Shown: positions 1-45,111 of the stretch, piece after piece
Position numbering within the stretch: position 1 is the stretch's first letter
Layout: every line of letters starts with the position of its first letter
Origin: a virus
Strand: one strand, 5' to 3'
DNA length: 45,111 nucleotides
Virus record (IMG/VR): IMGVR_UViG_3300049783_000416
Coordinates: 1 to 45,111 of that record
The notes under the pieces: model-generated
What the model saw: the letters and a program-made list of their open reading frames with translations, nothing else
What the model was told of the DNA's origin: nothing
Databases searched by the model: none
Translations under genes and position numbers: made by a program

Positions 1-891
1 TCAAATAGAAGTGTGCCAGTTGGTATAGACAGTGAAATAGATATTTGTACACTTACGTTTAGTATTCCTATATATGTTAGTCCCCCAACTAAAGTGCGCA
101 AAATGGGTGTTATTACTAATATTATTACAAGCATGTTTGACGAGAAGTTAGGCACTATTGAAGATGGTGTAAGTAAGCCTGTACTAAATGCGTATGATGA
201 TGTGCCAAGAGCAGGAGTTACTCAAGGCGAGTTTGGCAGAACAGCAGTCTCCGACACAACTGCGCAAATGGCTAATGTTAATTATGCTACGTGGGGGGCG
301 TTTGTAGACGGTGACTCTGTACAATTGTTCTCAAATGGCATGGTTGGTAATAAAAACTGGAGAGAAATCTTCGAAGCATTGCCAGGTATGTATGCAGCTG
401 ACGTAAGTCGCGTATACTTTACTAGCCAAGATAATGCAAGTACAATCACAGGCACATTTACACTAAGTCCGTTTGACGAAGCTAAAATACTCGTTAATTG
501 GGATACTGATAGTTTTCCAAGTGACACTGTCATTAGCGGACGTACTAGTATTGACTATATTATAGATCCAACTAATTACAACCCTAGTACTATTAAAACA
601 GGCGGTGTACGTTTGTTGTTGCTGAACGATGTCGGTGATGCTACTGCTACTCAATCACCAGTTGCGTGGCAAAACACAGATACAAGTGCATTAGTTGCAA
701 GCGCAAACGATATTATTGAATGGAATGGTTCTAAGTGGAATATTGTATTTGACGCAAGTGCTGCAACAGAAGTTACATATACTACTAATTTAAATACAAG
801 TGTGCAGTACAGATTTAAGAACAATGAATGGCTATTAAGTATTGATGGCGATTATCCAGTTGGCACGTGGAGAGTTGAACTAGCAGGCTAA
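1..891 (+). CDS. gp15-like tail sheath stabiliser/completion protein (5' partial)
   Basis: The reading frame is open from the first base of the window, so the N-terminus is missing; a GTG at 13 is probably internal. Near the visible start there is a segment, TFSIPIYVSPPTKVRKMGVI, of the type I recall from cyanophage gp15 proteins. The C-terminal half has an aromatic-rich beta pattern (AW.NTD, NDIIEWNGSKWNIVFD, QYRFKNNEWLLS, ending GTWRVEL). In T4, gp15 caps the proximal tail tube and sheath and joins the tail to the head. It lies on the plus strand, opposite to the capsid and fibre genes, and is followed after 8 bases by a NUDIX gene. The assignment rests on remembered family patterns rather than a search; another neck or tail-completion protein is the main alternative. 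Confidence 0.62.
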   Translation, partial: SNRSVPVGIDSEIDICTLTFSIPIYVSPPTKVRKMGVITNIITSMFDEKLGTIEDGVSKPVLNAYDDVPRAGVTQGEFGRTAVSDTTAQMANVNYATWGAFVDGDSVQLFSNGMVGNKNWREIFEALPGMYAADVSRVYFTSQDNASTITGTFTLSPFDEAKILVNWDTDSFPSDTVISGRTSIDYIIDPTNYNPSTIKTGGVRLLLLNDVGDATATQSPVAWQNTDTSALVASANDIIEWNGSKWNIVFDASAATEVTYTTNLNTSVQYRFKNNEWLLSIDGDYPVGTWRVELAG

Positions 892-899
892 TTATATGT

Positions 900-1340
900 A
901 TGAACAATCGTATTACATGTAGCGGTGCGCTATTTTACACCTTAGATACAAATAGATTTTTATTCCTTCACAGAGCGCAAGGTAAGCGTAATAATCTGTG
1001 GGGACTTGTTGGTGGTACTAACGAAGGTGCCGAAACTCCGTGGGAAGGTCTTACTCGAGAAATTGAAGAAGAAATTGGATTTGTTCCAGAAATTAAAAAG
1101 ACACTTCCGTTAGAAAGTTTTATATCTCCTGATAGTAAATTTTATTTCCATACTTATTTGTGTGTAGTACAAGAAGAATTTATTCCTAACCTCAATAATG
1201 AACATAACGGCTATGCTTGGTGTAGTTTTAGTAAATGGCCTAAGCCATTACATCACGGATTGCGCAACACACTTCAAAGTAAAGTTAACTTAACTAAGTT
1301 AGAAACTGTTTTTCAAACAATCAATTTACTTGACAAATAA
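900..1340 (+). CDS. NUDIX hydrolase
   Basis: This 146-aa protein carries a perfect Nudix box (G-x5-E-x7-REUxEExGU) at residues 39-61, containing REIEEEIGF. NUDIX enzymes hydrolyse nucleoside diphosphates linked to another group, using Mg2+ bound by the box glutamates. The short domain with an early beta strand (RITCSGALFY) resembles small GDP-mannose mannosyl hydrolase-type or mutT-type proteins, but substrate cannot be read from sequence. It follows gp15 by 8 bases with no convincing ribosome-binding site in front of ATG 900, so translation may be coupled to gp15. Its last codons (LDK-stop) contain the -35 box of the next promoter. Proximity to the ADP-heptose genes makes a nucleotide-sugar substrate attractive, but that is inference. 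Confidence 0.9.
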   Translation: MNNRITCSGALFYTLDTNRFLFLHRAQGKRNNLWGLVGGTNEGAETPWEGLTREIEEEIGFVPEIKKTLPLESFISPDSKFYFHTYLCVVQEEFIPNLNNEHNGYAWCSFSKWPKPLHHGLRNTLQSKVNLTKLETVFQTINLLDK

Positions 1341-1358
1341 CCTAAAAGATAGTATAAT
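1330..1358 (+). promoter_or_regulatory. perfect-consensus sigma70 promoter for hldE-hldD-cupin
   Basis: TTGACA at 1330-1335 and TATAAT at 1353-1358 are separated by exactly 17 bases. The -35 box lies in the last codons of the NUDIX gene. With usual spacing the first transcribed base is about 1365, the A of the hldE ATG, which predicts a leaderless mRNA. No Shine-Dalgarno sequence is visible before that ATG, in agreement. Confidence 0.8.
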
Positions 1359-1364
1359 AACATT

Positions 1365-2504
1365 ATGAAAGTATTAGTTCTCGGCGATGTAATAATCGAC
1401 AAATATATCTATGGCACATCAGAACGTTTAAGTCCTGAGGCGCCTGTGCCTGTGGTTAAGTACCAGCGTGAAGTTGAAACACTCGGCGGCGCTGGGCTTG
1501 TTTACGAAAACTTAAAAAGCCTAGGTGTCGACGTAACACTATTTGAAACTGAACAGCCTAGTAGCATTAAAACTAGAGTAATTTGTGACGGACATTATGT
1601 TACACGCATTGACGATGATAAACATGCAGACAGTACAGCAGTACTAGAAACTATAGAGTTGCATGACTTTTCAGAATACAAGTATGTTATATTAAGTGAT
1701 TATAATAAAGGTGTGTTAGACGAGTCGCTTGAAATTATCGAACACATTAACAAATTTAATTGTAAAATAATTGTAGATCCTAAAGAACATGCAAATCAGT
1801 ATAAGGACGCATGGCTAGTAAAGCCCAACTACAAAGAGTTTGACGAGTTTGGATTTACGTTTTGGCAAAGTAATATTATTACAACTAAAGCCGGGGACAA
1901 TGTTGTTGCTACAATAGATAATGTAGATTACAATATTCCAGTTGAATCTGTAGAAGTATCAGATGTTACAGGAGCAGGAGATTGTTTCTTGGCCGCATTT
2001 GTATACGGATTAACAAAGCAATACAATCATAAGAAGTGTTTAGAACTTGCCGTTAAAGGTTCTAGGGAAGCAGTTAAGCACGTAGGCACACACACGCTTA
2101 CTATAAGCGATATAGAAGAACGCATAGTGTTTACTAACGGAGTCTTTGACATACTACACACAGGACATTTTGAGCTACTAGCTGAAGCAAAATCGCTTGG
2201 CGATAAACTAGTTGTAGGTATTAATAGTGACGCAAGTGTAAAGCGTCTTAAGGGTGAAGACCGGCCTATTAATGATGCTGTAAAGCGTATTAGACAATTA
2301 GAAATATTGCCTTGGGTTGATAGAGTTGTATTGTTTAGTGACGATACACCATACGAATTAATTAAAAAATTAAAGCCGCACGTTATTGTAAAGGGCGGTG
2401 ATTACACAGTAGAACAAGTTGTAGGACACGATTTGGCTGAGGTGCATCTTGTGCCTACAGTTGAAGGATATTCAACAACACAGATTATAGAGGCAAGCAA
2501 ATGA
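1365..2504 (+). CDS. hldE: compact bifunctional HldE-like heptose kinase/adenylyltransferase
   Basis: The product (379 aa) has two domains. Residues 1-245 are a PfkB/ribokinase-type sugar kinase with SPEAPVPVVK, LSDYNKG, VDPK, VKPN and the catalytic VTGAGDC motif (Asp206). Residues about 253-379 are a cytidylyltransferase-like domain with the HTGH nucleotide-binding motif (265-268), KRLKGEDRP, KGGDY (343-347) and STTQII near the end. In E. coli HldE these halves make heptose 1,7-bisphosphate and ADP-D-glycero-beta-D-manno-heptose. Compared with the 477-aa E. coli enzyme, about 30 residues of the kinase lid and most of the interdomain linker are missing, and GGAANV reads GGAGLV. The isomerase GmhA and phosphatase GmhB are not in the window and would have to come from the host or elsewhere. 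The start is leaderless and overlaps hldD by 4 bases at the end. Confidence 0.88.
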   Translation: MKVLVLGDVIIDKYIYGTSERLSPEAPVPVVKYQREVETLGGAGLVYENLKSLGVDVTLFETEQPSSIKTRVICDGHYVTRIDDDKHADSTAVLETIELHDFSEYKYVILSDYNKGVLDESLEIIEHINKFNCKIIVDPKEHANQYKDAWLVKPNYKEFDEFGFTFWQSNIITTKAGDNVVATIDNVDYNIPVESVEVSDVTGAGDCFLAAFVYGLTKQYNHKKCLELAVKGSREAVKHVGTHTLTISDIEERIVFTNGVFDILHTGHFELLAEAKSLGDKLVVGINSDASVKRLKGEDRPINDAVKRIRQLEILPWVDRVVLFSDDTPYELIKKLKPHVIVKGGDYTVEQVVGHDLAEVHLVPTVEGYSTTQIIEASK

Positions 2505-3322
2505 AAATATTAGTCACAGGAAACAACGGCTTTATTGGTAAAAATATTTCACATTACTTACAAAGTAAAGGTCACGAAGTAGAAGGATGGGAATGGCAAC
2601 CTGGTGTACTTCCTAGTACAGAAGACTTTGACTGGTGTATACACACTGGTGCAATTAGTAGTACAACATACACTGATGTAGATCAAATACTAGAGCAAAA
2701 CTTTGAGTTTACTGTTAGGCTTGCACAGATATGCGAAAACTTTGGTACTAATTTACAATACGCATCAAGTGCAAGTGTATACGGTCCTACTACGCATTTT
2801 ACAGAAGATGGCAAGTTACTTCCAGTAAGTCCTTATGCATGGTCAAAGTATTTGTTTGACAGATTCTTAAATCAGTATCTTGAAGAGTTTCAAATTAAAA
2901 TACAAGGCTTCCGTTACTTTAACGTATACGGGCCTGGGGAAGAAAATAAAGGCGATCAAGCAAGTCCTTATACTAAGTTTACTAAGCAAGCAAAAGAAGA
3001 TGGTGTTATAACACTGTTTGAAGATAGCGAAAATTTTAAAAGAGACTTTGTTTGTGTCGAAGACATTTGTCGCGCACACGAACTTATGTTTGATTCGGAA
3101 TCAACTGGAATATTCAATATTGGTACTGGCACAGCTACTAGTTTTGAAACAGTAGCAAACGCAATTGCTACAAAGCATAACGCTGCTATAAATTATATTC
3201 CAATACCTGAAAATATAAAGGCACAATACCAAAAGTATACTTGTGCAAACTTAACTAAACTTAACAATGCAATAGATATGCAATGGACATCAATAGAGGA
3301 TTATATCAATGGAACCAACTAG
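2501..3322 (+). CDS. hldD: HldD-like ADP-L-glycero-D-manno-heptose 6-epimerase
   Basis: This is a short-chain (extended SDR) nucleotide-sugar epimerase of 273 aa. It shows the Rossmann GxxGxxG at residues 7-13, the YxxxK catalytic pair Y112/K116, and stretches close to E. coli HldD/RfaD: HTGAISSTT, YASSASVYG, GFRYFNVYGPGE, SENFKRDFVCV and GIFNIGTGTATSF. HldD inverts C6 of ADP-heptose using bound NADP. At 273 aa it is about 35 residues shorter than the E. coli enzyme. Its ATG overlaps the hldE stop codon in an ATGA arrangement and its end overlaps the cupin gene by 14 bases, so the three genes are translationally linked. The match is specific enough to prefer HldD over other sugar epimerases, though the substrate is unproven. 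Confidence 0.88.
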   Translation: MKILVTGNNGFIGKNISHYLQSKGHEVEGWEWQPGVLPSTEDFDWCIHTGAISSTTYTDVDQILEQNFEFTVRLAQICENFGTNLQYASSASVYGPTTHFTEDGKLLPVSPYAWSKYLFDRFLNQYLEEFQIKIQGFRYFNVYGPGEENKGDQASPYTKFTKQAKEDGVITLFEDSENFKRDFVCVEDICRAHELMFDSESTGIFNIGTGTATSFETVANAIATKHNAAINYIPIPENIKAQYQKYTCANLTKLNNAIDMQWTSIEDYINGTN

Positions 3323-3707
3323 ATTACAAGGCGTTGTACAAAAAGGGTGGGGCTACGAATTAATTTGGGCTACTAATGACAAGTACTGCGGTAAAATTAT
3401 GTTCTTTGAACAAGAAAACGCAATGTTTTCAATGCATTTTCATAAAGAAAAAGATGAAACATGGTTTGTAAATACTGGACGATTTAAAGTACAATGGATT
3501 GATACTACTAATGCTGCGTTATATGAAAAAGAATTAAAAGAAGGCGATGTTTGGCATAACCCACCTTTGCAACCGCATAGACTAGTTTGCTTACAAGCAG
3601 GCTCAAGTATCACTGAAGTTAGTACAGCAGACAGTGTTGAGGATAATTATCGCGTTGCGCCTGGAGACAGTCAAAGGTTATCTTCTGAACAGCCCCCAAC
3701 TGTCTAA
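3309..3707 (+). CDS. cupin-fold sugar-isomerase-like protein
   Basis: This 132-aa single-domain cupin has the metal motif HFHKEKDE (His43, His45, Glu50) followed by NTG, and a second motif NPPLQPHR with His90. The opening KGWGYELIW and the ending STADSVEDNYRVAPGDSQ resemble the cupin domain of type II mannose-6-phosphate isomerases and related small sugar-nucleotide cupins. It starts inside the end of hldD, so it belongs to the ADP-heptose operon, where a sugar-phosphate or nucleotide-sugar isomerisation step is plausible. A binding-only role cannot be excluded. It converges with the 2223-aa tail gene, leaving only 7 bases between the two stop codons and no clear terminator. Confidence 0.75.
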   Translation: MEPTRLQGVVQKGWGYELIWATNDKYCGKIMFFEQENAMFSMHFHKEKDETWFVNTGRFKVQWIDTTNAALYEKELKEGDVWHNPPLQPHRLVCLQAGSSITEVSTADSVEDNYRVAPGDSQRLSSEQPPTV

Positions 3708-3714
3708 CAGCGTA

Positions 3715-6700
3715 TTAAGCTTGCGCTTCGCCCCACCTAATAATAATATTTGCATCAATAGCTGATCCAGAAACTTTATAAACATTAATAGCAAGTACAT
3801 CAGGTCCATTTGGATATGTTCCTCTGCCACCTAATGGTGTATTAGTAAGCTCTTTAAGATCGTTAAGATCTAGTGTTGAACGCTCACCCGGTACAGCAAT
3901 GAATGAGAAGATAGTCTCACCTGGTTGTGCAAACGGTGGTTGTACAAATTCAAGTGCTAGTGTACCTGAGGTAGCTTGTAATGTACCAGTGAATGCATTG
4001 TTAAACGTTACTTCGTAATAGTCAGTGCCGGCGTAGGACAGTAATGTAACAGAGTTAATTTGAGTGTTTGCTGGAACTGTTATGCCATTGTTGCCACCGG
4101 TAACAGTAGTACCAATTTTTCCAGCTGATGCGTCAAACGATGCTACAGTAAAGTATCCGTAGTTTCTGTTTGTGCCTTCAACATTAAATGGTATAGTATA
4201 TGCATCTACCGTGTTACTTGACAGGCCGTTTGCCCGGTTGCTTAGTCTAAAATACCCGTAGTTACCACTATTGTCTATATAGCCGTCTGTAATAGTAGTG
4301 TTGCTTGGAATGCCTGAGCCAGTAATTGGTTTACCTAATACTAAGCCGATATCACGTTCTCCAAATACAGCCGCAAAATCATTAGCACTTACGCTAATGT
4401 ATCGATTATTATTACCCCAGTTGTTTTGGCCACTGTTTATTACGCCTGTTATATTTGGTACTGAAGTTATATTAGCTGTTGTTGCTGCTGCGCCTGTACT
4501 CCACGTAACACCACCGCCGGAAGCAATTTGTGCAAAGCTAGGTTGTCCACCTTGAGCAACCCCGCTTAGACCTGACCAACCAACGTCATTTGGGTTGGTT
4601 GGATAGTTTTGAGGATTAAGCACTCCTTCAATAACAATGCCGCCTGCGCCTGTTTCAGATGTAACTTCTAATCCTGTTAACAATAACTGTGCTCTGTTTA
4701 ATAGTTCTCTTGTTCCTAAATCTCCAATAAGTGCGTTTGATACACTAGGAGCCAATCTAATCATAAATGCTGTTTGTTTAGTTGTAGTAACTTCAACAGC
4801 AGTTTCTGCGTATGAGAAAATGTAACCACGATCTGAGTCAAAGCCGCCATCTGTAATAAACGCACTACCCCAGTGACTAATTAACGGAGTAATTGTTTGT
4901 GATATTAATATTACTCCTGTTCTATCAGCGTGTGTAGCAGCTACGGCTGCTGTATAACTTCTATTTGCGCCAGCTTGGAAGTTTGTAAATGTTGCACCTC
5001 TAGTTAGTCCTGTTAGTGTGTTATCTGTTCTTCCAGTAAACGTTATAATTTCGTTGTCAATGTAAATAGTACCAGCATATGGAAAGAAACTTCCGTCAAA
5101 CAATTTAAGAGTAGTTTGACTATTAGTCATACCTGCTGCTAACTTCCCGCTTGGACCTTCGTTAGTAACTTCATAGCGTACAGGTAAGTTACCTGAGCGC
5201 ATAAATGCTTCTGTGTTTATGTTTGAGTTACGCATTCTGTGTGCAAATACAAAGTTGCCGTTTGCGCCACGTAGCATGAAGTCAATAAAACCAGCACCAT
5301 ACCAACTGTACTGAATACCAATCATTTGCATTTTAGCAATATCAATATCGTATCCACTTGGGCCTGTGCCGTCTAGCCTATCTAAGTTAAAGTCTTTTTG
5401 CTTTACTTTTTTATCAGCTACTAAGTTAATCTTTGCACCTGTAATGTTTACTACGCCGCGCCAGTCCGGAGTAACTGTCATGCCAGTTTGACTATTAACA
5501 TGCGATACAACATGTGTCATACCTTTAATAACAACTCTATCGCCAGCTTTTAGTTGATCTTGGAAACGTGTGTTTGTTCCTACAATTAAGTTATTATCAA
5601 CAGTTAATGCAATTGTTCCTGCAAGCTGTCTTGTACCAGTACGCTGATTAACACTAACGTTAGTGCCATCGAATTCCCAGAAGATACCGTTTTGATCATC
5701 AAAGATACCTGAACGTACAGTAGCACCGTGCCAAGCTACAACACTCATTTGTGAGCCAAATCCTAGTACAGCAGTTGTTGCTCCTAGTCTACGTACTGCG
5801 CGAACTTTAAATGTGCGCTCGTCTACTACTTCCTCTACAGTATAATCAAACTTTGGAGGAACAGCAGTTTGTTCGCCACTATTAAATCCTGGTGTCTCTA
5901 CACCTATAAGTCTAACTATGCCACCTGGTTGTACGCCATGATCGTTGTCATCTGTTACAATAGTAATTAACGAGTTAACTTCAACACCGTCTGCTGTAAT
6001 ACTGCGTATATCGTAACTTGGAGCAAACAATGCACCAGTTGTATACATAATACCTTTACCAGACTGATATCTAATATATTTTTTACTTTGACGTATTGCT
6101 TGTGCGCCGTGTTGTGGTCCGCCCGTTCCTAACATAACACCGCCATCAAATGGCCTGTGTACAAAGAAGCTATCTGGTCTTGGATATACTGCGCCTTGTA
6201 TTACGTTGCTAGAAGTATCAATTGCTCCAACTGCTCTTGCTTGGAATCTTAAACTATTTACTGTAGGTATATTTGTAGCAATGTACGATCCTGCTGTTAA
6301 GTTGTGATTGTTGCCGGCAGCATCTGATGTAATAGTAGTAATAAATGAAGCTCCGGGTACTAATCCGTGTGCATTATCAAACGTAGCATCAATAATTGCA
6401 ATAGCACTAAACGTAATACTTTGATTAATTGATATAGGTGCTGTTGTAGCTTCTGTCATAGTTATTGTTGATATTAAATCAAGGTTGGTGCCATAATTAG
6501 CTATTGCTGCATTGGGGGTTGTTCCCCCAATAGCGCCGGTGCCGGCATTAATATTTGATACAGTTAATACTATATCATTTGCAGGTGATGCGCCATCAAA
6601 TGCTGTTCCTGGAAGAATAATTCTGTCGCCGAGTGCGTAGCCTGTGCCTAGAGCACTAGGTGTAACTGAATCATAAGATGTAAAGTTTTTGTTAATTTCA

Positions 6701-9700
6701 AATGTTGCGCCTGCACCTAAGATTGGCATGTTACTCGGAGATACTGCTGTGTATGGGCCGCCTGCTGTTGCTGCTGTGCCTGAGCTTGAAATGCCAGTAA
6801 TTACACCAGTTGTTACAGCATCAATAGCAGTAACATTAATAGTAAGGTTGTTTGCAGGACTTGTACCCGACAGCACCACGCCGCCTACTGTTAATACTTG
6901 TCCAGCTCCATAGAAAGTACCGCCTGTATTTATAGATGTTGTGTAACCACTGCCCGAGATTGCAACATCAAAAGTTGCACCTGTACCAACTTTGTTTGCT
7001 GATACTACGGCGTAGTTGCTACCAGTTGTTGTACCAGAACCAGTTGCTGTGATAGCAGTAATATCTCCTGTTCCTCCAACGTTATCAATTGTAATCGTTA
7101 AATCATTTGCTGGAGTTGCGCCACCTAGTGAAGTACCTAGTATTACAAATGTCTCAGTAGGCTGATAATCACCGCCTGCTTGGGTAATTGATACAGCATA
7201 GTTACCGTTTGAAGCAGCAATGCCAAACACTGCTGATGTACCAGATGATCCAGCATATGTTCCAAGTCCTATTATTGATGTTGAAAAGCTAAGATTTACA
7301 AAAGGCGGAGTACCAGTAGCTGTTGATCCAGTTATTGCTCCACTTCCATCAACAGTATCAACAACAATATATAAATCATTAGCTGGTGATGTGCCTCCTA
7401 TATCAGAACCTAGTATTTCAACCAAGTCAGCTACTACAAAACTTGCTGACGCATCAGTTGTGTCTAAACCAACACCAGTAATCGATATTGATGCAATAGC
7501 ATCAGATGCGCCAACAGTGTCAATTGTTATTGTTGCATTATTTCCTGGTGTTACACCACCTAAGTTTTCACCTAGTATTGTAAATGTTTCATTCACTACA
7601 AAGTCTTGACCTGCTGTTGTAATAGTTGCAGTATATGCAGTTCCTGTTTTGGTTACAGCAAATTTTGCTCCGAAGCCTACGCTACCGGCATATGACATTG
7701 TTGGTGATGCAAATACAACTGTTCCAGATGATTGGGTAACTGAAGTATATGATCCTGCTGTGTACGCTAAGTCCCAACGTGCTCCAGTACCTGTGGGTGT
7801 ATATGATCCTGGTATGCCAGTTAATGATAATGCGCCGTCCCAATGTACACCTGCGTGTGTTACAGTAAGTATTCCGCCATTAGCTGCAACAGAGGCTACA
7901 GTTATAACTATATCGTTAGTGACTGACAGGCCACCTAAAGTTATGCCGTCTAGTTTAAGTCTATCACCTATTTTATAAAGCGTGCCTGCTGCATTTACTG
8001 CAACAGTGTATGTGCGTCCTGCGTTCCCGTCGAGCGCAATATTAAATGTTGCATTGATACCGTTGTTAGTGTCGTTTGTCCCGCCGATGCCCGGATATGT
8101 CTTTTTGTTTGGTACTATAGCTGCTGTAAATGCATCTGTAACATCAATATAAGTTGCTGTTACGTTATTAATATAAGTTGCAGTGCCATCGCCTTTGTCT
8201 AGGGCTAAGTTAGGGACTATACCAGTAGTGTCTTCAAGATACACTCGAGTTCCTGCAATAGCAGTGTTATCAGTTACTATTGGAGTTAAGTAGGTGCCGC
8301 CGCCTGCACTAGTATCAATAATACTAGTTACCTGCGAGCCTGTTGGTATAGCTGCGTTAGTAAGTGGAGAACCAATTTCTGGGGCGCCCCCATCAAATGG
8401 TATAATTGTTTCGCCAGTTGCTATTCCTAATTGAGTAGTTATTGTTCCTGAGCTACCATTACTTACAACTGTAAATGTTGGATTACCAATTGTTGCTCCT
8501 GTGTAAAAACCAGCTTGTCTTAACTGTGTATATGTTGTAGATAATGTTGTTGGATTAACTGTACCAACTTTAGATTTTGCATAAAAAGTAAAGGTACTAG
8601 TTGTTGGGATTTCTACAATAACAAAGCTACCCTCGGCTCTTGCTGCACCATTAACACTATCTTCAAGTGCTTTAATAGTAATAGGAGTGCCTGCTGTAAA
8701 GCCATGTGGCCCTACTGTTGTAACAGTAATTAATGATTGACCAATGCCGTCGGTGCCTGCTGATGCGTCAGTTACTACGCTAACTACTTGAGTGTCAGTG
8801 CCTGGTACTTCGTATACACTTGGATATCCTCTAAGTGTTGCTATAGCTGCCCACTTAGTAGGCTGCAAGCCGTACTCAAAGTCAGCATCAAGCATTGATA
8901 ATGGATTTGCTGCACGTGGACGTTCAATGGCATCTGTACCAAAGTCGTATGGTCTAGTAGTTACAACACTCTTTCCGTTTTCAATTTGTTCTACAAAAAG
9001 TTGTATGTCATCTGTACTGCTATGTGCGCTAGTATTATAATTTAATTTAATAGTAGTTATGCCGTCAGTAATTTGTAAAAATTTAGCAAAGTCTGGATCT
9101 TCAGTAACACTGTTAGTACTAATGGTTACTACGCCACCAGTAGTAATACTAGTAAAGTTATATATTACTTCACTTTTAGTACTATTAGTAATCAGCAGTA
9201 TTTCGTCAATACTGTACTTGCCTTGGAACTTAACCGAACCAACACCTTCATTTACAAGCTTAGGCAGTGATAGTAAACCGTTTTGTATAGTGTCTACTGT
9301 GTTGAACGCTAGTGTGTTAATTTTTGCTGCTGGTCCAGATGTTACTGAATTTGTTACAGCACTTGAAAATGTATGTAATGATGTATCTGAACTGATGCCT
9401 ACACTAGCAGTTACAGTAGTACTAGTTACCGATGTAATAGTAATTGGTGCGTAATAATACGGGTCTTTGCCTTTGGTGTTTGGGACACCTGATGCTCTTG
9501 GATACGGATGTAGCGTTGCGTTGCCATCAAGAGCACAAGTAAATGTTATGCCTGCAGGAGCAATATGTATTTCGTCTCCTACTTGAAGCGTATGACTGCC
9601 AATTGTTATTGTCATTTTTCCAGTAGTAGGAATGTATGTTGCGTCAGTTGGTGTAAATTGTGCTGTTGCTTCAGTTGCAGTACCTGATGTTGTTTGTACT

Positions 9701-10386
9701 ACTTCAGTTTGCAGAGAAGTATAAGCTACTTGTGCTAGAATATTATTTTGGATTAATTGTCCAATCCAATAGTGTGCAACTAATTCAGGACCTCGAGATC
9801 CGTCGACTTGTGCAACAGTTTGATCCCAATAATATTTAATATTATTATAAGTTTTTTCATTTCCGCCATAACGTAAGTCATTTAAGTACGAGTCAAGTAT
9901 ATAGCCAACATCTCTTTCGCATTTTAGTACACTAGTATTTGTATAATTATAAAACGTATCCTGTGTAGCATTTGTTACAGAACTTATCCAAGTGTGGGTA
10001 GCAGTGTCAGTTGATACTCCAGCATCAACTGTAATATTTACATTTGCTGTAACTCCTGTAACTATTAATGCCTTACCGAGGAACGGAACAGCTCCAGCAG
10101 AGCTGTTAGTAAATGTTATTCCGCCTGCTGCAATAATAATTGCATCACCTATATTTAAATTGTGTGTGCCAATTGTTAATAATAATACTCCAGTAGTAGG
10201 AGTGTATACTGCTGCTGTTGGGGTATACTGCTGTGCAGTAGCAACCCTGTTAGCTATAAATGCACTCATTTCTTTCTGTATGAAAGATTTATTAGAGCTT
10301 ATTAATCCGTAAGCATTTGGAAAACGACTATCGTTTGCCCCGATACCAGGTTTAAATACATAATTTTTTATCTGCGTCTTTGCCAT
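3715..10386 (-). CDS. giant repetitive tail/fibre structural protein (2223 aa)
   Basis: This is the longest gene in the window. Residues 1-180 include an alpha-helical-looking module in two parts, FIQKEMSAFI and CERDVGYILDSYLNDLRYGG, split by a beta insertion of roughly 95 residues. A similar beta motif (PTTGxxxxTIGxHxLxxGDxIxIAxxGITF) recurs near residues 55-100 and 250-300. About residues 795-1290 form at least six degenerate repeats with the core GG.SPANDL.I. The following region (VHRPFDGGVMLGTGGPQHGA, YIRYQSGKGIMYTTGALFAP) and the end (NVYKVSGSAIDANIIIRWGE) are of a type I recall from large virion proteins of marine T4-like phages. No enzymatic motif was recognised. It follows the 293-aa gene by 3 bases, with only weak SD-like sequence GGATTATAAAAC before the ATG. 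It is probably part of the distal tail or baseplate-attached fibres. Confidence 0.85.
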   Translation of the reverse strand: MAKTQIKNYVFKPGIGANDSRFPNAYGLISSNKSFIQKEMSAFIANRVATAQQYTPTAAVYTPTTGVLLLTIGTHNLNIGDAIIIAAGGITFTNSSAGAVPFLGKALIVTGVTANVNITVDAGVSTDTATHTWISSVTNATQDTFYNYTNTSVLKCERDVGYILDSYLNDLRYGGNEKTYNNIKYYWDQTVAQVDGSRGPELVAHYWIGQLIQNNILAQVAYTSLQTEVVQTTSGTATEATAQFTPTDATYIPTTGKMTITIGSHTLQVGDEIHIAPAGITFTCALDGNATLHPYPRASGVPNTKGKDPYYYAPITITSVTSTTVTASVGISSDTSLHTFSSAVTNSVTSGPAAKINTLAFNTVDTIQNGLLSLPKLVNEGVGSVKFQGKYSIDEILLITNSTKSEVIYNFTSITTGGVVTISTNSVTEDPDFAKFLQITDGITTIKLNYNTSAHSSTDDIQLFVEQIENGKSVVTTRPYDFGTDAIERPRAANPLSMLDADFEYGLQPTKWAAIATLRGYPSVYEVPGTDTQVVSVVTDASAGTDGIGQSLITVTTVGPHGFTAGTPITIKALEDSVNGAARAEGSFVIVEIPTTSTFTFYAKSKVGTVNPTTLSTTYTQLRQAGFYTGATIGNPTFTVVSNGSSGTITTQLGIATGETIIPFDGGAPEIGSPLTNAAIPTGSQVTSIIDTSAGGGTYLTPIVTDNTAIAGTRVYLEDTTGIVPNLALDKGDGTATYINNVTATYIDVTDAFTAAIVPNKKTYPGIGGTNDTNNGINATFNIALDGNAGRTYTVAVNAAGTLYKIGDRLKLDGITLGGLSVTNDIVITVASVAANGGILTVTHAGVHWDGALSLTGIPGSYTPTGTGARWDLAYTAGSYTSVTQSSGTVVFASPTMSYAGSVGFGAKFAVTKTGTAYTATITTAGQDFVVNETFTILGENLGGVTPGNNATITIDTVGASDAIASISITGVGLDTTDASASFVVADLVEILGSDIGGTSPANDLYIVVDTVDGSGAITGSTATGTPPFVNLSFSTSIIGLGTYAGSSGTSAVFGIAASNGNYAVSITQAGGDYQPTETFVILGTSLGGATPANDLTITIDNVGGTGDITAITATGSGTTTGSNYAVVSANKVGTGATFDVAISGSGYTTSINTGGTFYGAGQVLTVGGVVLSGTSPANNLTINVTAIDAVTTGVITGISSSGTAATAGGPYTAVSPSNMPILGAGATFEINKNFTSYDSVTPSALGTGYALGDRIILPGTAFDGASPANDIVLTVSNINAGTGAIGGTTPNAAIANYGTNLDLISTITMTEATTAPISINQSITFSAIAIIDATFDNAHGLVPGASFITTITSDAAGNNHNLTAGSYIATNIPTVNSLRFQARAVGAIDTSSNVIQGAVYPRPDSFFVHRPFDGGVMLGTGGPQHGAQAIRQSKKYIRYQSGKGIMYTTGALFAPSYDIRSITADGVEVNSLITIVTDDNDHGVQPGGIVRLIGVETPGFNSGEQTAVPPKFDYTVEEVVDERTFKVRAVRRLGATTAVLGFGSQMSVVAWHGATVRSGIFDDQNGIFWEFDGTNVSVNQRTGTRQLAGTIALTVDNNLIVGTNTRFQDQLKAGDRVVIKGMTHVVSHVNSQTGMTVTPDWRGVVNITGAKINLVADKKVKQKDFNLDRLDGTGPSGYDIDIAKMQMIGIQYSWYGAGFIDFMLRGANGNFVFAHRMRNSNINTEAFMRSGNLPVRYEVTNEGPSGKLAAGMTNSQTTLKLFDGSFFPYAGTIYIDNEIITFTGRTDNTLTGLTRGATFTNFQAGANRSYTAAVAATHADRTGVILISQTITPLISHWGSAFITDGGFDSDRGYIFSYAETAVEVTTTKQTAFMIRLAPSVSNALIGDLGTRELLNRAQLLLTGLEVTSETGAGGIVIEGVLNPQNYPTNPNDVGWSGLSGVAQGGQPSFAQIASGGGVTWSTGAAATTANITSVPNITGVINSGQNNWGNNNRYISVSANDFAAVFGERDIGLVLGKPITGSGIPSNTTITDGYIDNSGNYGYFRLSNRANGLSSNTVDAYTIPFNVEGTNRNYGYFTVASFDASAGKIGTTVTGGNNGITVPANTQINSVTLLSYAGTDYYEVTFNNAFTGTLQATSGTLALEFVQPPFAQPGETIFSFIAVPGERSTLDLNDLKELTNTPLGGRGTYPNGPDVLAINVYKVSGSAIDANIIIRWGEAQA
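6510..8000 (-). repeat. six or more approx. 80-aa beta repeats within the 2223-aa protein
   Basis: Successive copies share a pattern of LG..LGG.SPANDLTI.ID.V...G.I..I...G. Recognisable cores are GGLSVTNDIVITV, GGVTPGNNATITI, GGTSPANDLYIVV, GGATPANDLTITI, SGTSPANNLTINV and DGASPANDIVLTV. Spacing is about 180-390 bases and is mostly near 260, so units differ in length. This looks like a stack of small beta domains in a fibre shaft and is a likely site of copy-number change by recombination. Confidence 0.7.
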
Positions 10387-10389
10387 GTT

Positions 10390-11271
10390 TTATAATCCAA
10401 ATGCTATTGATAGTGATAGTGCGGTACTATCTACATATTGTTTGTTAGTTACAGCACTAGCAGTTGCAGGCAATGCTGCAATCGTAGCTGCTGTAAATAT
10501 TGCTGTGTTAGGAGTTGTTGCTCCGATTACTGTGTTATTTATAGTAGTGTTAACTACTGGTAGGGTCGAACCGGTAAGTCCAATAGTGCCTATTGAATTG
10601 CCGTCTATCCTCACAAAAATTTTATTTGCTGCTGTAATATCTAAGTCAGTAGGAGAGCCAATACTTGTAATACCAAGACCGTCAATATTTAATGATCCGC
10701 CGACATATAAGTCACCAGCAATGCCAACGCCGCCAGCAACTGTAACTGCGCCAGTTAATGAACTACTTGCAGACGTTGTGTTAGTAACTGCTATACTACC
10801 ATATAATCCAACTGGATCTAATACTGTTATAGTTCCATATATAGTGCCAGCAGCGTTACCGTAATATAATTGATCCGGTGCATCCGAGGCCATATTAAAC
10901 GTAAGCCTACCAGATGATTTTCCTTGGGCAGCTGACCCAGTTGATGAATCACTGTGGCGCAACCCTTCGTTATATAAAGTTAGTGTTCCTACAACACTAC
11001 TAAAAATACTAAACGTAAGTGTACTTAATGTTAGATCAATTGATTTAGATGTATTTCTATACATTGTTAGTGCAGGATTGTCAGTGCCGTTACCAACTAC
11101 AGTTCTAAAGTCTCCATCTACTTCAGTAAACGTAAAGTCAGCAGCGGCTCCAGCTTCTGCTCCTTCGAGTATAAGTGATTTAGCAGTGATATTTCCTGAT
11201 GGGTCTACAGCAAAGCTAGGGCTTTCAAACCCGCTTTTAGATTTTAAGGGTGCATTTACAATCGTCGACAT
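10390..11271 (-). CDS. fibre-like structural protein (293 aa)
   Basis: The protein is rich in Ser, Thr, Gly and Ala with beta-strand periodicity. The segment SSSLTGAVTVAGGVGIAGDL followed by YVGGSLNIDG (about residues 165-195) is a shaft motif I recall from many marine phage fibre proteins. The C-terminal part ends in PATASAVTNKQYVDS, a pattern typical of a register-setting segment near fibre ends, where trimer formation is plausible. It has its own late promoter about 25 bases upstream and a GGAG ribosome-binding site some 11 bases before the ATG. It is followed immediately by the 2223-aa gene. The precise position in the virion is unknown. Confidence 0.75.
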   Translation of the reverse strand: MSTIVNAPLKSKSGFESPSFAVDPSGNITAKSLILEGAEAGAAADFTFTEVDGDFRTVVGNGTDNPALTMYRNTSKSIDLTLSTLTFSIFSSVVGTLTLYNEGLRHSDSSTGSAAQGKSSGRLTFNMASDAPDQLYYGNAAGTIYGTITVLDPVGLYGSIAVTNTTSASSSLTGAVTVAGGVGIAGDLYVGGSLNIDGLGITSIGSPTDLDITAANKIFVRIDGNSIGTIGLTGSTLPVVNTTINNTVIGATTPNTAIFTAATIAALPATASAVTNKQYVDSTALSLSIAFGL

Positions 11272-11295
11272 ATATTACATTACTCCATCCACTTG

Positions 11296-11303
11296 TATTT
11301 ATC
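11296..11303 (-). promoter_or_regulatory. late promoter GATAAATA
   Basis: The minus strand reads GATAAATA here, about 25 bases before ATG 11271. It fits the NATAAATA late-promoter form of T4-like marine phages (T4 consensus TATAAATA). Confidence 0.65.
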
Positions 11304-11314
11304 ACTTAAAATAT

Positions 11315-12064
11315 TTAACGAGTAAGCGTATTTTGGCAATGAAAGTACTGTGCAGTGTAAATAACCTTTACGCCATCGTTTCCAGTTATAGGTGTGTTTG
11401 CTTGTCCGCCCATGCCATTGTGATAAACACAATAATAGTGTAAGGTAGGTGTATTTGCAGCAACAACTATCTCAGTATATGCTCCTGCGGTTCCTGCGGT
11501 TCCGACTACAGTAACACCTGTAGTGTACTCAGTACCACTCTCATGAATGCCGTGCGGAGTTACTGAAAATCTTAGTGGGTGGTTACTGTTACTAGAATCT
11601 GATTGATCAAATTTATATGTGCTACCTTCTACTAGATTAAGAGTATCTTGCCGTAGTCCGTCTATAAAGTATTTATTACCCTGCGAAGTACTAACTACCG
11701 TAACAACATATGTTGGGGTTACAACCGGTGTTACAGCAGGACTTACTACAACTTCAACGTAGCTTTTGTTTACAGTAGCAGATACAGCAATCAACTCACG
11801 CACTGTATGATTTCTGGCATATACTACTATACTAGCAACATCGTCTGTTGCTGTTACTAATACTTTAATTATTTCTTTGTGTGTTGTATCAAGGTCTGAT
11901 GATATAGTATATTCAACTGACGACATTTCTCCAACATAAAATCGATCTAATAATGTATCAGTATATACTTGTTTCCAGGGGCCATTATGACTTGTGCCTG
12001 AATTGTTTTTAAATAATACTGTATTTTTTAACCCGTCGGTTAAATACTTTGTAAGTCGTTGCAT
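11315..12064 (-). CDS. structural protein with C-terminal cupredoxin (type-1 copper) domain
   Basis: This 249-aa protein has a beta-rich N-terminal part (residues 1-105), a Pro/Thr/Val linker (about 107-118) and a cupredoxin-like domain (about 118-222). The domain shows the whole blue-copper ligand set: His162 in NHPLRFS, then Cys212, His215 and Met218 in YYCVYHNGMGG. It also has the usual preceding strands (YFIDGLRQDTLNLVEGSTY, KFDQSDSSNSNHP). Copper binding is inferred from the complete motif. A cupredoxin in a virion gene is unusual; electron transfer, copper capture or simple reuse of a stable beta fold are all possible. Its late promoter touches the stop codon of the preceding oxygenase gene and there is an AGGGG site before the ATG. 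It sits between the modification cassette and the fibre genes. Confidence 0.8.
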   Translation of the reverse strand: MQRLTKYLTDGLKNTVLFKNNSGTSHNGPWKQVYTDTLLDRFYVGEMSSVEYTISSDLDTTHKEIIKVLVTATDDVASIVVYARNHTVRELIAVSATVNKSYVEVVVSPAVTPVVTPTYVVTVVSTSQGNKYFIDGLRQDTLNLVEGSTYKFDQSDSSNSNHPLRFSVTPHGIHESGTEYTTGVTVVGTAGTAGAYTEIVVAANTPTLHYYCVYHNGMGGQANTPITGNDGVKVIYTAQYFHCQNTLTR

Positions 12065-12085
12065 AGTAAACCCCTATCTTTGTAA

Positions 12086-12093
12086 TATTTATC
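12086..12093 (-). promoter_or_regulatory. late promoter GATAAATA
   Basis: GATAAATA on the minus strand, about 21 bases before ATG 12064. It overlaps the stop codon of the oxygenase gene ending at 12092, so it restarts late transcription of the structural genes just after the cassette. Confidence 0.65.
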
Positions 12094-12592
12094 AATTAAG
12101 AAGCTTACCTTTCAATATCCAATTTGCACTAACACGCCTAGGTACTGTGCTAGTTATAGGACAATGGTCAATTCGACAATCAAAAAATAAAGCTGAATTT
12201 TCTTTATGTTTATATGTTGCATCTTTAAATTGTGTTCCACCGTCAGCATCATTAACATAATATAATAAACTATAATATCCTTCATCATACATATCTTGGT
12301 GCCATCCGGTGTTTTGCCCAGCTGTATAAAAGTTAACCATGCATCTATGAAGATACTCTAATTGAAATATATCTTTGTTTGCATCTAACCAATAGTCAAG
12401 TGCATATATTAGCGTATCAGTTCCATGCCAATTGTTTGTATTATTTGTTATGTTAAACGGTTGTGTGAAAAATGCTCCAGCACCATCTTTCCCACCAGAG
12501 CTAGGATAATTCCAGTTGACCATAGGATCTAGAAGTTGATTATTAACTTTTTTATGTAGCCACTCCGGCAAAAAATTATCAAACTGTTTCAT
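12092..12592 (-). CDS. Fe(II)/2-oxoglutarate-dependent dioxygenase (paralog A)
   Basis: This 166-aa protein has the double-stranded beta-helix signature of prolyl-4-hydroxylase-like enzymes: HQD (His98, Asp100), a distal His143 in IDHCPI, and Arg153 in RRVSANW as the expected 2-oxoglutarate salt bridge. Such enzymes hydroxylate proteins, sugars or small molecules with O2. It is paralogous to the gene at 16028-16549: LPEWLH, CMVNFYTAGQNTGWHQD, YYSLLYYVN and GGTQFKD all have close counterparts. The ATG overlaps the stop codon region of the carbamoyltransferase gene, so it is the last gene of the cassette and co-translated with it. The substrate is unknown. Confidence 0.88.
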   Translation of the reverse strand: MKQFDNFLPEWLHKKVNNQLLDPMVNWNYPSSGGKDGAGAFFTQPFNITNNTNNWHGTDTLIYALDYWLDANKDIFQLEYLHRCMVNFYTAGQNTGWHQDMYDEGYYSLLYYVNDADGGTQFKDATYKHKENSALFFDCRIDHCPITSTVPRRVSANWILKGKLLN

Positions 12593-14412
12593 TAGTTATT
12601 TACAGTCAATAATTTATTATACTCAGGCAAATACAAATACTCTATCTTACTATATGCTAACGTGTGTAGTGCATCAGTTAGTGTTTCAACTAAAGGCTCG
12701 CCGCCTAAGTTAAAGCTAGTATTAAAGATAATTGGACATCCTGTCTTTTCTTTAAACGCTTTAATAATATCATAGTAATGCGGATTCTGTTCATGTGTAA
12801 CTGTTTGTATGCGGCAAGTTCCGTCAACATGAATAATAGCAGGGATCTTTTCAGCAATACCTGGTTGACAATTAACAGCATACATCATATGCGGACTGTC
12901 TTCCATACCACGTAAGTCAAACCATTCATGCGCATCTTCAGCTAGTATACTTCCTGCAAACGGTCTAAAGTATTCTCTACGTTTAATTTCGTTAACAAAG
13001 TCTTTTCCATCTTCAAATGTAGGATCAAACATTAAGCTCCTATTACCTAATGCACGTGGGCCTGCTTCAGAACGACCTTGGAAACATGCAACAATATGTT
13101 TGTTAGTCATTAAGTCAATTACACGTTGGTTATCTGCGTCTTCAATAGTTGCGTTATACTTGTTAGCTGCTTCAGTAATTTCATTGCTGGAATAACTACG
13201 TGGAGGACCCATATAAATGTCACGTCCGTTATTCTTTCTAATATCTTCGGTTAGCATGTAATGGCCAAGTAGTGCGGCGCCAATAGATGTGCCGCCATCA
13301 TTTGAAATAGGTTCAACAAATAGTTCAATACCTTTGTCACGCAAGCGATCTAATAAAAAGTAATTAGCTACACAGTTAAGGGCATAGCCGCCTGAAAATA
13401 CTACTTGTGTTTTGCCCGACAGTTTAACCGCTTTAAGTATAAGATTATACACTTGTTCCTGTGTTTCTTGTTGTGCAGCATATGCAAGATCTCTTCTATT
13501 TTGAAGTAAAGAAAGGTCGCCTTGTTGATCATGGTTAGTATCTAACTCGGGGTATGCTTTGGCGTTGACTAATGCTCCCCTAGGGTAGAACGAAACAAAC
13601 ATATTTCTATCTGATAGCATAACACCGTCTCCGTGCTCTACAAAAAACGGCGGTATATTTTTATTAGGCTCACCATAAGGAAATAATCCCATAGTTTTGC
13701 CTGCTTCAATTTCTTGAAAGCCTGCGTATTTTGTTGCTGCTTCGTATGTTTTAGTAATGCCTGCGGAACCAGAATGAACAGCAATATGAGTTCCTTCTTC
13801 TCCTAAGTGTTCGGAGGATGCATTATGATCAATATTTGTTAATATAGTGTCTTTACATGCACTATGCTTATATAGTGTTTTAAATGTCGAAGGGTAACTA
13901 CAATCTATAATTGATTCTACTTCCCACATACTCATTTCCCACATTGAATCAGGACGGTGTTTTGGTTCATAATTGTACTCTATATCTTGTACTGAACCGC
14001 AGCCGTCAATGACTAAAGAAACTGCACTGTCAAATCCTGAACGATAAAACGAACATGCTGAATGTAGTTTGTGATGCTGATGACTAAGATCAATTACTTG
14101 AGGATGATTTTGTGGTTCTATACGTTGATCAATTAATCCTAGCTTCCGGGCCATTCCGGTGTATATGTTATCACCTGTAAATTCAATTTTTCCAGCTGCT
14201 TCTATAGACGTAGTATGTGCCATAAACATGTAATCTACTTTGTCAGTATATTCTAATACCTTTGTCATTGCAGCAAGCGGCGAGCCGTCGTACTTATTTC
14301 TACTGAGGCGTTCTTCTTCAATTGAAAATACTATTTCGCCGTTTTTTACAAGACATACTCCTGCATTGTGGCCTCGAGAAATGCCTAAAATCCAAAAATC
14401 TGGTCTACTCAT
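12592..14412 (-). CDS. NodU/CmcH-family O-carbamoyltransferase
   Basis: This full-length 606-aa enzyme has both family domains. The N-terminal Kae1-like domain shows ILGISRGHNAGVCLV, EEERLSR, the metal-site histidines in HQHHKLHSACSFY (113, 114, 117), VIDGCGS, FSGGYALNCVAN (339-350) and PISNDGGTSIGAA. The C-terminal domain (from about 430) has QGRSEAGPRALGNRS (445-459), IKRREYFRPFA, IIHVDGTCRIQTV and TGCPIIFNTSFN. The family makes carbamoyl-adenylate from carbamoyl phosphate and ATP and transfers the carbamoyl group to a hydroxyl, as in nodulation factors, cephamycins and tobramycin. It follows the GT9 gene by 18 bases with an AAGGAC ribosome-binding site. The acceptor is likely a sugar or a hydroxyl made by the neighbouring oxygenases (inference). 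Confidence 0.93.
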   Translation of the reverse strand: MSRPDFWILGISRGHNAGVCLVKNGEIVFSIEEERLSRNKYDGSPLAAMTKVLEYTDKVDYMFMAHTTSIEAAGKIEFTGDNIYTGMARKLGLIDQRIEPQNHPQVIDLSHQHHKLHSACSFYRSGFDSAVSLVIDGCGSVQDIEYNYEPKHRPDSMWEMSMWEVESIIDCSYPSTFKTLYKHSACKDTILTNIDHNASSEHLGEEGTHIAVHSGSAGITKTYEAATKYAGFQEIEAGKTMGLFPYGEPNKNIPPFFVEHGDGVMLSDRNMFVSFYPRGALVNAKAYPELDTNHDQQGDLSLLQNRRDLAYAAQQETQEQVYNLILKAVKLSGKTQVVFSGGYALNCVANYFLLDRLRDKGIELFVEPISNDGGTSIGAALLGHYMLTEDIRKNNGRDIYMGPPRSYSSNEITEAANKYNATIEDADNQRVIDLMTNKHIVACFQGRSEAGPRALGNRSLMFDPTFEDGKDFVNEIKRREYFRPFAGSILAEDAHEWFDLRGMEDSPHMMYAVNCQPGIAEKIPAIIHVDGTCRIQTVTHEQNPHYYDIIKAFKEKTGCPIIFNTSFNLGGEPLVETLTDALHTLAYSKIEYLYLPEYNKLLTVNN

Positions 14413-14430
14413 GTACGTTGTCCTTAATTA

Positions 14431-15387
14431 TCAGTTGTTTATTATTGCGCTTGCAATTTTCTTTATTTGGTTTTCGGTTAGTGCCATTGCTTGTTCATTT
14501 TGCCTGTTAGCATGTTCGTCTGAAGTAATACGTATAGGATTATATACCCGTTTGCTTTTATTAAAATCAAAAACTTTAAAATTCTTGTTTTCTGGATACG
14601 AAACATTTTCAGGATATGTTGAACCTAATACTACATACGAAGGTTTATCTATTGCATGTGTAACGTGTTGCCCTACAGAATCACAACCAATAAATGCATC
14701 TGCTGCGTCTAGTAAGCCAAACCATTTTCGTAGATCTATATTTTCTACAAAGAATACTTCTTCTTTAACTCCTAACTTTTGAAAGTCTACGTTAAATTCG
14801 TTCATTAGTAATACGCAATATCTATGTTCAATTAAGCGTATTAGTCGTGCAGCGTCAGCTATTGTAAACGACCTTCCTGAGTTGTCAATAGGTCCACTAG
14901 GTGCCTCTATAGCACCTAGTGTGATGCCTTTTCCAAATGGTTGAAAAATTATCAAAGGTTTGTTATTACGCTTACTTTTCATATCTGTAATAATACTAGT
15001 TGCAGTAACCTTTTCTTCATTACTTAAATGTATTGCTAAATTTGATAATTCTTTATCTAATGATCCATTAATAATTATATCAAACGCTTGAGAAATAGAA
15101 CAGTGTTGATTATAATATTCCCATACACCGTACGGCTCAGGTACTATTAAATTTCGTTGTTGTATTTTATCTTTAAATAAATGCGCATGACCAACTGGAT
15201 ATGATCTAGCATGTAATTCTGGGTGCCCGGAAAATGCTTCGTATGCAAATTCTGAAAATATTATAAAATCATCTTGCGGATTATTTCTATGATATTTTTC
15301 TAATGCAGGAATAGCACAAATAACTCTGCCTATACCTCCATTTATATAAAATGCTGTATTTCTTTGATTAACTATTTCTTGTTTCAT
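14431..15387 (-). CDS. GT9 (heptosyltransferase-like) glycosyltransferase
   Basis: The product (318 aa) has a GT-B layout. An early GGIGRVICAIPALEKY (17-32) matches the glycosyltransferase family 9 start, and IGCDSVGQHVTHAIDKPS with VLGSTYPEN (233-261) matches the C-terminal nucleotide-sugar-binding region (Asp236, His241). GT9 enzymes such as WaaC and WaaF transfer heptose from ADP-heptose; others use different donors. The same window encodes HldE- and HldD-like enzymes, so an ADP-heptose donor is a good hypothesis. The start overlaps the stop of the upstream oxygenase gene by 4 bases (ATGA). The acceptor could be a virion protein, a host glycan or a small molecule; nothing in the sequence decides. 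Confidence 0.82.
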   Translation of the reverse strand: MKQEIVNQRNTAFYINGGIGRVICAIPALEKYHRNNPQDDFIIFSEFAYEAFSGHPELHARSYPVGHAHLFKDKIQQRNLIVPEPYGVWEYYNQHCSISQAFDIIINGSLDKELSNLAIHLSNEEKVTATSIITDMKSKRNNKPLIIFQPFGKGITLGAIEAPSGPIDNSGRSFTIADAARLIRLIEHRYCVLLMNEFNVDFQKLGVKEEVFFVENIDLRKWFGLLDAADAFIGCDSVGQHVTHAIDKPSYVVLGSTYPENVSYPENKNFKVFDFNKSKRVYNPIRITSDEHANRQNEQAMALTENQIKKIASAIINN

Positions 15388-16031
15388 AAATGTAACTCGT
15401 TTAAATTTTCATTTTTTCCAAATAGGCCTTTAACAAATACATTAAAGGCTAAGCTTATTCTTGTTTTATCTGATTTATTAGGTGCTACTTCGTGCAGTAG
15501 TGTAGAAGGAAAATATATAATACCATTAGTACCAACAGGAATAGTCCAATTACGTGAGTTAGCTAAGTTATACTCTGAAACATCTATTGCTAGTGTCTCA
15601 TTAGCAGTAATGTTTGTATTACTATTTGATGAAAACGTTATACTATCGGTTTCGTCAGTTTCTATATAATATACTCCGCTAATTATCGAATTAGAATGAT
15701 TGTGCTTATGGTGTGCAGTTCCAGGTGGATTAATATTCAACCACGACTGTGTTAGATAAAAACTATGTTTTTTATCAATACACATTACTTCATTTATATA
15801 CACATCTAAGCCATCAAGTATTCTTCTTTTTATTTCACTATAATGATCTAATTCTAAAATATTATGATTAGCTGAAGAAAAGTTTTGGGCTGTATTTAAC
15901 GTCATTTCCGTTTGCTCGTTAGTTGTGTCATGTACGTTAGTATCACTATAGTGCGTATCATATAAAAATACAGGAGTGCCAAACAATAACATAGTATTCG
16001 ATTGTGCCTTTGTTGGGTTGTATTCTATCAT
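15384..16031 (-). CDS. TIGR02466-type putative Fe(II)/2OG oxygenase
   Basis: This 215-aa protein resembles the TIGR02466 family of putative 2OG-Fe(II) oxygenases. It begins LLFGTPVFLYD, then has SWLNINPPGTAHHKHNHSNS with SGVYYIET, where His108, His110 and His112 offer the first metal ligands. A distal His180 lies in YFPSTLLHEVAP and Arg191 in TRISLAFN for 2-oxoglutarate. Members occur often in marine T4-like phages without assigned substrates. Both ends overlap neighbouring genes by 4 bases (ATGA), showing tight coupling with the dioxygenase upstream and the GT9 gene downstream. An ATG at residue 14 is possible but ATGA coupling favours the chosen start. Confidence 0.83.
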   Translation of the reverse strand: MIEYNPTKAQSNTMLLFGTPVFLYDTHYSDTNVHDTTNEQTEMTLNTAQNFSSANHNILELDHYSEIKRRILDGLDVYINEVMCIDKKHSFYLTQSWLNINPPGTAHHKHNHSNSIISGVYYIETDETDSITFSSNSNTNITANETLAIDVSEYNLANSRNWTIPVGTNGIIYFPSTLLHEVAPNKSDKTRISLAFNVFVKGLFGKNENLNELHL

Positions 16032-16549
16032 TGTTTCTTTTTCCCTCGTAATATCCAGTTTACACTAAGTCTTCTTGGAGATGTATTACGTATTGCTGCA
16101 TGCCATTCTGTACACTTAAATAACAAAAATCTGTTTTCTTTGTGTTTAACAGAAGGATGGTCTTTAAACTCAGTGCCGCCGTCGCTGGCATTTACATAAT
16201 ACAATAATGAATACCAATCGTTATCTTTATCTTCGGGTATATCTTGGTGCCATCCTGTATTTTGACTAGCTGTATAAAAGTTTATTAAACATCGATCAAC
16301 ATAGCTAAGTTCAAATAAGTTTCTATTATCATAAAGCCAACAATCTAACGCATACACTAGCGATCCGCACTGTGAAAAGTCTTGCTTTACGTCATGTTGA
16401 TATGGTATATGAGCCAACGATGCTTTATTAAGATCAGTATCAAGCCCGCCATATCCTGGAAAATGCCAATCTACAGTTGGTAATTCAAGCTCTTGACGAC
16501 AGCGTTCATGCAGCCATGCTGGTAATGTATCATCACTTATTAATATCAT
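16028..16549 (-). CDS. Fe(II)/2-oxoglutarate-dependent dioxygenase (paralog B)
   Basis: From ATG 16549 the protein is 173 aa, with HQD (His101, Asp103), distal His150 in EWHAAI and Arg160 in PRRLSVNW. It is a clear paralog of the 12092-12592 protein; LPAWLH, FYTASQNTGWHQD, WYSLLYYVN and GGTEFKDH align throughout. The frame is open to a GTG at 16582, but ATG 16549 aligns with the start of the paralog and gives only a 17-base overlap with the upstream gene, so it was preferred (ATG 16558 is also possible). Differences are concentrated around residues 33-62, where substrate-recognition loops commonly lie in this fold, so the two copies may act on different substrates. Confidence 0.87.
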   Translation of the reverse strand: MILISDDTLPAWLHERCRQELELPTVDWHFPGYGGLDTDLNKASLAHIPYQHDVKQDFSQCGSLVYALDCWLYDNRNLFELSYVDRCLINFYTASQNTGWHQDIPEDKDNDWYSLLYYVNASDGGTEFKDHPSVKHKENRFLLFKCTEWHAAIRNTSPRRLSVNWILRGKKKQ

Positions 16550-17228
16550 TAGTACCATCAATTCTAATATTACCCGATACACTTATTCTATAGTCATCAG
16601 AAGTGTAAAACGGATACACACAGTGATGTAATGTTGAAGGAAACATTAGTATAGTTCCTTCCCAAGACTTATCTACGGGCAATGGTGTAGGACGCAAGCT
16701 TCCTAAGGCATCAGTATGAAAAAAGGTAAATTTTGATGTAGACGCTCCATCAGTGTCGACACCAGGGTCAGAACCTTGCCCTGATACTGGAGGGAAATAA
16801 GTTTCTTCTTCTTTTAAATCATATGGAATATTAATCCATATAACAAAGCTTAATACACCTGAATGATGATGTACTGGATTAAACTCATACTTTTTTTGTT
16901 TATTAACCCACATACTACTAAGATATAGTCTATATTTTTTGTTCTTTGCAGCTTCTTCAAAGGTACCAATATGTCCTGGGGTTCCTTCATCCCATTGTTG
17001 TGCCATAGCTTCTATAAACGGAGCCATATTAGGCACAACATGATTTAATGAATATTCTTCTTTCATGTGTCCTAATAGATTGTTATTGTATTTCTCACCA
17101 TTTTCTTCTGTTATCTCACTAATAGCGTTTGATAATCCTTCAAAAAGGTCAAATGGTAACTTTGATTGCATTACTCCTGGAGTAACGAGAAAGTTCATTG
17201 ACATTTTAGCTACTTCGTTTTCTGACAT
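16533..17228 (-). CDS. putative Fe(II)/2OG oxygenase-like protein, phage type
   Basis: This 231-aa protein shows a jelly-roll oxygenase pattern: NPVHHHSGVLSFVIWINIPY (His120-122), then GTILMFPSTLHHCVYPF (His201, His202) and YRISVSGNIRI with Arg214 as a possible cosubstrate ligand. The order and spacing resemble the phage proteins often annotated as 2OG-Fe(II) oxygenase superfamily, but the canonical HxD is not obvious; HHH could supply two ligands. Its ATG directly follows the halogenase stop with AAGGAAC as ribosome-binding site, making it the second gene of the cassette. Catalytic activity is less certain than for the two HxD paralogs. Confidence 0.68.
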   Translation of the reverse strand: MSENEVAKMSMNFLVTPGVMQSKLPFDLFEGLSNAISEITEENGEKYNNNLLGHMKEEYSLNHVVPNMAPFIEAMAQQWDEGTPGHIGTFEEAAKNKKYRLYLSSMWVNKQKKYEFNPVHHHSGVLSFVIWINIPYDLKEEETYFPPVSGQGSDPGVDTDGASTSKFTFFHTDALGSLRPTPLPVDKSWEGTILMFPSTLHHCVYPFYTSDDYRISVSGNIRIDGTNDINK

Positions 17229-18806
17229 TTAATGTTCCTTGTTATTGTATATATGCTTCGATAACCAGTCGTAAGCACTAAGCTGGGTTTTTACAGCAGC
17301 TTTCCATTGTTTTATTTTGTTGCGTCTATCATACAAAAACTTGTCACATAGATCACGCATACTTATTTGTAAGCCTAATTCTTGCTTTGAAATATCTATC
17401 TCATTATATACATTGTAGTTCATGCCATTAGCTATACAAACAATACCTGCTTTTCCAGAATGTTTAAGTGTGGCTGTTTTCTTTATGTATAAGTCATTAA
17501 AGCCGCTTGAACTGTTTTCTAAGTTTGGATCATAAACTCTTGCTCTATTTTTATTCCAGTAATCAGAATCGCTTCTTATAGTTAATGTATAATGCAATGC
17601 AACAAATTGTGCAAAATTATGATAAAACTTTCTTGTGTGTGCATTATACACATCGCGATCAAATTGGTTAATTACAGGGCGATCTGCATGTCGACAAAAT
17701 TCTAAAATAAACTCATGCACACTTAATAAGCCATTACTTTCTAAAGGTTCAATAAATGCAGCAGCTAATCCAATACCTAAAACATTCTTTACCCATGTAC
17801 GCTCGTATATACCTGTCTTAAAGTTAATATTTCTAAAATTAAGATCGTCAGTAACCCTATTGGGGTTATGTAATGTCATTTTATCTGAATTAAGATGATC
17901 TTTAAATTCTTGTAGAGCGTCTTCGTCTGATATAAACTCATCTGAATATACATACCCTGTACCTATCCTAGACCAAAGTGGAATATTCCAAACCCAACCA
18001 TTACTTAATGCAGTACAATTTGTATACACTTCTAATTCTTTTTCTTTATCAGTATACGGTACTTGCACAGCCCATGCTTTGTTATTTGGTAAAATATCAC
18101 TATAAGATACAAACGGTTCTTCTAATGCTTTGCCTAATAGTAAACTTTCAAATCCAGTACAGTCTACATAAAGGTCTGCTTGTAACTCTGTACCGTCTTC
18201 GAGTATTATTTTAGATATGCCGTTGTCGTCAGTAGGTGCATCTTTAACTGTTCCTACTACGTGCTTAACACCTCGAGGTATGCAGTAACGATCTTTAAGA
18301 TACTGTCCAAACAATAAAGAATCAAAATGGAAGGCTGTATTATAATCAAACCTGAAATCATCAAGGCCATTGTCTTCATTAGTTGATATTTTGTTTTCAT
18401 TTACTAATGCCATTACAGGCCAAAAGTTTTCAGCAAAGTCACTAGAGTGTGTTTCGGGATAATACGCTTTTTTTAATGACCAATGATTATAATTAACGTC
18501 ATCAGTTTCTATAGGGTCTCCAAAGGGGTAATGAAATCCACCATAGTCTTTATCATAAAAGTCAGTAAATTTAATACTAAGCTTATACGTACCGTTTGTA
18601 TGTTGTAAGAAGTCCTTGTCGTCTATTCCAAGGTAGTTGGTCCAATCTCGGATAAATCCTAGTGTACTTTCACCTACACCTACTTTAGGAATATCAGCAC
18701 TTTCTACTAGTGTAATATCTTTGTTAGGAAATTTCCTAACGAGGGTTGAAGCAGCCATCCATCCAGCTGAGCCTCCGCCAACTACTATTATACTATTAAA
18801 TGCCAT
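17229..18806 (-). CDS. flavin-dependent halogenase (tryptophan-halogenase family)
   Basis: This complete 525-aa protein has the family landmarks in order: FAD-binding GGGSAGW (10-16), GVGEST (43-48), the catalytic lysine Lys75 in TYKLSIKF (Lys79 in PrnA/RebH), VDCTGFESLLLGKALEEPF, WVWNIP (271-276; family WxWxIP) and FIEPLESNG (352-359) with Glu356 equivalent to PrnA Glu346. Family members use reduced FAD, O2 and halide to form hypohalous acid that reaches the substrate through a lysine-lined tunnel. Asn358 replaces the usual Thr beside the halide site, a possible change in halide preference. No flavin reductase is in the window. A cyanophage relative, VirX1, has been reported as a broad-substrate iodinating enzyme, so the substrate need not be tryptophan. 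It is the first gene of the cassette, with its own sigma70 promoter and a GGAGG site 7 bases before the ATG. Confidence 0.95.
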   Translation of the reverse strand: MAFNSIIVVGGGSAGWMAASTLVRKFPNKDITLVESADIPKVGVGESTLGFIRDWTNYLGIDDKDFLQHTNGTYKLSIKFTDFYDKDYGGFHYPFGDPIETDDVNYNHWSLKKAYYPETHSSDFAENFWPVMALVNENKISTNEDNGLDDFRFDYNTAFHFDSLLFGQYLKDRYCIPRGVKHVVGTVKDAPTDDNGISKIILEDGTELQADLYVDCTGFESLLLGKALEEPFVSYSDILPNNKAWAVQVPYTDKEKELEVYTNCTALSNGWVWNIPLWSRIGTGYVYSDEFISDEDALQEFKDHLNSDKMTLHNPNRVTDDLNFRNINFKTGIYERTWVKNVLGIGLAAAFIEPLESNGLLSVHEFILEFCRHADRPVINQFDRDVYNAHTRKFYHNFAQFVALHYTLTIRSDSDYWNKNRARVYDPNLENSSSGFNDLYIKKTATLKHSGKAGIVCIANGMNYNVYNEIDISKQELGLQISMRDLCDKFLYDRRNKIKQWKAAVKTQLSAYDWLSKHIYNNKEH

Positions 18807-18809
18807 AAA

Positions 18810-18856
18810 AATGCCTCCGTTACTGTTATTTAAGTATAACAGTGATTGGAGGCATT
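18810..18856 (-). terminator. SD-sequestering hairpin / probable intrinsic terminator
   Basis: A long inverted repeat: outer arms AATGCCTCC and GGAGGCATT (9 bp), a small internal loop, inner arms ACTGTTAT and ATAACAGT (8 bp), and a 6-base loop. On the minus strand it is followed by a T run, so it can end transcripts of the upstream adhesin/chaperone operon. Its right arm contains the GGAGG of the halogenase gene, so in any read-through RNA the ribosome site would be paired. This resembles known T4 cases (genes e and soc), where early read-through RNA is untranslated because a hairpin hides the site. Confidence 0.75.
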
Positions 18857-18861
18857 GTCAA
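18833..18861 (-). promoter_or_regulatory. sigma70 promoter of the halogenase cassette
   Basis: On the minus strand TTGACA (18861-18856) and TATACT (18838-18833) are 17 bases apart. The predicted start is near 18826, giving a leader of about 20 bases with GGAGG and ATG 18806. The start point lies inside the right half of the hairpin listed separately, so these transcripts lack its left arm. Confidence 0.75.
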
Positions 18862-18868
18862 GTGGTTT

Positions 18869-19429
18869 TTACAGTGGTTCGCCTGTTTCTGGATGACGCG
18901 GAGTAGGTGCGTTTGATAGATTATCAAACTCTCCTGGTTCAGTTGTTCCTGGGCGCATTGGCCAGTCTATATCATGCAGTGTATCAATGTCAGCCCAAAC
19001 TATTGTAGTTGGTAAGTCTCGAACAGCTTGTCTATAAGTTGCCCAAGTTGCTTTGACTGAGTCACTTAACGGCGAATCAGGCATTTGTGTCCAATCGCTG
19101 AGCATTAACAAGCTTTCTCTAGTACGAGTTAAAAATCGATCCTGTTTTTCAGCATCTGATAATGCTGTAACAACCCATTCTTGTGTAAATGTTCCGTCAC
19201 CATTATCAGTAATGTCGCCTTCTTCAGTATCTGATCCTGTCATGCCATTAGCATAAGTAAGATCAGAATCTGCGATTCCTACATAACCAGCAGCAGCAAG
19301 TTCTTCTATAGTAAAGTCCCAAGTTCCCATTACTGCCATAATGTTATTAGCAACATACACGCCTGTGTCAGATGCATCTAGGGCACCATTTTCATCTATT
19401 TTTCTATATGTTATGTTTTGCATATCCAT
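18869..19429 (-). CDS. tail-fibre assembly chaperone-like protein
   Basis: This 186-aa protein has a C-terminal half with RESLLMLSDWTQMPDSPLSD, then WATYRQAVRDLP (about residues 99-141). This is the pattern of the phage tail assembly chaperone domain (Pfam Phage_tail_APC type) found in proteins encoded just after fibre or adhesin genes. The N-terminal part is an acidic beta-like domain containing DNGDGTFTQEWVVTALSDAE. It directly follows the Gly-rich adhesin gene (21-base gap, AAAGGAC ribosome-binding site), so it may help fold that adhesin or stay with it at the fibre tip. It is the last gene before the halogenase hairpin. Confidence 0.75.
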   Translation of the reverse strand: MDMQNITYRKIDENGALDASDTGVYVANNIMAVMGTWDFTIEELAAAGYVGIADSDLTYANGMTGSDTEEGDITDNGDGTFTQEWVVTALSDAEKQDRFLTRTRESLLMLSDWTQMPDSPLSDSVKATWATYRQAVRDLPTTIVWADIDTLHDIDWPMRPGTTEPGEFDNLSNAPTPRHPETGEPL

Positions 19430-19450
19430 GTTTTATATGTCCTTTATCTA

Positions 19451-20974
19451 TTATAAGTTGTGTGTGTTACAGCAAGGCCAGCATCTGCTGTCGCCCCACA
19501 AAATGCGTACTGTGCCAGGTCCGCCCCAGCCGCCTGCATTACCAGTACCGCCGCCGCCGCCGCCGCCGCCGTAGCAACCACCGCAACTATGACCGTTTTG
19601 ATTTCCGTTTGACCATGGTTCGCCTGGCTTGCCACAGGTACCGCCTGAGCCGCCTTGGCCTCCGGCGCCTGTTTGGTGTGAGTAACCTGCGTTAGAACAG
19701 TGGCCGCAACTTGCTGGACTTGTAGCATAACAACACATTCCACATGCGCCAGTACCGCCACCACCACCAGTTCCGTGTGTTGAACTGTGGTGACTTGTAC
19801 CAGATCCGCCGCCGCCGCCACAACCGCAATAGTTTGAAGTGGTGGAATTTGCTGGTGCAGCGCCACAATAGCCAGCAGCGCCTCCGCCTCCGCCGGCTGT
19901 ACCAGGGTAAGCAATCATTCCGTAACTACCGCAACATGTGCCAGTGCCGTCTGTTACTGCGCCAATGGAATAACAACCGCCGTAGCAACCACAACAGCCA
20001 CCACATGCATTCATTCCTGGCCAACATGAACATCCGCCGGTGGTACTATTCCAGCAGCCTGCGCGTCCAACTTGGATACAATAATTACTTCCAGGAGATA
20101 CTGGAATATTATTAGCCCATACTCTACCGCCACCGTGTCCGCCACAAACAGCCCACTGATAGTTGCCGCCGCCTCCTGCGCCGCCTGCCATAACGTGTAC
20201 CTTAGTTACACCAGCTGGTGCAGTCCAGCTATACGAGCATTGCCCGCCATTCTGACCGTATGCACCGTTATATTGTTGTTGTCCTAGTACTACAGAGAAC
20301 TGAACTTGCTTACTAAATGCTTGGGTTCTATATACGCCTGCTGGCATGGCGGCGTTACGAACACCTAATGTAAAGTTATAAGTGTTAGTTGATGGACTTG
20401 GTGGACCTGCCCAGTTTAACAAACCTCCGTTAGTTAATGTTGGAGTAACACCCGAAGCACTTGCTAAGTTACCTAAAGTTGTTATAGACCATTCAGTTGG
20501 TGAGCCGGTTGCTGCAAACTGAATGTTACCATCAAATATCTCTACTGAACTGTTATTCAGTGTAATTGCTGGATAGCCGTTAGTTGTACTAACATTTATT
20601 ACAACATCTACTTCATATACTTTATTATATTTTGTATCAGTAATATCTAATTTAAGTACTGATAGTGCAATCATACTAGACGCTGCACCTGTTAATGTGC
20701 CTGAGCTTGATATAGACAGTCCGTATTGGGCTCCGTCGCGCCAAGCAAATGTATAAACAGAGTCACCAAACGCACCAGTAACTGATAATGTTGTGTTTAG
20801 TGTTTCGTTAGCGTTTACAAAGTCAGGAAGAGGATCTCTGTCCAGAGACGCTCCTCCAGCTAAAACAAATCCGGTGCCATTACTTGTTAGTACCAGTCCG
20901 GAGTTCAACGTATTTGGATCTTCCAGTTGGTGGCCACTGCCTTTGTTTTTTGATAATCCTATAAATCTTCCCAT
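19451..20974 (-). CDS. Gly- and Cys-rich tail adhesin
   Basis: The 507-aa protein starts MGRFIGLSKNKGSG and has a middle Ig-like segment (about residues 60-230; SVYTFAWRDGAQYGLSISSS then GTLTG). From WTAPAGVTKVHVMAGGAGGG onward it becomes a glycine-rich C-terminal domain ending GGWGGPGTVRILWGDSR. Similar glycine-rich domains form receptor-binding tips in T-even-like and marine phages. I count 27 cysteines after about residue 235, including CC and CxxC clusters, which is exceptional. Two overlapping late promoters precede it and AAAAGGAAG is the ribosome-binding site. The next gene is a putative assembly chaperone. It is most likely a host-recognition adhesin; disulfide or metal binding by the cysteines is a guess. 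Confidence 0.8.
   Translation of the reverse strand: MGRFIGLSKNKGSGHQLEDPNTLNSGLVLTSNGTGFVLAGGASLDRDPLPDFVNANETLNTTLSVTGAFGDSVYTFAWRDGAQYGLSISSSGTLTGAASSMIALSVLKLDITDTKYNKVYEVDVVINVSTTNGYPAITLNNSSVEIFDGNIQFAATGSPTEWSITTLGNLASASGVTPTLTNGGLLNWAGPPSPSTNTYNFTLGVRNAAMPAGVYRTQAFSKQVQFSVVLGQQQYNGAYGQNGGQCSYSWTAPAGVTKVHVMAGGAGGGGNYQWAVCGGHGGGRVWANNIPVSPGSNYCIQVGRAGCWNSTTGGCSCWPGMNACGGCCGCYGGCYSIGAVTDGTGTCCGSYGMIAYPGTAGGGGGAAGYCGAAPANSTTSNYCGCGGGGGSGTSHHSSTHGTGGGGGTGACGMCCYATSPASCGHCSNAGYSHQTGAGGQGGSGGTCGKPGEPWSNGNQNGHSCGGCYGGGGGGGGTGNAGGWGGPGTVRILWGDSRCWPCCNTHNL
19545..19572 (+). repeat. CCG/GCC triplet-repeat tract in adhesin gene
   Basis: A run of CCG-type triplets encodes consecutive glycines near the adhesin C-terminus. 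It is GC-rich compared with the AT-rich surroundings and a candidate site for in-frame length change. Confidence 0.6.
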
Positions 20975-21000
20975 TGTTGCTTCCTTTTATGCGTTAATTA

Positions 21001-21014
21001 TATTTATATTTATG
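21001..21014 (-). promoter_or_regulatory. overlapping late promoters TATAAATA and CATAAATA
   Basis: On the minus strand two late boxes overlap (CATAAATA at 21014-21007, TATAAATA at 21008-21001); the second is an exact T4 consensus. They lie about 27 bases before ATG 20974 and overlap the stop codon of the 105-aa gene. Confidence 0.72.
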
Positions 21015-21327
21015 CTGCTGTTTCGATGCCAACAACAACCGCACTAACGGACGCTTGGCTCGAAAGCACAACAATTTTCTGTGTGGCAGCTAATACTATA
21101 CCAGTACGTTCTAAAACGTTCTTAGCTAGTAAAACTGTCTCAAATTCTATATATTCTCCCACTAGTGGGGTATCAGCGTCTGCAATTGCTATGCTAATAT
21201 TAGACGTTGCTGCGCCTCTATTGCATATTGTTACACTAGCAACAGTATATGTTGCTGCTGGGGTTAAGTACACTGTTGCGAGCGTTGCTGCGCTCATATC
21301 TTGTGCTGCTAATCTTCCTGTGGCCAT
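21010..21327 (-). CDS. small beta-rich structural protein (105 aa)
   Basis: This is a single small domain with alternating hydrophobic strands: TYTVASVTICNRGAATSNIS, EYIEFETVLLAKNVLERTGI and ending SVSAVVVGIETA. It resembles the 109-aa protein at 31761-32090 and the core of the 166-aa protein at 38664-39164 in length, strand order and position beside a large fibre gene. The shared outline is an N-terminal strand, a context of conserved Asn, a central turn with Glu or Leu, and a final strand ending in a short tail. It may be a connector or decoration protein. An ATGGAGAAT site precedes the ATG. Function is not known. Confidence 0.65.
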   Translation of the reverse strand: MATGRLAAQDMSAATLATVYLTPAATYTVASVTICNRGAATSNISIAIADADTPLVGEYIEFETVLLAKNVLERTGIVLAATQKIVVLSSQASVSAVVVGIETAA

Positions 21328-21342
21328 GTTATCTATTCTCCA

Positions 21343-24300
21343 TTATGATGATAAAAAGTAATTTAATGCAACTGGTGCACCTTTAATACCGCCAGTAAAA
21401 TTAACTTTCTGTGTTATATTTATCTGTGCGTTAGTAGTTGTTGTTATTTCTTGTCCTGATATTTTTACGACTCCAGCTGTCATACTGTTTACATTAAGCT
21501 CACCTGCACCTCCACCAATCTGTGAAGCAATGTAAGTTTTAATTGCTTTTTGTGTTGGAACAATAGAATCACTATTAGCAGTAAATGTACCATCTACACT
21601 AAATTCAGTAATTGTTGCGCCTGTACCGCCAAGTGCAACTGCACCTAGTTGTAGTTCGTTTAGTCCAGTAATGTTAAACGCATCAGCGTTAAGTGTAGCT
21701 ACACCAGTTGCCTGTTCTACGTTAAACAATCCGCCAACTCTAAAGTTACCATCTTGGTCAGTAGTTGTGTAGAATACTCTGCCACCTCCTCCAACAACAG
21801 TTTCGTTTGCTGGTATTGGTGCTGTTCCTGGTGCGCCTGGATAGTTAGTATTTGCAAAGTTACCTGTACCAACGTCTAGGAAATCGTGTCCTGTTAGACG
21901 TACTTGTGAATACCTAATACGTACTGATATAGCTGCATCATCTGCAGGTGCATCTGTAATAGTCATTGCAGGACTAATTTGGAACTGCGCTGAGTATGGT
22001 CCTGATCCAGTAGTGTTTCTAATAGCTACAAGCTTATAGTAATTACTATCGCCAGCAATAGTTAAGTTGGCGCCCGCTTGTGGAAGTGCTGTTACTCCAC
22101 TTACATTAATAAGTGTTCCAGGTTGGAACATGTCTGCATAACCGTCACCAACTATTGTTGCTGCTGCTGTTGCAAATCCTGTACCTCTGTTAGTCCAAGT
22201 AGGCTGTGCTAATACACCGTTACCAATTCTAACAGTATGCGGAACATCTACAGTGTTACTTGGATCTGTAAGTGTCAATGTAGGTGCGCTGCTATACCCT
22301 ACACCTGGATGCCATATTGTAACCAATGCAATTTTTCCATCTGCTACATATGCTCTGCCTTTAGCAGTACTTGCATATAAATTATCTGCAGGTGCAGTAA
22401 ATGTTACTCTTGGTTCAATTGAATATGTAGTAGTTGCGTCAAGTACTGATTCTATAGCAACACCAGTTACATGGTCCCAGCCTGCACTGTCATCACTCAT
22501 CTTTTTAACAGTTGCAACTTTTGTGCCGCTATTGTATGTGTCAACGTAAGCATATTGACCTGCGCCTGTGCCGTTTGTAATATATATTGCCATACCTACG
22601 TATGCTGCACTAAGTTTTACATCAGTGTTAGATATAGTAATTTGTGTTGCTGTGCCTTCTTGAGCAACGTTAGAGTTTTTAACATACCCTGCTCCGCCTT
22701 TGTTAGCAGCAGGATCAGTAAGTCTAACTTCAAACACACCGCCGTTTACAACAACTGGGCTGTTAATAGCTGCACTATAACCTTCGCCTGAAGGTGTTAT
22801 AGTTGTGCCGCCTGCTGTATATCCAACACCTGCGTTTGTATATTCAATAATAAGAATGTTATTATCGTCTGTTAATACGTGTTTTGAGAACGCTTCTAAA
22901 GCAAAGTTATCAACATTACCAGTTACTGGTACTTCTGTTGCATCAACGCCTTCAGCAACAGTACCAAACGTACCATATGAACTGTTACCGTTTGTTGCAC
23001 GAATCTTGCCGCCATTTTCTGCTAAGTAGCCGATGTGGCCGTAGTATGAGAACACACTAACAAGTTCTGCTCTTCCTAAGTTAGTAACCCAGCAACCAAT
23101 TCCGTCACTAATGATTTGCGTAAAGTCGTTTGCAACAATACTGTCGTTGCCTCCGGCATGTAAGTCGCCGTCTATCTTTAGACCAACACAGCCAGTACCA
23201 AATGTAGTTACGTTTTGTACATATGGAGATTTGTTTGCAATCCAAGCGCCTGTATGTGCAGTTCCCCAACCTGGGTCTAAACTTACAAATGCTCCTGCAC
23301 TTGGACGTTTAGTTCCAAATGCGTTGTTAGAACCAAGTGTTCCTGTTAGTCCTGATATTGTACAGTTACGTAAGCCTGTTCCGTTGCGCATGTAGAACAT
23401 ATCTTCAAGTGCTGAACCGTATACTGAGTTAGCATATAACCGTGCAGCTAATAATGACTTGTAATTACCTGTGTAAATTAAATCCCATTGTATAGCATCT
23501 AAGTAGCTATTAACATCTCTTGAGCATGCTGCAATACTATAAGTGTAAGAAGGATGTTGATCTGCAACATATGCATGAACTTCAGCTACTAAGAACGCTC
23601 TGTTTGCTTCAATAGTTTCTACAGCATATGTATAACCAGTTGTGGAGTTTGCATCGTTTGTTCCATAAGTTACAGGAACAGTCGAATCTCCCGATACTCC
23701 ATTTACACGGTAGTCAGTATAATCATAAATCTGTGTCCAAAGGTTAGCTGCAAATGCTCCTGCTGCTGCGCTGCCTGCTGGAGAAGTTGTTACTTGAGTT
23801 AATGCGTTTCCTGTTGTTTTAGTTACAGCAGAGTTAGTAACAATGTCACTTGTAATAACTGCCATTCTAGCATATACATCTAACGAGATAGTTGTGTCTC
23901 CTACTGCTGTTACGCTACCAGCTGGAGTTATTCTTGTTGAACGTAGTTCGTCTCCTACAACTGCTGTATTTTCAGGGACAACAATTGGAAGTATTTCTGC
24001 AAAGCTTCCTGTTTTAACAAATATAGTGTGCTGTGGCATAACTATAGCTGGTACAGCCGTTGTGTTTCCTGCTGTAAGTGCCGAAGTAACTATGCCTATT
24101 AGTGTAGTTACTACTGTTGTTGCATCTGATTCTTCAGTAAGAGTAGCGTCAGTAAATCGAGCTAAACTACCGCGTACTGTTGTCGGAGCAAGATTAGACA
24201 TAACTGCGTCTGCAAGTGTAATAATGTATGCAAGTCCTGCAGCAGTTGCAGCTGGTGAAGCATTTACTCCGCCAATGTAAGTAGTGCCGTCGGCTGCATA

Positions 24301-26319
24301 ATATGCCTTTGCTGCTTGTACTGAACGCTGATTGCCACCATGTGATAAATCCCATATAACTGCGTCAAGCACTTGTCCAGCATCTCTACGACATGTTGCT
24401 TGTACATAAGAAAGACTTACTGCTGATGTTCCTGTAGCATCTGCTAGAGCAAATAATGCACCGCCGTTGGTTTCTGAAACTGTAAATGTAGTTGCGTTAA
24501 TAATAGTTTTTACAAAGTATTCTGTTCCTGCAACAATGTTTCCAAAAGTAGTGCCTGCAAACTTAATTGCCACATTTGGTGCTAGCCAACTTGTACTAGT
24601 TACAGTAATAGCATCTGTTGATGCAGTTGTAGCTGTAGCAGTATCGGTATAAGTAGCTTCAATATATTCAATTACTTCATCTTGGATGAAGTGTCTGTTT
24701 CTTTGCAATAATGTTTTAGCGTTAAAACGTATTGCTCCAGCTTGTACTTGTTGTGTTGCGTGTTGCAAAGTTTTCCAAGGACGATCAATTGTTACACCAC
24801 GGTTAGGTGCTTTGCCGTCGACGCCAGCAGATCCTTCAACATAAAATATATTATTAAGTTGTCCAAGGTATGCCCATTCTGGAGCATTTCCTGCTGCATT
24901 TACTCGTAAGCCTTGTCCCTCTGTGCCAACTGGCAATCTTGTTGCGCCAGCGCCGCCATAGTAAACAATATCGCCTGCTGTGGTTAAGTTTCCTGATTCT
25001 GCGCCAGCGTTGACTAAATTCCATTCGCTGCCGTCTGTATCTTGATCTGGTCTGTTTTGTAATGTAACTTGGTCTGAAGCATGTTTAAGTACACAAATGT
25101 AACTGTTAACACCGTGTCCTACAACATCACCTAAATCATATTCTGTTGCGTTGGCCCAAGCACCTTTCCATTCAAAACCTTCGTTAAGTCTCTGCCAGTA
25201 TGTTGCACTTGGTGGATGTTGTGATGCATGCTTTAGAATACATAGATACGTATAACCGCCTACTCGAGCTACATCTCCTTCGATATATTCTAAGTCAGAT
25301 GCATTGGTGTCATAGTCGCCTACGTAACGAAATCCAGTTGTAAACAAGTCCCAAGCTGCTGCGTTATCGCTTGGCTTTAAACCAATGTTGTTTGTAATTG
25401 AAACATAACTATAACCGCCATATGTTACAAAGTCACCTGGTTGATAAGCTGTGCCTACTGCCCAACCATCTTCAAATTCTAAACCTTCAACAAACTGTGC
25501 CCAATTAGATTCGTCTGCTGCTAAATTAGTTGCACTACTTGTGTGTTGTGTAGTACAAATCCAAATGCCGCCGCCGTATTTTACAACGTCATTAATTCTG
25601 TAACGTGTGTTTATTGCGTGGGTAGACCTATATTCGATGCCTTTATGTAGATAATCAAACTTGGCTTGATCTGCTTCTAAACCTAATGAAGGAGTCGCAG
25701 CACTAGTATGGCCTGTATTAACAGTATATAATGTGCCGCCGTAGCGTACAATATCATTTTTTCTATAGCGAGTATTAATTGCCCAAATACCAGTCCAGTA
25801 AAATCCTTCTGAAAAGATCTGCCACTTAGCTTGGTCTGCTTCTAACCCTAATGTAATATTTGCTGCTGAAGTATGCTGTGTAATACAAATATAAACAGTG
25901 CCGTTATATTTTGCTATGTCGTTAACTTTATAGCGTGTAGCAACAGCCCAGTCTGTTTTATAATCAAAGCCTTCTGCATATAAGTCCCAAGAAGATTGAT
26001 CTGTTTCTAGACCTAATGTAGCTGTACTTGCACTTGTATGTTCTGCATTAGCAACATATAGATAGCCGCCATACTTAACAATATCATTAATTTTGTATAA
26101 TGTGTTTGTAGTCCAAGCACTTTTCCAAGCAGTACCGTCTGAAATCTTATTCCAGTAAGTTGTCTGTGCTGAAGAAAACAATGTTGGGGCTTGATGGCCT
26201 TTGATACATACGTATGTGTTTCCTCCATTACGTACAATGTCGTCCTTGTAGTAGACTGTAGTGGAAGCCCAATCGTTCTTCCATATAAATCTAATTCTAC
26301 CTAATTTAAACTCTGCCAT
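21343..26319 (-). CDS. large fibre protein with eight ChtBD3-like repeats (1658 aa)
   Basis: Residues about 13-430 are eight repeats of the form W...T.Y..ND.V.YGG..Y.C...H, resembling ChtBD3/CBM5-12 carbohydrate-binding modules. Next comes a segment with VDGKAPNRGVTIDRPWKTLQ, typical of a beta-helix start, and two copies of a C-x-R-D...LD...WDL...GN module (near residues 640 and 930). The beta-helix-like middle contains AGAFVSLDPGWG, KSPYVQNVTTFGTGC and NDFTQIISDGIG, and the C-terminal part has TDQDGNFRVGGLFNVEQATG and IVPTQKAIKTY. It is a paralog of the next gene upstream (26369-31366) over most of its length but lacks that protein's propeller insertion. A late promoter and a CGGAG ribosome-binding site precede ATG 26319. 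It is probably a side or long tail-fibre component that binds cell-surface glycans. Confidence 0.82.
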   Translation of the reverse strand: MAEFKLGRIRFIWKNDWASTTVYYKDDIVRNGGNTYVCIKGHQAPTLFSSAQTTYWNKISDGTAWKSAWTTNTLYKINDIVKYGGYLYVANAEHTSASTATLGLETDQSSWDLYAEGFDYKTDWAVATRYKVNDIAKYNGTVYICITQHTSAANITLGLEADQAKWQIFSEGFYWTGIWAINTRYRKNDIVRYGGTLYTVNTGHTSAATPSLGLEADQAKFDYLHKGIEYRSTHAINTRYRINDVVKYGGGIWICTTQHTSSATNLAADESNWAQFVEGLEFEDGWAVGTAYQPGDFVTYGGYSYVSITNNIGLKPSDNAAAWDLFTTGFRYVGDYDTNASDLEYIEGDVARVGGYTYLCILKHASQHPPSATYWQRLNEGFEWKGAWANATEYDLGDVVGHGVNSYICVLKHASDQVTLQNRPDQDTDGSEWNLVNAGAESGNLTTAGDIVYYGGAGATRLPVGTEGQGLRVNAAGNAPEWAYLGQLNNIFYVEGSAGVDGKAPNRGVTIDRPWKTLQHATQQVQAGAIRFNAKTLLQRNRHFIQDEVIEYIEATYTDTATATTASTDAITVTSTSWLAPNVAIKFAGTTFGNIVAGTEYFVKTIINATTFTVSETNGGALFALADATGTSAVSLSYVQATCRRDAGQVLDAVIWDLSHGGNQRSVQAAKAYYAADGTTYIGGVNASPAATAAGLAYIITLADAVMSNLAPTTVRGSLARFTDATLTEESDATTVVTTLIGIVTSALTAGNTTAVPAIVMPQHTIFVKTGSFAEILPIVVPENTAVVGDELRSTRITPAGSVTAVGDTTISLDVYARMAVITSDIVTNSAVTKTTGNALTQVTTSPAGSAAAGAFAANLWTQIYDYTDYRVNGVSGDSTVPVTYGTNDANSTTGYTYAVETIEANRAFLVAEVHAYVADQHPSYTYSIAACSRDVNSYLDAIQWDLIYTGNYKSLLAARLYANSVYGSALEDMFYMRNGTGLRNCTISGLTGTLGSNNAFGTKRPSAGAFVSLDPGWGTAHTGAWIANKSPYVQNVTTFGTGCVGLKIDGDLHAGGNDSIVANDFTQIISDGIGCWVTNLGRAELVSVFSYYGHIGYLAENGGKIRATNGNSSYGTFGTVAEGVDATEVPVTGNVDNFALEAFSKHVLTDDNNILIIEYTNAGVGYTAGGTTITPSGEGYSAAINSPVVVNGGVFEVRLTDPAANKGGAGYVKNSNVAQEGTATQITISNTDVKLSAAYVGMAIYITNGTGAGQYAYVDTYNSGTKVATVKKMSDDSAGWDHVTGVAIESVLDATTTYSIEPRVTFTAPADNLYASTAKGRAYVADGKIALVTIWHPGVGYSSAPTLTLTDPSNTVDVPHTVRIGNGVLAQPTWTNRGTGFATAAATIVGDGYADMFQPGTLINVSGVTALPQAGANLTIAGDSNYYKLVAIRNTTGSGPYSAQFQISPAMTITDAPADDAAISVRIRYSQVRLTGHDFLDVGTGNFANTNYPGAPGTAPIPANETVVGGGGRVFYTTTDQDGNFRVGGLFNVEQATGVATLNADAFNITGLNELQLGAVALGGTGATITEFSVDGTFTANSDSIVPTQKAIKTYIASQIGGGAGELNVNSMTAGVVKISGQEITTTTNAQINITQKVNFTGGIKGAPVALNYFLSS
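25025..26285 (-). repeat. eight ChtBD3-like repeats (copy 1)
   Basis: Repeat starts include WKNDW, WKSAW, YKTDW, WTGIW, YRSTH, FEDGW, YVGDY and WKGAW. Each is followed by a Y..ND.V or Y..GD.V strand and a YGG..Y strand, at roughly 45-60 residue spacing. They would form a tandem set of small beta domains with exposed aromatic residues. Confidence 0.7.
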
Positions 26320-26342
26320 TTAAAACTCCGCTCTATTTAATA

Positions 26343-26350
26343 TATTTATC
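26343..26350 (-). promoter_or_regulatory. late promoter GATAAATA
   Basis: GATAAATA on the minus strand, ending 24 bases before ATG 26319, in the short gap after the 1665-aa gene. Confidence 0.68.
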
Positions 26351-26368
26351 ATTACTGTACCTTATGTC

Positions 26369-29300
26369 TTACTTGTTGCTCAGGTAGAATTGATGTGCTA
26401 AGTAGTCACCATCAATACCCTTTGTCATGTTTACATCTACAGGAATAATTATTTCAAGACCAGAGTCTGATGAAATTGTATTACCTGTTGTTCTTATTTG
26501 ACCTGCTACTAATGTATTTGTTAATGCATCTGACGAGCCGCCTGATATCTTACTCTCTAAGTACGATATAATAGCTGCTTGTGTAGGAACAATATTATTA
26601 GAGTTAGCAACAAACGTTGCTTCTTTACTAAATTCTCTAATAACAACTGCTGAGCCGCCTATTTGAATAGCACCTAAACTAAGTTCTTCTAATCCTGATA
26701 ACTCAAAGAAATCAGCATTAATAGATACAACACCAGTCGACTGTTCAACTGCAAATAGTTCACCTACCCTAAAGTTACCGTCTTGGTCTGTACTTGTATA
26801 AAATACTCTTGCGCCGTCAAACTCTGTAACTTCATTAAATGGCTCTGGTGAATTGCCAGCATACCCTTCAAGATATAAATCAGGATAATCTGTAGTAGGT
26901 TTGTTTCCAGTACCTACATCTAAGAAGTCGTGTCCTGTTACTCTTACCTGTGAATACTTTTCTCGTATAATAAGTGTTTCAAGATGCTCAGGTGTATTTT
27001 GATTTGTTACCAGCGGGCTAATTTCAATAGATACATTAAAGTTAGGCGATGAACCCGACTGCGCAGTAACCTTTGTTAGTCTGTAGTTAACATCATCAAT
27101 TCCATTAATAACAACGTTGTCGCCTGGAGATGGTACTACTGAAACATTTTTAAGATTTATCGCTTTGCCTGTTTGATATATATCTGCAAATCCATCGCCT
27201 GTTACTGATGCTGTTGCTGTAACGTAACCTTCGCCTCTATTTGTAAATAGTGGAGTTAATACACCGTCGTTTAATCTTGTAGCGTGTTGGGCATTTAATG
27301 TTGCATTTGAGTCAGTTAGCGTTACTGTTGGCGTTGAGGTATAATTACTTCCAACATTATACATAACAAATTTTGATACTCTAGAATTTCCTATTAACAC
27401 TCTAGCCATTGCTGTTGCACCAAGTTGCACTGTGTTCCATGTAGCTCCAGCTGATACAGCAATCCAGTTTTTAGTAAGTGGCATATATTCTAATTCACTA
27501 GCAAATGCTAAGGTATCTAATGTATACACTGTACTGTCTAAATTATATGTTGTCCAAACTTTTCCATCTTGTGACTTTGCAAGCTTATTAGTATTTCCTG
27601 ATGCAACAAATACGCCTGCTCCATATGATACAGTATAAAATTGATCAGCGTCTACAATTTCATTTTCGTACCACGTAATACCATCTAAGCTATATACTAC
27701 TTTGTTATCTGTGCCTATTGCAACAAACTTTCCATCACCGTATACTACAGAAGTCCATGTACTTGCTGTTAGGGCAGATGCTGTTGTAGTCCAAGTTGCG
27801 CCATGGTCAGTAGAGTATGCAACATTTCCGTTGTCATTAACAATAATAAATTTGCCATTGCCTGCTACAGGCATGCCAGCAATACCAGTTGCTGCTGCCC
27901 AAGTAGCGCCATGATTAGATGAATAACTAACTGCGCCATTAGCTAATACTAGTATCACTTTGCCTGCGCCGTCTGTTGCTACGCCTGTGTAGTTTGCTGC
28001 TGCTGCGCTTGATTCAGCAAAAGTAGTCATATCAGCTAATGTTGTTTTATAATAATATGTACTATTACCAACAACTACAAACACAGAGCCAGTCCATACT
28101 GCTCCTAATGCTGATGTAGATGCTCTAAGTGCAGTTGCATTCTGTGTATATGTTGCGCCACCGTTTGTACTATATGCGTGTGCTTGTCCAAGATTAACCG
28201 GAACTACTAGTACGTTTTGTGCGCTATCAGAAGTTATAAATTTGTACGAATTTGCTGCCAGCCCAGTAACTTTAGTTGCTGCGCTGTACGTTGGCTCAGA
28301 GATGTTAACTGCTGGTTCAAGACTATATCGTGTTGTACTGTCTAGTGAAGCGGCAATTGGATAGCCTGGTGATAAATGATCCCATCCTTCAGAATCATCT
28401 GACTCCCTAGTAAGTGTTGCAATTTTAGATGTTGCATCATAATCTGTAATATAAGCATATTGTCCTGCTCCTGTTCCACTAACAATAACAATACGTAATC
28501 CTGTGTATAATTCTTTAGTACCACTAGTATCCGACGCTGCTAATGTAATTCCTAATGCAGTGCCTGTCTGTGCGCTGTTTAACAAATACTGATAGTTTGA
28601 GCCGCCAGGTAGACTAGAGTCATCTGGGTCTATTAATCTAATTTGACTTATTGCATTTTGTCTAAATTCGTCGTGTGTAACACTTCCATTAATCCCTGTT
28701 CCTGTAATAGTTGTAGTTGCAGTAGTATGGGTTTGTCCAGCATGTGTGTAGCCAATTGCTAATAATTTATTACTATCTGTAACAACTTCATGTATTTCTG
28801 CTTCTTTTGTTTGATTATCTATCTGTGCCGTAATTGGTGTTTCGAATTGACTGTAACCTTCAGCTCTACATCCAAAATCACCGTAGGAGTTGTTTCCGTT
28901 TGTTGCTCTTAAAATTCCTCCATTTGTAGCATAATAACCTACGTGACAGAAGTAAGTGAACACACTAACAAGTTCTGATCTGCCTGCTTCGTTTGCCCAA
29001 TAGCCAATTCCGTCGCTTATTATTTGCGTAAAGTCGTTAGCAACAATAGATTTGTTACCACTGCTATGAAGTGTTCCATCTATTTTCATACCTATACAAC
29101 CTGTACCAAATGTTGATACATTTTGCACGTATGGAGATTTATTAGTAATCCATACTGTTGCATCTGTTGGGCCAGTACCCGGATCAAGACTTACAAATGC
29201 GCCAGCAGTCGGAGTTTTTGTTCCGTTTATATTAGCACCTCCCAATGTGCCGGATAATCCTTGCAATGTCATATTTCTAATACCCGCACCGTTGTTAACA

Positions 29301-31366
29301 TAGAACATGTTTTTTAATTCTTCACCAGCTGCTGCTTGTATTACTGTACTTCTTAATTCGTCTCCAATTACAGCACAGTTTCTTGGAACCTTTATTGGTA
29401 ATAGTTCTTCGTATACACCTGTTTTAACAAAAATAGTAGAGTTATTACTAGTAGTAACAAATTTTAATACTTTTCCTGCTACTGTAGTAGATTCATCTTT
29501 GAGAGCAGCTAAATTTGCGTTTATGTAAGCAATTACACGACTAACTGCTAATCTTTGTGCTGCTGTAACTGTTCCTCCAGTAATGTATGTGCTCATTACT
29601 GTTGCGTCGGCAGCATCAATTGCTCCGCCATTTCCTGATAAATCGCCATACTTTCGTGTAGTAGTAGAGTCAGTTGACTCTAAGAAAGTTTCCATTGTAG
29701 GAGCAGCAGTTAAGCTAGTACTTGCTGCAAGTTGTGTTAGTGCAGCAGTAATAGTATCACTAGCAGCATCTGAACCTCTATTCCAAGTGTATGTGTCAGC
29801 ACCAAATGCATTAACTTGGTCGCATGCATATTTCACTGTTCTCCATGGTGCGTTTATTGATTTTCCTAAAAGGGGAAGATCAACACCTTCAGTACTTACG
29901 TAATATACATTAGGTACTTGTTCAAATGTTGCCCAGTCTGTTGCAGTTCCAGTAGAAGCTATAACAGCGCCGCTAGGTCCTACTGGTAATCTTTCAGTAG
30001 CAGAATTAAACGTTCTTAAGTCGCCTCTATATCGAAGTACGTTACTAGATGTGCCTTGTATTAATATGCTCCAAAAAGCTGTATCTGTAACTACTTGACT
30101 GTCTGATAAATGTCTGTCAATACAAATATAAGCTGTTCCTGCATATGTTACAACATCGCCTAGTATGTATTCCTGGCCAGTAAGCCATTCTGTTTTAAAA
30201 TTACGGCCTGTAACTAATACTTGCCATTTAGGCGCAAGTGTATCTGGTCTAATGTTTGTATTGTCTTGTATTGCGATATAAAGATAACCGCCTTCTCTTA
30301 TAACATCACCAGTTTTATACTCTGCGCCTGCACTGTATTCGCCCAAGTGTCTATACCCTGCAACTAGTAGTTCCCAATCTCCGGTGTTTTGTGCTATACC
30401 ATTAACGCTAGGCACACTAGCTGTGTTATTTGTTAATGCTGTATAAGAATATCCGCCATATACAACAATGTCTCCTGCATTGTATTCAGTAGCAGTATCC
30501 CAAATTGCTTCAAATTCTAATCCTGGAACCCAAATTGCCCAATTAGCTTCGTCTGCTCTTAATGTTGTAGTTGCTGTATGTCCTGCAGATGCTCTCCATA
30601 ACGAGCCACCTGATTTAACAATATCATATTTTTTATAACGTACTGCTGTAGTCCAGTCCCCTTTGTACTCAATACCTTCTACAACTATTTCCCACTTAGC
30701 TTGGTCAGCTTCTAATCCCAATGCATCAGTTGCAGCAGTTCTGTGCTTAGTGATACACCTGTAAGTAATTGCTCCGTACCTAATAACATCGCCAACTGTG
30801 TGGTCAAAGTTTACTATCCAATTTATGCGCCAGCTGTCAGATACAGCTACAACTGTCCACTTAGATTGGTCAGCTTCTAATCCTTCTAGGGGTGTAGATT
30901 TAGACACATGCTTTGTTGAACATATATAAGTAATACCGTTATATCTAACAACATCACCTAAATTATAATAATATAGATATGTCCATTCGTTTAACCAATT
31001 ATACGTTGTTGCAACAATTGACCAATATGTAATATCTGCCGGAAGTTCTAACGTTGTTAAGTTAGTCGAAGTGTGTGCTGCTGTACAACGATAAAGATAG
31101 CCGTTAAATTTTACAATTTGTCCTACAGTATAGTAAGTTGAAACAAGCCAGTCACTTTTCCATTCGCGGCCGTCAAACATTAATGTCCATTTTGGCTGGG
31201 CATGTAGTAAGTCCTGTTCGTAGGCGCTTGCGTCTGCTGTGTGTCCAATTAGACAAACATATGCTTTTCCGTTATAATATACAATATCATCTTTAGTATA
31301 AACAGTCAAAGCGACCCAGTCACTTCTCCATCTAAATCTAATCCTGTCTAAATTAAAATCTGCCAT
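26369..31366 (-). CDS. large fibre protein with ChtBD3-like repeats and inserted beta-propeller (1665 aa)
   Basis: It is the paralog of the 1658-aa protein: both begin with eight W..Y..GD.V.Y.G..Y repeats (residues about 13-445) and share AGAFVSLDPG, KSPYVQNVSTFGTGC, VANDFTQIISDGIG, TDQDGNFRVGELFAVEQSTG and IVPTQAAI. Between about residues 1030 and 1310 it carries a segment absent from the paralog, with five Asp-box motifs (STNGGATY, SSNHGATW, STDHGATW, SLDGITW, SQDGKVW). This is the signature of a BNR/sialidase-like beta-propeller. No sialidase catalytic set was recognised, so a glycan-binding or structural role is more likely. AAGAGAG is the ribosome-binding site. It is followed by the late promoter of the paralog. 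Confidence 0.83.
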   Translation of the reverse strand: MADFNLDRIRFRWRSDWVALTVYTKDDIVYYNGKAYVCLIGHTADASAYEQDLLHAQPKWTLMFDGREWKSDWLVSTYYTVGQIVKFNGYLYRCTAAHTSTNLTTLELPADITYWSIVATTYNWLNEWTYLYYYNLGDVVRYNGITYICSTKHVSKSTPLEGLEADQSKWTVVAVSDSWRINWIVNFDHTVGDVIRYGAITYRCITKHRTAATDALGLEADQAKWEIVVEGIEYKGDWTTAVRYKKYDIVKSGGSLWRASAGHTATTTLRADEANWAIWVPGLEFEAIWDTATEYNAGDIVVYGGYSYTALTNNTASVPSVNGIAQNTGDWELLVAGYRHLGEYSAGAEYKTGDVIREGGYLYIAIQDNTNIRPDTLAPKWQVLVTGRNFKTEWLTGQEYILGDVVTYAGTAYICIDRHLSDSQVVTDTAFWSILIQGTSSNVLRYRGDLRTFNSATERLPVGPSGAVIASTGTATDWATFEQVPNVYYVSTEGVDLPLLGKSINAPWRTVKYACDQVNAFGADTYTWNRGSDAASDTITAALTQLAASTSLTAAPTMETFLESTDSTTTRKYGDLSGNGGAIDAADATVMSTYITGGTVTAAQRLAVSRVIAYINANLAALKDESTTVAGKVLKFVTTSNNSTIFVKTGVYEELLPIKVPRNCAVIGDELRSTVIQAAAGEELKNMFYVNNGAGIRNMTLQGLSGTLGGANINGTKTPTAGAFVSLDPGTGPTDATVWITNKSPYVQNVSTFGTGCIGMKIDGTLHSSGNKSIVANDFTQIISDGIGYWANEAGRSELVSVFTYFCHVGYYATNGGILRATNGNNSYGDFGCRAEGYSQFETPITAQIDNQTKEAEIHEVVTDSNKLLAIGYTHAGQTHTTATTTITGTGINGSVTHDEFRQNAISQIRLIDPDDSSLPGGSNYQYLLNSAQTGTALGITLAASDTSGTKELYTGLRIVIVSGTGAGQYAYITDYDATSKIATLTRESDDSEGWDHLSPGYPIAASLDSTTRYSLEPAVNISEPTYSAATKVTGLAANSYKFITSDSAQNVLVVPVNLGQAHAYSTNGGATYTQNATALRASTSALGAVWTGSVFVVVGNSTYYYKTTLADMTTFAESSAAAANYTGVATDGAGKVILVLANGAVSYSSNHGATWAAATGIAGMPVAGNGKFIIVNDNGNVAYSTDHGATWTTTASALTASTWTSVVYGDGKFVAIGTDNKVVYSLDGITWYENEIVDADQFYTVSYGAGVFVASGNTNKLAKSQDGKVWTTYNLDSTVYTLDTLAFASELEYMPLTKNWIAVSAGATWNTVQLGATAMARVLIGNSRVSKFVMYNVGSNYTSTPTVTLTDSNATLNAQHATRLNDGVLTPLFTNRGEGYVTATASVTGDGFADIYQTGKAINLKNVSVVPSPGDNVVINGIDDVNYRLTKVTAQSGSSPNFNVSIEISPLVTNQNTPEHLETLIIREKYSQVRVTGHDFLDVGTGNKPTTDYPDLYLEGYAGNSPEPFNEVTEFDGARVFYTSTDQDGNFRVGELFAVEQSTGVVSINADFFELSGLEELSLGAIQIGGSAVVIREFSKEATFVANSNNIVPTQAAIISYLESKISGGSSDALTNTLVAGQIRTTGNTISSDSGLEIIIPVDVNMTKGIDGDYLAHQFYLSNK
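27425..28285 (-). other. Asp-box beta-propeller insertion within the 1665-aa fibre protein
   Basis: Flanking sequence aligns with the paralog (EPAVNISEPTYSAATK before, IGNSRVSKFVMYNVG after, versus EPRVTFTAPADNLYAS and ADGKIALVTIWHPGVG), but this stretch has no counterpart. Five Asp-box repeats are visible. Confidence 0.72.
30030..31330 (-). repeat. eight ChtBD3-like repeats (copy 2)
   Basis: Repeat starts include WRSDW, WKSDW, WLNEW, WRINW, YKGDW, FEAIW, HLGEY and FKTEW, each with the Y..GD.V.Y.G..Y.C core. The array matches the copy in the downstream paralog in number and layout, so the eight-repeat state predates the duplication or is kept by selection. Confidence 0.7.
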
Positions 31367-31377
31367 TGTGTTCTCTC

Positions 31378-31749
31378 TTATAATCCGTTAGATGATGAGT
31401 TTTCATCATATACAAAGTTGTGGTTTACTCTTGCTACTAGTTCGCCTTCGTCGTTAACATAGTAAGATATATTTCTGTCGTCCCAGCGGAACTGTTCATA
31501 ATTTAAATTTGTATGAACTAAATTATGATCTACGTTCCTACCTTCATAAAAATCTTGTCCTTGCTCAAAACTAGGATAGTTTTGAATAGGGTCGCCTGGG
31601 TTATTAACTGTTATAGTATCTGTTGTTTTCATTTGGTCGGCTTTACCAATAAATAATTCGCCATCGTCTGTTCTGCGCAATCCATAGAAAAATCTATCTT
31701 GTATTGCTCCAGTCATCTCGCCTGGCCCTAATCCTGTGTAACTTGACAT
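31378..31749 (-). CDS. small structural protein (123 aa)
   Basis: This acidic protein begins MSSYTGLGPGEMTGAIQDRF and has FYGLRRTDDGELFIGKADQM, a Tyr/Asn-rich middle and NISYYVNDEGELVARVNHNF near the end. I recall similar proteins beside fibre genes in marine T4-like phages but no function. It lies between two larger structural genes with an AAGGATT ribosome-binding site and short gaps on both sides, so it belongs to the same late operon. It could be a fibre-hinge or connector protein. Confidence 0.6.
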   Translation of the reverse strand: MSSYTGLGPGEMTGAIQDRFFYGLRRTDDGELFIGKADQMKTTDTITVNNPGDPIQNYPSFEQGQDFYEGRNVDHNLVHTNLNYEQFRWDDRNISYYVNDEGELVARVNHNFVYDENSSSNGL

Positions 31750-31760
31750 ATCAATAATCC

Positions 31761-32090
31761 TTATACAATATCTACGTAGCTTATTACTACATCTAATGCA
31801 GCATCTTGGTCAGCTACTACATATAATTCGTTTGACGGTGCAAGTATTAGTTTCTCGCCGCCGGATAATACTTTTAAACTACTGTTAGGAGGCACCGCAG
31901 TATCCTTTAATAAGTATCCGATAACACTATCATCTGCCTTAACTAGTACACTTGCATACACTACAAAATCTGTTAGATTTGCCATGTTCAGGCCGACTAT
32001 AGTTGAACGTGTAGATGCATCAGTCTCTAATGCAATAATCTGCGCTAGACCTACTTCTCTTATTATTTTGTTTTTAAATTGCGTTGCCAT
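31761..32090 (-). CDS. small beta-rich structural protein (109 aa)
   Basis: This single domain ends LYVVADQDAALDVVISYVDI. Its last third aligns by eye with the 105-aa protein at 21010-21327 and with the split C-terminal strands of the 166-aa protein at 38664-39164. Each of the three sits next to a large fibre gene, suggesting a repeated fibre-plus-partner unit. Spacing to the upstream 1107-aa gene is 6 bases; the ribosome-binding site overlaps that gene's stop (AGGATAA). Function is unknown. Confidence 0.65.
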   Translation of the reverse strand: MATQFKNKIIREVGLAQIIALETDASTRSTIVGLNMANLTDFVVYASVLVKADDSVIGYLLKDTAVPPNSSLKVLSGGEKLILAPSNELYVVADQDAALDVVISYVDIV

Positions 32091-32096
32091 GTTTTT

Positions 32097-35000
32097 TTAT
32101 CCTAATGTCAGTATGTATTCAATTGCTAAATCTTCTGCTGCTGCAAAACTAATCGAACCTGTTGCTCCTGCAACAGATACCCAACTAAATCCGTCCCAAA
32201 TTTCCATATACCGTTGTTCTGTATTATAACGTGTCATTCCAGTTTCGCGATATGCAGATGCTGGTCGCTGCACATTGTTACCTACTGGAACAACAAATCC
32301 GTTTGATCCTTCAATTTTAAAATAGCCGCTACCTTCTTGTTGAAAGTTTAAAATTCCGTTTACTTCAGTGTTTGTTATAGTCGAATCTTTAAATGCAATA
32401 TTATCTATTATAACTGATCCTGTTCCATTTGCACTAAGAAGTAGATCAGTGTCAGCTGTTTCAGTTGTTATTGTATTACCGTCAATGGAAATATGGTCAA
32501 CTTCGATTCTTGGAGTTTCTAATTTATTTGCATCAATTGTTGTTACAACACTGTTACTTATGTAAAATCTAATAGTGTTATCATTTGATCCGGGAGTTAA
32601 TTCTGCTGTAATGCGTGTATCTAAATCTAAGTCGTATACACCATTTATTGACATCCAGTTACCATCGTAACCTTCAAACAAACTAGTTTCAGTATTATAA
32701 CGAATCATACCAGTTGCTGGCGTAGGACGACTTGCTGTATTACCTTTTGGAAGTTGTAATGCACTAGTTGAATTAATTCTAACTGTGCCGCTGTTTGCGT
32801 TTAGTATGATGTCGCCACTAAGACTTGAAACAGTATTTCCACTAATACGTAAGTTACCAGTATCAATTTTATCACCAGTGATAGTAGTTTGACTTGATCC
32901 AGTAGTAATTGTAACTCCACTAGATGTATTAATGTTAAACGTTGAACTTGCAAAGTCTACTGTACCATCTGCTTGGTTAACATAAAATAGATCACCTACT
33001 CTAAAATCACCTTTGTGATCTACTGAGCTGTATCTAATTTTAGCATTGTTTGTTTCAACGACTTCGTTTGCCTGTATTGCATCGCCGTTGTCATTATCAA
33101 ATTCTTTTCCAGCACCAACGTATGCCAAATTCTGACTTATTAAATACATTAATACGCCAGGACCGTCACCAACTACTCCGTAGTTGCCGTATACACAAGC
33201 ACTTGATACTGATCGAATTTCAGCGCCAAATTCTGTTTGGTCAGCTAGTGTAATATAATTTGCTGTAGCACCATTACTAAATCTTATGTCTTGTGCTGCA
33301 AGTGTATCGTCAATTATAGTAGATGATCCGTCAGCAGCATTATTAAAATGTAGCATTAACTTAGTATAACTATCACTTGCTAATTCTGATGTAGGTGCAA
33401 CAAAGTTAGCATCAAATCGTGCTAGACCTTTTGTTACTCTAAACTCGTCAATACGTCCGTTATAAAAACTTGCGCCTTCCCAAGTTGCTCCTATTACTAA
33501 AGGTTTAGCAGATCCATAATCCGTTGCAGCTACCCAAGGTGTTCCTTGGCTTGTACCGTTTACAAATAGTTTTGTAGTTCCTGCACTGCGACTAACTGCA
33601 ATATGGTACCATGTGTTAACTAATAAAGTAGGCCCATTTATTCTGTCAGCATTATATGAATAATATTTAAGTTGTGCGCTACTATTAACATATAGGACAG
33701 GAGCAACGTCTGTTGCTGCTCCGCCTCTAAAGTCAAATAAGTAATTAGTTACTCCTACATTTGTAATATAGAACCAACCGTCAATAGCGTAATTGCTTGT
33801 GCCGAACCCAAAGTCGTTGTTTGCAGCTACACTTAGGTAGTCAGTTGCGCCGTCAAGTTCTAAACTACTTGTTCCAAACTTTTTAATTCCTGTATCAGTT
33901 GTTGGTGTGCCTGATTTAACTATAGTTTTGCCGCCTCTGTTAGCAGCAGTTACTAATCCTGTTAAGTTGCCGTCTACATAAAACTTACCATCTGCGTCGG
34001 TGCCATTAATAGTACCTGTTGCAAGAACTGTTACTCCGTCTGTATCGTAATAGCTAAATGTATTTGTATCTACAATGCTACCTGTTAATCCGTCAACTCT
34101 AATCCCTGTTTGTCCTGTTCCACGTAAGCCAGTGGCGCCGTCCACGGCATAAATTCCTCTGTTAGCAAAGTATGTAAAGCTATTAAGCCATTCTACTCTT
34201 GCTCCGTTTGTTGCAGTAAGTGCATCAACTCCCGGAGTAATAAATGTTACTCCGTTGAATAACATAGTCGCTTCTAGTGAAGTTGAGCTTGCAACTGCAC
34301 CGTCTATGTATGCTCCTTTGCCTGCGTCACCTTGGGCAAACCCTCTTGGGTCTGCTGCGCTTGTCACACTGCCTTGAGTAATAACAGTTACGTTTCTAAT
34401 ATAAGGAGATCTATTGTTTCCTGCAACTGTAAATCCAGTAGCAAGTTTAAATGCGTATCCTGTGTAATATCCTGAGATAGTTAAATCTTCAATTGATGTT
34501 CCGCCATTTAGCAGGAATGCATCATTACTATTTGTTCCTGCTGTTGGTGTAATATTAACGCCGCGGATACTGTGTCCTTTGACAGTTACACCTGTCGGAA
34601 CAGTCATTGGAAATATTTCTTGATATACGCCTGGATAAATGTGTATTGTATCGCCAGTAGTTGCTTGACTCAGTGCATGCTTAATTGTTCCAAATGGATC
34701 ATTAGGATGATCGCCTGAGTAACTATCTAATCCGTTTTCAGAAACATAATATATGTTTCCTTGGCGCAATGCAAGATCAACGCCATCTACTGTAAGTGCT
34801 GTTGTAGTAACTGTTCCAGCAAAGAAGTTTTGTGTTCTAACATCTGCCCAGTTTTTAGCAACACTACCTAAAGTAAATGTATCATTAATGTCTGGAATAA
34901 TATTTGAATTTACTTCTGCGTTAAATACTATATTGTCAGTATCAGCATCACCTATTGTAATGTTGCCATCAGCAGTGATATTACCAGTTGCAACTATGTT

Positions 35001-35420
35001 ACCTGTTACATTAGTATTTCCAAATATTTCTACAGTGCCAGTGCCGTTAGGATTGAATTCAATATTTGTATTAGTATCATTTGTACTAATAACGTTATTT
35101 TCTAAAGTAAAACTATCAACAATTAATTTATTTTGATATACTACGTTATCAGCAGCACCTAACGTAAGTGTTGGTTCTGATGTTGAAATTGTAGTGCCAG
35201 AAATAGTAACGTTGCCAATAGTAGCACTTGTACTAACTTCTAATTGCGGTGAACGGGTTGTGCCAACTACGTCTAAATCGTATTGGGGAGTAGCATTGTT
35301 AATGCCGATGCGATTATTATTAACATCTAGATATAGTAAATCGTTCTCAAAAGCTAAGTTAACCCCTTCACGAAGTAGGTTTGCTTTTAAGAGCGGACCA
35401 CTAATGCGACCAATAGCCAT
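32097..35420 (-). CDS. fibre protein with inserted LamG-like domain (1107 aa)
   Basis: The N-terminus (GRISGPLLKANLLREG, LLYLDVNNNRIGI) and a beta-helix-like middle (GLDSYSGDHPNDPFGTIKHA, SPYIRNVTVITQGSV, DPRGFAQGDAGKGAYIDGAV) closely match its paralog at 35558-38053. Between residues about 430 and 725 there is an extra region with FGTSSLELDGATDYLSV, YAIDGWFYI, NTWYHIAVSRSAGTTKLFVN and IDEFRVTKGLARF. This is the pattern of a LamG/concanavalin-like jelly roll of the Laminin_G_3 type, commonly glycan-binding. The C-terminal part has two RP...GMIRYNT / GMTRYNT motifs. A late promoter lies 119 bases upstream with a structured leader, and AAGGAG is the ribosome-binding site. It is probably a tail-fibre subunit. 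Confidence 0.8.
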   Translation of the reverse strand: MAIGRISGPLLKANLLREGVNLAFENDLLYLDVNNNRIGINNATPQYDLDVVGTTRSPQLEVSTSATIGNVTISGTTISTSEPTLTLGAADNVVYQNKLIVDSFTLENNVISTNDTNTNIEFNPNGTGTVEIFGNTNVTGNIVATGNITADGNITIGDADTDNIVFNAEVNSNIIPDINDTFTLGSVAKNWADVRTQNFFAGTVTTTALTVDGVDLALRQGNIYYVSENGLDSYSGDHPNDPFGTIKHALSQATTGDTIHIYPGVYQEIFPMTVPTGVTVKGHSIRGVNITPTAGTNSNDAFLLNGGTSIEDLTISGYYTGYAFKLATGFTVAGNNRSPYIRNVTVITQGSVTSAADPRGFAQGDAGKGAYIDGAVASSTSLEATMLFNGVTFITPGVDALTATNGARVEWLNSFTYFANRGIYAVDGATGLRGTGQTGIRVDGLTGSIVDTNTFSYYDTDGVTVLATGTINGTDADGKFYVDGNLTGLVTAANRGGKTIVKSGTPTTDTGIKKFGTSSLELDGATDYLSVAANNDFGFGTSNYAIDGWFYITNVGVTNYLFDFRGGAATDVAPVLYVNSSAQLKYYSYNADRINGPTLLVNTWYHIAVSRSAGTTKLFVNGTSQGTPWVAATDYGSAKPLVIGATWEGASFYNGRIDEFRVTKGLARFDANFVAPTSELASDSYTKLMLHFNNAADGSSTIIDDTLAAQDIRFSNGATANYITLADQTEFGAEIRSVSSACVYGNYGVVGDGPGVLMYLISQNLAYVGAGKEFDNDNGDAIQANEVVETNNAKIRYSSVDHKGDFRVGDLFYVNQADGTVDFASSTFNINTSSGVTITTGSSQTTITGDKIDTGNLRISGNTVSSLSGDIILNANSGTVRINSTSALQLPKGNTASRPTPATGMIRYNTETSLFEGYDGNWMSINGVYDLDLDTRITAELTPGSNDNTIRFYISNSVVTTIDANKLETPRIEVDHISIDGNTITTETADTDLLLSANGTGSVIIDNIAFKDSTITNTEVNGILNFQQEGSGYFKIEGSNGFVVPVGNNVQRPASAYRETGMTRYNTEQRYMEIWDGFSWVSVAGATGSISFAAAEDLAIEYILTLG
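33245..34130 (-). other. LamG-like domain insertion within the 1107-aa fibre protein
   Basis: The paralog passes directly from FANRGLYATRGSTG to YGAEVRAIGSANIYGNYG. Here about 290 residues separate FANRGIYAVDGATG from FGAEIRSVSSACVYGNYG, and they carry the LamG pattern. The boundaries are accurate to a few codons. Confidence 0.75.
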
Positions 35421-35538
35421 CTCTTCTCCTTATACGGGGATCCTGTCCCTCTAGCCTAGTTCTCATCCCCTAAGGGCTCTTTGTCGGTTAACCACAGTTT
35501 GACCCTGCATTGCAATGGTCATTGCGCTGCATTAATAG
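35421..35538 (-). promoter_or_regulatory. structured late 5' leader of the 1107-aa gene
   Basis: No gene is seen in this gap. The expected transcript start (about 35532) is followed at once by a possible hairpin GCAATGACCATTGC inside TGCA repeats. Further on are GGTTAACC, CCCTTAGGGG and a GGGGAT...ATCCCC pair before AAGGAG. It could protect the late mRNA or regulate translation. Confidence 0.45.
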
Positions 35539-35546
35539 TATTTATC
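35539..35546 (-). promoter_or_regulatory. late promoter GATAAATA
   Basis: GATAAATA on the minus strand, just after the stop of the 831-aa gene. It drives the 1107-aa gene through a leader of about 110 bases. Confidence 0.68.
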
Positions 35547-35557
35547 GTTTCTGGAGA

Positions 35558-38053
35558 TTAACCTAGTACAAGGATGTATAGATTAGTTAAATCTTGTAAA
35601 ATATCTTCTGTAACTTCTGAACCTTCACCTGCTGCACGTTGCCATGCGCCTGCTGCGGCATTGTCAGCATTATCATTATACACTTCCATAAATCCTAAGT
35701 TTTCACCAAGCTCATTATTATATCTAGTTTCTCCTGTTACCGGAGTACTATTACGTGCAGCGTTGTTTCCAAAAGGAATAACTAAACCGGCAGTAGTATC
35801 AAACTTAACATATCCAAGACCAGTCGAAGCAACAGTTAATAAGTTGTTACTAGAGTTAGAAAAATTATTTTCTTTTATGTTGACATCAAAAATATCAACT
35901 ACGTTTGCAGCAGTTGTTCTTCTAAGTTCTAAATCTGAATTCGATAATGTTGTAGTTATTGCGTTATTATCAAATAGTATATCGCCATCGGATAATCCGT
36001 GTAAGTTAGTACTGTTGCTATCTATTGTACCAACTACAGCACCGCCTGCTTTAAATACTATTGTGTTATTAGTATTATGTGCATACACACCTTCTTGTCT
36101 ATCAGTTGAATATATTCCGCCAAAACTTATACCACCAGTTGAATAACTTTCAAACAAGTTTCCGTCAGTGTTGTATCTAATATCGCCTGCTAGATTATTA
36201 CGCTGTACATCTGTACCGCGGCTAACTACTAGTCCTGTGTTAGCTGTTGTATCAAATATTTCAGATGCTGGACTTAGATTTAAATCACCGTCTATAGTAG
36301 TAACCGTGTTTCCAGTAAGTCTAACATTTCCAGAATCAACTCTCACACCGTCTATATATCCTATATCTGTTCCGTTATTTACTGATATGTTGCCAATGCC
36401 ACTAAAGTCAAGTGTACTTGCATCAATTGATACTTCACCTGTGTCAAAGTCTATAAAGAATAAGTCCCCTACCCTAAATGTTCCTTTAGAGTCTGTAGAA
36501 GTATAAACAATATTACCGGAATTTAATTCACTTATTTCTTGACTTTGTACTGTAAGTGTGTTATCATTACTTGAGTTCTTGCCTGTGCCAATATAAGCAA
36601 AGTTATGCCCTTGTAAGAATATTAATGTATTAGCACCGTCTGCCACTGCTCCGTAGTTGCCGTAAATATTTGCCGATCCAATTGCACGAACTTCTGCTCC
36701 GTAACGAGTAGAGGTGTCTGGCATTACTTTACCAGTTGATCCACGGGTTGCGTACAATCCTCTGTTAGCAAAGTATATAAAACAATTAAGCCATTCTACT
36801 CTAACACCATTGGTCATTGTAATGCAATCAACGCCAGGAGTAATAAATGTACAACTGTGGAACAACATACTTGCTTCTAAACTTGCACTATCTAATACTG
36901 CGCCATCTATAAGTGCGCCCTTTCCTGCATCACCTTGTGCAAAGCCTCTTGGGTCACTTGCACTTACTACACTACCTTTAGTAATAACTGTAATATTTCT
37001 AAAGTACGGACTGCGTGTGTTTATTAAACCATTAGCAGTGAAACTAAATGCATACCCTGTGTAAAAGTCTCTAATAGTAATATTTTCGATAGTTACATCG
37101 TCTTCTACTAAAAATGCATTATTACTTTGTGTAGCAACTGTTGGTTTAATTATTACGTTTCTTAAATCTTCGCCCATAATAGTAACGTGCGAAGGAACAG
37201 TTAATGGAAATTCTTCTTCGTACTCTCCCGGAAACACATGAATAACTGTTGGACCAGCAGTACTTCCGTCGCTTTGTGCAAGTGCATGTTTTAGTGTGCG
37301 GAATGCTCCGTGTTGGTGATCTCCTACATTAGTATTACTGCCTAGTGTACTAACGTAAAATGTATTACCCTGTCTACGTGCTAAACTTGAGGCAGGACCA
37401 CCTACAATAACTTCGTCAAGTGTACTTGCTTGAGCATTAAGTAACGTGCTATAAATATTTAACCATTTTTTACTAGGTGATCCTAAATCACTTGTATTGG
37501 TTTGATCAGGAATAATATTACTTTGTACGTCAGATGCAAAGGTTACATTATCTTCATCGTCGTTACCTAAAGTAAGATTTCCTGATGTTTGTATATTTCC
37601 AGTTGCATTTAAATCACCAGTAACATTCCAGTTACTTTGTATGTTTATTGCTCCAGTGCCGTGCGGGCGTATTTCGATATTAGTATCAGTTGTTGTTGTA
37701 CTAATAGTATTAAAGTCTACTTTTAGATTAGCAGTTGCTACAGCAGTAGCAGCAATAGCAGTAGTAGAACTGAGTGTAATAAGACTGTCTCCACCAAGAG
37801 CAACAATTCTACTTTGGTCTACTGTAAAATTTGCAATGTTAGAAATAGTCGATAATAATGTCTGTGTTTGTAAAGTGCTAGGGAGTGTTAATGCATCAGT
37901 AGCGGCATCAATATTAACGCCAATCTTGTTATTGTTAACATCAAGATGTAATATAGGAGTGCTGGCACTAGTATTTTTAAAATTTAAATTGCTGCCGTTG
38001 CGCAAGAGGTTATCTTTTAATACACCCCCGCTAATTCTACCTAATTGTGACAT
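35558..38053 (-). CDS. fibre protein, paralog without LamG domain (831 aa)
   Basis: The N-terminus reads GRISGGVLKDNLLRNG with LHLDVNNNKIGVN. The middle has a beta-helix-like region with STLGSNTNVGDHQHGAFRTL, RSPYFRNITVITKGSV and DPRGFAQGDAGKGALIDGAV. It then has TDSKGTFRVGDLFFIDFDTG and two R.NNLAGDIRYNT / GETRYNN motifs near the C-terminus. It is collinear with the 1107-aa protein except for the LamG segment, consistent with tandem duplication followed by insertion or loss. TTAAGGAG is the ribosome-binding site, and a late promoter overlaps the end of the preceding gene. No enzyme motif is evident. It is likely a fibre or fibre-base protein. Confidence 0.8.
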   Translation of the reverse strand: MSQLGRISGGVLKDNLLRNGSNLNFKNTSASTPILHLDVNNNKIGVNIDAATDALTLPSTLQTQTLLSTISNIANFTVDQSRIVALGGDSLITLSSTTAIAATAVATANLKVDFNTISTTTTDTNIEIRPHGTGAINIQSNWNVTGDLNATGNIQTSGNLTLGNDDEDNVTFASDVQSNIIPDQTNTSDLGSPSKKWLNIYSTLLNAQASTLDEVIVGGPASSLARRQGNTFYVSTLGSNTNVGDHQHGAFRTLKHALAQSDGSTAGPTVIHVFPGEYEEEFPLTVPSHVTIMGEDLRNVIIKPTVATQSNNAFLVEDDVTIENITIRDFYTGYAFSFTANGLINTRSPYFRNITVITKGSVVSASDPRGFAQGDAGKGALIDGAVLDSASLEASMLFHSCTFITPGVDCITMTNGVRVEWLNCFIYFANRGLYATRGSTGKVMPDTSTRYGAEVRAIGSANIYGNYGAVADGANTLIFLQGHNFAYIGTGKNSSNDNTLTVQSQEISELNSGNIVYTSTDSKGTFRVGDLFFIDFDTGEVSIDASTLDFSGIGNISVNNGTDIGYIDGVRVDSGNVRLTGNTVTTIDGDLNLSPASEIFDTTANTGLVVSRGTDVQRNNLAGDIRYNTDGNLFESYSTGGISFGGIYSTDRQEGVYAHNTNNTIVFKAGGAVVGTIDSNSTNLHGLSDGDILFDNNAITTTLSNSDLELRRTTAANVVDIFDVNIKENNFSNSSNNLLTVASTGLGYVKFDTTAGLVIPFGNNAARNSTPVTGETRYNNELGENLGFMEVYNDNADNAAAGAWQRAAGEGSEVTEDILQDLTNLYILVLG

Positions 38054-38074
38054 CTCTTATTCTCCTTAACATAG

Positions 38075-38082
38075 TATTTATT
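38075..38082 (-). promoter_or_regulatory. late promoter AATAAATA
   Basis: AATAAATA on the minus strand overlaps the stop codon of the 194-aa gene and lies about 22 bases before ATG 38053. Confidence 0.62.
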
Positions 38083-38662
38083 TGTCAAGGTTATGAATTA
38101 CAGTGACCGGTTTACCTGTTGGGACTGGGCTTGTAAATTTAATCCACCAACCTGTACCTGACGCAGTGTAAGGATGATTAGGTCCTTGTTCTGCACCGCC
38201 CGACGAAATTGCTGCTGTTTGATGTATTGTGTAGTTTGTTACTGGTATTTGTAATACGTTTTCAACAAGCACTAGTATGTTGTTTGCACTAGCAGGAACA
38301 GGATAATCTGGATCATTACTTTGTAGTTCACCAAATACAGTTTCATCACCGCCTGCGTTTCCGACGCCTATGTTTTGCCAAACAATTCCCGGATCTTGAT
38401 TAGGTTCTTTAAAACGCACTTCTCTCCAAGCACCATTTTGGTATGCTTCTAATTGTTGATCAGTAGTATTATATCTAACTTGTCCTACTGCGGCTGTTGT
38501 AGCAATTCCTGCTTCACCAGGACGCTGTGCTATTGGACCAGTTGGTACTTTTAATGCACGTTCACTAACCATAACTATTTGGTCGTCAATATCGTCTTTA
38601 ACACCTTTAGAAGTAGGTTGTATGCGTCTTAGGTTAGTTGTTTGTTGTTTAATCAATCTCAT
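38078..38662 (-). CDS. structural protein with RYNT motif (194 aa)
   Basis: The protein has KVPTGPIAQRPGEAG followed by VGQVRYNTTDQQLEAYQNGAW, the same motif that appears twice in each of the two large proteins at 32097-38053. The C-terminal half is beta-rich with many Asn/Thr and ends PVTVIHNLDK. The shared motif suggests a common small trimerising or attachment domain used in several fibre components. Its start is one base from the end of the 166-aa gene, so the two are coupled. Its last codons contain the late promoter of the next gene. Exact location in the virion is unknown. Confidence 0.68.
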   Translation of the reverse strand: MRLIKQQTTNLRRIQPTSKGVKDDIDDQIVMVSERALKVPTGPIAQRPGEAGIATTAAVGQVRYNTTDQQLEAYQNGAWREVRFKEPNQDPGIVWQNIGVGNAGGDETVFGELQSNDPDYPVPASANNILVLVENVLQIPVTNYTIHQTAAISSGGAEQGPNHPYTASGTGWWIKFTSPVPTGKPVTVIHNLDK

Positions 38663-38663
38663 G

Positions 38664-39164
38664 TTATACTTCCAAATAACTCACTGTTGCTGCAAGATTA
38701 GAGTAGCCTGATAATTTTACTGTGCCACTTCCGGTAGCTGGACTATTTGCCATTGTAAACACTGTTCCAACGTTTGAGTTTGCCGCTCCATTGGTTGTAA
38801 AGTCCGTAGTTCCTGTTGCAATGATAATATACGTTTTACCGTTTACCATTGTTGTTGCATTTACTGTTGGGAATACAACTGCTGGATCTGCCTGGAATAC
38901 TAATCTGTCGCCCACTTCAAGTACAATTCTTTCACTATCAAACGTAAACGTTTCGCCTGCTGGCATAGTCAAATTATTAATAACTCTAGTATCATCATTA
39001 CTAATAGGATCACTTTGCGGAACAAAATGCATGTCAAACGTTGCTGATCCAGTCGAGCCGTTATTACATACCATAATGTTTGTAATAGCGTACGACTTGT
39101 CTGTAGGGACCGTTAGTATAATTGTATTGTCGTTGCTTTTTAAATGTTCGTTTACTATTGCCAT
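38664..39164 (-). CDS. small beta structural protein with inserted domain (166 aa)
   Basis: Residues 1-96 and 153-166 together resemble the complete 105- and 109-aa proteins elsewhere in the window: LEVGDRLVFQAD continues, after the insert, as SNLAATVSYLEV. The insert (about residues 98-152) contains VNGKTYIIIATGTTDFTTNG and NVGTVFTM, a small beta motif I recall from many unrelated phage fibre proteins. A transferable mini-domain placed in a loop of a connector-like protein is the simplest reading. AAGGAAT is the ribosome-binding site. Function is unknown. Confidence 0.65.
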   Translation of the reverse strand: MAIVNEHLKSNDNTIILTVPTDKSYAITNIMVCNNGSTGSATFDMHFVPQSDPISNDDTRVINNLTMPAGETFTFDSERIVLEVGDRLVFQADPAVVFPTVNATTMVNGKTYIIIATGTTDFTTNGAANSNVGTVFTMANSPATGSGTVKLSGYSNLAATVSYLEV

Positions 39165-39173
39165 TTCTATTCC

Positions 39174-40166
39174 TTAAAATAACATTCCAAATAGGAGTGC
39201 TCTGTTTTTACTTACTATTTCGTCTCTATTGTTTTCTGCGTTTACAAAATAAATTCCAGTTTTACCATGTGACTGATTATTTACATAAAGTTTAACACCT
39301 TCGGCCGGGGCAGTTGCTGGTATTAATGTATTATCGTCATCGCTTGGTGTACTGTTTATATGTAGCATATCGTCAATGCGGACTGCGCCAGTGCCGTTGG
39401 CTCTTAAAATTAAATCATCTGCGTTTGTAGATGTTGTTTCAATTACTGTGCCGGTAATTCTTACTTTATCAAAATCCCAGCTGTCGTCAAATACTTGGGC
39501 AACTGTAGTTCCGTCGATAGCAAATGTAATTTTACTATCAGCTCCTGAGTTCTCAAAGTCAGCAATTACAATACTTGATTTAGTAACATCACCGTCACCA
39601 ATTTGGCTTAGGAAAACGTTTGCAAAGTTATATGCAACATAATCAACTACTGCTTGTGTGTTTGGTATTACATCTGCTTTCGCAGCATCATAGCCAGTTA
39701 ATGTTGCACCAGAATATGTAAATACTTTTTGTTCGTAGTCTACTGTAGGGGATACACCAATAGTGCTAGTTCCAGCGTCTAACAATAAATTTTGGCTTCT
39801 TGAATCAATTTTATTTGTAGCTAATGATGCTAAATTTGCTCCATTACCTGTAAAGGCTATAAATCCTGTAACGTCTTCGTCGTATCCAAAGTATGCATCA
39901 GGTAACGATCCTCGATTAATTTCTATTCCTGCAAAACTATCAGAACCTTGTATTCCTGCTGCTGCATCATCTCCGTTATTAAGTGTAATGACTCTGTCTT
40001 CAATTACCATTTGTGTAGTGTTAACAGTTGTTGTATCGCCTCGGATCACTAAGTCGCCGGAAATTTCAACAGTACCCGAATCTAATCCTGTATCCAGAAA
40101 TATAGTTCCGCCTGATTGAACAGCTACTTTATAATTACCATTTGGTACATTTAAATACTTTGACAT
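39174..40166 (-). CDS. fibre/baseplate-associated structural protein (330 aa)
   Basis: The protein starts MSKYLNVPNGNYKVAVQSGG and contains GDLVIRGDTTTVNT with MVIEDRVITLNNGD (about residues 31-55), a repeat-like motif I recall from marine phage structural proteins. It has ILRANGTGAVRIDDM near 245-265 and a distinctive end, GKTGIYFVNAENNRDEIVSK then NRALLFGMLF. The segment IPNTQAVVDYV is a short form of the PTQ.AI..Y motif in the two largest fibre proteins. AGGAAAT is the ribosome-binding site. It lies second in the operon that begins at the late promoter 40947. No catalytic motif is visible. Confidence 0.68.
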   Translation of the reverse strand: MSKYLNVPNGNYKVAVQSGGTIFLDTGLDSGTVEISGDLVIRGDTTTVNTTQMVIEDRVITLNNGDDAAAGIQGSDSFAGIEINRGSLPDAYFGYDEDVTGFIAFTGNGANLASLATNKIDSRSQNLLLDAGTSTIGVSPTVDYEQKVFTYSGATLTGYDAAKADVIPNTQAVVDYVAYNFANVFLSQIGDGDVTKSSIVIADFENSGADSKITFAIDGTTVAQVFDDSWDFDKVRITGTVIETTSTNADDLILRANGTGAVRIDDMLHINSTPSDDDNTLIPATAPAEGVKLYVNNQSHGKTGIYFVNAENNRDEIVSKNRALLFGMLF

Positions 40167-40190
40167 TCTTATTTCCTATGTAAAAAGTTA

Positions 40191-40208
40191 GGGGGAAATT
40201 AATCCCCC
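40191..40208 (-). terminator. GGGGGA/TCCCCC hairpin after the 210-aa gene
   Basis: A perfect 6-bp GC-rich stem with a 6-base loop, followed on the minus strand by CTAACTTTTT. It could be a leaky terminator or an mRNA-end stabiliser separating the 210-aa gene from the downstream structural genes. Confidence 0.5.
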
Positions 40209-40227
40209 ATACTAATTTTACTCTTTA

Positions 40228-40860
40228 TCAGTCTCCGAAGTTATCTGCTTCAGCAAGAGTTTGTGTTACTGTACCTGCACTACCATACTCAGTGAATCCA
40301 CTTGTGTCAACACCAATTGTAAATGCTGTTGCACTAGTCTTAGTAATTGCAAATACCTTGTTGTTAAGCTCAACCATGCCAACTACGCCAGTAATTCTTA
40401 CTGTGTCGCCGGTTACTAGTAGATGGTTTGCTGTACATGTAACTGCACCTGGAGATGCTTGTGTACATGCGTTCATTGTTAATGCTGCAACTTCTGACGC
40501 ATCACCAGCTTCTTCCATCTCAACTGCGGCATCTGAGGCTGAATTACTAAAGTTCCAAGTAATACTAGCAGTTCCTTCTGTTGTTAATTTACGTCCAGAA
40601 ATTTTAGTAACTTGCTTTACTGCTGCTGCATCGTCTTTAACAACAATACTCATTTGTCCTGCTGTCAAAGCTGCTGCTGCTGCGTTTGTTAAAAAGCAAT
40701 CTTTTTCAACTACACCATCTGTGCAACGGAATTTCTTACTTCCAAGTTGCTTAACAATATAACCGTTTACTGATTCTGTTCCGTTAAAAAACGCAACTTT
40801 AATTTCATTGCCGCCTGCTGTAGGTGCTCCGAAAAATTTCTTATTTAGTGGTCTTCCCAT
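40228..40860 (-). CDS. abundant-type virion protein of unknown function (210 aa)
   Basis: The protein starts MGRPLNKKFFGAPTAGGNEI and has VNGYIVKQLGSKKFRCTDG. The C-terminal half has a beta domain ending in VTGDTVRITGVVGMVELNN-type and ITKTSATAFTIGVDTSGFTE-type strands (about 150-205), a pattern seen in Ig-like or fibre-binding phage domains. It is the first gene of the late operon after the lipoprotein, with TTTAAAGGAG before the ATG, a strong late promoter and a structured leader. This suggests a highly expressed structural protein. Function and position are unknown. Confidence 0.65.
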   Translation of the reverse strand: MGRPLNKKFFGAPTAGGNEIKVAFFNGTESVNGYIVKQLGSKKFRCTDGVVEKDCFLTNAAAAALTAGQMSIVVKDDAAAVKQVTKISGRKLTTEGTASITWNFSNSASDAAVEMEEAGDASEVAALTMNACTQASPGAVTCTANHLLVTGDTVRITGVVGMVELNNKVFAITKTSATAFTIGVDTSGFTEYGSAGTVTQTLAEADNFGD

Positions 40861-40946
40861 TTGTTTTCTCCTTTAAAACGTTCTAGGTTTACGCAGTGGG
40901 TCAGTTCTGCATAAGTCCGTAAATACGGCACGATTATCGACATTAG
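40861..40946 (-). promoter_or_regulatory. structured late 5' leader of the 210-aa gene
   Basis: The predicted transcript starts near 40940. It contains CCGTATTTACGG near its start and an 8-pair stem TTATGCAG/CTGCGTAA (one G-U pair) with a 10-base loop before TTTAAAGGAG. The ribosome site itself is not obviously paired, so mRNA stabilisation is the simpler idea. Confidence 0.45.
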
Positions 40947-40954
40947 TATTTATC
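40947..40954 (-). promoter_or_regulatory. late promoter GATAAATA
   Basis: GATAAATA on the minus strand in the gap after the lipoprotein gene, about 87 bases before ATG 40860. Confidence 0.68.
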
Positions 40955-40956
40955 AA

Positions 40957-41448
40957 TTACATTGAGTAGCGGCGTATACCTAGAGCGCGGGTTGCTCGAT
41001 ATAAGTCTATAGAAACTTTATTACTTTGATTTCCGCCTAAAATGTAATAGTATTTTGTATTGTTTATTATAGTAGTGCTTATATAAAATCCTACATGACC
41101 TTGCCAGCTAATATTTCCTCTTGGGAAAATTATAAGGTCTCCGGGTATAGGTTCTTTAACTGTTGTTCCCCAATCTAAGAAACTTCTTGCAGCATATGGA
41201 TGCATGTGTAATGTGTTGTTAGGTACCCCACTTTCAGTTAATACAGCATTAACAAAAGCAGCGCACCATTCTGTACGTTTAGGATCAACTCCTATATAAG
41301 CTGCAAGTTCAGCTCTATGTGTATTTTCTGAATAGTTAATGTATTGTGATGCAGTTAATGCAGGATTACTGTGGGCGTTTGCTGACTCGACACTGTAGTC
41401 GCATGCACATAGAAATATTAGAGATAAGAATAGTAAGATATTTTTCAT
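40957..41448 (-). CDS. lipoprotein with TIGR02594/CHAP-like cysteine peptidoglycan hydrolase domain
   Basis: From ATG 41448 the protein starts MKNILLFLSLIFLCAC, a hydrophobic signal peptide with a lipobox-like LCAC, so it should be lipidated at that final Cys. The mature part has EWCAAFVNAVL (catalytic Cys), ARSFLDWG, PGDLIIFPRG, GHVGFYIS (His) and LGGNQSNKVSIDLY (Asn), the landmarks of TIGR02594/NlpC-P60-CHAP-like hydrolases. It may act on peptidoglycan from the outer membrane at lysis, or function in exclusion of other phages. A TTG at 41454 would add two residues, but no ribosome-binding site supports either start. A late-like CTAAATA lies just upstream, so the message may be nearly leaderless. 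It sits between the gp23 terminator and the next late promoter. Confidence 0.82.
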   Translation of the reverse strand: MKNILLFLSLIFLCACDYSVESANAHSNPALTASQYINYSENTHRAELAAYIGVDPKRTEWCAAFVNAVLTESGVPNNTLHMHPYAARSFLDWGTTVKEPIPGDLIIFPRGNISWQGHVGFYISTTIINNTKYYYILGGNQSNKVSIDLYRATRALGIRRYSM

Positions 41449-41466
41449 ATGCAATATTTAGCCATT

Positions 41467-41494
41467 AAAAAAGGGCCCCCAAAGGAGCCCTTTT
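41467..41494 (-). terminator. rho-independent terminator after gp23
   Basis: On the minus strand AAAAGGGCTCC, a short loop, and GGGGGCCCTTTTTT form a strong GC-rich hairpin followed by a T run, about 23 bases after the gp23 stop. It separates capsid from downstream late genes and could also work on the opposite strand. Confidence 0.85.
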
Positions 41495-41516
41495 AATTTT
41501 ACTGTGTTAGTAAAAC

Positions 41517-42701
41517 TTAGCTAAAGCTAACGTTGCCGTCAGTAATTTCAACACGACCTAAGTAGTCAGCTGCATTACCAAGCGATGATGCAGTGTTGTT
41601 CAACTCAACATATCCATAACGTGTCATGAATGATACTGTTGGTTCGAACGTACCTGGATCAAGTACAACGCCTGAGCTCATTAGTGGGATATATGGGCAA
41701 TAGAATGCTGCTGCATCCGACTCACTTGCGCCTTTGTATCCGATAAGCACTGCTGAACTATCAGCTGCGTATGTGTTTACATATACTTTCATTGCATTGT
41801 TCAAAGTACCAACCATCTTAGTGTTAGTTGGAGCTTCAAAAGTGCCTTCAGTTGTACGTGCAAACGCACTAGTTGTAGCAGACTGTAGAATTGTTAGTGC
41901 CAAAGGACTAACTACAGCCCAGTTACCTGCGCCTCTACGTGTACGCTGTGCAATCAAGTTACTTACGCGGTTGATTTGCACTGCTAATGCAGCATGCTCG
42001 TCACCTACGAAAGTAGCAGTACCAGATACCGCAGCTTGATTGTAAGTTTGTGAACCAGTTCCAGCCAATGTCTGTAGTGATCCTAATACTTCTTGGTCAA
42101 TCTCAGCAGTAATCTCTTGTGCAAGAGCTGCCATGATTTCAGCTTCAACATCAATACCATGCATTGACTGAGCATCTTGTGCAGCTTCAAAAGTCCAACG
42201 AGCACTCAACTTACGAGTCTTCGCTTCAACTGTCTGCTTCAAGATTTGGATAGACATTCTATTGCCTGCCTCAGCTTCTAAAGTTGCTGTATTTGCTGCT
42301 TTACCAGCAGTTCCGTCACCGGAATATGCTTCAGCAATTTTGAATGGGCTTAGAGCCTCTTCGCCTGCTGTGGTATCGTTTACTGATCCAGTAGCATTTT
42401 GTGTATCGCTATAACGAACACGTAATGTGTGGATTTGACCAACTGGGCCAGTCATTGGCTGTACGCCAACTAGCTCGTTAGCAATAACAGTTGGCATTAC
42501 ACGACGGATAACTGGTAGGATAACACGGTTAAGTGTAGCTACGTTACCTGCGGATGTTGCGCCTGCTGTTGCACTCTCTGACAAATATCTGCGAGTGTTT
42601 TCTAGTGTAGCAGCCATAACTGACTTCTTGTTACCTTGTAGGCCTTCAAGAAGTGCGTTTTTGGTGTCACCCCAGCGTGATTCTAGTAATTCTGACATCA
42701 T
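41517..42701 (-). CDS. 23: major capsid protein gp23
   Basis: This is the T4-type major capsid protein. The segment LPVIRRVMPTVIANELVGVQ followed by PMTGPVGQIHTLRVRYS is close to T4 gp23, and QEITAEIDQEVLGSLQ and VVSPLALTILQSA match the family core. At 394 aa it is much shorter than T4 gp23 (521 aa), so it has a smaller N-terminal propeptide and may lack the T4 insertion domain. LxE sites near the start (LLES, YLSES) are candidates for gp21 cleavage. It follows gp22 with TAAGGAG overlapping the gp22 stop. A strong terminator lies downstream. Confidence 0.95.
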   Translation of the reverse strand: MMSELLESRWGDTKNALLEGLQGNKKSVMAATLENTRRYLSESATAGATSAGNVATLNRVILPVIRRVMPTVIANELVGVQPMTGPVGQIHTLRVRYSDTQNATGSVNDTTAGEEALSPFKIAEAYSGDGTAGKAANTATLEAEAGNRMSIQILKQTVEAKTRKLSARWTFEAAQDAQSMHGIDVEAEIMAALAQEITAEIDQEVLGSLQTLAGTGSQTYNQAAVSGTATFVGDEHAALAVQINRVSNLIAQRTRRGAGNWAVVSPLALTILQSATTSAFARTTEGTFEAPTNTKMVGTLNNAMKVYVNTYAADSSAVLIGYKGASESDAAAFYCPYIPLMSSGVVLDPGTFEPTVSFMTRYGYVELNNTASSLGNAADYLGRVEITDGNVSFS

Positions 42702-42708
42702 AATCTCC

Positions 42709-43812
42709 TTAATTTAATCCAGCAAGACGGCGTATATCTAATACATTAGACTCGTCAGCTTTAGTTGTCATTTTTGTTGGTGTTGTTTCGGTTCTGTTGC
42801 CTGTTACTTCTGTGCCTTCTGTAAGTGTTGCCTTACGCTTTGCTGGAGTATTTCCGTCAATAACTGATGGTAAGTACCTATTGAATTGCTTAGTAAGCCT
42901 TTCAGTCTGTACCGATTCCAGTAAATCTGTCATAATTTCGCGTTGATCTTTTCCTAAAGGTTGGATCAAGCTATTCATAATTTTCTCTCTCTTTGCAGAT
43001 TCAATAAGTCGATTCTTATCTTTACTTACTGACTCAACTAGAGTTTTTGCTTTTGTAGCAAATGCTTTGGCTTCAACTAATTGCTTGTCTTTAGCAGCTA
43101 GTACACCCATAAGTTTATCAACTTCTGAATTTTCATTCAAGTGCGAAGTGGTATACTCATTTGCAAACGCTTCAAATATCTTACGACCGAAGTCATTTCT
43201 ACGTGCTGTATCAATATCTTCTTTAAGTGCGTGAATTTCACCTTTCAGTGACGTTCCGACCATTTCAGATATTGCATTAGCACTTCTTTCGATAAAGTCA
43301 GCTTTGACTTTTGCGAAGTGGGTTTTAGCTTCACGTACTAGTTTTACCTTAGTAGCTGCTAAATCTTGTTTATCTTCATAAAATTCTGCAATTTCAGTTG
43401 ATAGGGCTTCTACAATAAACTCTTCAAGCTTGGCGTGTTGCTCTGCCATTGCTTTCTTGTCTGCTCGTAGGTCTTTAATTTCGCCAGCTAATTGCTCAGC
43501 AACGAAACCCTTCAGTAGATTAGCATTTTCACGCATTGCAATAGCATATTTTGCTTTTGCTTCTGCAAGTTGTTTGCGGTCATCTGCAAACTCTGCAATC
43601 TCTTCAGCAAGTCGCTCAGAAAGCATTGAGTCGATAGCTTCAACCATAGTTGACTTATCGTGCTCATACTTTTGTGCAAATTCTTCACGCAAATCGGCAG
43701 TAGCTGCTAATTTGTTTTCCTGAATCTTTTGCTCCCAAGCTTCTTCTATTTGTGCCCTGACATCATTTGATACAACATCGTTTTCAAAGAGTGTTTTCAG
43801 TGCATCTATCAT
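42709..43812 (-). CDS. 22: prohead scaffold protein gp22
   Basis: This Lys/Glu/Ala-rich, strongly alpha-helical coiled-coil protein has repeats of the type AEEIAEFADDRKQLAEAKAK, GEIKDLRADKKAMAEQH and TEIAEFYEDKQDLAATK. It is placed between gp21 and gp23 as in T4, where gp22 is the main scaffold and is degraded by gp21. The C-terminal part, SLIQPLGKDQREIMTDLLES and VLDIRRLAGL, is of the family type. The frame opens at ATG 43830, overlapping gp21 by 4 bases, but ATG 43812 is preceded by CAGGAGAAC at proper spacing and was chosen. From there it is 367 aa. Confidence 0.9.
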   Translation of the reverse strand: MIDALKTLFENDVVSNDVRAQIEEAWEQKIQENKLAATADLREEFAQKYEHDKSTMVEAIDSMLSERLAEEIAEFADDRKQLAEAKAKYAIAMRENANLLKGFVAEQLAGEIKDLRADKKAMAEQHAKLEEFIVEALSTEIAEFYEDKQDLAATKVKLVREAKTHFAKVKADFIERSANAISEMVGTSLKGEIHALKEDIDTARRNDFGRKIFEAFANEYTTSHLNENSEVDKLMGVLAAKDKQLVEAKAFATKAKTLVESVSKDKNRLIESAKREKIMNSLIQPLGKDQREIMTDLLESVQTERLTKQFNRYLPSVIDGNTPAKRKATLTEGTEVTGNRTETTPTKMTTKADESNVLDIRRLAGLN

Positions 43813-43826
43813 ATTGTTCTCCTGTT

Positions 43827-44450
43827 TCATTGGAGTTTACTGATTATGTTAATCAGCGAGTCCTTAAGATACTTTTGTGCCTTTATATCGTGCTTCGTTG
43901 CCTGTGCTAATTCATATGCCTTCATTCCCCCACGTGCATTCATTAATTGTTCATAAATTGCTGTAGGATATGCACCAGGGGCGCTAGGCTGAGCCACAAC
44001 GTCCACAGTGATTATTTCAAAGTCGGAAACGTTGCCGCTTCCATCTTCTGATACGTTACCGCTACCACGTGACGAGACACCTAGTTTAACGCCTGCCTCA
44101 AGCATCGTTTTAACTAGGTTTCCCATTGGTGTTGGTAGTAGTTTCATTTTACCGTAACCGTTATCACCTTCCATCCACGTTTCCGTGATCATATGGCTTA
44201 CACGATCGATATTTATATTAAGGCCTTCAGGATGATCAACTTCTCCGAGAACACTGTATCCTCCAGTAATTTGATCATTGAGAGTTTTGACAGCCCTGCC
44301 TATTTCATTCACAGGATACACTCGCTGATTAGCGTTGCGAACTCCACCTTGGATCATAATACCTTTTAAGTAAAGGTCTTTCCCCTCGTTAGCGTTCTCA
44401 AGCACTATTCCTGCTTGGTCGAATGTCAAATGCTCTCGTAAGTTTTTCAT
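43827..44450 (-). CDS. 21: prohead core protease gp21
   Basis: This 207-aa serine protease of the T4 gp21 (S77) family has His73 in LGEVDHPEG and Ser127 in GVSSRGSG, in the same order and near-identical spacing as T4 His85 and Ser140. Other family stretches are MIQGGVRNANQRVYPVNEI, RVSHMI and FEIITVDVVAQPSAPGAYPT. It matures the capsid by cleaving scaffold and capsid proteins. AGGATAGGGA lies before the ATG. It follows the acidic core protein and slightly overlaps the gp22 frame. Confidence 0.93.
   Translation of the reverse strand: MKNLREHLTFDQAGIVLENANEGKDLYLKGIMIQGGVRNANQRVYPVNEIGRAVKTLNDQITGGYSVLGEVDHPEGLNINIDRVSHMITETWMEGDNGYGKMKLLPTPMGNLVKTMLEAGVKLGVSSRGSGNVSEDGSGNVSDFEIITVDVVAQPSAPGAYPTAIYEQLMNARGGMKAYELAQATKHDIKAQKYLKDSLINIISKLQ
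44210..44217 (-). promoter_or_regulatory. possible internal late promoter TATAAATA in gp21
   Basis: An exact T4 late-box match on the minus strand within gp21 codons. It could give extra late transcription of gp22 and gp23, but AT-rich coding sequence can produce such a match by chance. Confidence 0.3.
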
Positions 44451-44470
44451 CTATTAGTCCCTATCCTTAC

Positions 44471-45111
44471 TTACTTAGCGTTAGTTGATACTTTGTTTAA
44501 AGTACTTCCTGCGGCTTTGTCAGCAGTTTCTTTGGAGCCTTTCTTTTCAGCTCCGTGTCCCGCTCCAGCACTCTTGTGTGCTTTTGCAGCTTTGCCGCCT
44601 GGTACGTTAATGTTACCAGTTGACATATCTTTTGCACTTGTATCACTAAGTGCTGAACCTTGTACAGTTGAGCCTGCTCCTGCTTCTGGATGACTTGCTG
44701 CACCGTTCTTTGCAATGTTAGCACTTGTGCCGCCCATGTTGTTTGGCTTTGCTACTGCTGACTTACCGTTTACACCGTTGTCACCCATTGTAGCTGTTAC
44801 TTTTTCAACATACTCACGCATTGTTTCAGTTTCTGACTTTTCAGTTGTGTCTTCTTCAACTTCTTCGTCTGCTTCGTCAACTTCTTCGTCTGCTGCTTCA
44901 AAAGCCATTGCTTCTTCTTCTGGCTCTTCAGCATCCATGTCCATGTCCATGTCGCCTTCAGCATCGTCGTCAGCTTCTTCGCCGTCGTCTTCGCCTTCGT
45001 CGTCACCAGCCATCATTTTTTCAAATTCAGCTTTTAGATCATCTAATGCATCTTCTAAGTCTTCTACACGATCTTCAACGTCTGCATCATCTTCTGCATC
45101 GCCCATATCGT
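44471..45111 (-). CDS. acidic prohead core protein (probably partial)
   Basis: The visible protein is 211 aa from ATG 45106, but the frame stays open to the window edge, so the true start may lie outside. The N-terminal half is extremely acidic, with runs of Asp and Glu and coiled-coil-like VEDRVEDLEDALDDLKAEFE. The C-terminal half is Gly/Ala/Ser/Lys-rich and basic (AAKAHKSAGAGHGAEKKGSK). It lies immediately before gp21, the position of the small core proteins gp67/gp68 in T4. Charge asymmetry suits a scaffold-core or internal protein. The direct T4 homolog is not certain. Confidence 0.6.
   Translation of the reverse strand, partial: DMGDAEDDADVEDRVEDLEDALDDLKAEFEKMMAGDDEGEDDGEEADDDAEGDMDMDMDAEEPEEEAMAFEAADEEVDEADEEVEEDTTEKSETETMREYVEKVTATMGDNGVNGKSAVAKPNNMGGTSANIAKNGAASHPEAGAGSTVQGSALSDTSAKDMSTGNINVPGGKAAKAHKSAGAGHGAEKKGSKETADKAAGSTLNKVSTNAK

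Follow-up and report, generated by a model that had tools for sequence, protein, structure and literature searches.

A seven-gene cassette in a phage tail-fibre locus as part of a candidate glycan-tailoring pathway

Why would a phage keep a halogenase, four 2-oxoglutarate (2OG)-Fe(II) oxygenases, a GT9-fold protein and a full-length carbamoyltransferase among its tail-fibre genes, and do these enzymes act together on one target? We considered this question for a 45,111-nt stretch of viral DNA (hereafter, the window), in which the coordinates and spacing of seven minus-strand open reading frames (12092–18806) were re-checked. The seven are real, adjacent genes, as originally predicted, and a T4-like tail-fibre block encloses them, in agreement with the predicted siting among virion genes (Table 1). 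Unrelated auxiliary genes, too, are found in the fibre/neck region of phages of this kind. The window's major capsid protein is closest (67–69%) to those of large Vibrio, Pseudomonas and Sinorhizobium phages, and a cyanophage origin was rejected on this ground, whereas the matches of its 2,223-aa structural gene, GT9 and carbamoyltransferase are cyanophages; because these affinities differ, the source contig is a mosaic, from a large marine virus of bacteria.

Table 1. Features of the cassette, its leader and the heptose-supply block in the window.
Feature	Position	Strand	Support or remark
Sigma70-type promoter of heptose block, TTGACA-N17-TATAAT	1330–1358	+	Second exact match
HldE-like heptose-7-P kinase/heptose-1-P adenylyltransferase	1365–2504	+	NCBIfam HldE E 5e-84; PF00294, PF01467
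HldD-like ADP-glyceromanno-heptose 6-epimerase	2501–3322	+	TIGR02197 E 6e-70; best PDB matches are HldD structures
Cupin ('cysteine dioxygenase')	3309–3707	+	phrog_7851; Cupin_1/2
T4-type late promoter core GATAAATA of next tail-fibre gene, 3' edge of cassette	12086–12092	-	21 nt before ATG at 12064
Oxygenase d (P4H-like), paralogue of b, accessory	12092–12592	-	PF13640 E 4e-6; HQD...H...RR
Full-length Nol/TobZ-type O-carbamoyltransferase	12592–14412	-	PF16861 E 5e-59; PF02543 E 8e-23
GT9-fold (heptosyltransferase-like) protein, phage-specific subfamily phrog_8954	14431–15387	-	AF2 pLDDT 82.5
Oxygenase c (PF13759/TIGR02466)	15384–16031	-	PF13759 E 2e-20; TIGR02466 above cut-off
Oxygenase b (P4H-like, PF13640)	16028–16582	-	PF13640 E 6e-7; HQD...H
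Oxygenase a (PF13759 type)	16533–17228	-	PF13759 E 2e-10; phrog_81 E 1e-29
Flavin-dependent halogenase (VirX1/Trp-halogenase family), first cassette gene	17229–18806	-	PF04820 E 3e-104; phrog_2928 E 2e-144
RNA hairpin: loop is -10 box region, 3' arm is halogenase Shine-Dalgarno	18810–18856	-	-25.3 kcal/mol, z -6.5
Sigma70-type promoter of cassette, TTGACA-N17-TATACT	18833–18861	-	One of two exact matches in 45 kb

The halogenase retains all of the motifs of flavin-dependent (Trp-type) halogenases (GxGxxG, catalytic Lys, Glu and WxWxIP), here as GGGSAG, Lys75, Glu356 and WVWNIP, and the predicted intactness of the lysine and glutamate was confirmed by alignment with VirX1 (TYK lysine, K75; PLES glutamate, E356; the published VirX1 lysine is K79). 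VirX1, from cyanophage Syn10, is its best PDB match and closest solved structure (6qgm, E 1e-99), with the key residues common to both, but identity to Syn10 is 39% over 91% (tblastn), with the C-terminal 100 residues unmatched. Halogenating activity with FADH2 is predicted; we know of no true substrate for VirX1. The assignment of four Fe(II)/2OG-type proteins also held, with Pfam matches all above the curated cut-off, HxD/HxH...H iron-ligand patterns in all four and a double-stranded beta-helix fold checked for oxygenase c. The AF2 model of oxygenase c matched uncharacterised relatives first (Z 19.7 to 2rg4), then SnoN and PHD2 prolyl hydroxylases, level with each other near 15, and on this basis no substrate is assigned. 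Oxygenase a directly follows the halogenase in several loci (L009–L013 and L015), and oxygenase d is present too in loci L013, L020 and L024/L025. Oxygenase b, for which a GTG start implies a 50-nt overlap with the previous gene and which probably starts at an internal ATG (16558 or 16549), is accessory, being found at the same place in >90% identical relatives only; the 'DNA endonuclease V' label (phrog_274) given to it and its relatives is wrong, the protein being a 2OG oxygenase. The carbamoyltransferase is indeed full length, with Kae1-like N-terminal and YrdC-like C-terminal domains above Pfam cut-offs, and its PDB matches are 7xb6 (with which it shares conserved motifs), GdmN, TobZ and the novobiocin enzyme. 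Nol-like carbamoyltransferases in marine phages have long been labelled auxiliary metabolic genes.

The predicted GT9 glycosyltransferase was upheld for its fold and not for its canonical chemistry. An AF2 model of the protein gave Z scores of 22.4 to the GT9 structure 3tov, 20.1 to WaaF, 18.9 to WaaC and 18.2 to TibC, against 11.4 for the next unrelated family, and the product is modelled as a GT-B protein of the GT9 fold. This placement came from the fold search only and not from sequence searches: the match to PF01075 (19.4 bits) fell under the 22-bit curated cut-off, a PDB profile search by sequence found nothing, and profile comparison with WaaC and WaaF was weak. The catalytic Asp of these enzymes lies in a GD motif after strand 1 (D13 in WaaC/WaaF). 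Both E. coli enzymes have GD, onto which hhalign sets a phage GR, at a weak overall score; the Arg (Arg21) is invariant in 19 phage homologues. With the catalytic Asp replaced by an invariant Arg, canonical heptosyl transfer is unproven, and the protein may catalyse another reaction. We infer ADP-heptose as its donor from the neighbouring HldE and HldD only. TibC, a protein heptosyltransferase (PMC4358343), offers an analogy: TibC/BAHT has a GT9-like fold, uses ADP-heptose and modifies a polypeptide, and the last two properties may be shared by the phage protein. TibC differs in having ring-forming insertions and a catalytic residue, Asp110, that is canonical where the phage proteins carry Arg.

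ADP-heptose genes (HldE, HldD and cupin) lie 8 kb from the cassette and co-occur with it; they were absent from the original prediction. Both the HldE (kinase and adenylyltransferase) and HldD (epimerase) assignments rest on strong homology that is below the NCBIfam equivalog cut-offs, and neither gmhA nor gmhB was seen in the 45-kb window. HldE was found again in six relatives (G001–G005 and G010), and the cupin is a constant member of phage heptose blocks (S-SSM7, S-CAM3 and P-SSM2). Because these heptose-supply genes (1365–3707) belong with the cassette, the pathway unit exceeds seven genes, and their proximity makes a glycan target likely.

The two blocks also share a promoter type. Exact TTGACA-N17-TATAMT occurs twice in the 45 kb (0.25 expected), both times at the sugar blocks. 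The heptose-block copy ends 6 nt before the ATG, with the same spacing in loci L171–L174, and the mRNA is predicted to be leaderless; the cassette copy is kept at the same place in eight relatives, with an invariant -35 TTGACA. The cassette leader is the most stable of 30 starts, with an unpaired probability for the Shine-Dalgarno sequence of 0.00 in per-sequence folds of all eight homologues and arms that co-vary in an arm-swap test (these analyses were used in place of MAFFT/RNAalifold, which misregistered the arms and recovered only two compensatory pairs). As regards a T4 late promoter inside the hairpin, the loop contains TTAAATA, which matches TATAAATA at six of eight positions and overlaps the near-perfect sigma70 -10 box. 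T4-type late boxes, by comparison, stand 20–26 nt before the start of other virion genes, the same spacing class as at the 3' edge of the cassette; since such boxes are not enriched in the window overall (15 found, 20 expected), only this placement is informative. Because the hairpin buries the halogenase Shine-Dalgarno sequence, read-through RNA into the cassette should be silent, and transcription would start inside the hairpin. Computationally, this leader has the two elements of the T4 gene e type, a hairpin that hides the ribosome site and an internal promoter that yields RNA without the 5' arm (PMC3014915), and resembles those of T4 gene e, soc and I-TevI, in which a promoter in or beside the hairpin frees the site (PMC3014915, PMC2988022). 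In T4, however, the promoter is late and early RNA is blocked, whereas here a conserved TTGACA/TATAMT promoter would be active and late read-through blocked. Co-timing of the cassette with the virion genes is therefore doubtful.

A synteny search, as the original prediction had proposed, found the genes co-conserved across diverged phages: the order Hal-OG-OG-GT9-CT recurs in diverged IMG/VR contigs at 53–88% protein identity, and chance juxtaposition of unrelated genes was rejected on the strength of this order. Among 68 loci that contain GT9 and span 15 kb or more, 66 had the carbamoyltransferase (almost always encoded after GT9), a near-obligate pairing, and 65 had a fibre or structural homologue, compared with fibre homologues in 12 of the 36 halogenase loci lacking GT9. 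Only seven matching loci were found in 84,980 species genomes, all with the carbamoyltransferase and six with fibre, structural or heptose-block genes; given this phage-like content, they look like mis-binned phage contigs in metagenome-assembled genomes. A bacterial origin was accordingly rejected, and the cassette GT9 subfamily is phage-restricted.

The seven genes and the nearby heptose block may thus constitute one phage-borne glycan-tailoring pathway, the likeliest acceptor being a virion protein, tail-fibre or other, whose gene adjoins the cassette, a reading that we hold tentatively and at slightly less than even confidence. HldE and HldD would make ADP-heptose, the host or the phage supplying GmhA-like and phosphatase activities; the GT9-fold protein would transfer or handle a heptosyl unit on the acceptor; the carbamoyltransferase would O-carbamoylate the sugar; the oxygenases would add hydroxyl groups either to the sugar or, in the manner of prolyl hydroxylases, to the acceptor; and the halogenase would act on an aromatic group, plausibly an exposed Tyr or Trp. 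mRNA begun within the hairpin at a host-sigma70-type promoter would have an exposed ribosome site, whereas transcripts reading through from fibre genes upstream would fold and stay silent, uncoupling enzyme dose and timing from the late fibre operon. The gene families, their co-conservation, the phage restriction and the conservation of promoter and hairpin are computational findings; the order of steps, acceptor and timing are our inferences. Of the original proposal of action on one target, a tail-protein glycan or a small molecule, the glycan is likely, given the co-conservation and ADP-heptose genes; probable targets rank as tail-fibre or virion protein, then host envelope, with a small molecule unlikely.

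A somewhat unlikely but serious alternative is that the enzymes act early on the host envelope, decorating LPS or a different surface glycan with heptose that is carbamoylated and possibly halogenated, and so prevent superinfection or alter the cell surface. The closest characterised GT9 structures are the LPS heptosyltransferases WaaF and WaaC, the host-type promoter and silenced late read-through suggest early expression, and a promoter of early type is no less compatible with modification of the host surface than with decoration of the virion; pelagimyophage authors have proposed O-chain modification by fibre-region glycosyltransferases (PMC7029224), and Sullivan et al. (2010) named such phage clusters LPS genes (PMC3037559). 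Against this stand the phage restriction of the GT9 subfamily and its siting beside fibre genes, the missing canonical Asp, and the P4H-like oxygenases and VirX1-type halogenase, for which a sugar chain is a less fitting acceptor than a polypeptide or an aromatic group.

That the genes are independent auxiliaries with unrelated substrates, sharing only a recombination hotspot, we regard as improbable: hypervariability of the fibre region (PMC7029224) favours it, as does the dispensability of oxygenases b and d, and the halogenase is an optional member (15 of the 68 GT9 loci) that in S-H35 sits among replication genes, but conserved order, tight packing, a single promoter-hairpin unit, near-obligate GT9-carbamoyltransferase pairing and a recurring heptose block all point the other way. 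A diffusible halogenated, glycosylated and carbamoylated metabolite, tailored as in the late steps of antibiotic synthesis, is less probable still, for although the carbamoyltransferase has antibiotic-pathway relatives (GdmN, TobZ and the novobiocin enzyme) and VirX1 acts in vitro on many free aromatic compounds (PMC8407142), no scaffold-making gene was found among annotated genes of the window or in the S-SSM7 run, siting among fibre genes is conserved, and heptose supply is typical of glycan and not of antibiotic chemistry; the original natural-product analogy is accordingly not supported.

The original prediction knew of no such combined pathway, yet the isolated cyanophage S-SSM7 (NC_015287; host Synechococcus WH8109; genome published in 2010) carries a looser version: a GT9-like gene, a full carbamoyltransferase, two 2OG proteins and a Trp halogenase form a single run with HldE parts, phosphoheptose isomerase, cupin and epimerase, bounded by tail fibres and gp13. 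It differs in a halogenase only 28% identical, another gene order, heptose genes contiguous with the cassette, an extra N-terminal-only carbamoyltransferase and a cyanophage capsid lineage. P-SSM2, S-CAM3 and Sf-FS3 likewise have a GT9-like gene followed by a carbamoyltransferase, with HldE, GmhA, cupin and epimerase beside fibre genes, but without a halogenase in the run. A functional link among such LPS-type genes was already proposed by Sullivan et al. (PMC3037559). In a literature search mostly outside subscription journals, no description of the combined pathway was found; the enzyme families are known, and the pathway and its control appear undescribed.

The fullest version of the preferred reading, and an unlikely one taken whole, is a dedicated pathway by which the phage would heptosylate, carbamoylate, hydroxylate and halogenate its own tail-fibre proteins via a divergent, Arg-containing GT9-fold enzyme, under a promoter-in-hairpin switch opposite to that of T4 lysozyme, on from host sigma70 and off in late read-through. 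If true, glycan tailoring would give viral flavin halogenases and Nol-like carbamoyltransferases a natural role, uniting both in a single route of heptose-based decoration linked to the tail fibres; modification of virion proteins, should it occur, would matter for the host range and adsorption of abundant ocean phages and for how they resist host defence, and the promoter-in-hairpin leader would show a way for enzyme genes to live within a late structural operon.

The seven minus-strand genes of the original prediction were recovered by ORF listing and profile searches of the window, a virus contig of 45,111 bases from IMG/VR, with motifs intact in the halogenase (best match among solved structures, the cyanophage flavin halogenase VirX1), iron ligands retained in the four 2OG oxygenases and both domains present in the carbamoyltransferase; also as predicted, they lie among virion genes (tail-assembly chaperone, glycine-rich and other tail-fibre proteins, baseplate proteins, head protease and major capsid protein). 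ADP-heptose supply genes lie 8 kb away on the opposite strand, and HldE is present in the six cassette-bearing relatives with contigs extending that far (G001-G005 and G010), followed by a GmhB-type HAD phosphatase gene in G004 (120 kb). Separately, the names 'denV' and 'DNA endonuclease V' given to cyanophage genes by PHROG and GenBank belong to P4H-like 2OG-Fe(II) oxygenases (HxD...H...R), so cyanophage denV counts may be inflated.

Table: Positions of features in the window and in related viral contigs
Feature	Position	Strand	Remark
Cassette: halogenase (Hal), 2OG oxygenases (OG) a, b, c, GT9-fold protein, carbamoyltransferase (CT), 2OG oxygenase d	12092-18806	-	
Halogenase leader gap	18807-18868	-	62 nt
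Sigma70-type promoter directly before halogenase	18833-18861	-	exact match
Sigma70-type promoter directly before heptose block	1330-1358	+	exact match
HldE-like	1365-2504	+	
HldD-like	2501-3322	+	
Cupin	3309-3707	+	
Giant structural protein	3715-10386		
Major capsid protein	41517-42701		
Oxygenases touched by 'denV' label	12092-12592, 16028-16582; S-SSM7 SSSM7_124		phrog_274, PF13640
Genes with predicted leaderless mRNAs	HldE (1330-1365); G004 (L202-L207) 1743-3179, 13408-14619	+ (HldE)	also about eight ATAAATA cases
N-terminal-only carbamoyltransferase paralogues	L002:20854-21963; L005:18667-19824		

In the synteny search proposed with the original prediction, the gene families recurred in conserved order across viral contigs: Hal-OGa-OGc-GT9-CT is common to L009, L010, L012 and L013 (53-99% identity; contigs found with the halogenase), Hal-OGa-OGc-GT9 is retained up to the contig end in L015, and Hal-OGc-GT9-CT occurs in L017-L020, L024, L025 and L095, with oxygenases b and d as optional members. 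Carbamoyltransferase was present in 74 of the 77 loci found with the GT9 family; over all 68 GT9 loci of at least 15 kb, 66 had carbamoyltransferase, 65 a fibre/structural homologue, 21 HldE and 15 a halogenase, and 12 of 36 halogenase loci without GT9 had fibre homologues, the counted loci not being independent samples and the halogenase query drawing on its own closest relatives. Two to four halogenase homologues surround the same GT9-carbamoyltransferase pair in L024, L025, L017 and L018, the second homologues being 25-30% identical. Scanning 84,980 species genomes for the GT9 subfamily returned seven loci, which look like mis-binned phage contigs because all carry carbamoyltransferase and six carry fibre, structural or heptose-block genes; the subfamily appears phage-restricted.

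The GT9 family of the cassette scores under the Pfam cut-off and, by sequence, had no match in the PDB. An AlphaFold2 model built from 19 homologues (pLDDT 82.5) matched GT9 structures at Z 18-22 (next family, 11.4), in line with the predicted GT9 assignment. At the GD motif, however, whose Asp is the catalytic base (D110 of TibC, established by mutation, PMC4358343; D13 of both E. coli enzymes, WaaC and WaaF), the phage family has GR, with Arg invariant in 19 of 19 homologues. We therefore label the modelled protein GT9-fold, its heptosyltransferase activity being putative.

Exact TTGACA-N15-19-TATAMT promoters occur twice in the window (0.25 expected), and both are kept in relatives; where an element can be recognised at the virion genes on either side, it is instead (G/T/A)ATAAATA, of T4 late type, 20-26 nt before the ATG. 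In G004 the same sigma70-type promoter is also found ahead of two genes of the UvsW region, one of them for a DnaB-like helicase, pointing to early or middle expression. At several genes a -10 box ends 6 nt, or ATAAATA 4-5 nt, before the ATG, implying that leaderless mRNAs may recur as a class among these phages.

The halogenase promoter lies within a co-varying RNA hairpin (-25 kcal/mol, z -6.5), with the -10 box at the loop and the halogenase Shine-Dalgarno as the 3' arm. In computed folds, the Shine-Dalgarno is fully paired in the long RNA of 8/8 homologues and mostly or partly free in 7/8 when the RNA starts after the -10 box, a weak alternative pairing persisting in the exception, L012. 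Same-phage arms pair at -18 to -25 kcal/mol and between-clade swaps mostly at -5 to -16, so pairing is maintained through sequence change. Late read-through RNA from the fibre genes would thus leave the cassette untranslated, and translation would come from RNA of its own promoter. T4 genes e, soc and I-TevI share this leader architecture (PMC3014915, PMC2988022), but with a late rather than a host-type promoter, and the timing logic would be opposite to that of gene e. The transcription start is deduced from promoter position, and the loop is overlapped by TTAAATA, a late-like element, so the region may fire late.

Most likely, ADP-heptose would be synthesized, a heptosyl unit attached by the GT9-fold protein and the sugar O-carbamoylated, with the acceptor hydroxylated and halogenated. 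Because the cassette is linked to fibre genes and its GT9 subfamily appears confined to phages, we tentatively favour a virion target, and the GT9 group can heptosylate proteins, as in TibC (PMC4358343). Sigma70 timing and resemblance to WaaF/WaaC would fit modification of the host envelope, which we consider the next most likely target. A small-molecule product is unlikely, since no scaffold gene is among the annotated genes of the window or in the gene run of phage S-SSM7.

The gene families and most of their combination are already in published genomes, and LPS-type genes had been suggested as functionally linked (Sullivan et al. 2010; PMC3037559), so the claim that no such combined pathway was known is not supported as worded. 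The isolated Synechococcus phage S-SSM7 has GT9-like, carbamoyltransferase, two 2OG, halogenase and heptose genes, all in one run; S-CAM3, P-SSM2 and Sf-FS3 have this run without halogenase. In S-SSM7 and Sf-FS3, carbamoyltransferase paralogues of ~370 aa, with the C-terminal domain absent, adjoin the full-length enzyme. Within the literature and databases searched, what is new, as far as shown, is a coherent heptose-halogen-carbamoyl unit in conserved order, a phage-restricted GT9 subfamily without the catalytic Asp and a promoter-in-hairpin leader. The capsid protein is nearest to those of large Vibrio/Pseudomonas/Sinorhizobium phages, not cyanophages, whereas the giant structural protein is nearest to cyanophages and the fibre-region genes have cyanophage affinity, making the contig a mosaic; judged by these affinities, the putative decoration module moves with fibre genes among T4-like lineages.

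Follow-up and report, generated by a model that had tools for sequence, protein, structure and literature searches.

A sigma70-type promoter within a ribosome-site hairpin of a phage halogenase operon: a candidate gate for transcript origin

The halogenase operon and the element at its start

The 45,111-nt stretch of viral DNA analyzed here (IMG/VR record IMGVR_UViG_3300049783_000416, hereafter the window) is a piece of a T4-like jumbo phage genome from a group of giant marine phages. Its major head protein shares 67-69% identity with those of Vibrio phage 2.275, Sinorhizobium phage Phosso and Pseudomonas phage PA5oct. At 17229-18806 (-), the window encodes a flavin-dependent (tryptophan-type) halogenase of 525 amino acids (PF04820, phrog_2928), which is the first gene of an operon. 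Residues 6-433 match PF04820 (E = 3e-104; 349.7 bits against a cut-off of 21), and the nearest solved chain is the phage flavin-dependent halogenase VirX1 (PDB 6qgm, E = 1e-99); this likeness concerns the enzyme. Relatives of the halogenase in named phages all showed less than 60% identity.

On the same strand, the region 3' of the halogenase (12092-17228, (-)) holds ORFs whose ends abut or overlap: three 2OG-Fe(II) oxygenase-like, one GT9-like that scores under the Pfam cut-off, one carbamoyltransferase and one more oxygenase-like. Gene junctions fall at 17229/17228, 16582/16533, 16031/16028 and 15387/15384, and this abutting or overlapping arrangement suggests that translation of the halogenase carries the later genes of the operon. 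The packed operon (12092-18806, (-)) sits between tail fibre genes. Its gene content suggests a cassette for tailoring small molecules or surfaces.

The 5' neighbour of the halogenase, identified from its ORF ends and family matches, is a tail fibre assembly chaperone gene (18869-19429, (-)). Its stop codon (18869-18871) ends 12 nt ahead of the hairpin described below, and with the stop so near the hairpin foot, a terminating ribosome should leave the hairpin closed. Farther upstream, the late-type motif GATAAATA at 26343-26350 (-) precedes a 1658-aa tail fibre gene (21343-26319) and is the likely source of an RNA that would read through into the halogenase. Overlapping late-type motifs (CATAAATATAAATA, 21001-21014, (-)) precede the ORF at 19451-20974.

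Directly ahead of the halogenase, an extended sigma70 promoter and a hairpin share one stretch of DNA (18861-18807, (-)). The -35 element TTGACA (18861-18856) is separated by 17 nt from the -10 hexamer TATACT (18838-18833), and a TG lies one base ahead of the hexamer, forming the extended -10 TGT-TATACT (18833-18841). Both sigma70 hexamers are thus present (11 of 12 letters), at a spacing within 16-18 nt. From the position of the -10 element, we infer that the internal RNA would start at the A at 18826 (-), 6 nt past the hexamer, 20 nt ahead of the ATG at 18806 and inside the right half of the hairpin.

In the predicted fold, a 9-bp lower stem joins the anti-Shine-Dalgarno arm AATGCCTCC (18848-18856, (-)) to GGAGGCATT (18810-18818, (-)). 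Beyond a 4x3 internal loop, an 8-bp upper stem joins ACTGTTAT (18836-18843, (-)), which overlaps the -10 element, to ATAACAGT (18822-18829, (-)) around the loop ACTTAA. The right arm of the lower stem contains GGAGG (18818-18814, (-)), every base of which is paired. At the stem foot lies a non-conserved run of five T (18807-18811, (-)), a candidate terminator tail. The original prediction had described a stem of 9 bp plus 8 bp pairing the halogenase GGAGG, a TTGACA-17-TATACT promoter overlapping its left arm and a start point within its right arm; the fold, the letters and spacer, and the -10 geometry agree with it on all of these. Across the whole window, no known RNA family was detected at the gathering threshold, and the window holds no second exact copy of the promoter-hairpin element.

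Conservation and folding of the element

We kept 80 halogenase loci from IMG/VR, eight of which (L001-L008) encode proteins at 73-100% identity. Since L001 matches the window exactly over the element, the eight sequences compared were the window and L002-L008. Promoter and hairpin were both present in all eight, and at the level of sequence this conservation is the decisive evidence for the element. The -35 hexamer is invariant, the extended -10 reads TGTTATAMT throughout and the spacer is 16 or 17 nt (TTGACA-16/17-TATAMT in 8/8). TGTTATAMTTAAATA is likewise present in every sequence. The eight represent about three lineages, and counts among them are therefore not independent.

The arms change between lineages while the pairing is kept. 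The upper stem reads CTGTTAT/ATAACAG, TATGATGT/ACATTATA or, in L008, CTTTGATGTTATA/TATAATATCAAAG. When the structures were aligned by hand, 6 of 16 stem columns contained double changes that preserve pairing, and all 115 retained cells paired; bulged and internal-loop cells were left out for the window, L002 and L004, as were four end cells for L006 and L007. RNAalifold on a MAFFT alignment gave a weak result (10 pairs, -2.61 kcal/mol, two with double changes), since the position of the right arm differs by about 3 nt from lineage to lineage. The window hairpin is the least regular of the eight, with an internal loop containing two A-C oppositions.

A palindrome over a promoter could also serve as a DNA operator, with a repressor binding the dyad. 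The arms of 17-20 bp do overlap the promoter, and the window is the one sequence whose palindrome folds better on the opposite, non-coding strand (-27.9 against -22.3 kcal/mol). In the other seven sequences, the coding-strand fold is the stronger. Oppositions outside Watson-Crick pairing, read on the coding strand, comprise 16 G-U and 2 A-C, with both A-C in the window. The arm letters also differ by lineage, while pairing with the ribosome site stays. The preference for G-U and the coding-strand bias point to an element that acts as RNA, with the window itself as the exception, and we consider the operator explanation highly improbable.

Next to its background, the hairpin is stable. When sequence ahead of the start point was shuffled and the remainder left unchanged, none of 200 shuffles equaled the real fold of the window (z = -6.6), and none of 200 matched it for any of seven halogenase leaders (z = -4.6 to -7.4). 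A chance hairpin was rejected on both the shuffles and the conservation. Among 242 gene starts drawn from seven contigs (the window, G002-G006 and G008), the halogenase leaders ranked 1, 2, 3, 4, 5, 7 and 14 by stability, at -20.9 to -28.3 kcal/mol, with pairing at 9-12 of the 12 ribosome-site positions. Ranked among 60-nt segments from both strands of the full 45 kb, the window hairpin was 15th on the coding strand (-22.9 kcal/mol) and 2nd on the opposite strand (-27.9 kcal/mol).

Strong intergenic hairpins of a design unlike that of the halogenase occur at 41455-41530 (-) of the window and in G005, G006 and G008, some with T-runs; they leave downstream ribosome sites largely free.

The promoter text itself was also examined. 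A loose promoter scan is without significance on its own (28 found against 31.7 expected in 10 kb), but nine related records contain 22 matches to the strict pattern TTGACA-15..18-TATAMT and none to the reversed control pattern. In IMG/VR, 50 stretches carry the same promoter text as the halogenase element; eight are the halogenases, and 30 distinct others were compared. Unrelated promoters of this text reach up to 19 linking pairs by pair count alone, but the 12 of these 30 with the most spacer-linked pairs fold weakly, at -3 to -11 kcal/mol. Energy, not pair count, separates the halogenase leaders from unrelated promoters. Strong hairpins at L089, L090, L104 and L130 lie downstream and do not involve the spacer.

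In halogenases of 55% identity or less, a strong hairpin with the promoter was absent from all 53 distinct starts, which were what remained of 72 loci (L009-L080) after dropping those with a missing start, too short a flank or a sequence identical to another. Vibrio phage 2.275, Sinorhizobium phage Phosso and PA5oct, selected by capsid as named jumbo relatives, and T4 yielded no case of the promoter followed by GGAG (0/4).

Promoter classes and the two transcripts

The motif ATAAATA occurs 57 times upstream of 230 gene starts against 1.6 expected, usually in the form GATAAATA and most commonly 15-30 nt ahead of the start. Seven of nine scanned proteins behind it are structural, covering baseplate wedge, tail sheath, head-tail adaptor, tail tube and baseplate hub families as well as a virion structural protein and a tail fibre; of the other two, one is weakly Hsp70-like and one is unknown. 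Sigma70-type promoters precede genes for a DnaB-like helicase, a primase and a late-transcription sigma factor, together with heptose-kinase/adenylyltransferase-like and dNMP-kinase-like genes and one unknown. Assigned by gene content rather than by timing, ATAAATA as the late class and the sigma70-type promoter as the early class are well founded. The late read-through and early internal start that had been assumed for the halogenase are now backed by the genes found behind each promoter type. The late-transcription sigma factor gene (G005:96788-97630, (-); L136:16788-17630) has a sigma70-type promoter and a leader outside the strongly folded set.

The loop text MTTAAATA (18827-18834, (-)) is invariant apart from M in all eight sequences, and neither the -10 element nor the stem fully requires it. 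TTAAATA might be a variant late promoter acting besides the sigma70 one, in which case internal starts would be made early as well as late, with the hairpin serving only to insulate the gene from read-through. It is one letter off ATAAATA, and the text ends about 20 nt ahead of the start codon, where ATAAATA peaks; such a dual promoter would bring the element closer to T4 gene e. However, TTAAATA occurs 13 times upstream of the 230 starts against 4.2 expected, and seven of the 13 are the halogenases themselves, so that the remaining six amount to hardly any enrichment. Some of its letters also pair with the -10 element in the stem. We regard a dual promoter as quite improbable.

We compared the predicted folding of the read-through RNA and of the internal RNA. 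The mean unpaired probability of the GGAG core was at most 0.001 in the read-through RNA and 0.046-0.774 in the internal RNA, with the same direction in all eight sequences. Folding predictions thus favour the earlier claim that the ribosome site is concealed in read-through RNA and accessible in internal RNA. The predicted openness of the internal RNA was just 0.26 in the window and 0.046 in L005, and the modelled "on" state varies in cleanness among the sequences.

The original prediction had also allowed that the read-through RNA might terminate at the hairpin, and this part may apply to half of the sequences. A run of 5-8 T follows the stem in the window, L002, L004 and L005, whereas L003, L006, L007 and L008 have at most two; termination is probably lineage-specific. 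The T-runs, together with a hairpin placed directly behind the upstream stop codon, could mean that the element is chiefly an intrinsic terminator of the late tail fibre operon, overlapping the promoter to save space and hiding the ribosome site as a by-product. Yet the four sequences with short T-runs still keep the full hairpin, and in most cases the other strong intergenic hairpins have only 0-5 of 12 positions of the next gene's ribosome site paired. We consider this terminator explanation unlikely.

We favour, with a probability of roughly 0.7, a translation gate that senses where the transcript began, with read-through RNA silenced and internally started RNA translated. Late polymerase leaving the tail fibre genes would produce an RNA with both arms, which would fold and conceal GGAGG so that the halogenase stays untranslated; in lineages with a T-run, the same hairpin may end transcription too. 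Host polymerase with sigma70 starting at 18826 would produce an RNA lacking the left arm, in which GGAGG is free and the halogenase can be translated, and start-stop coupling would probably extend translation to the genes behind it. Expression of the operon would then be confined to the early or middle period, despite its position inside a late block. We infer this timing, the silencing and the coupling from the conserved sequences, the predicted folds and the gene classes.

The dNMP-kinase-like gene offers a second case of an early-type gene among late ones. In G002, G003 and G006, it lies on the same strand between a late head-tail adaptor gene and a long tail-sheath-type ORF (names taken from the G005 counterparts). 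In G002, its promoter spacer contains CTCCTAACT and its leader AGTTAGGAG, and G003 has the same with one G-U. Over 80 IMG/VR loci, we found 38 distinct promoters of this gene, 31 with a leader and seven short. Fourteen of the 31 leaders beat 95% of spacer shuffles, and in 28 at least 3 of 5 ribosome-site bases are paired. By sequence, this gene carries what appears to be a weaker, variable version of the promoter-hairpin device.

In the seven short promoters, the -10 element ends 5 or 6 nt ahead of the ATG. A -10 ending exactly 6 nt before the ATG was found at eight genes in the seven contigs, against 0.06 expected per distance. One such sigma70-type promoter, at 1330-1367 (+) of the window, predicts a leaderless mRNA; further promoters of the leaderless type lie at G002:18183-18220, G003:17587-17624, G005:3177-3214, G005:14617-14654 and G006:21322-21359. 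Among the four named phages, a leaderless promoter was found in PA5oct (one site) and in none of Vibrio phage 2.275, Phosso and T4. Orthologues of the kinase gene have the hairpin form in some cases and the leaderless form in others. It is conceivable, though we would put it below even odds, that this clade gates early genes among late ones by the RNA 5' end, through either a hairpin-embedded or a leaderless promoter. If so, late read-through would be silent either way, having a hidden ribosome site in the one form and neither a ribosome site nor a 5' end in the other.

A late motif also occurs within a hairpin elsewhere in the window. At 38054-38100 (-), AATAAATA lies in a hairpin formed by CCTTGACA and TGTTAAGG, which reaches the ribosome site of a baseplate-type ORF (35558-38053), with CTTTGACA/TGTCAAAG as the counterparts in G005 and G008. 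The conserved end of the upstream gene supplies its left arm, and the pairing is kept in some, not all, of the 29 distinct leaders listed. T4 gene e, with a late motif in a ribosome-site hairpin, resembles this leader.

Comparison with known systems

In T4, genes e, soc, 49 and I-TevI have late promoters within a ribosome-site hairpin. The long read-through RNA sequesters the Shine-Dalgarno sequence, and RNA from the promoter in the left arm, which lacks that arm, is translated (PMC3014915, PMC2988022). The halogenase element resembles e and soc in that its Shine-Dalgarno sequence is predicted to be paired in far-upstream RNA in all eight sequences and in that its inner promoter lies in the left arm (8/8), with the probable start beyond. 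The gene mobE of phage Aeh1 shows the same logic of Shine-Dalgarno sequestration. The T4 gene e leader, folded as a control, gave -14.9 kcal/mol, weaker than the halogenase leaders; the text of its late promoter falls within the left half.

The promoter classes differ. T4 combines a late inner promoter with silencing of early read-through, whereas the inner promoter of the halogenase is sigma70-type, the late motif of its clade being ATAAATA, and it is late read-through that would be silenced. Lacking a late inner promoter, the halogenase element falls outside the T4 e/soc type, though it would work alike, and the analogy originally drawn to T4 e and soc with the classes swapped is apt. T4-type systems also serve lysis or homing, whereas the halogenase gene is metabolic.

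Related solutions exist outside this group. In IS10/Tn10 and IS200, a hairpin in read-through RNA blocks transposase synthesis, and the element's own promoter is used; these are transposable elements without a temporal programme, whereas the halogenase device belongs to a phage operon. Retroregulation of lambda int by sib likewise gives one gene two transcripts, a single one of them productive, and distinguishes early from late sources; sib works by way of RNase III at the 3' side, whereas the halogenase element would hide the ribosome site.

Within the open-access literature searched, we found no report of an early promoter inside such a hairpin. What appears to be new here is the T4-e-like overlap of promoter and hairpin with swapped classes; the logic itself is known from T4 e, soc, I-TevI and mobE. 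The combination of a promoter with an anti-Shine-Dalgarno arm is a mark that can be searched for in other phages from sequence alone, and the device predicts the stage of infection at which the viral halogenase acts. T4 provides the textbook case of control by transcript origin, in which genes are held until late. The halogenase device appears to reverse this, shutting off an early metabolic operon when late transcription comes to cross it, and it shows a route by which a phage could keep early genes in a late block without loss of timing.
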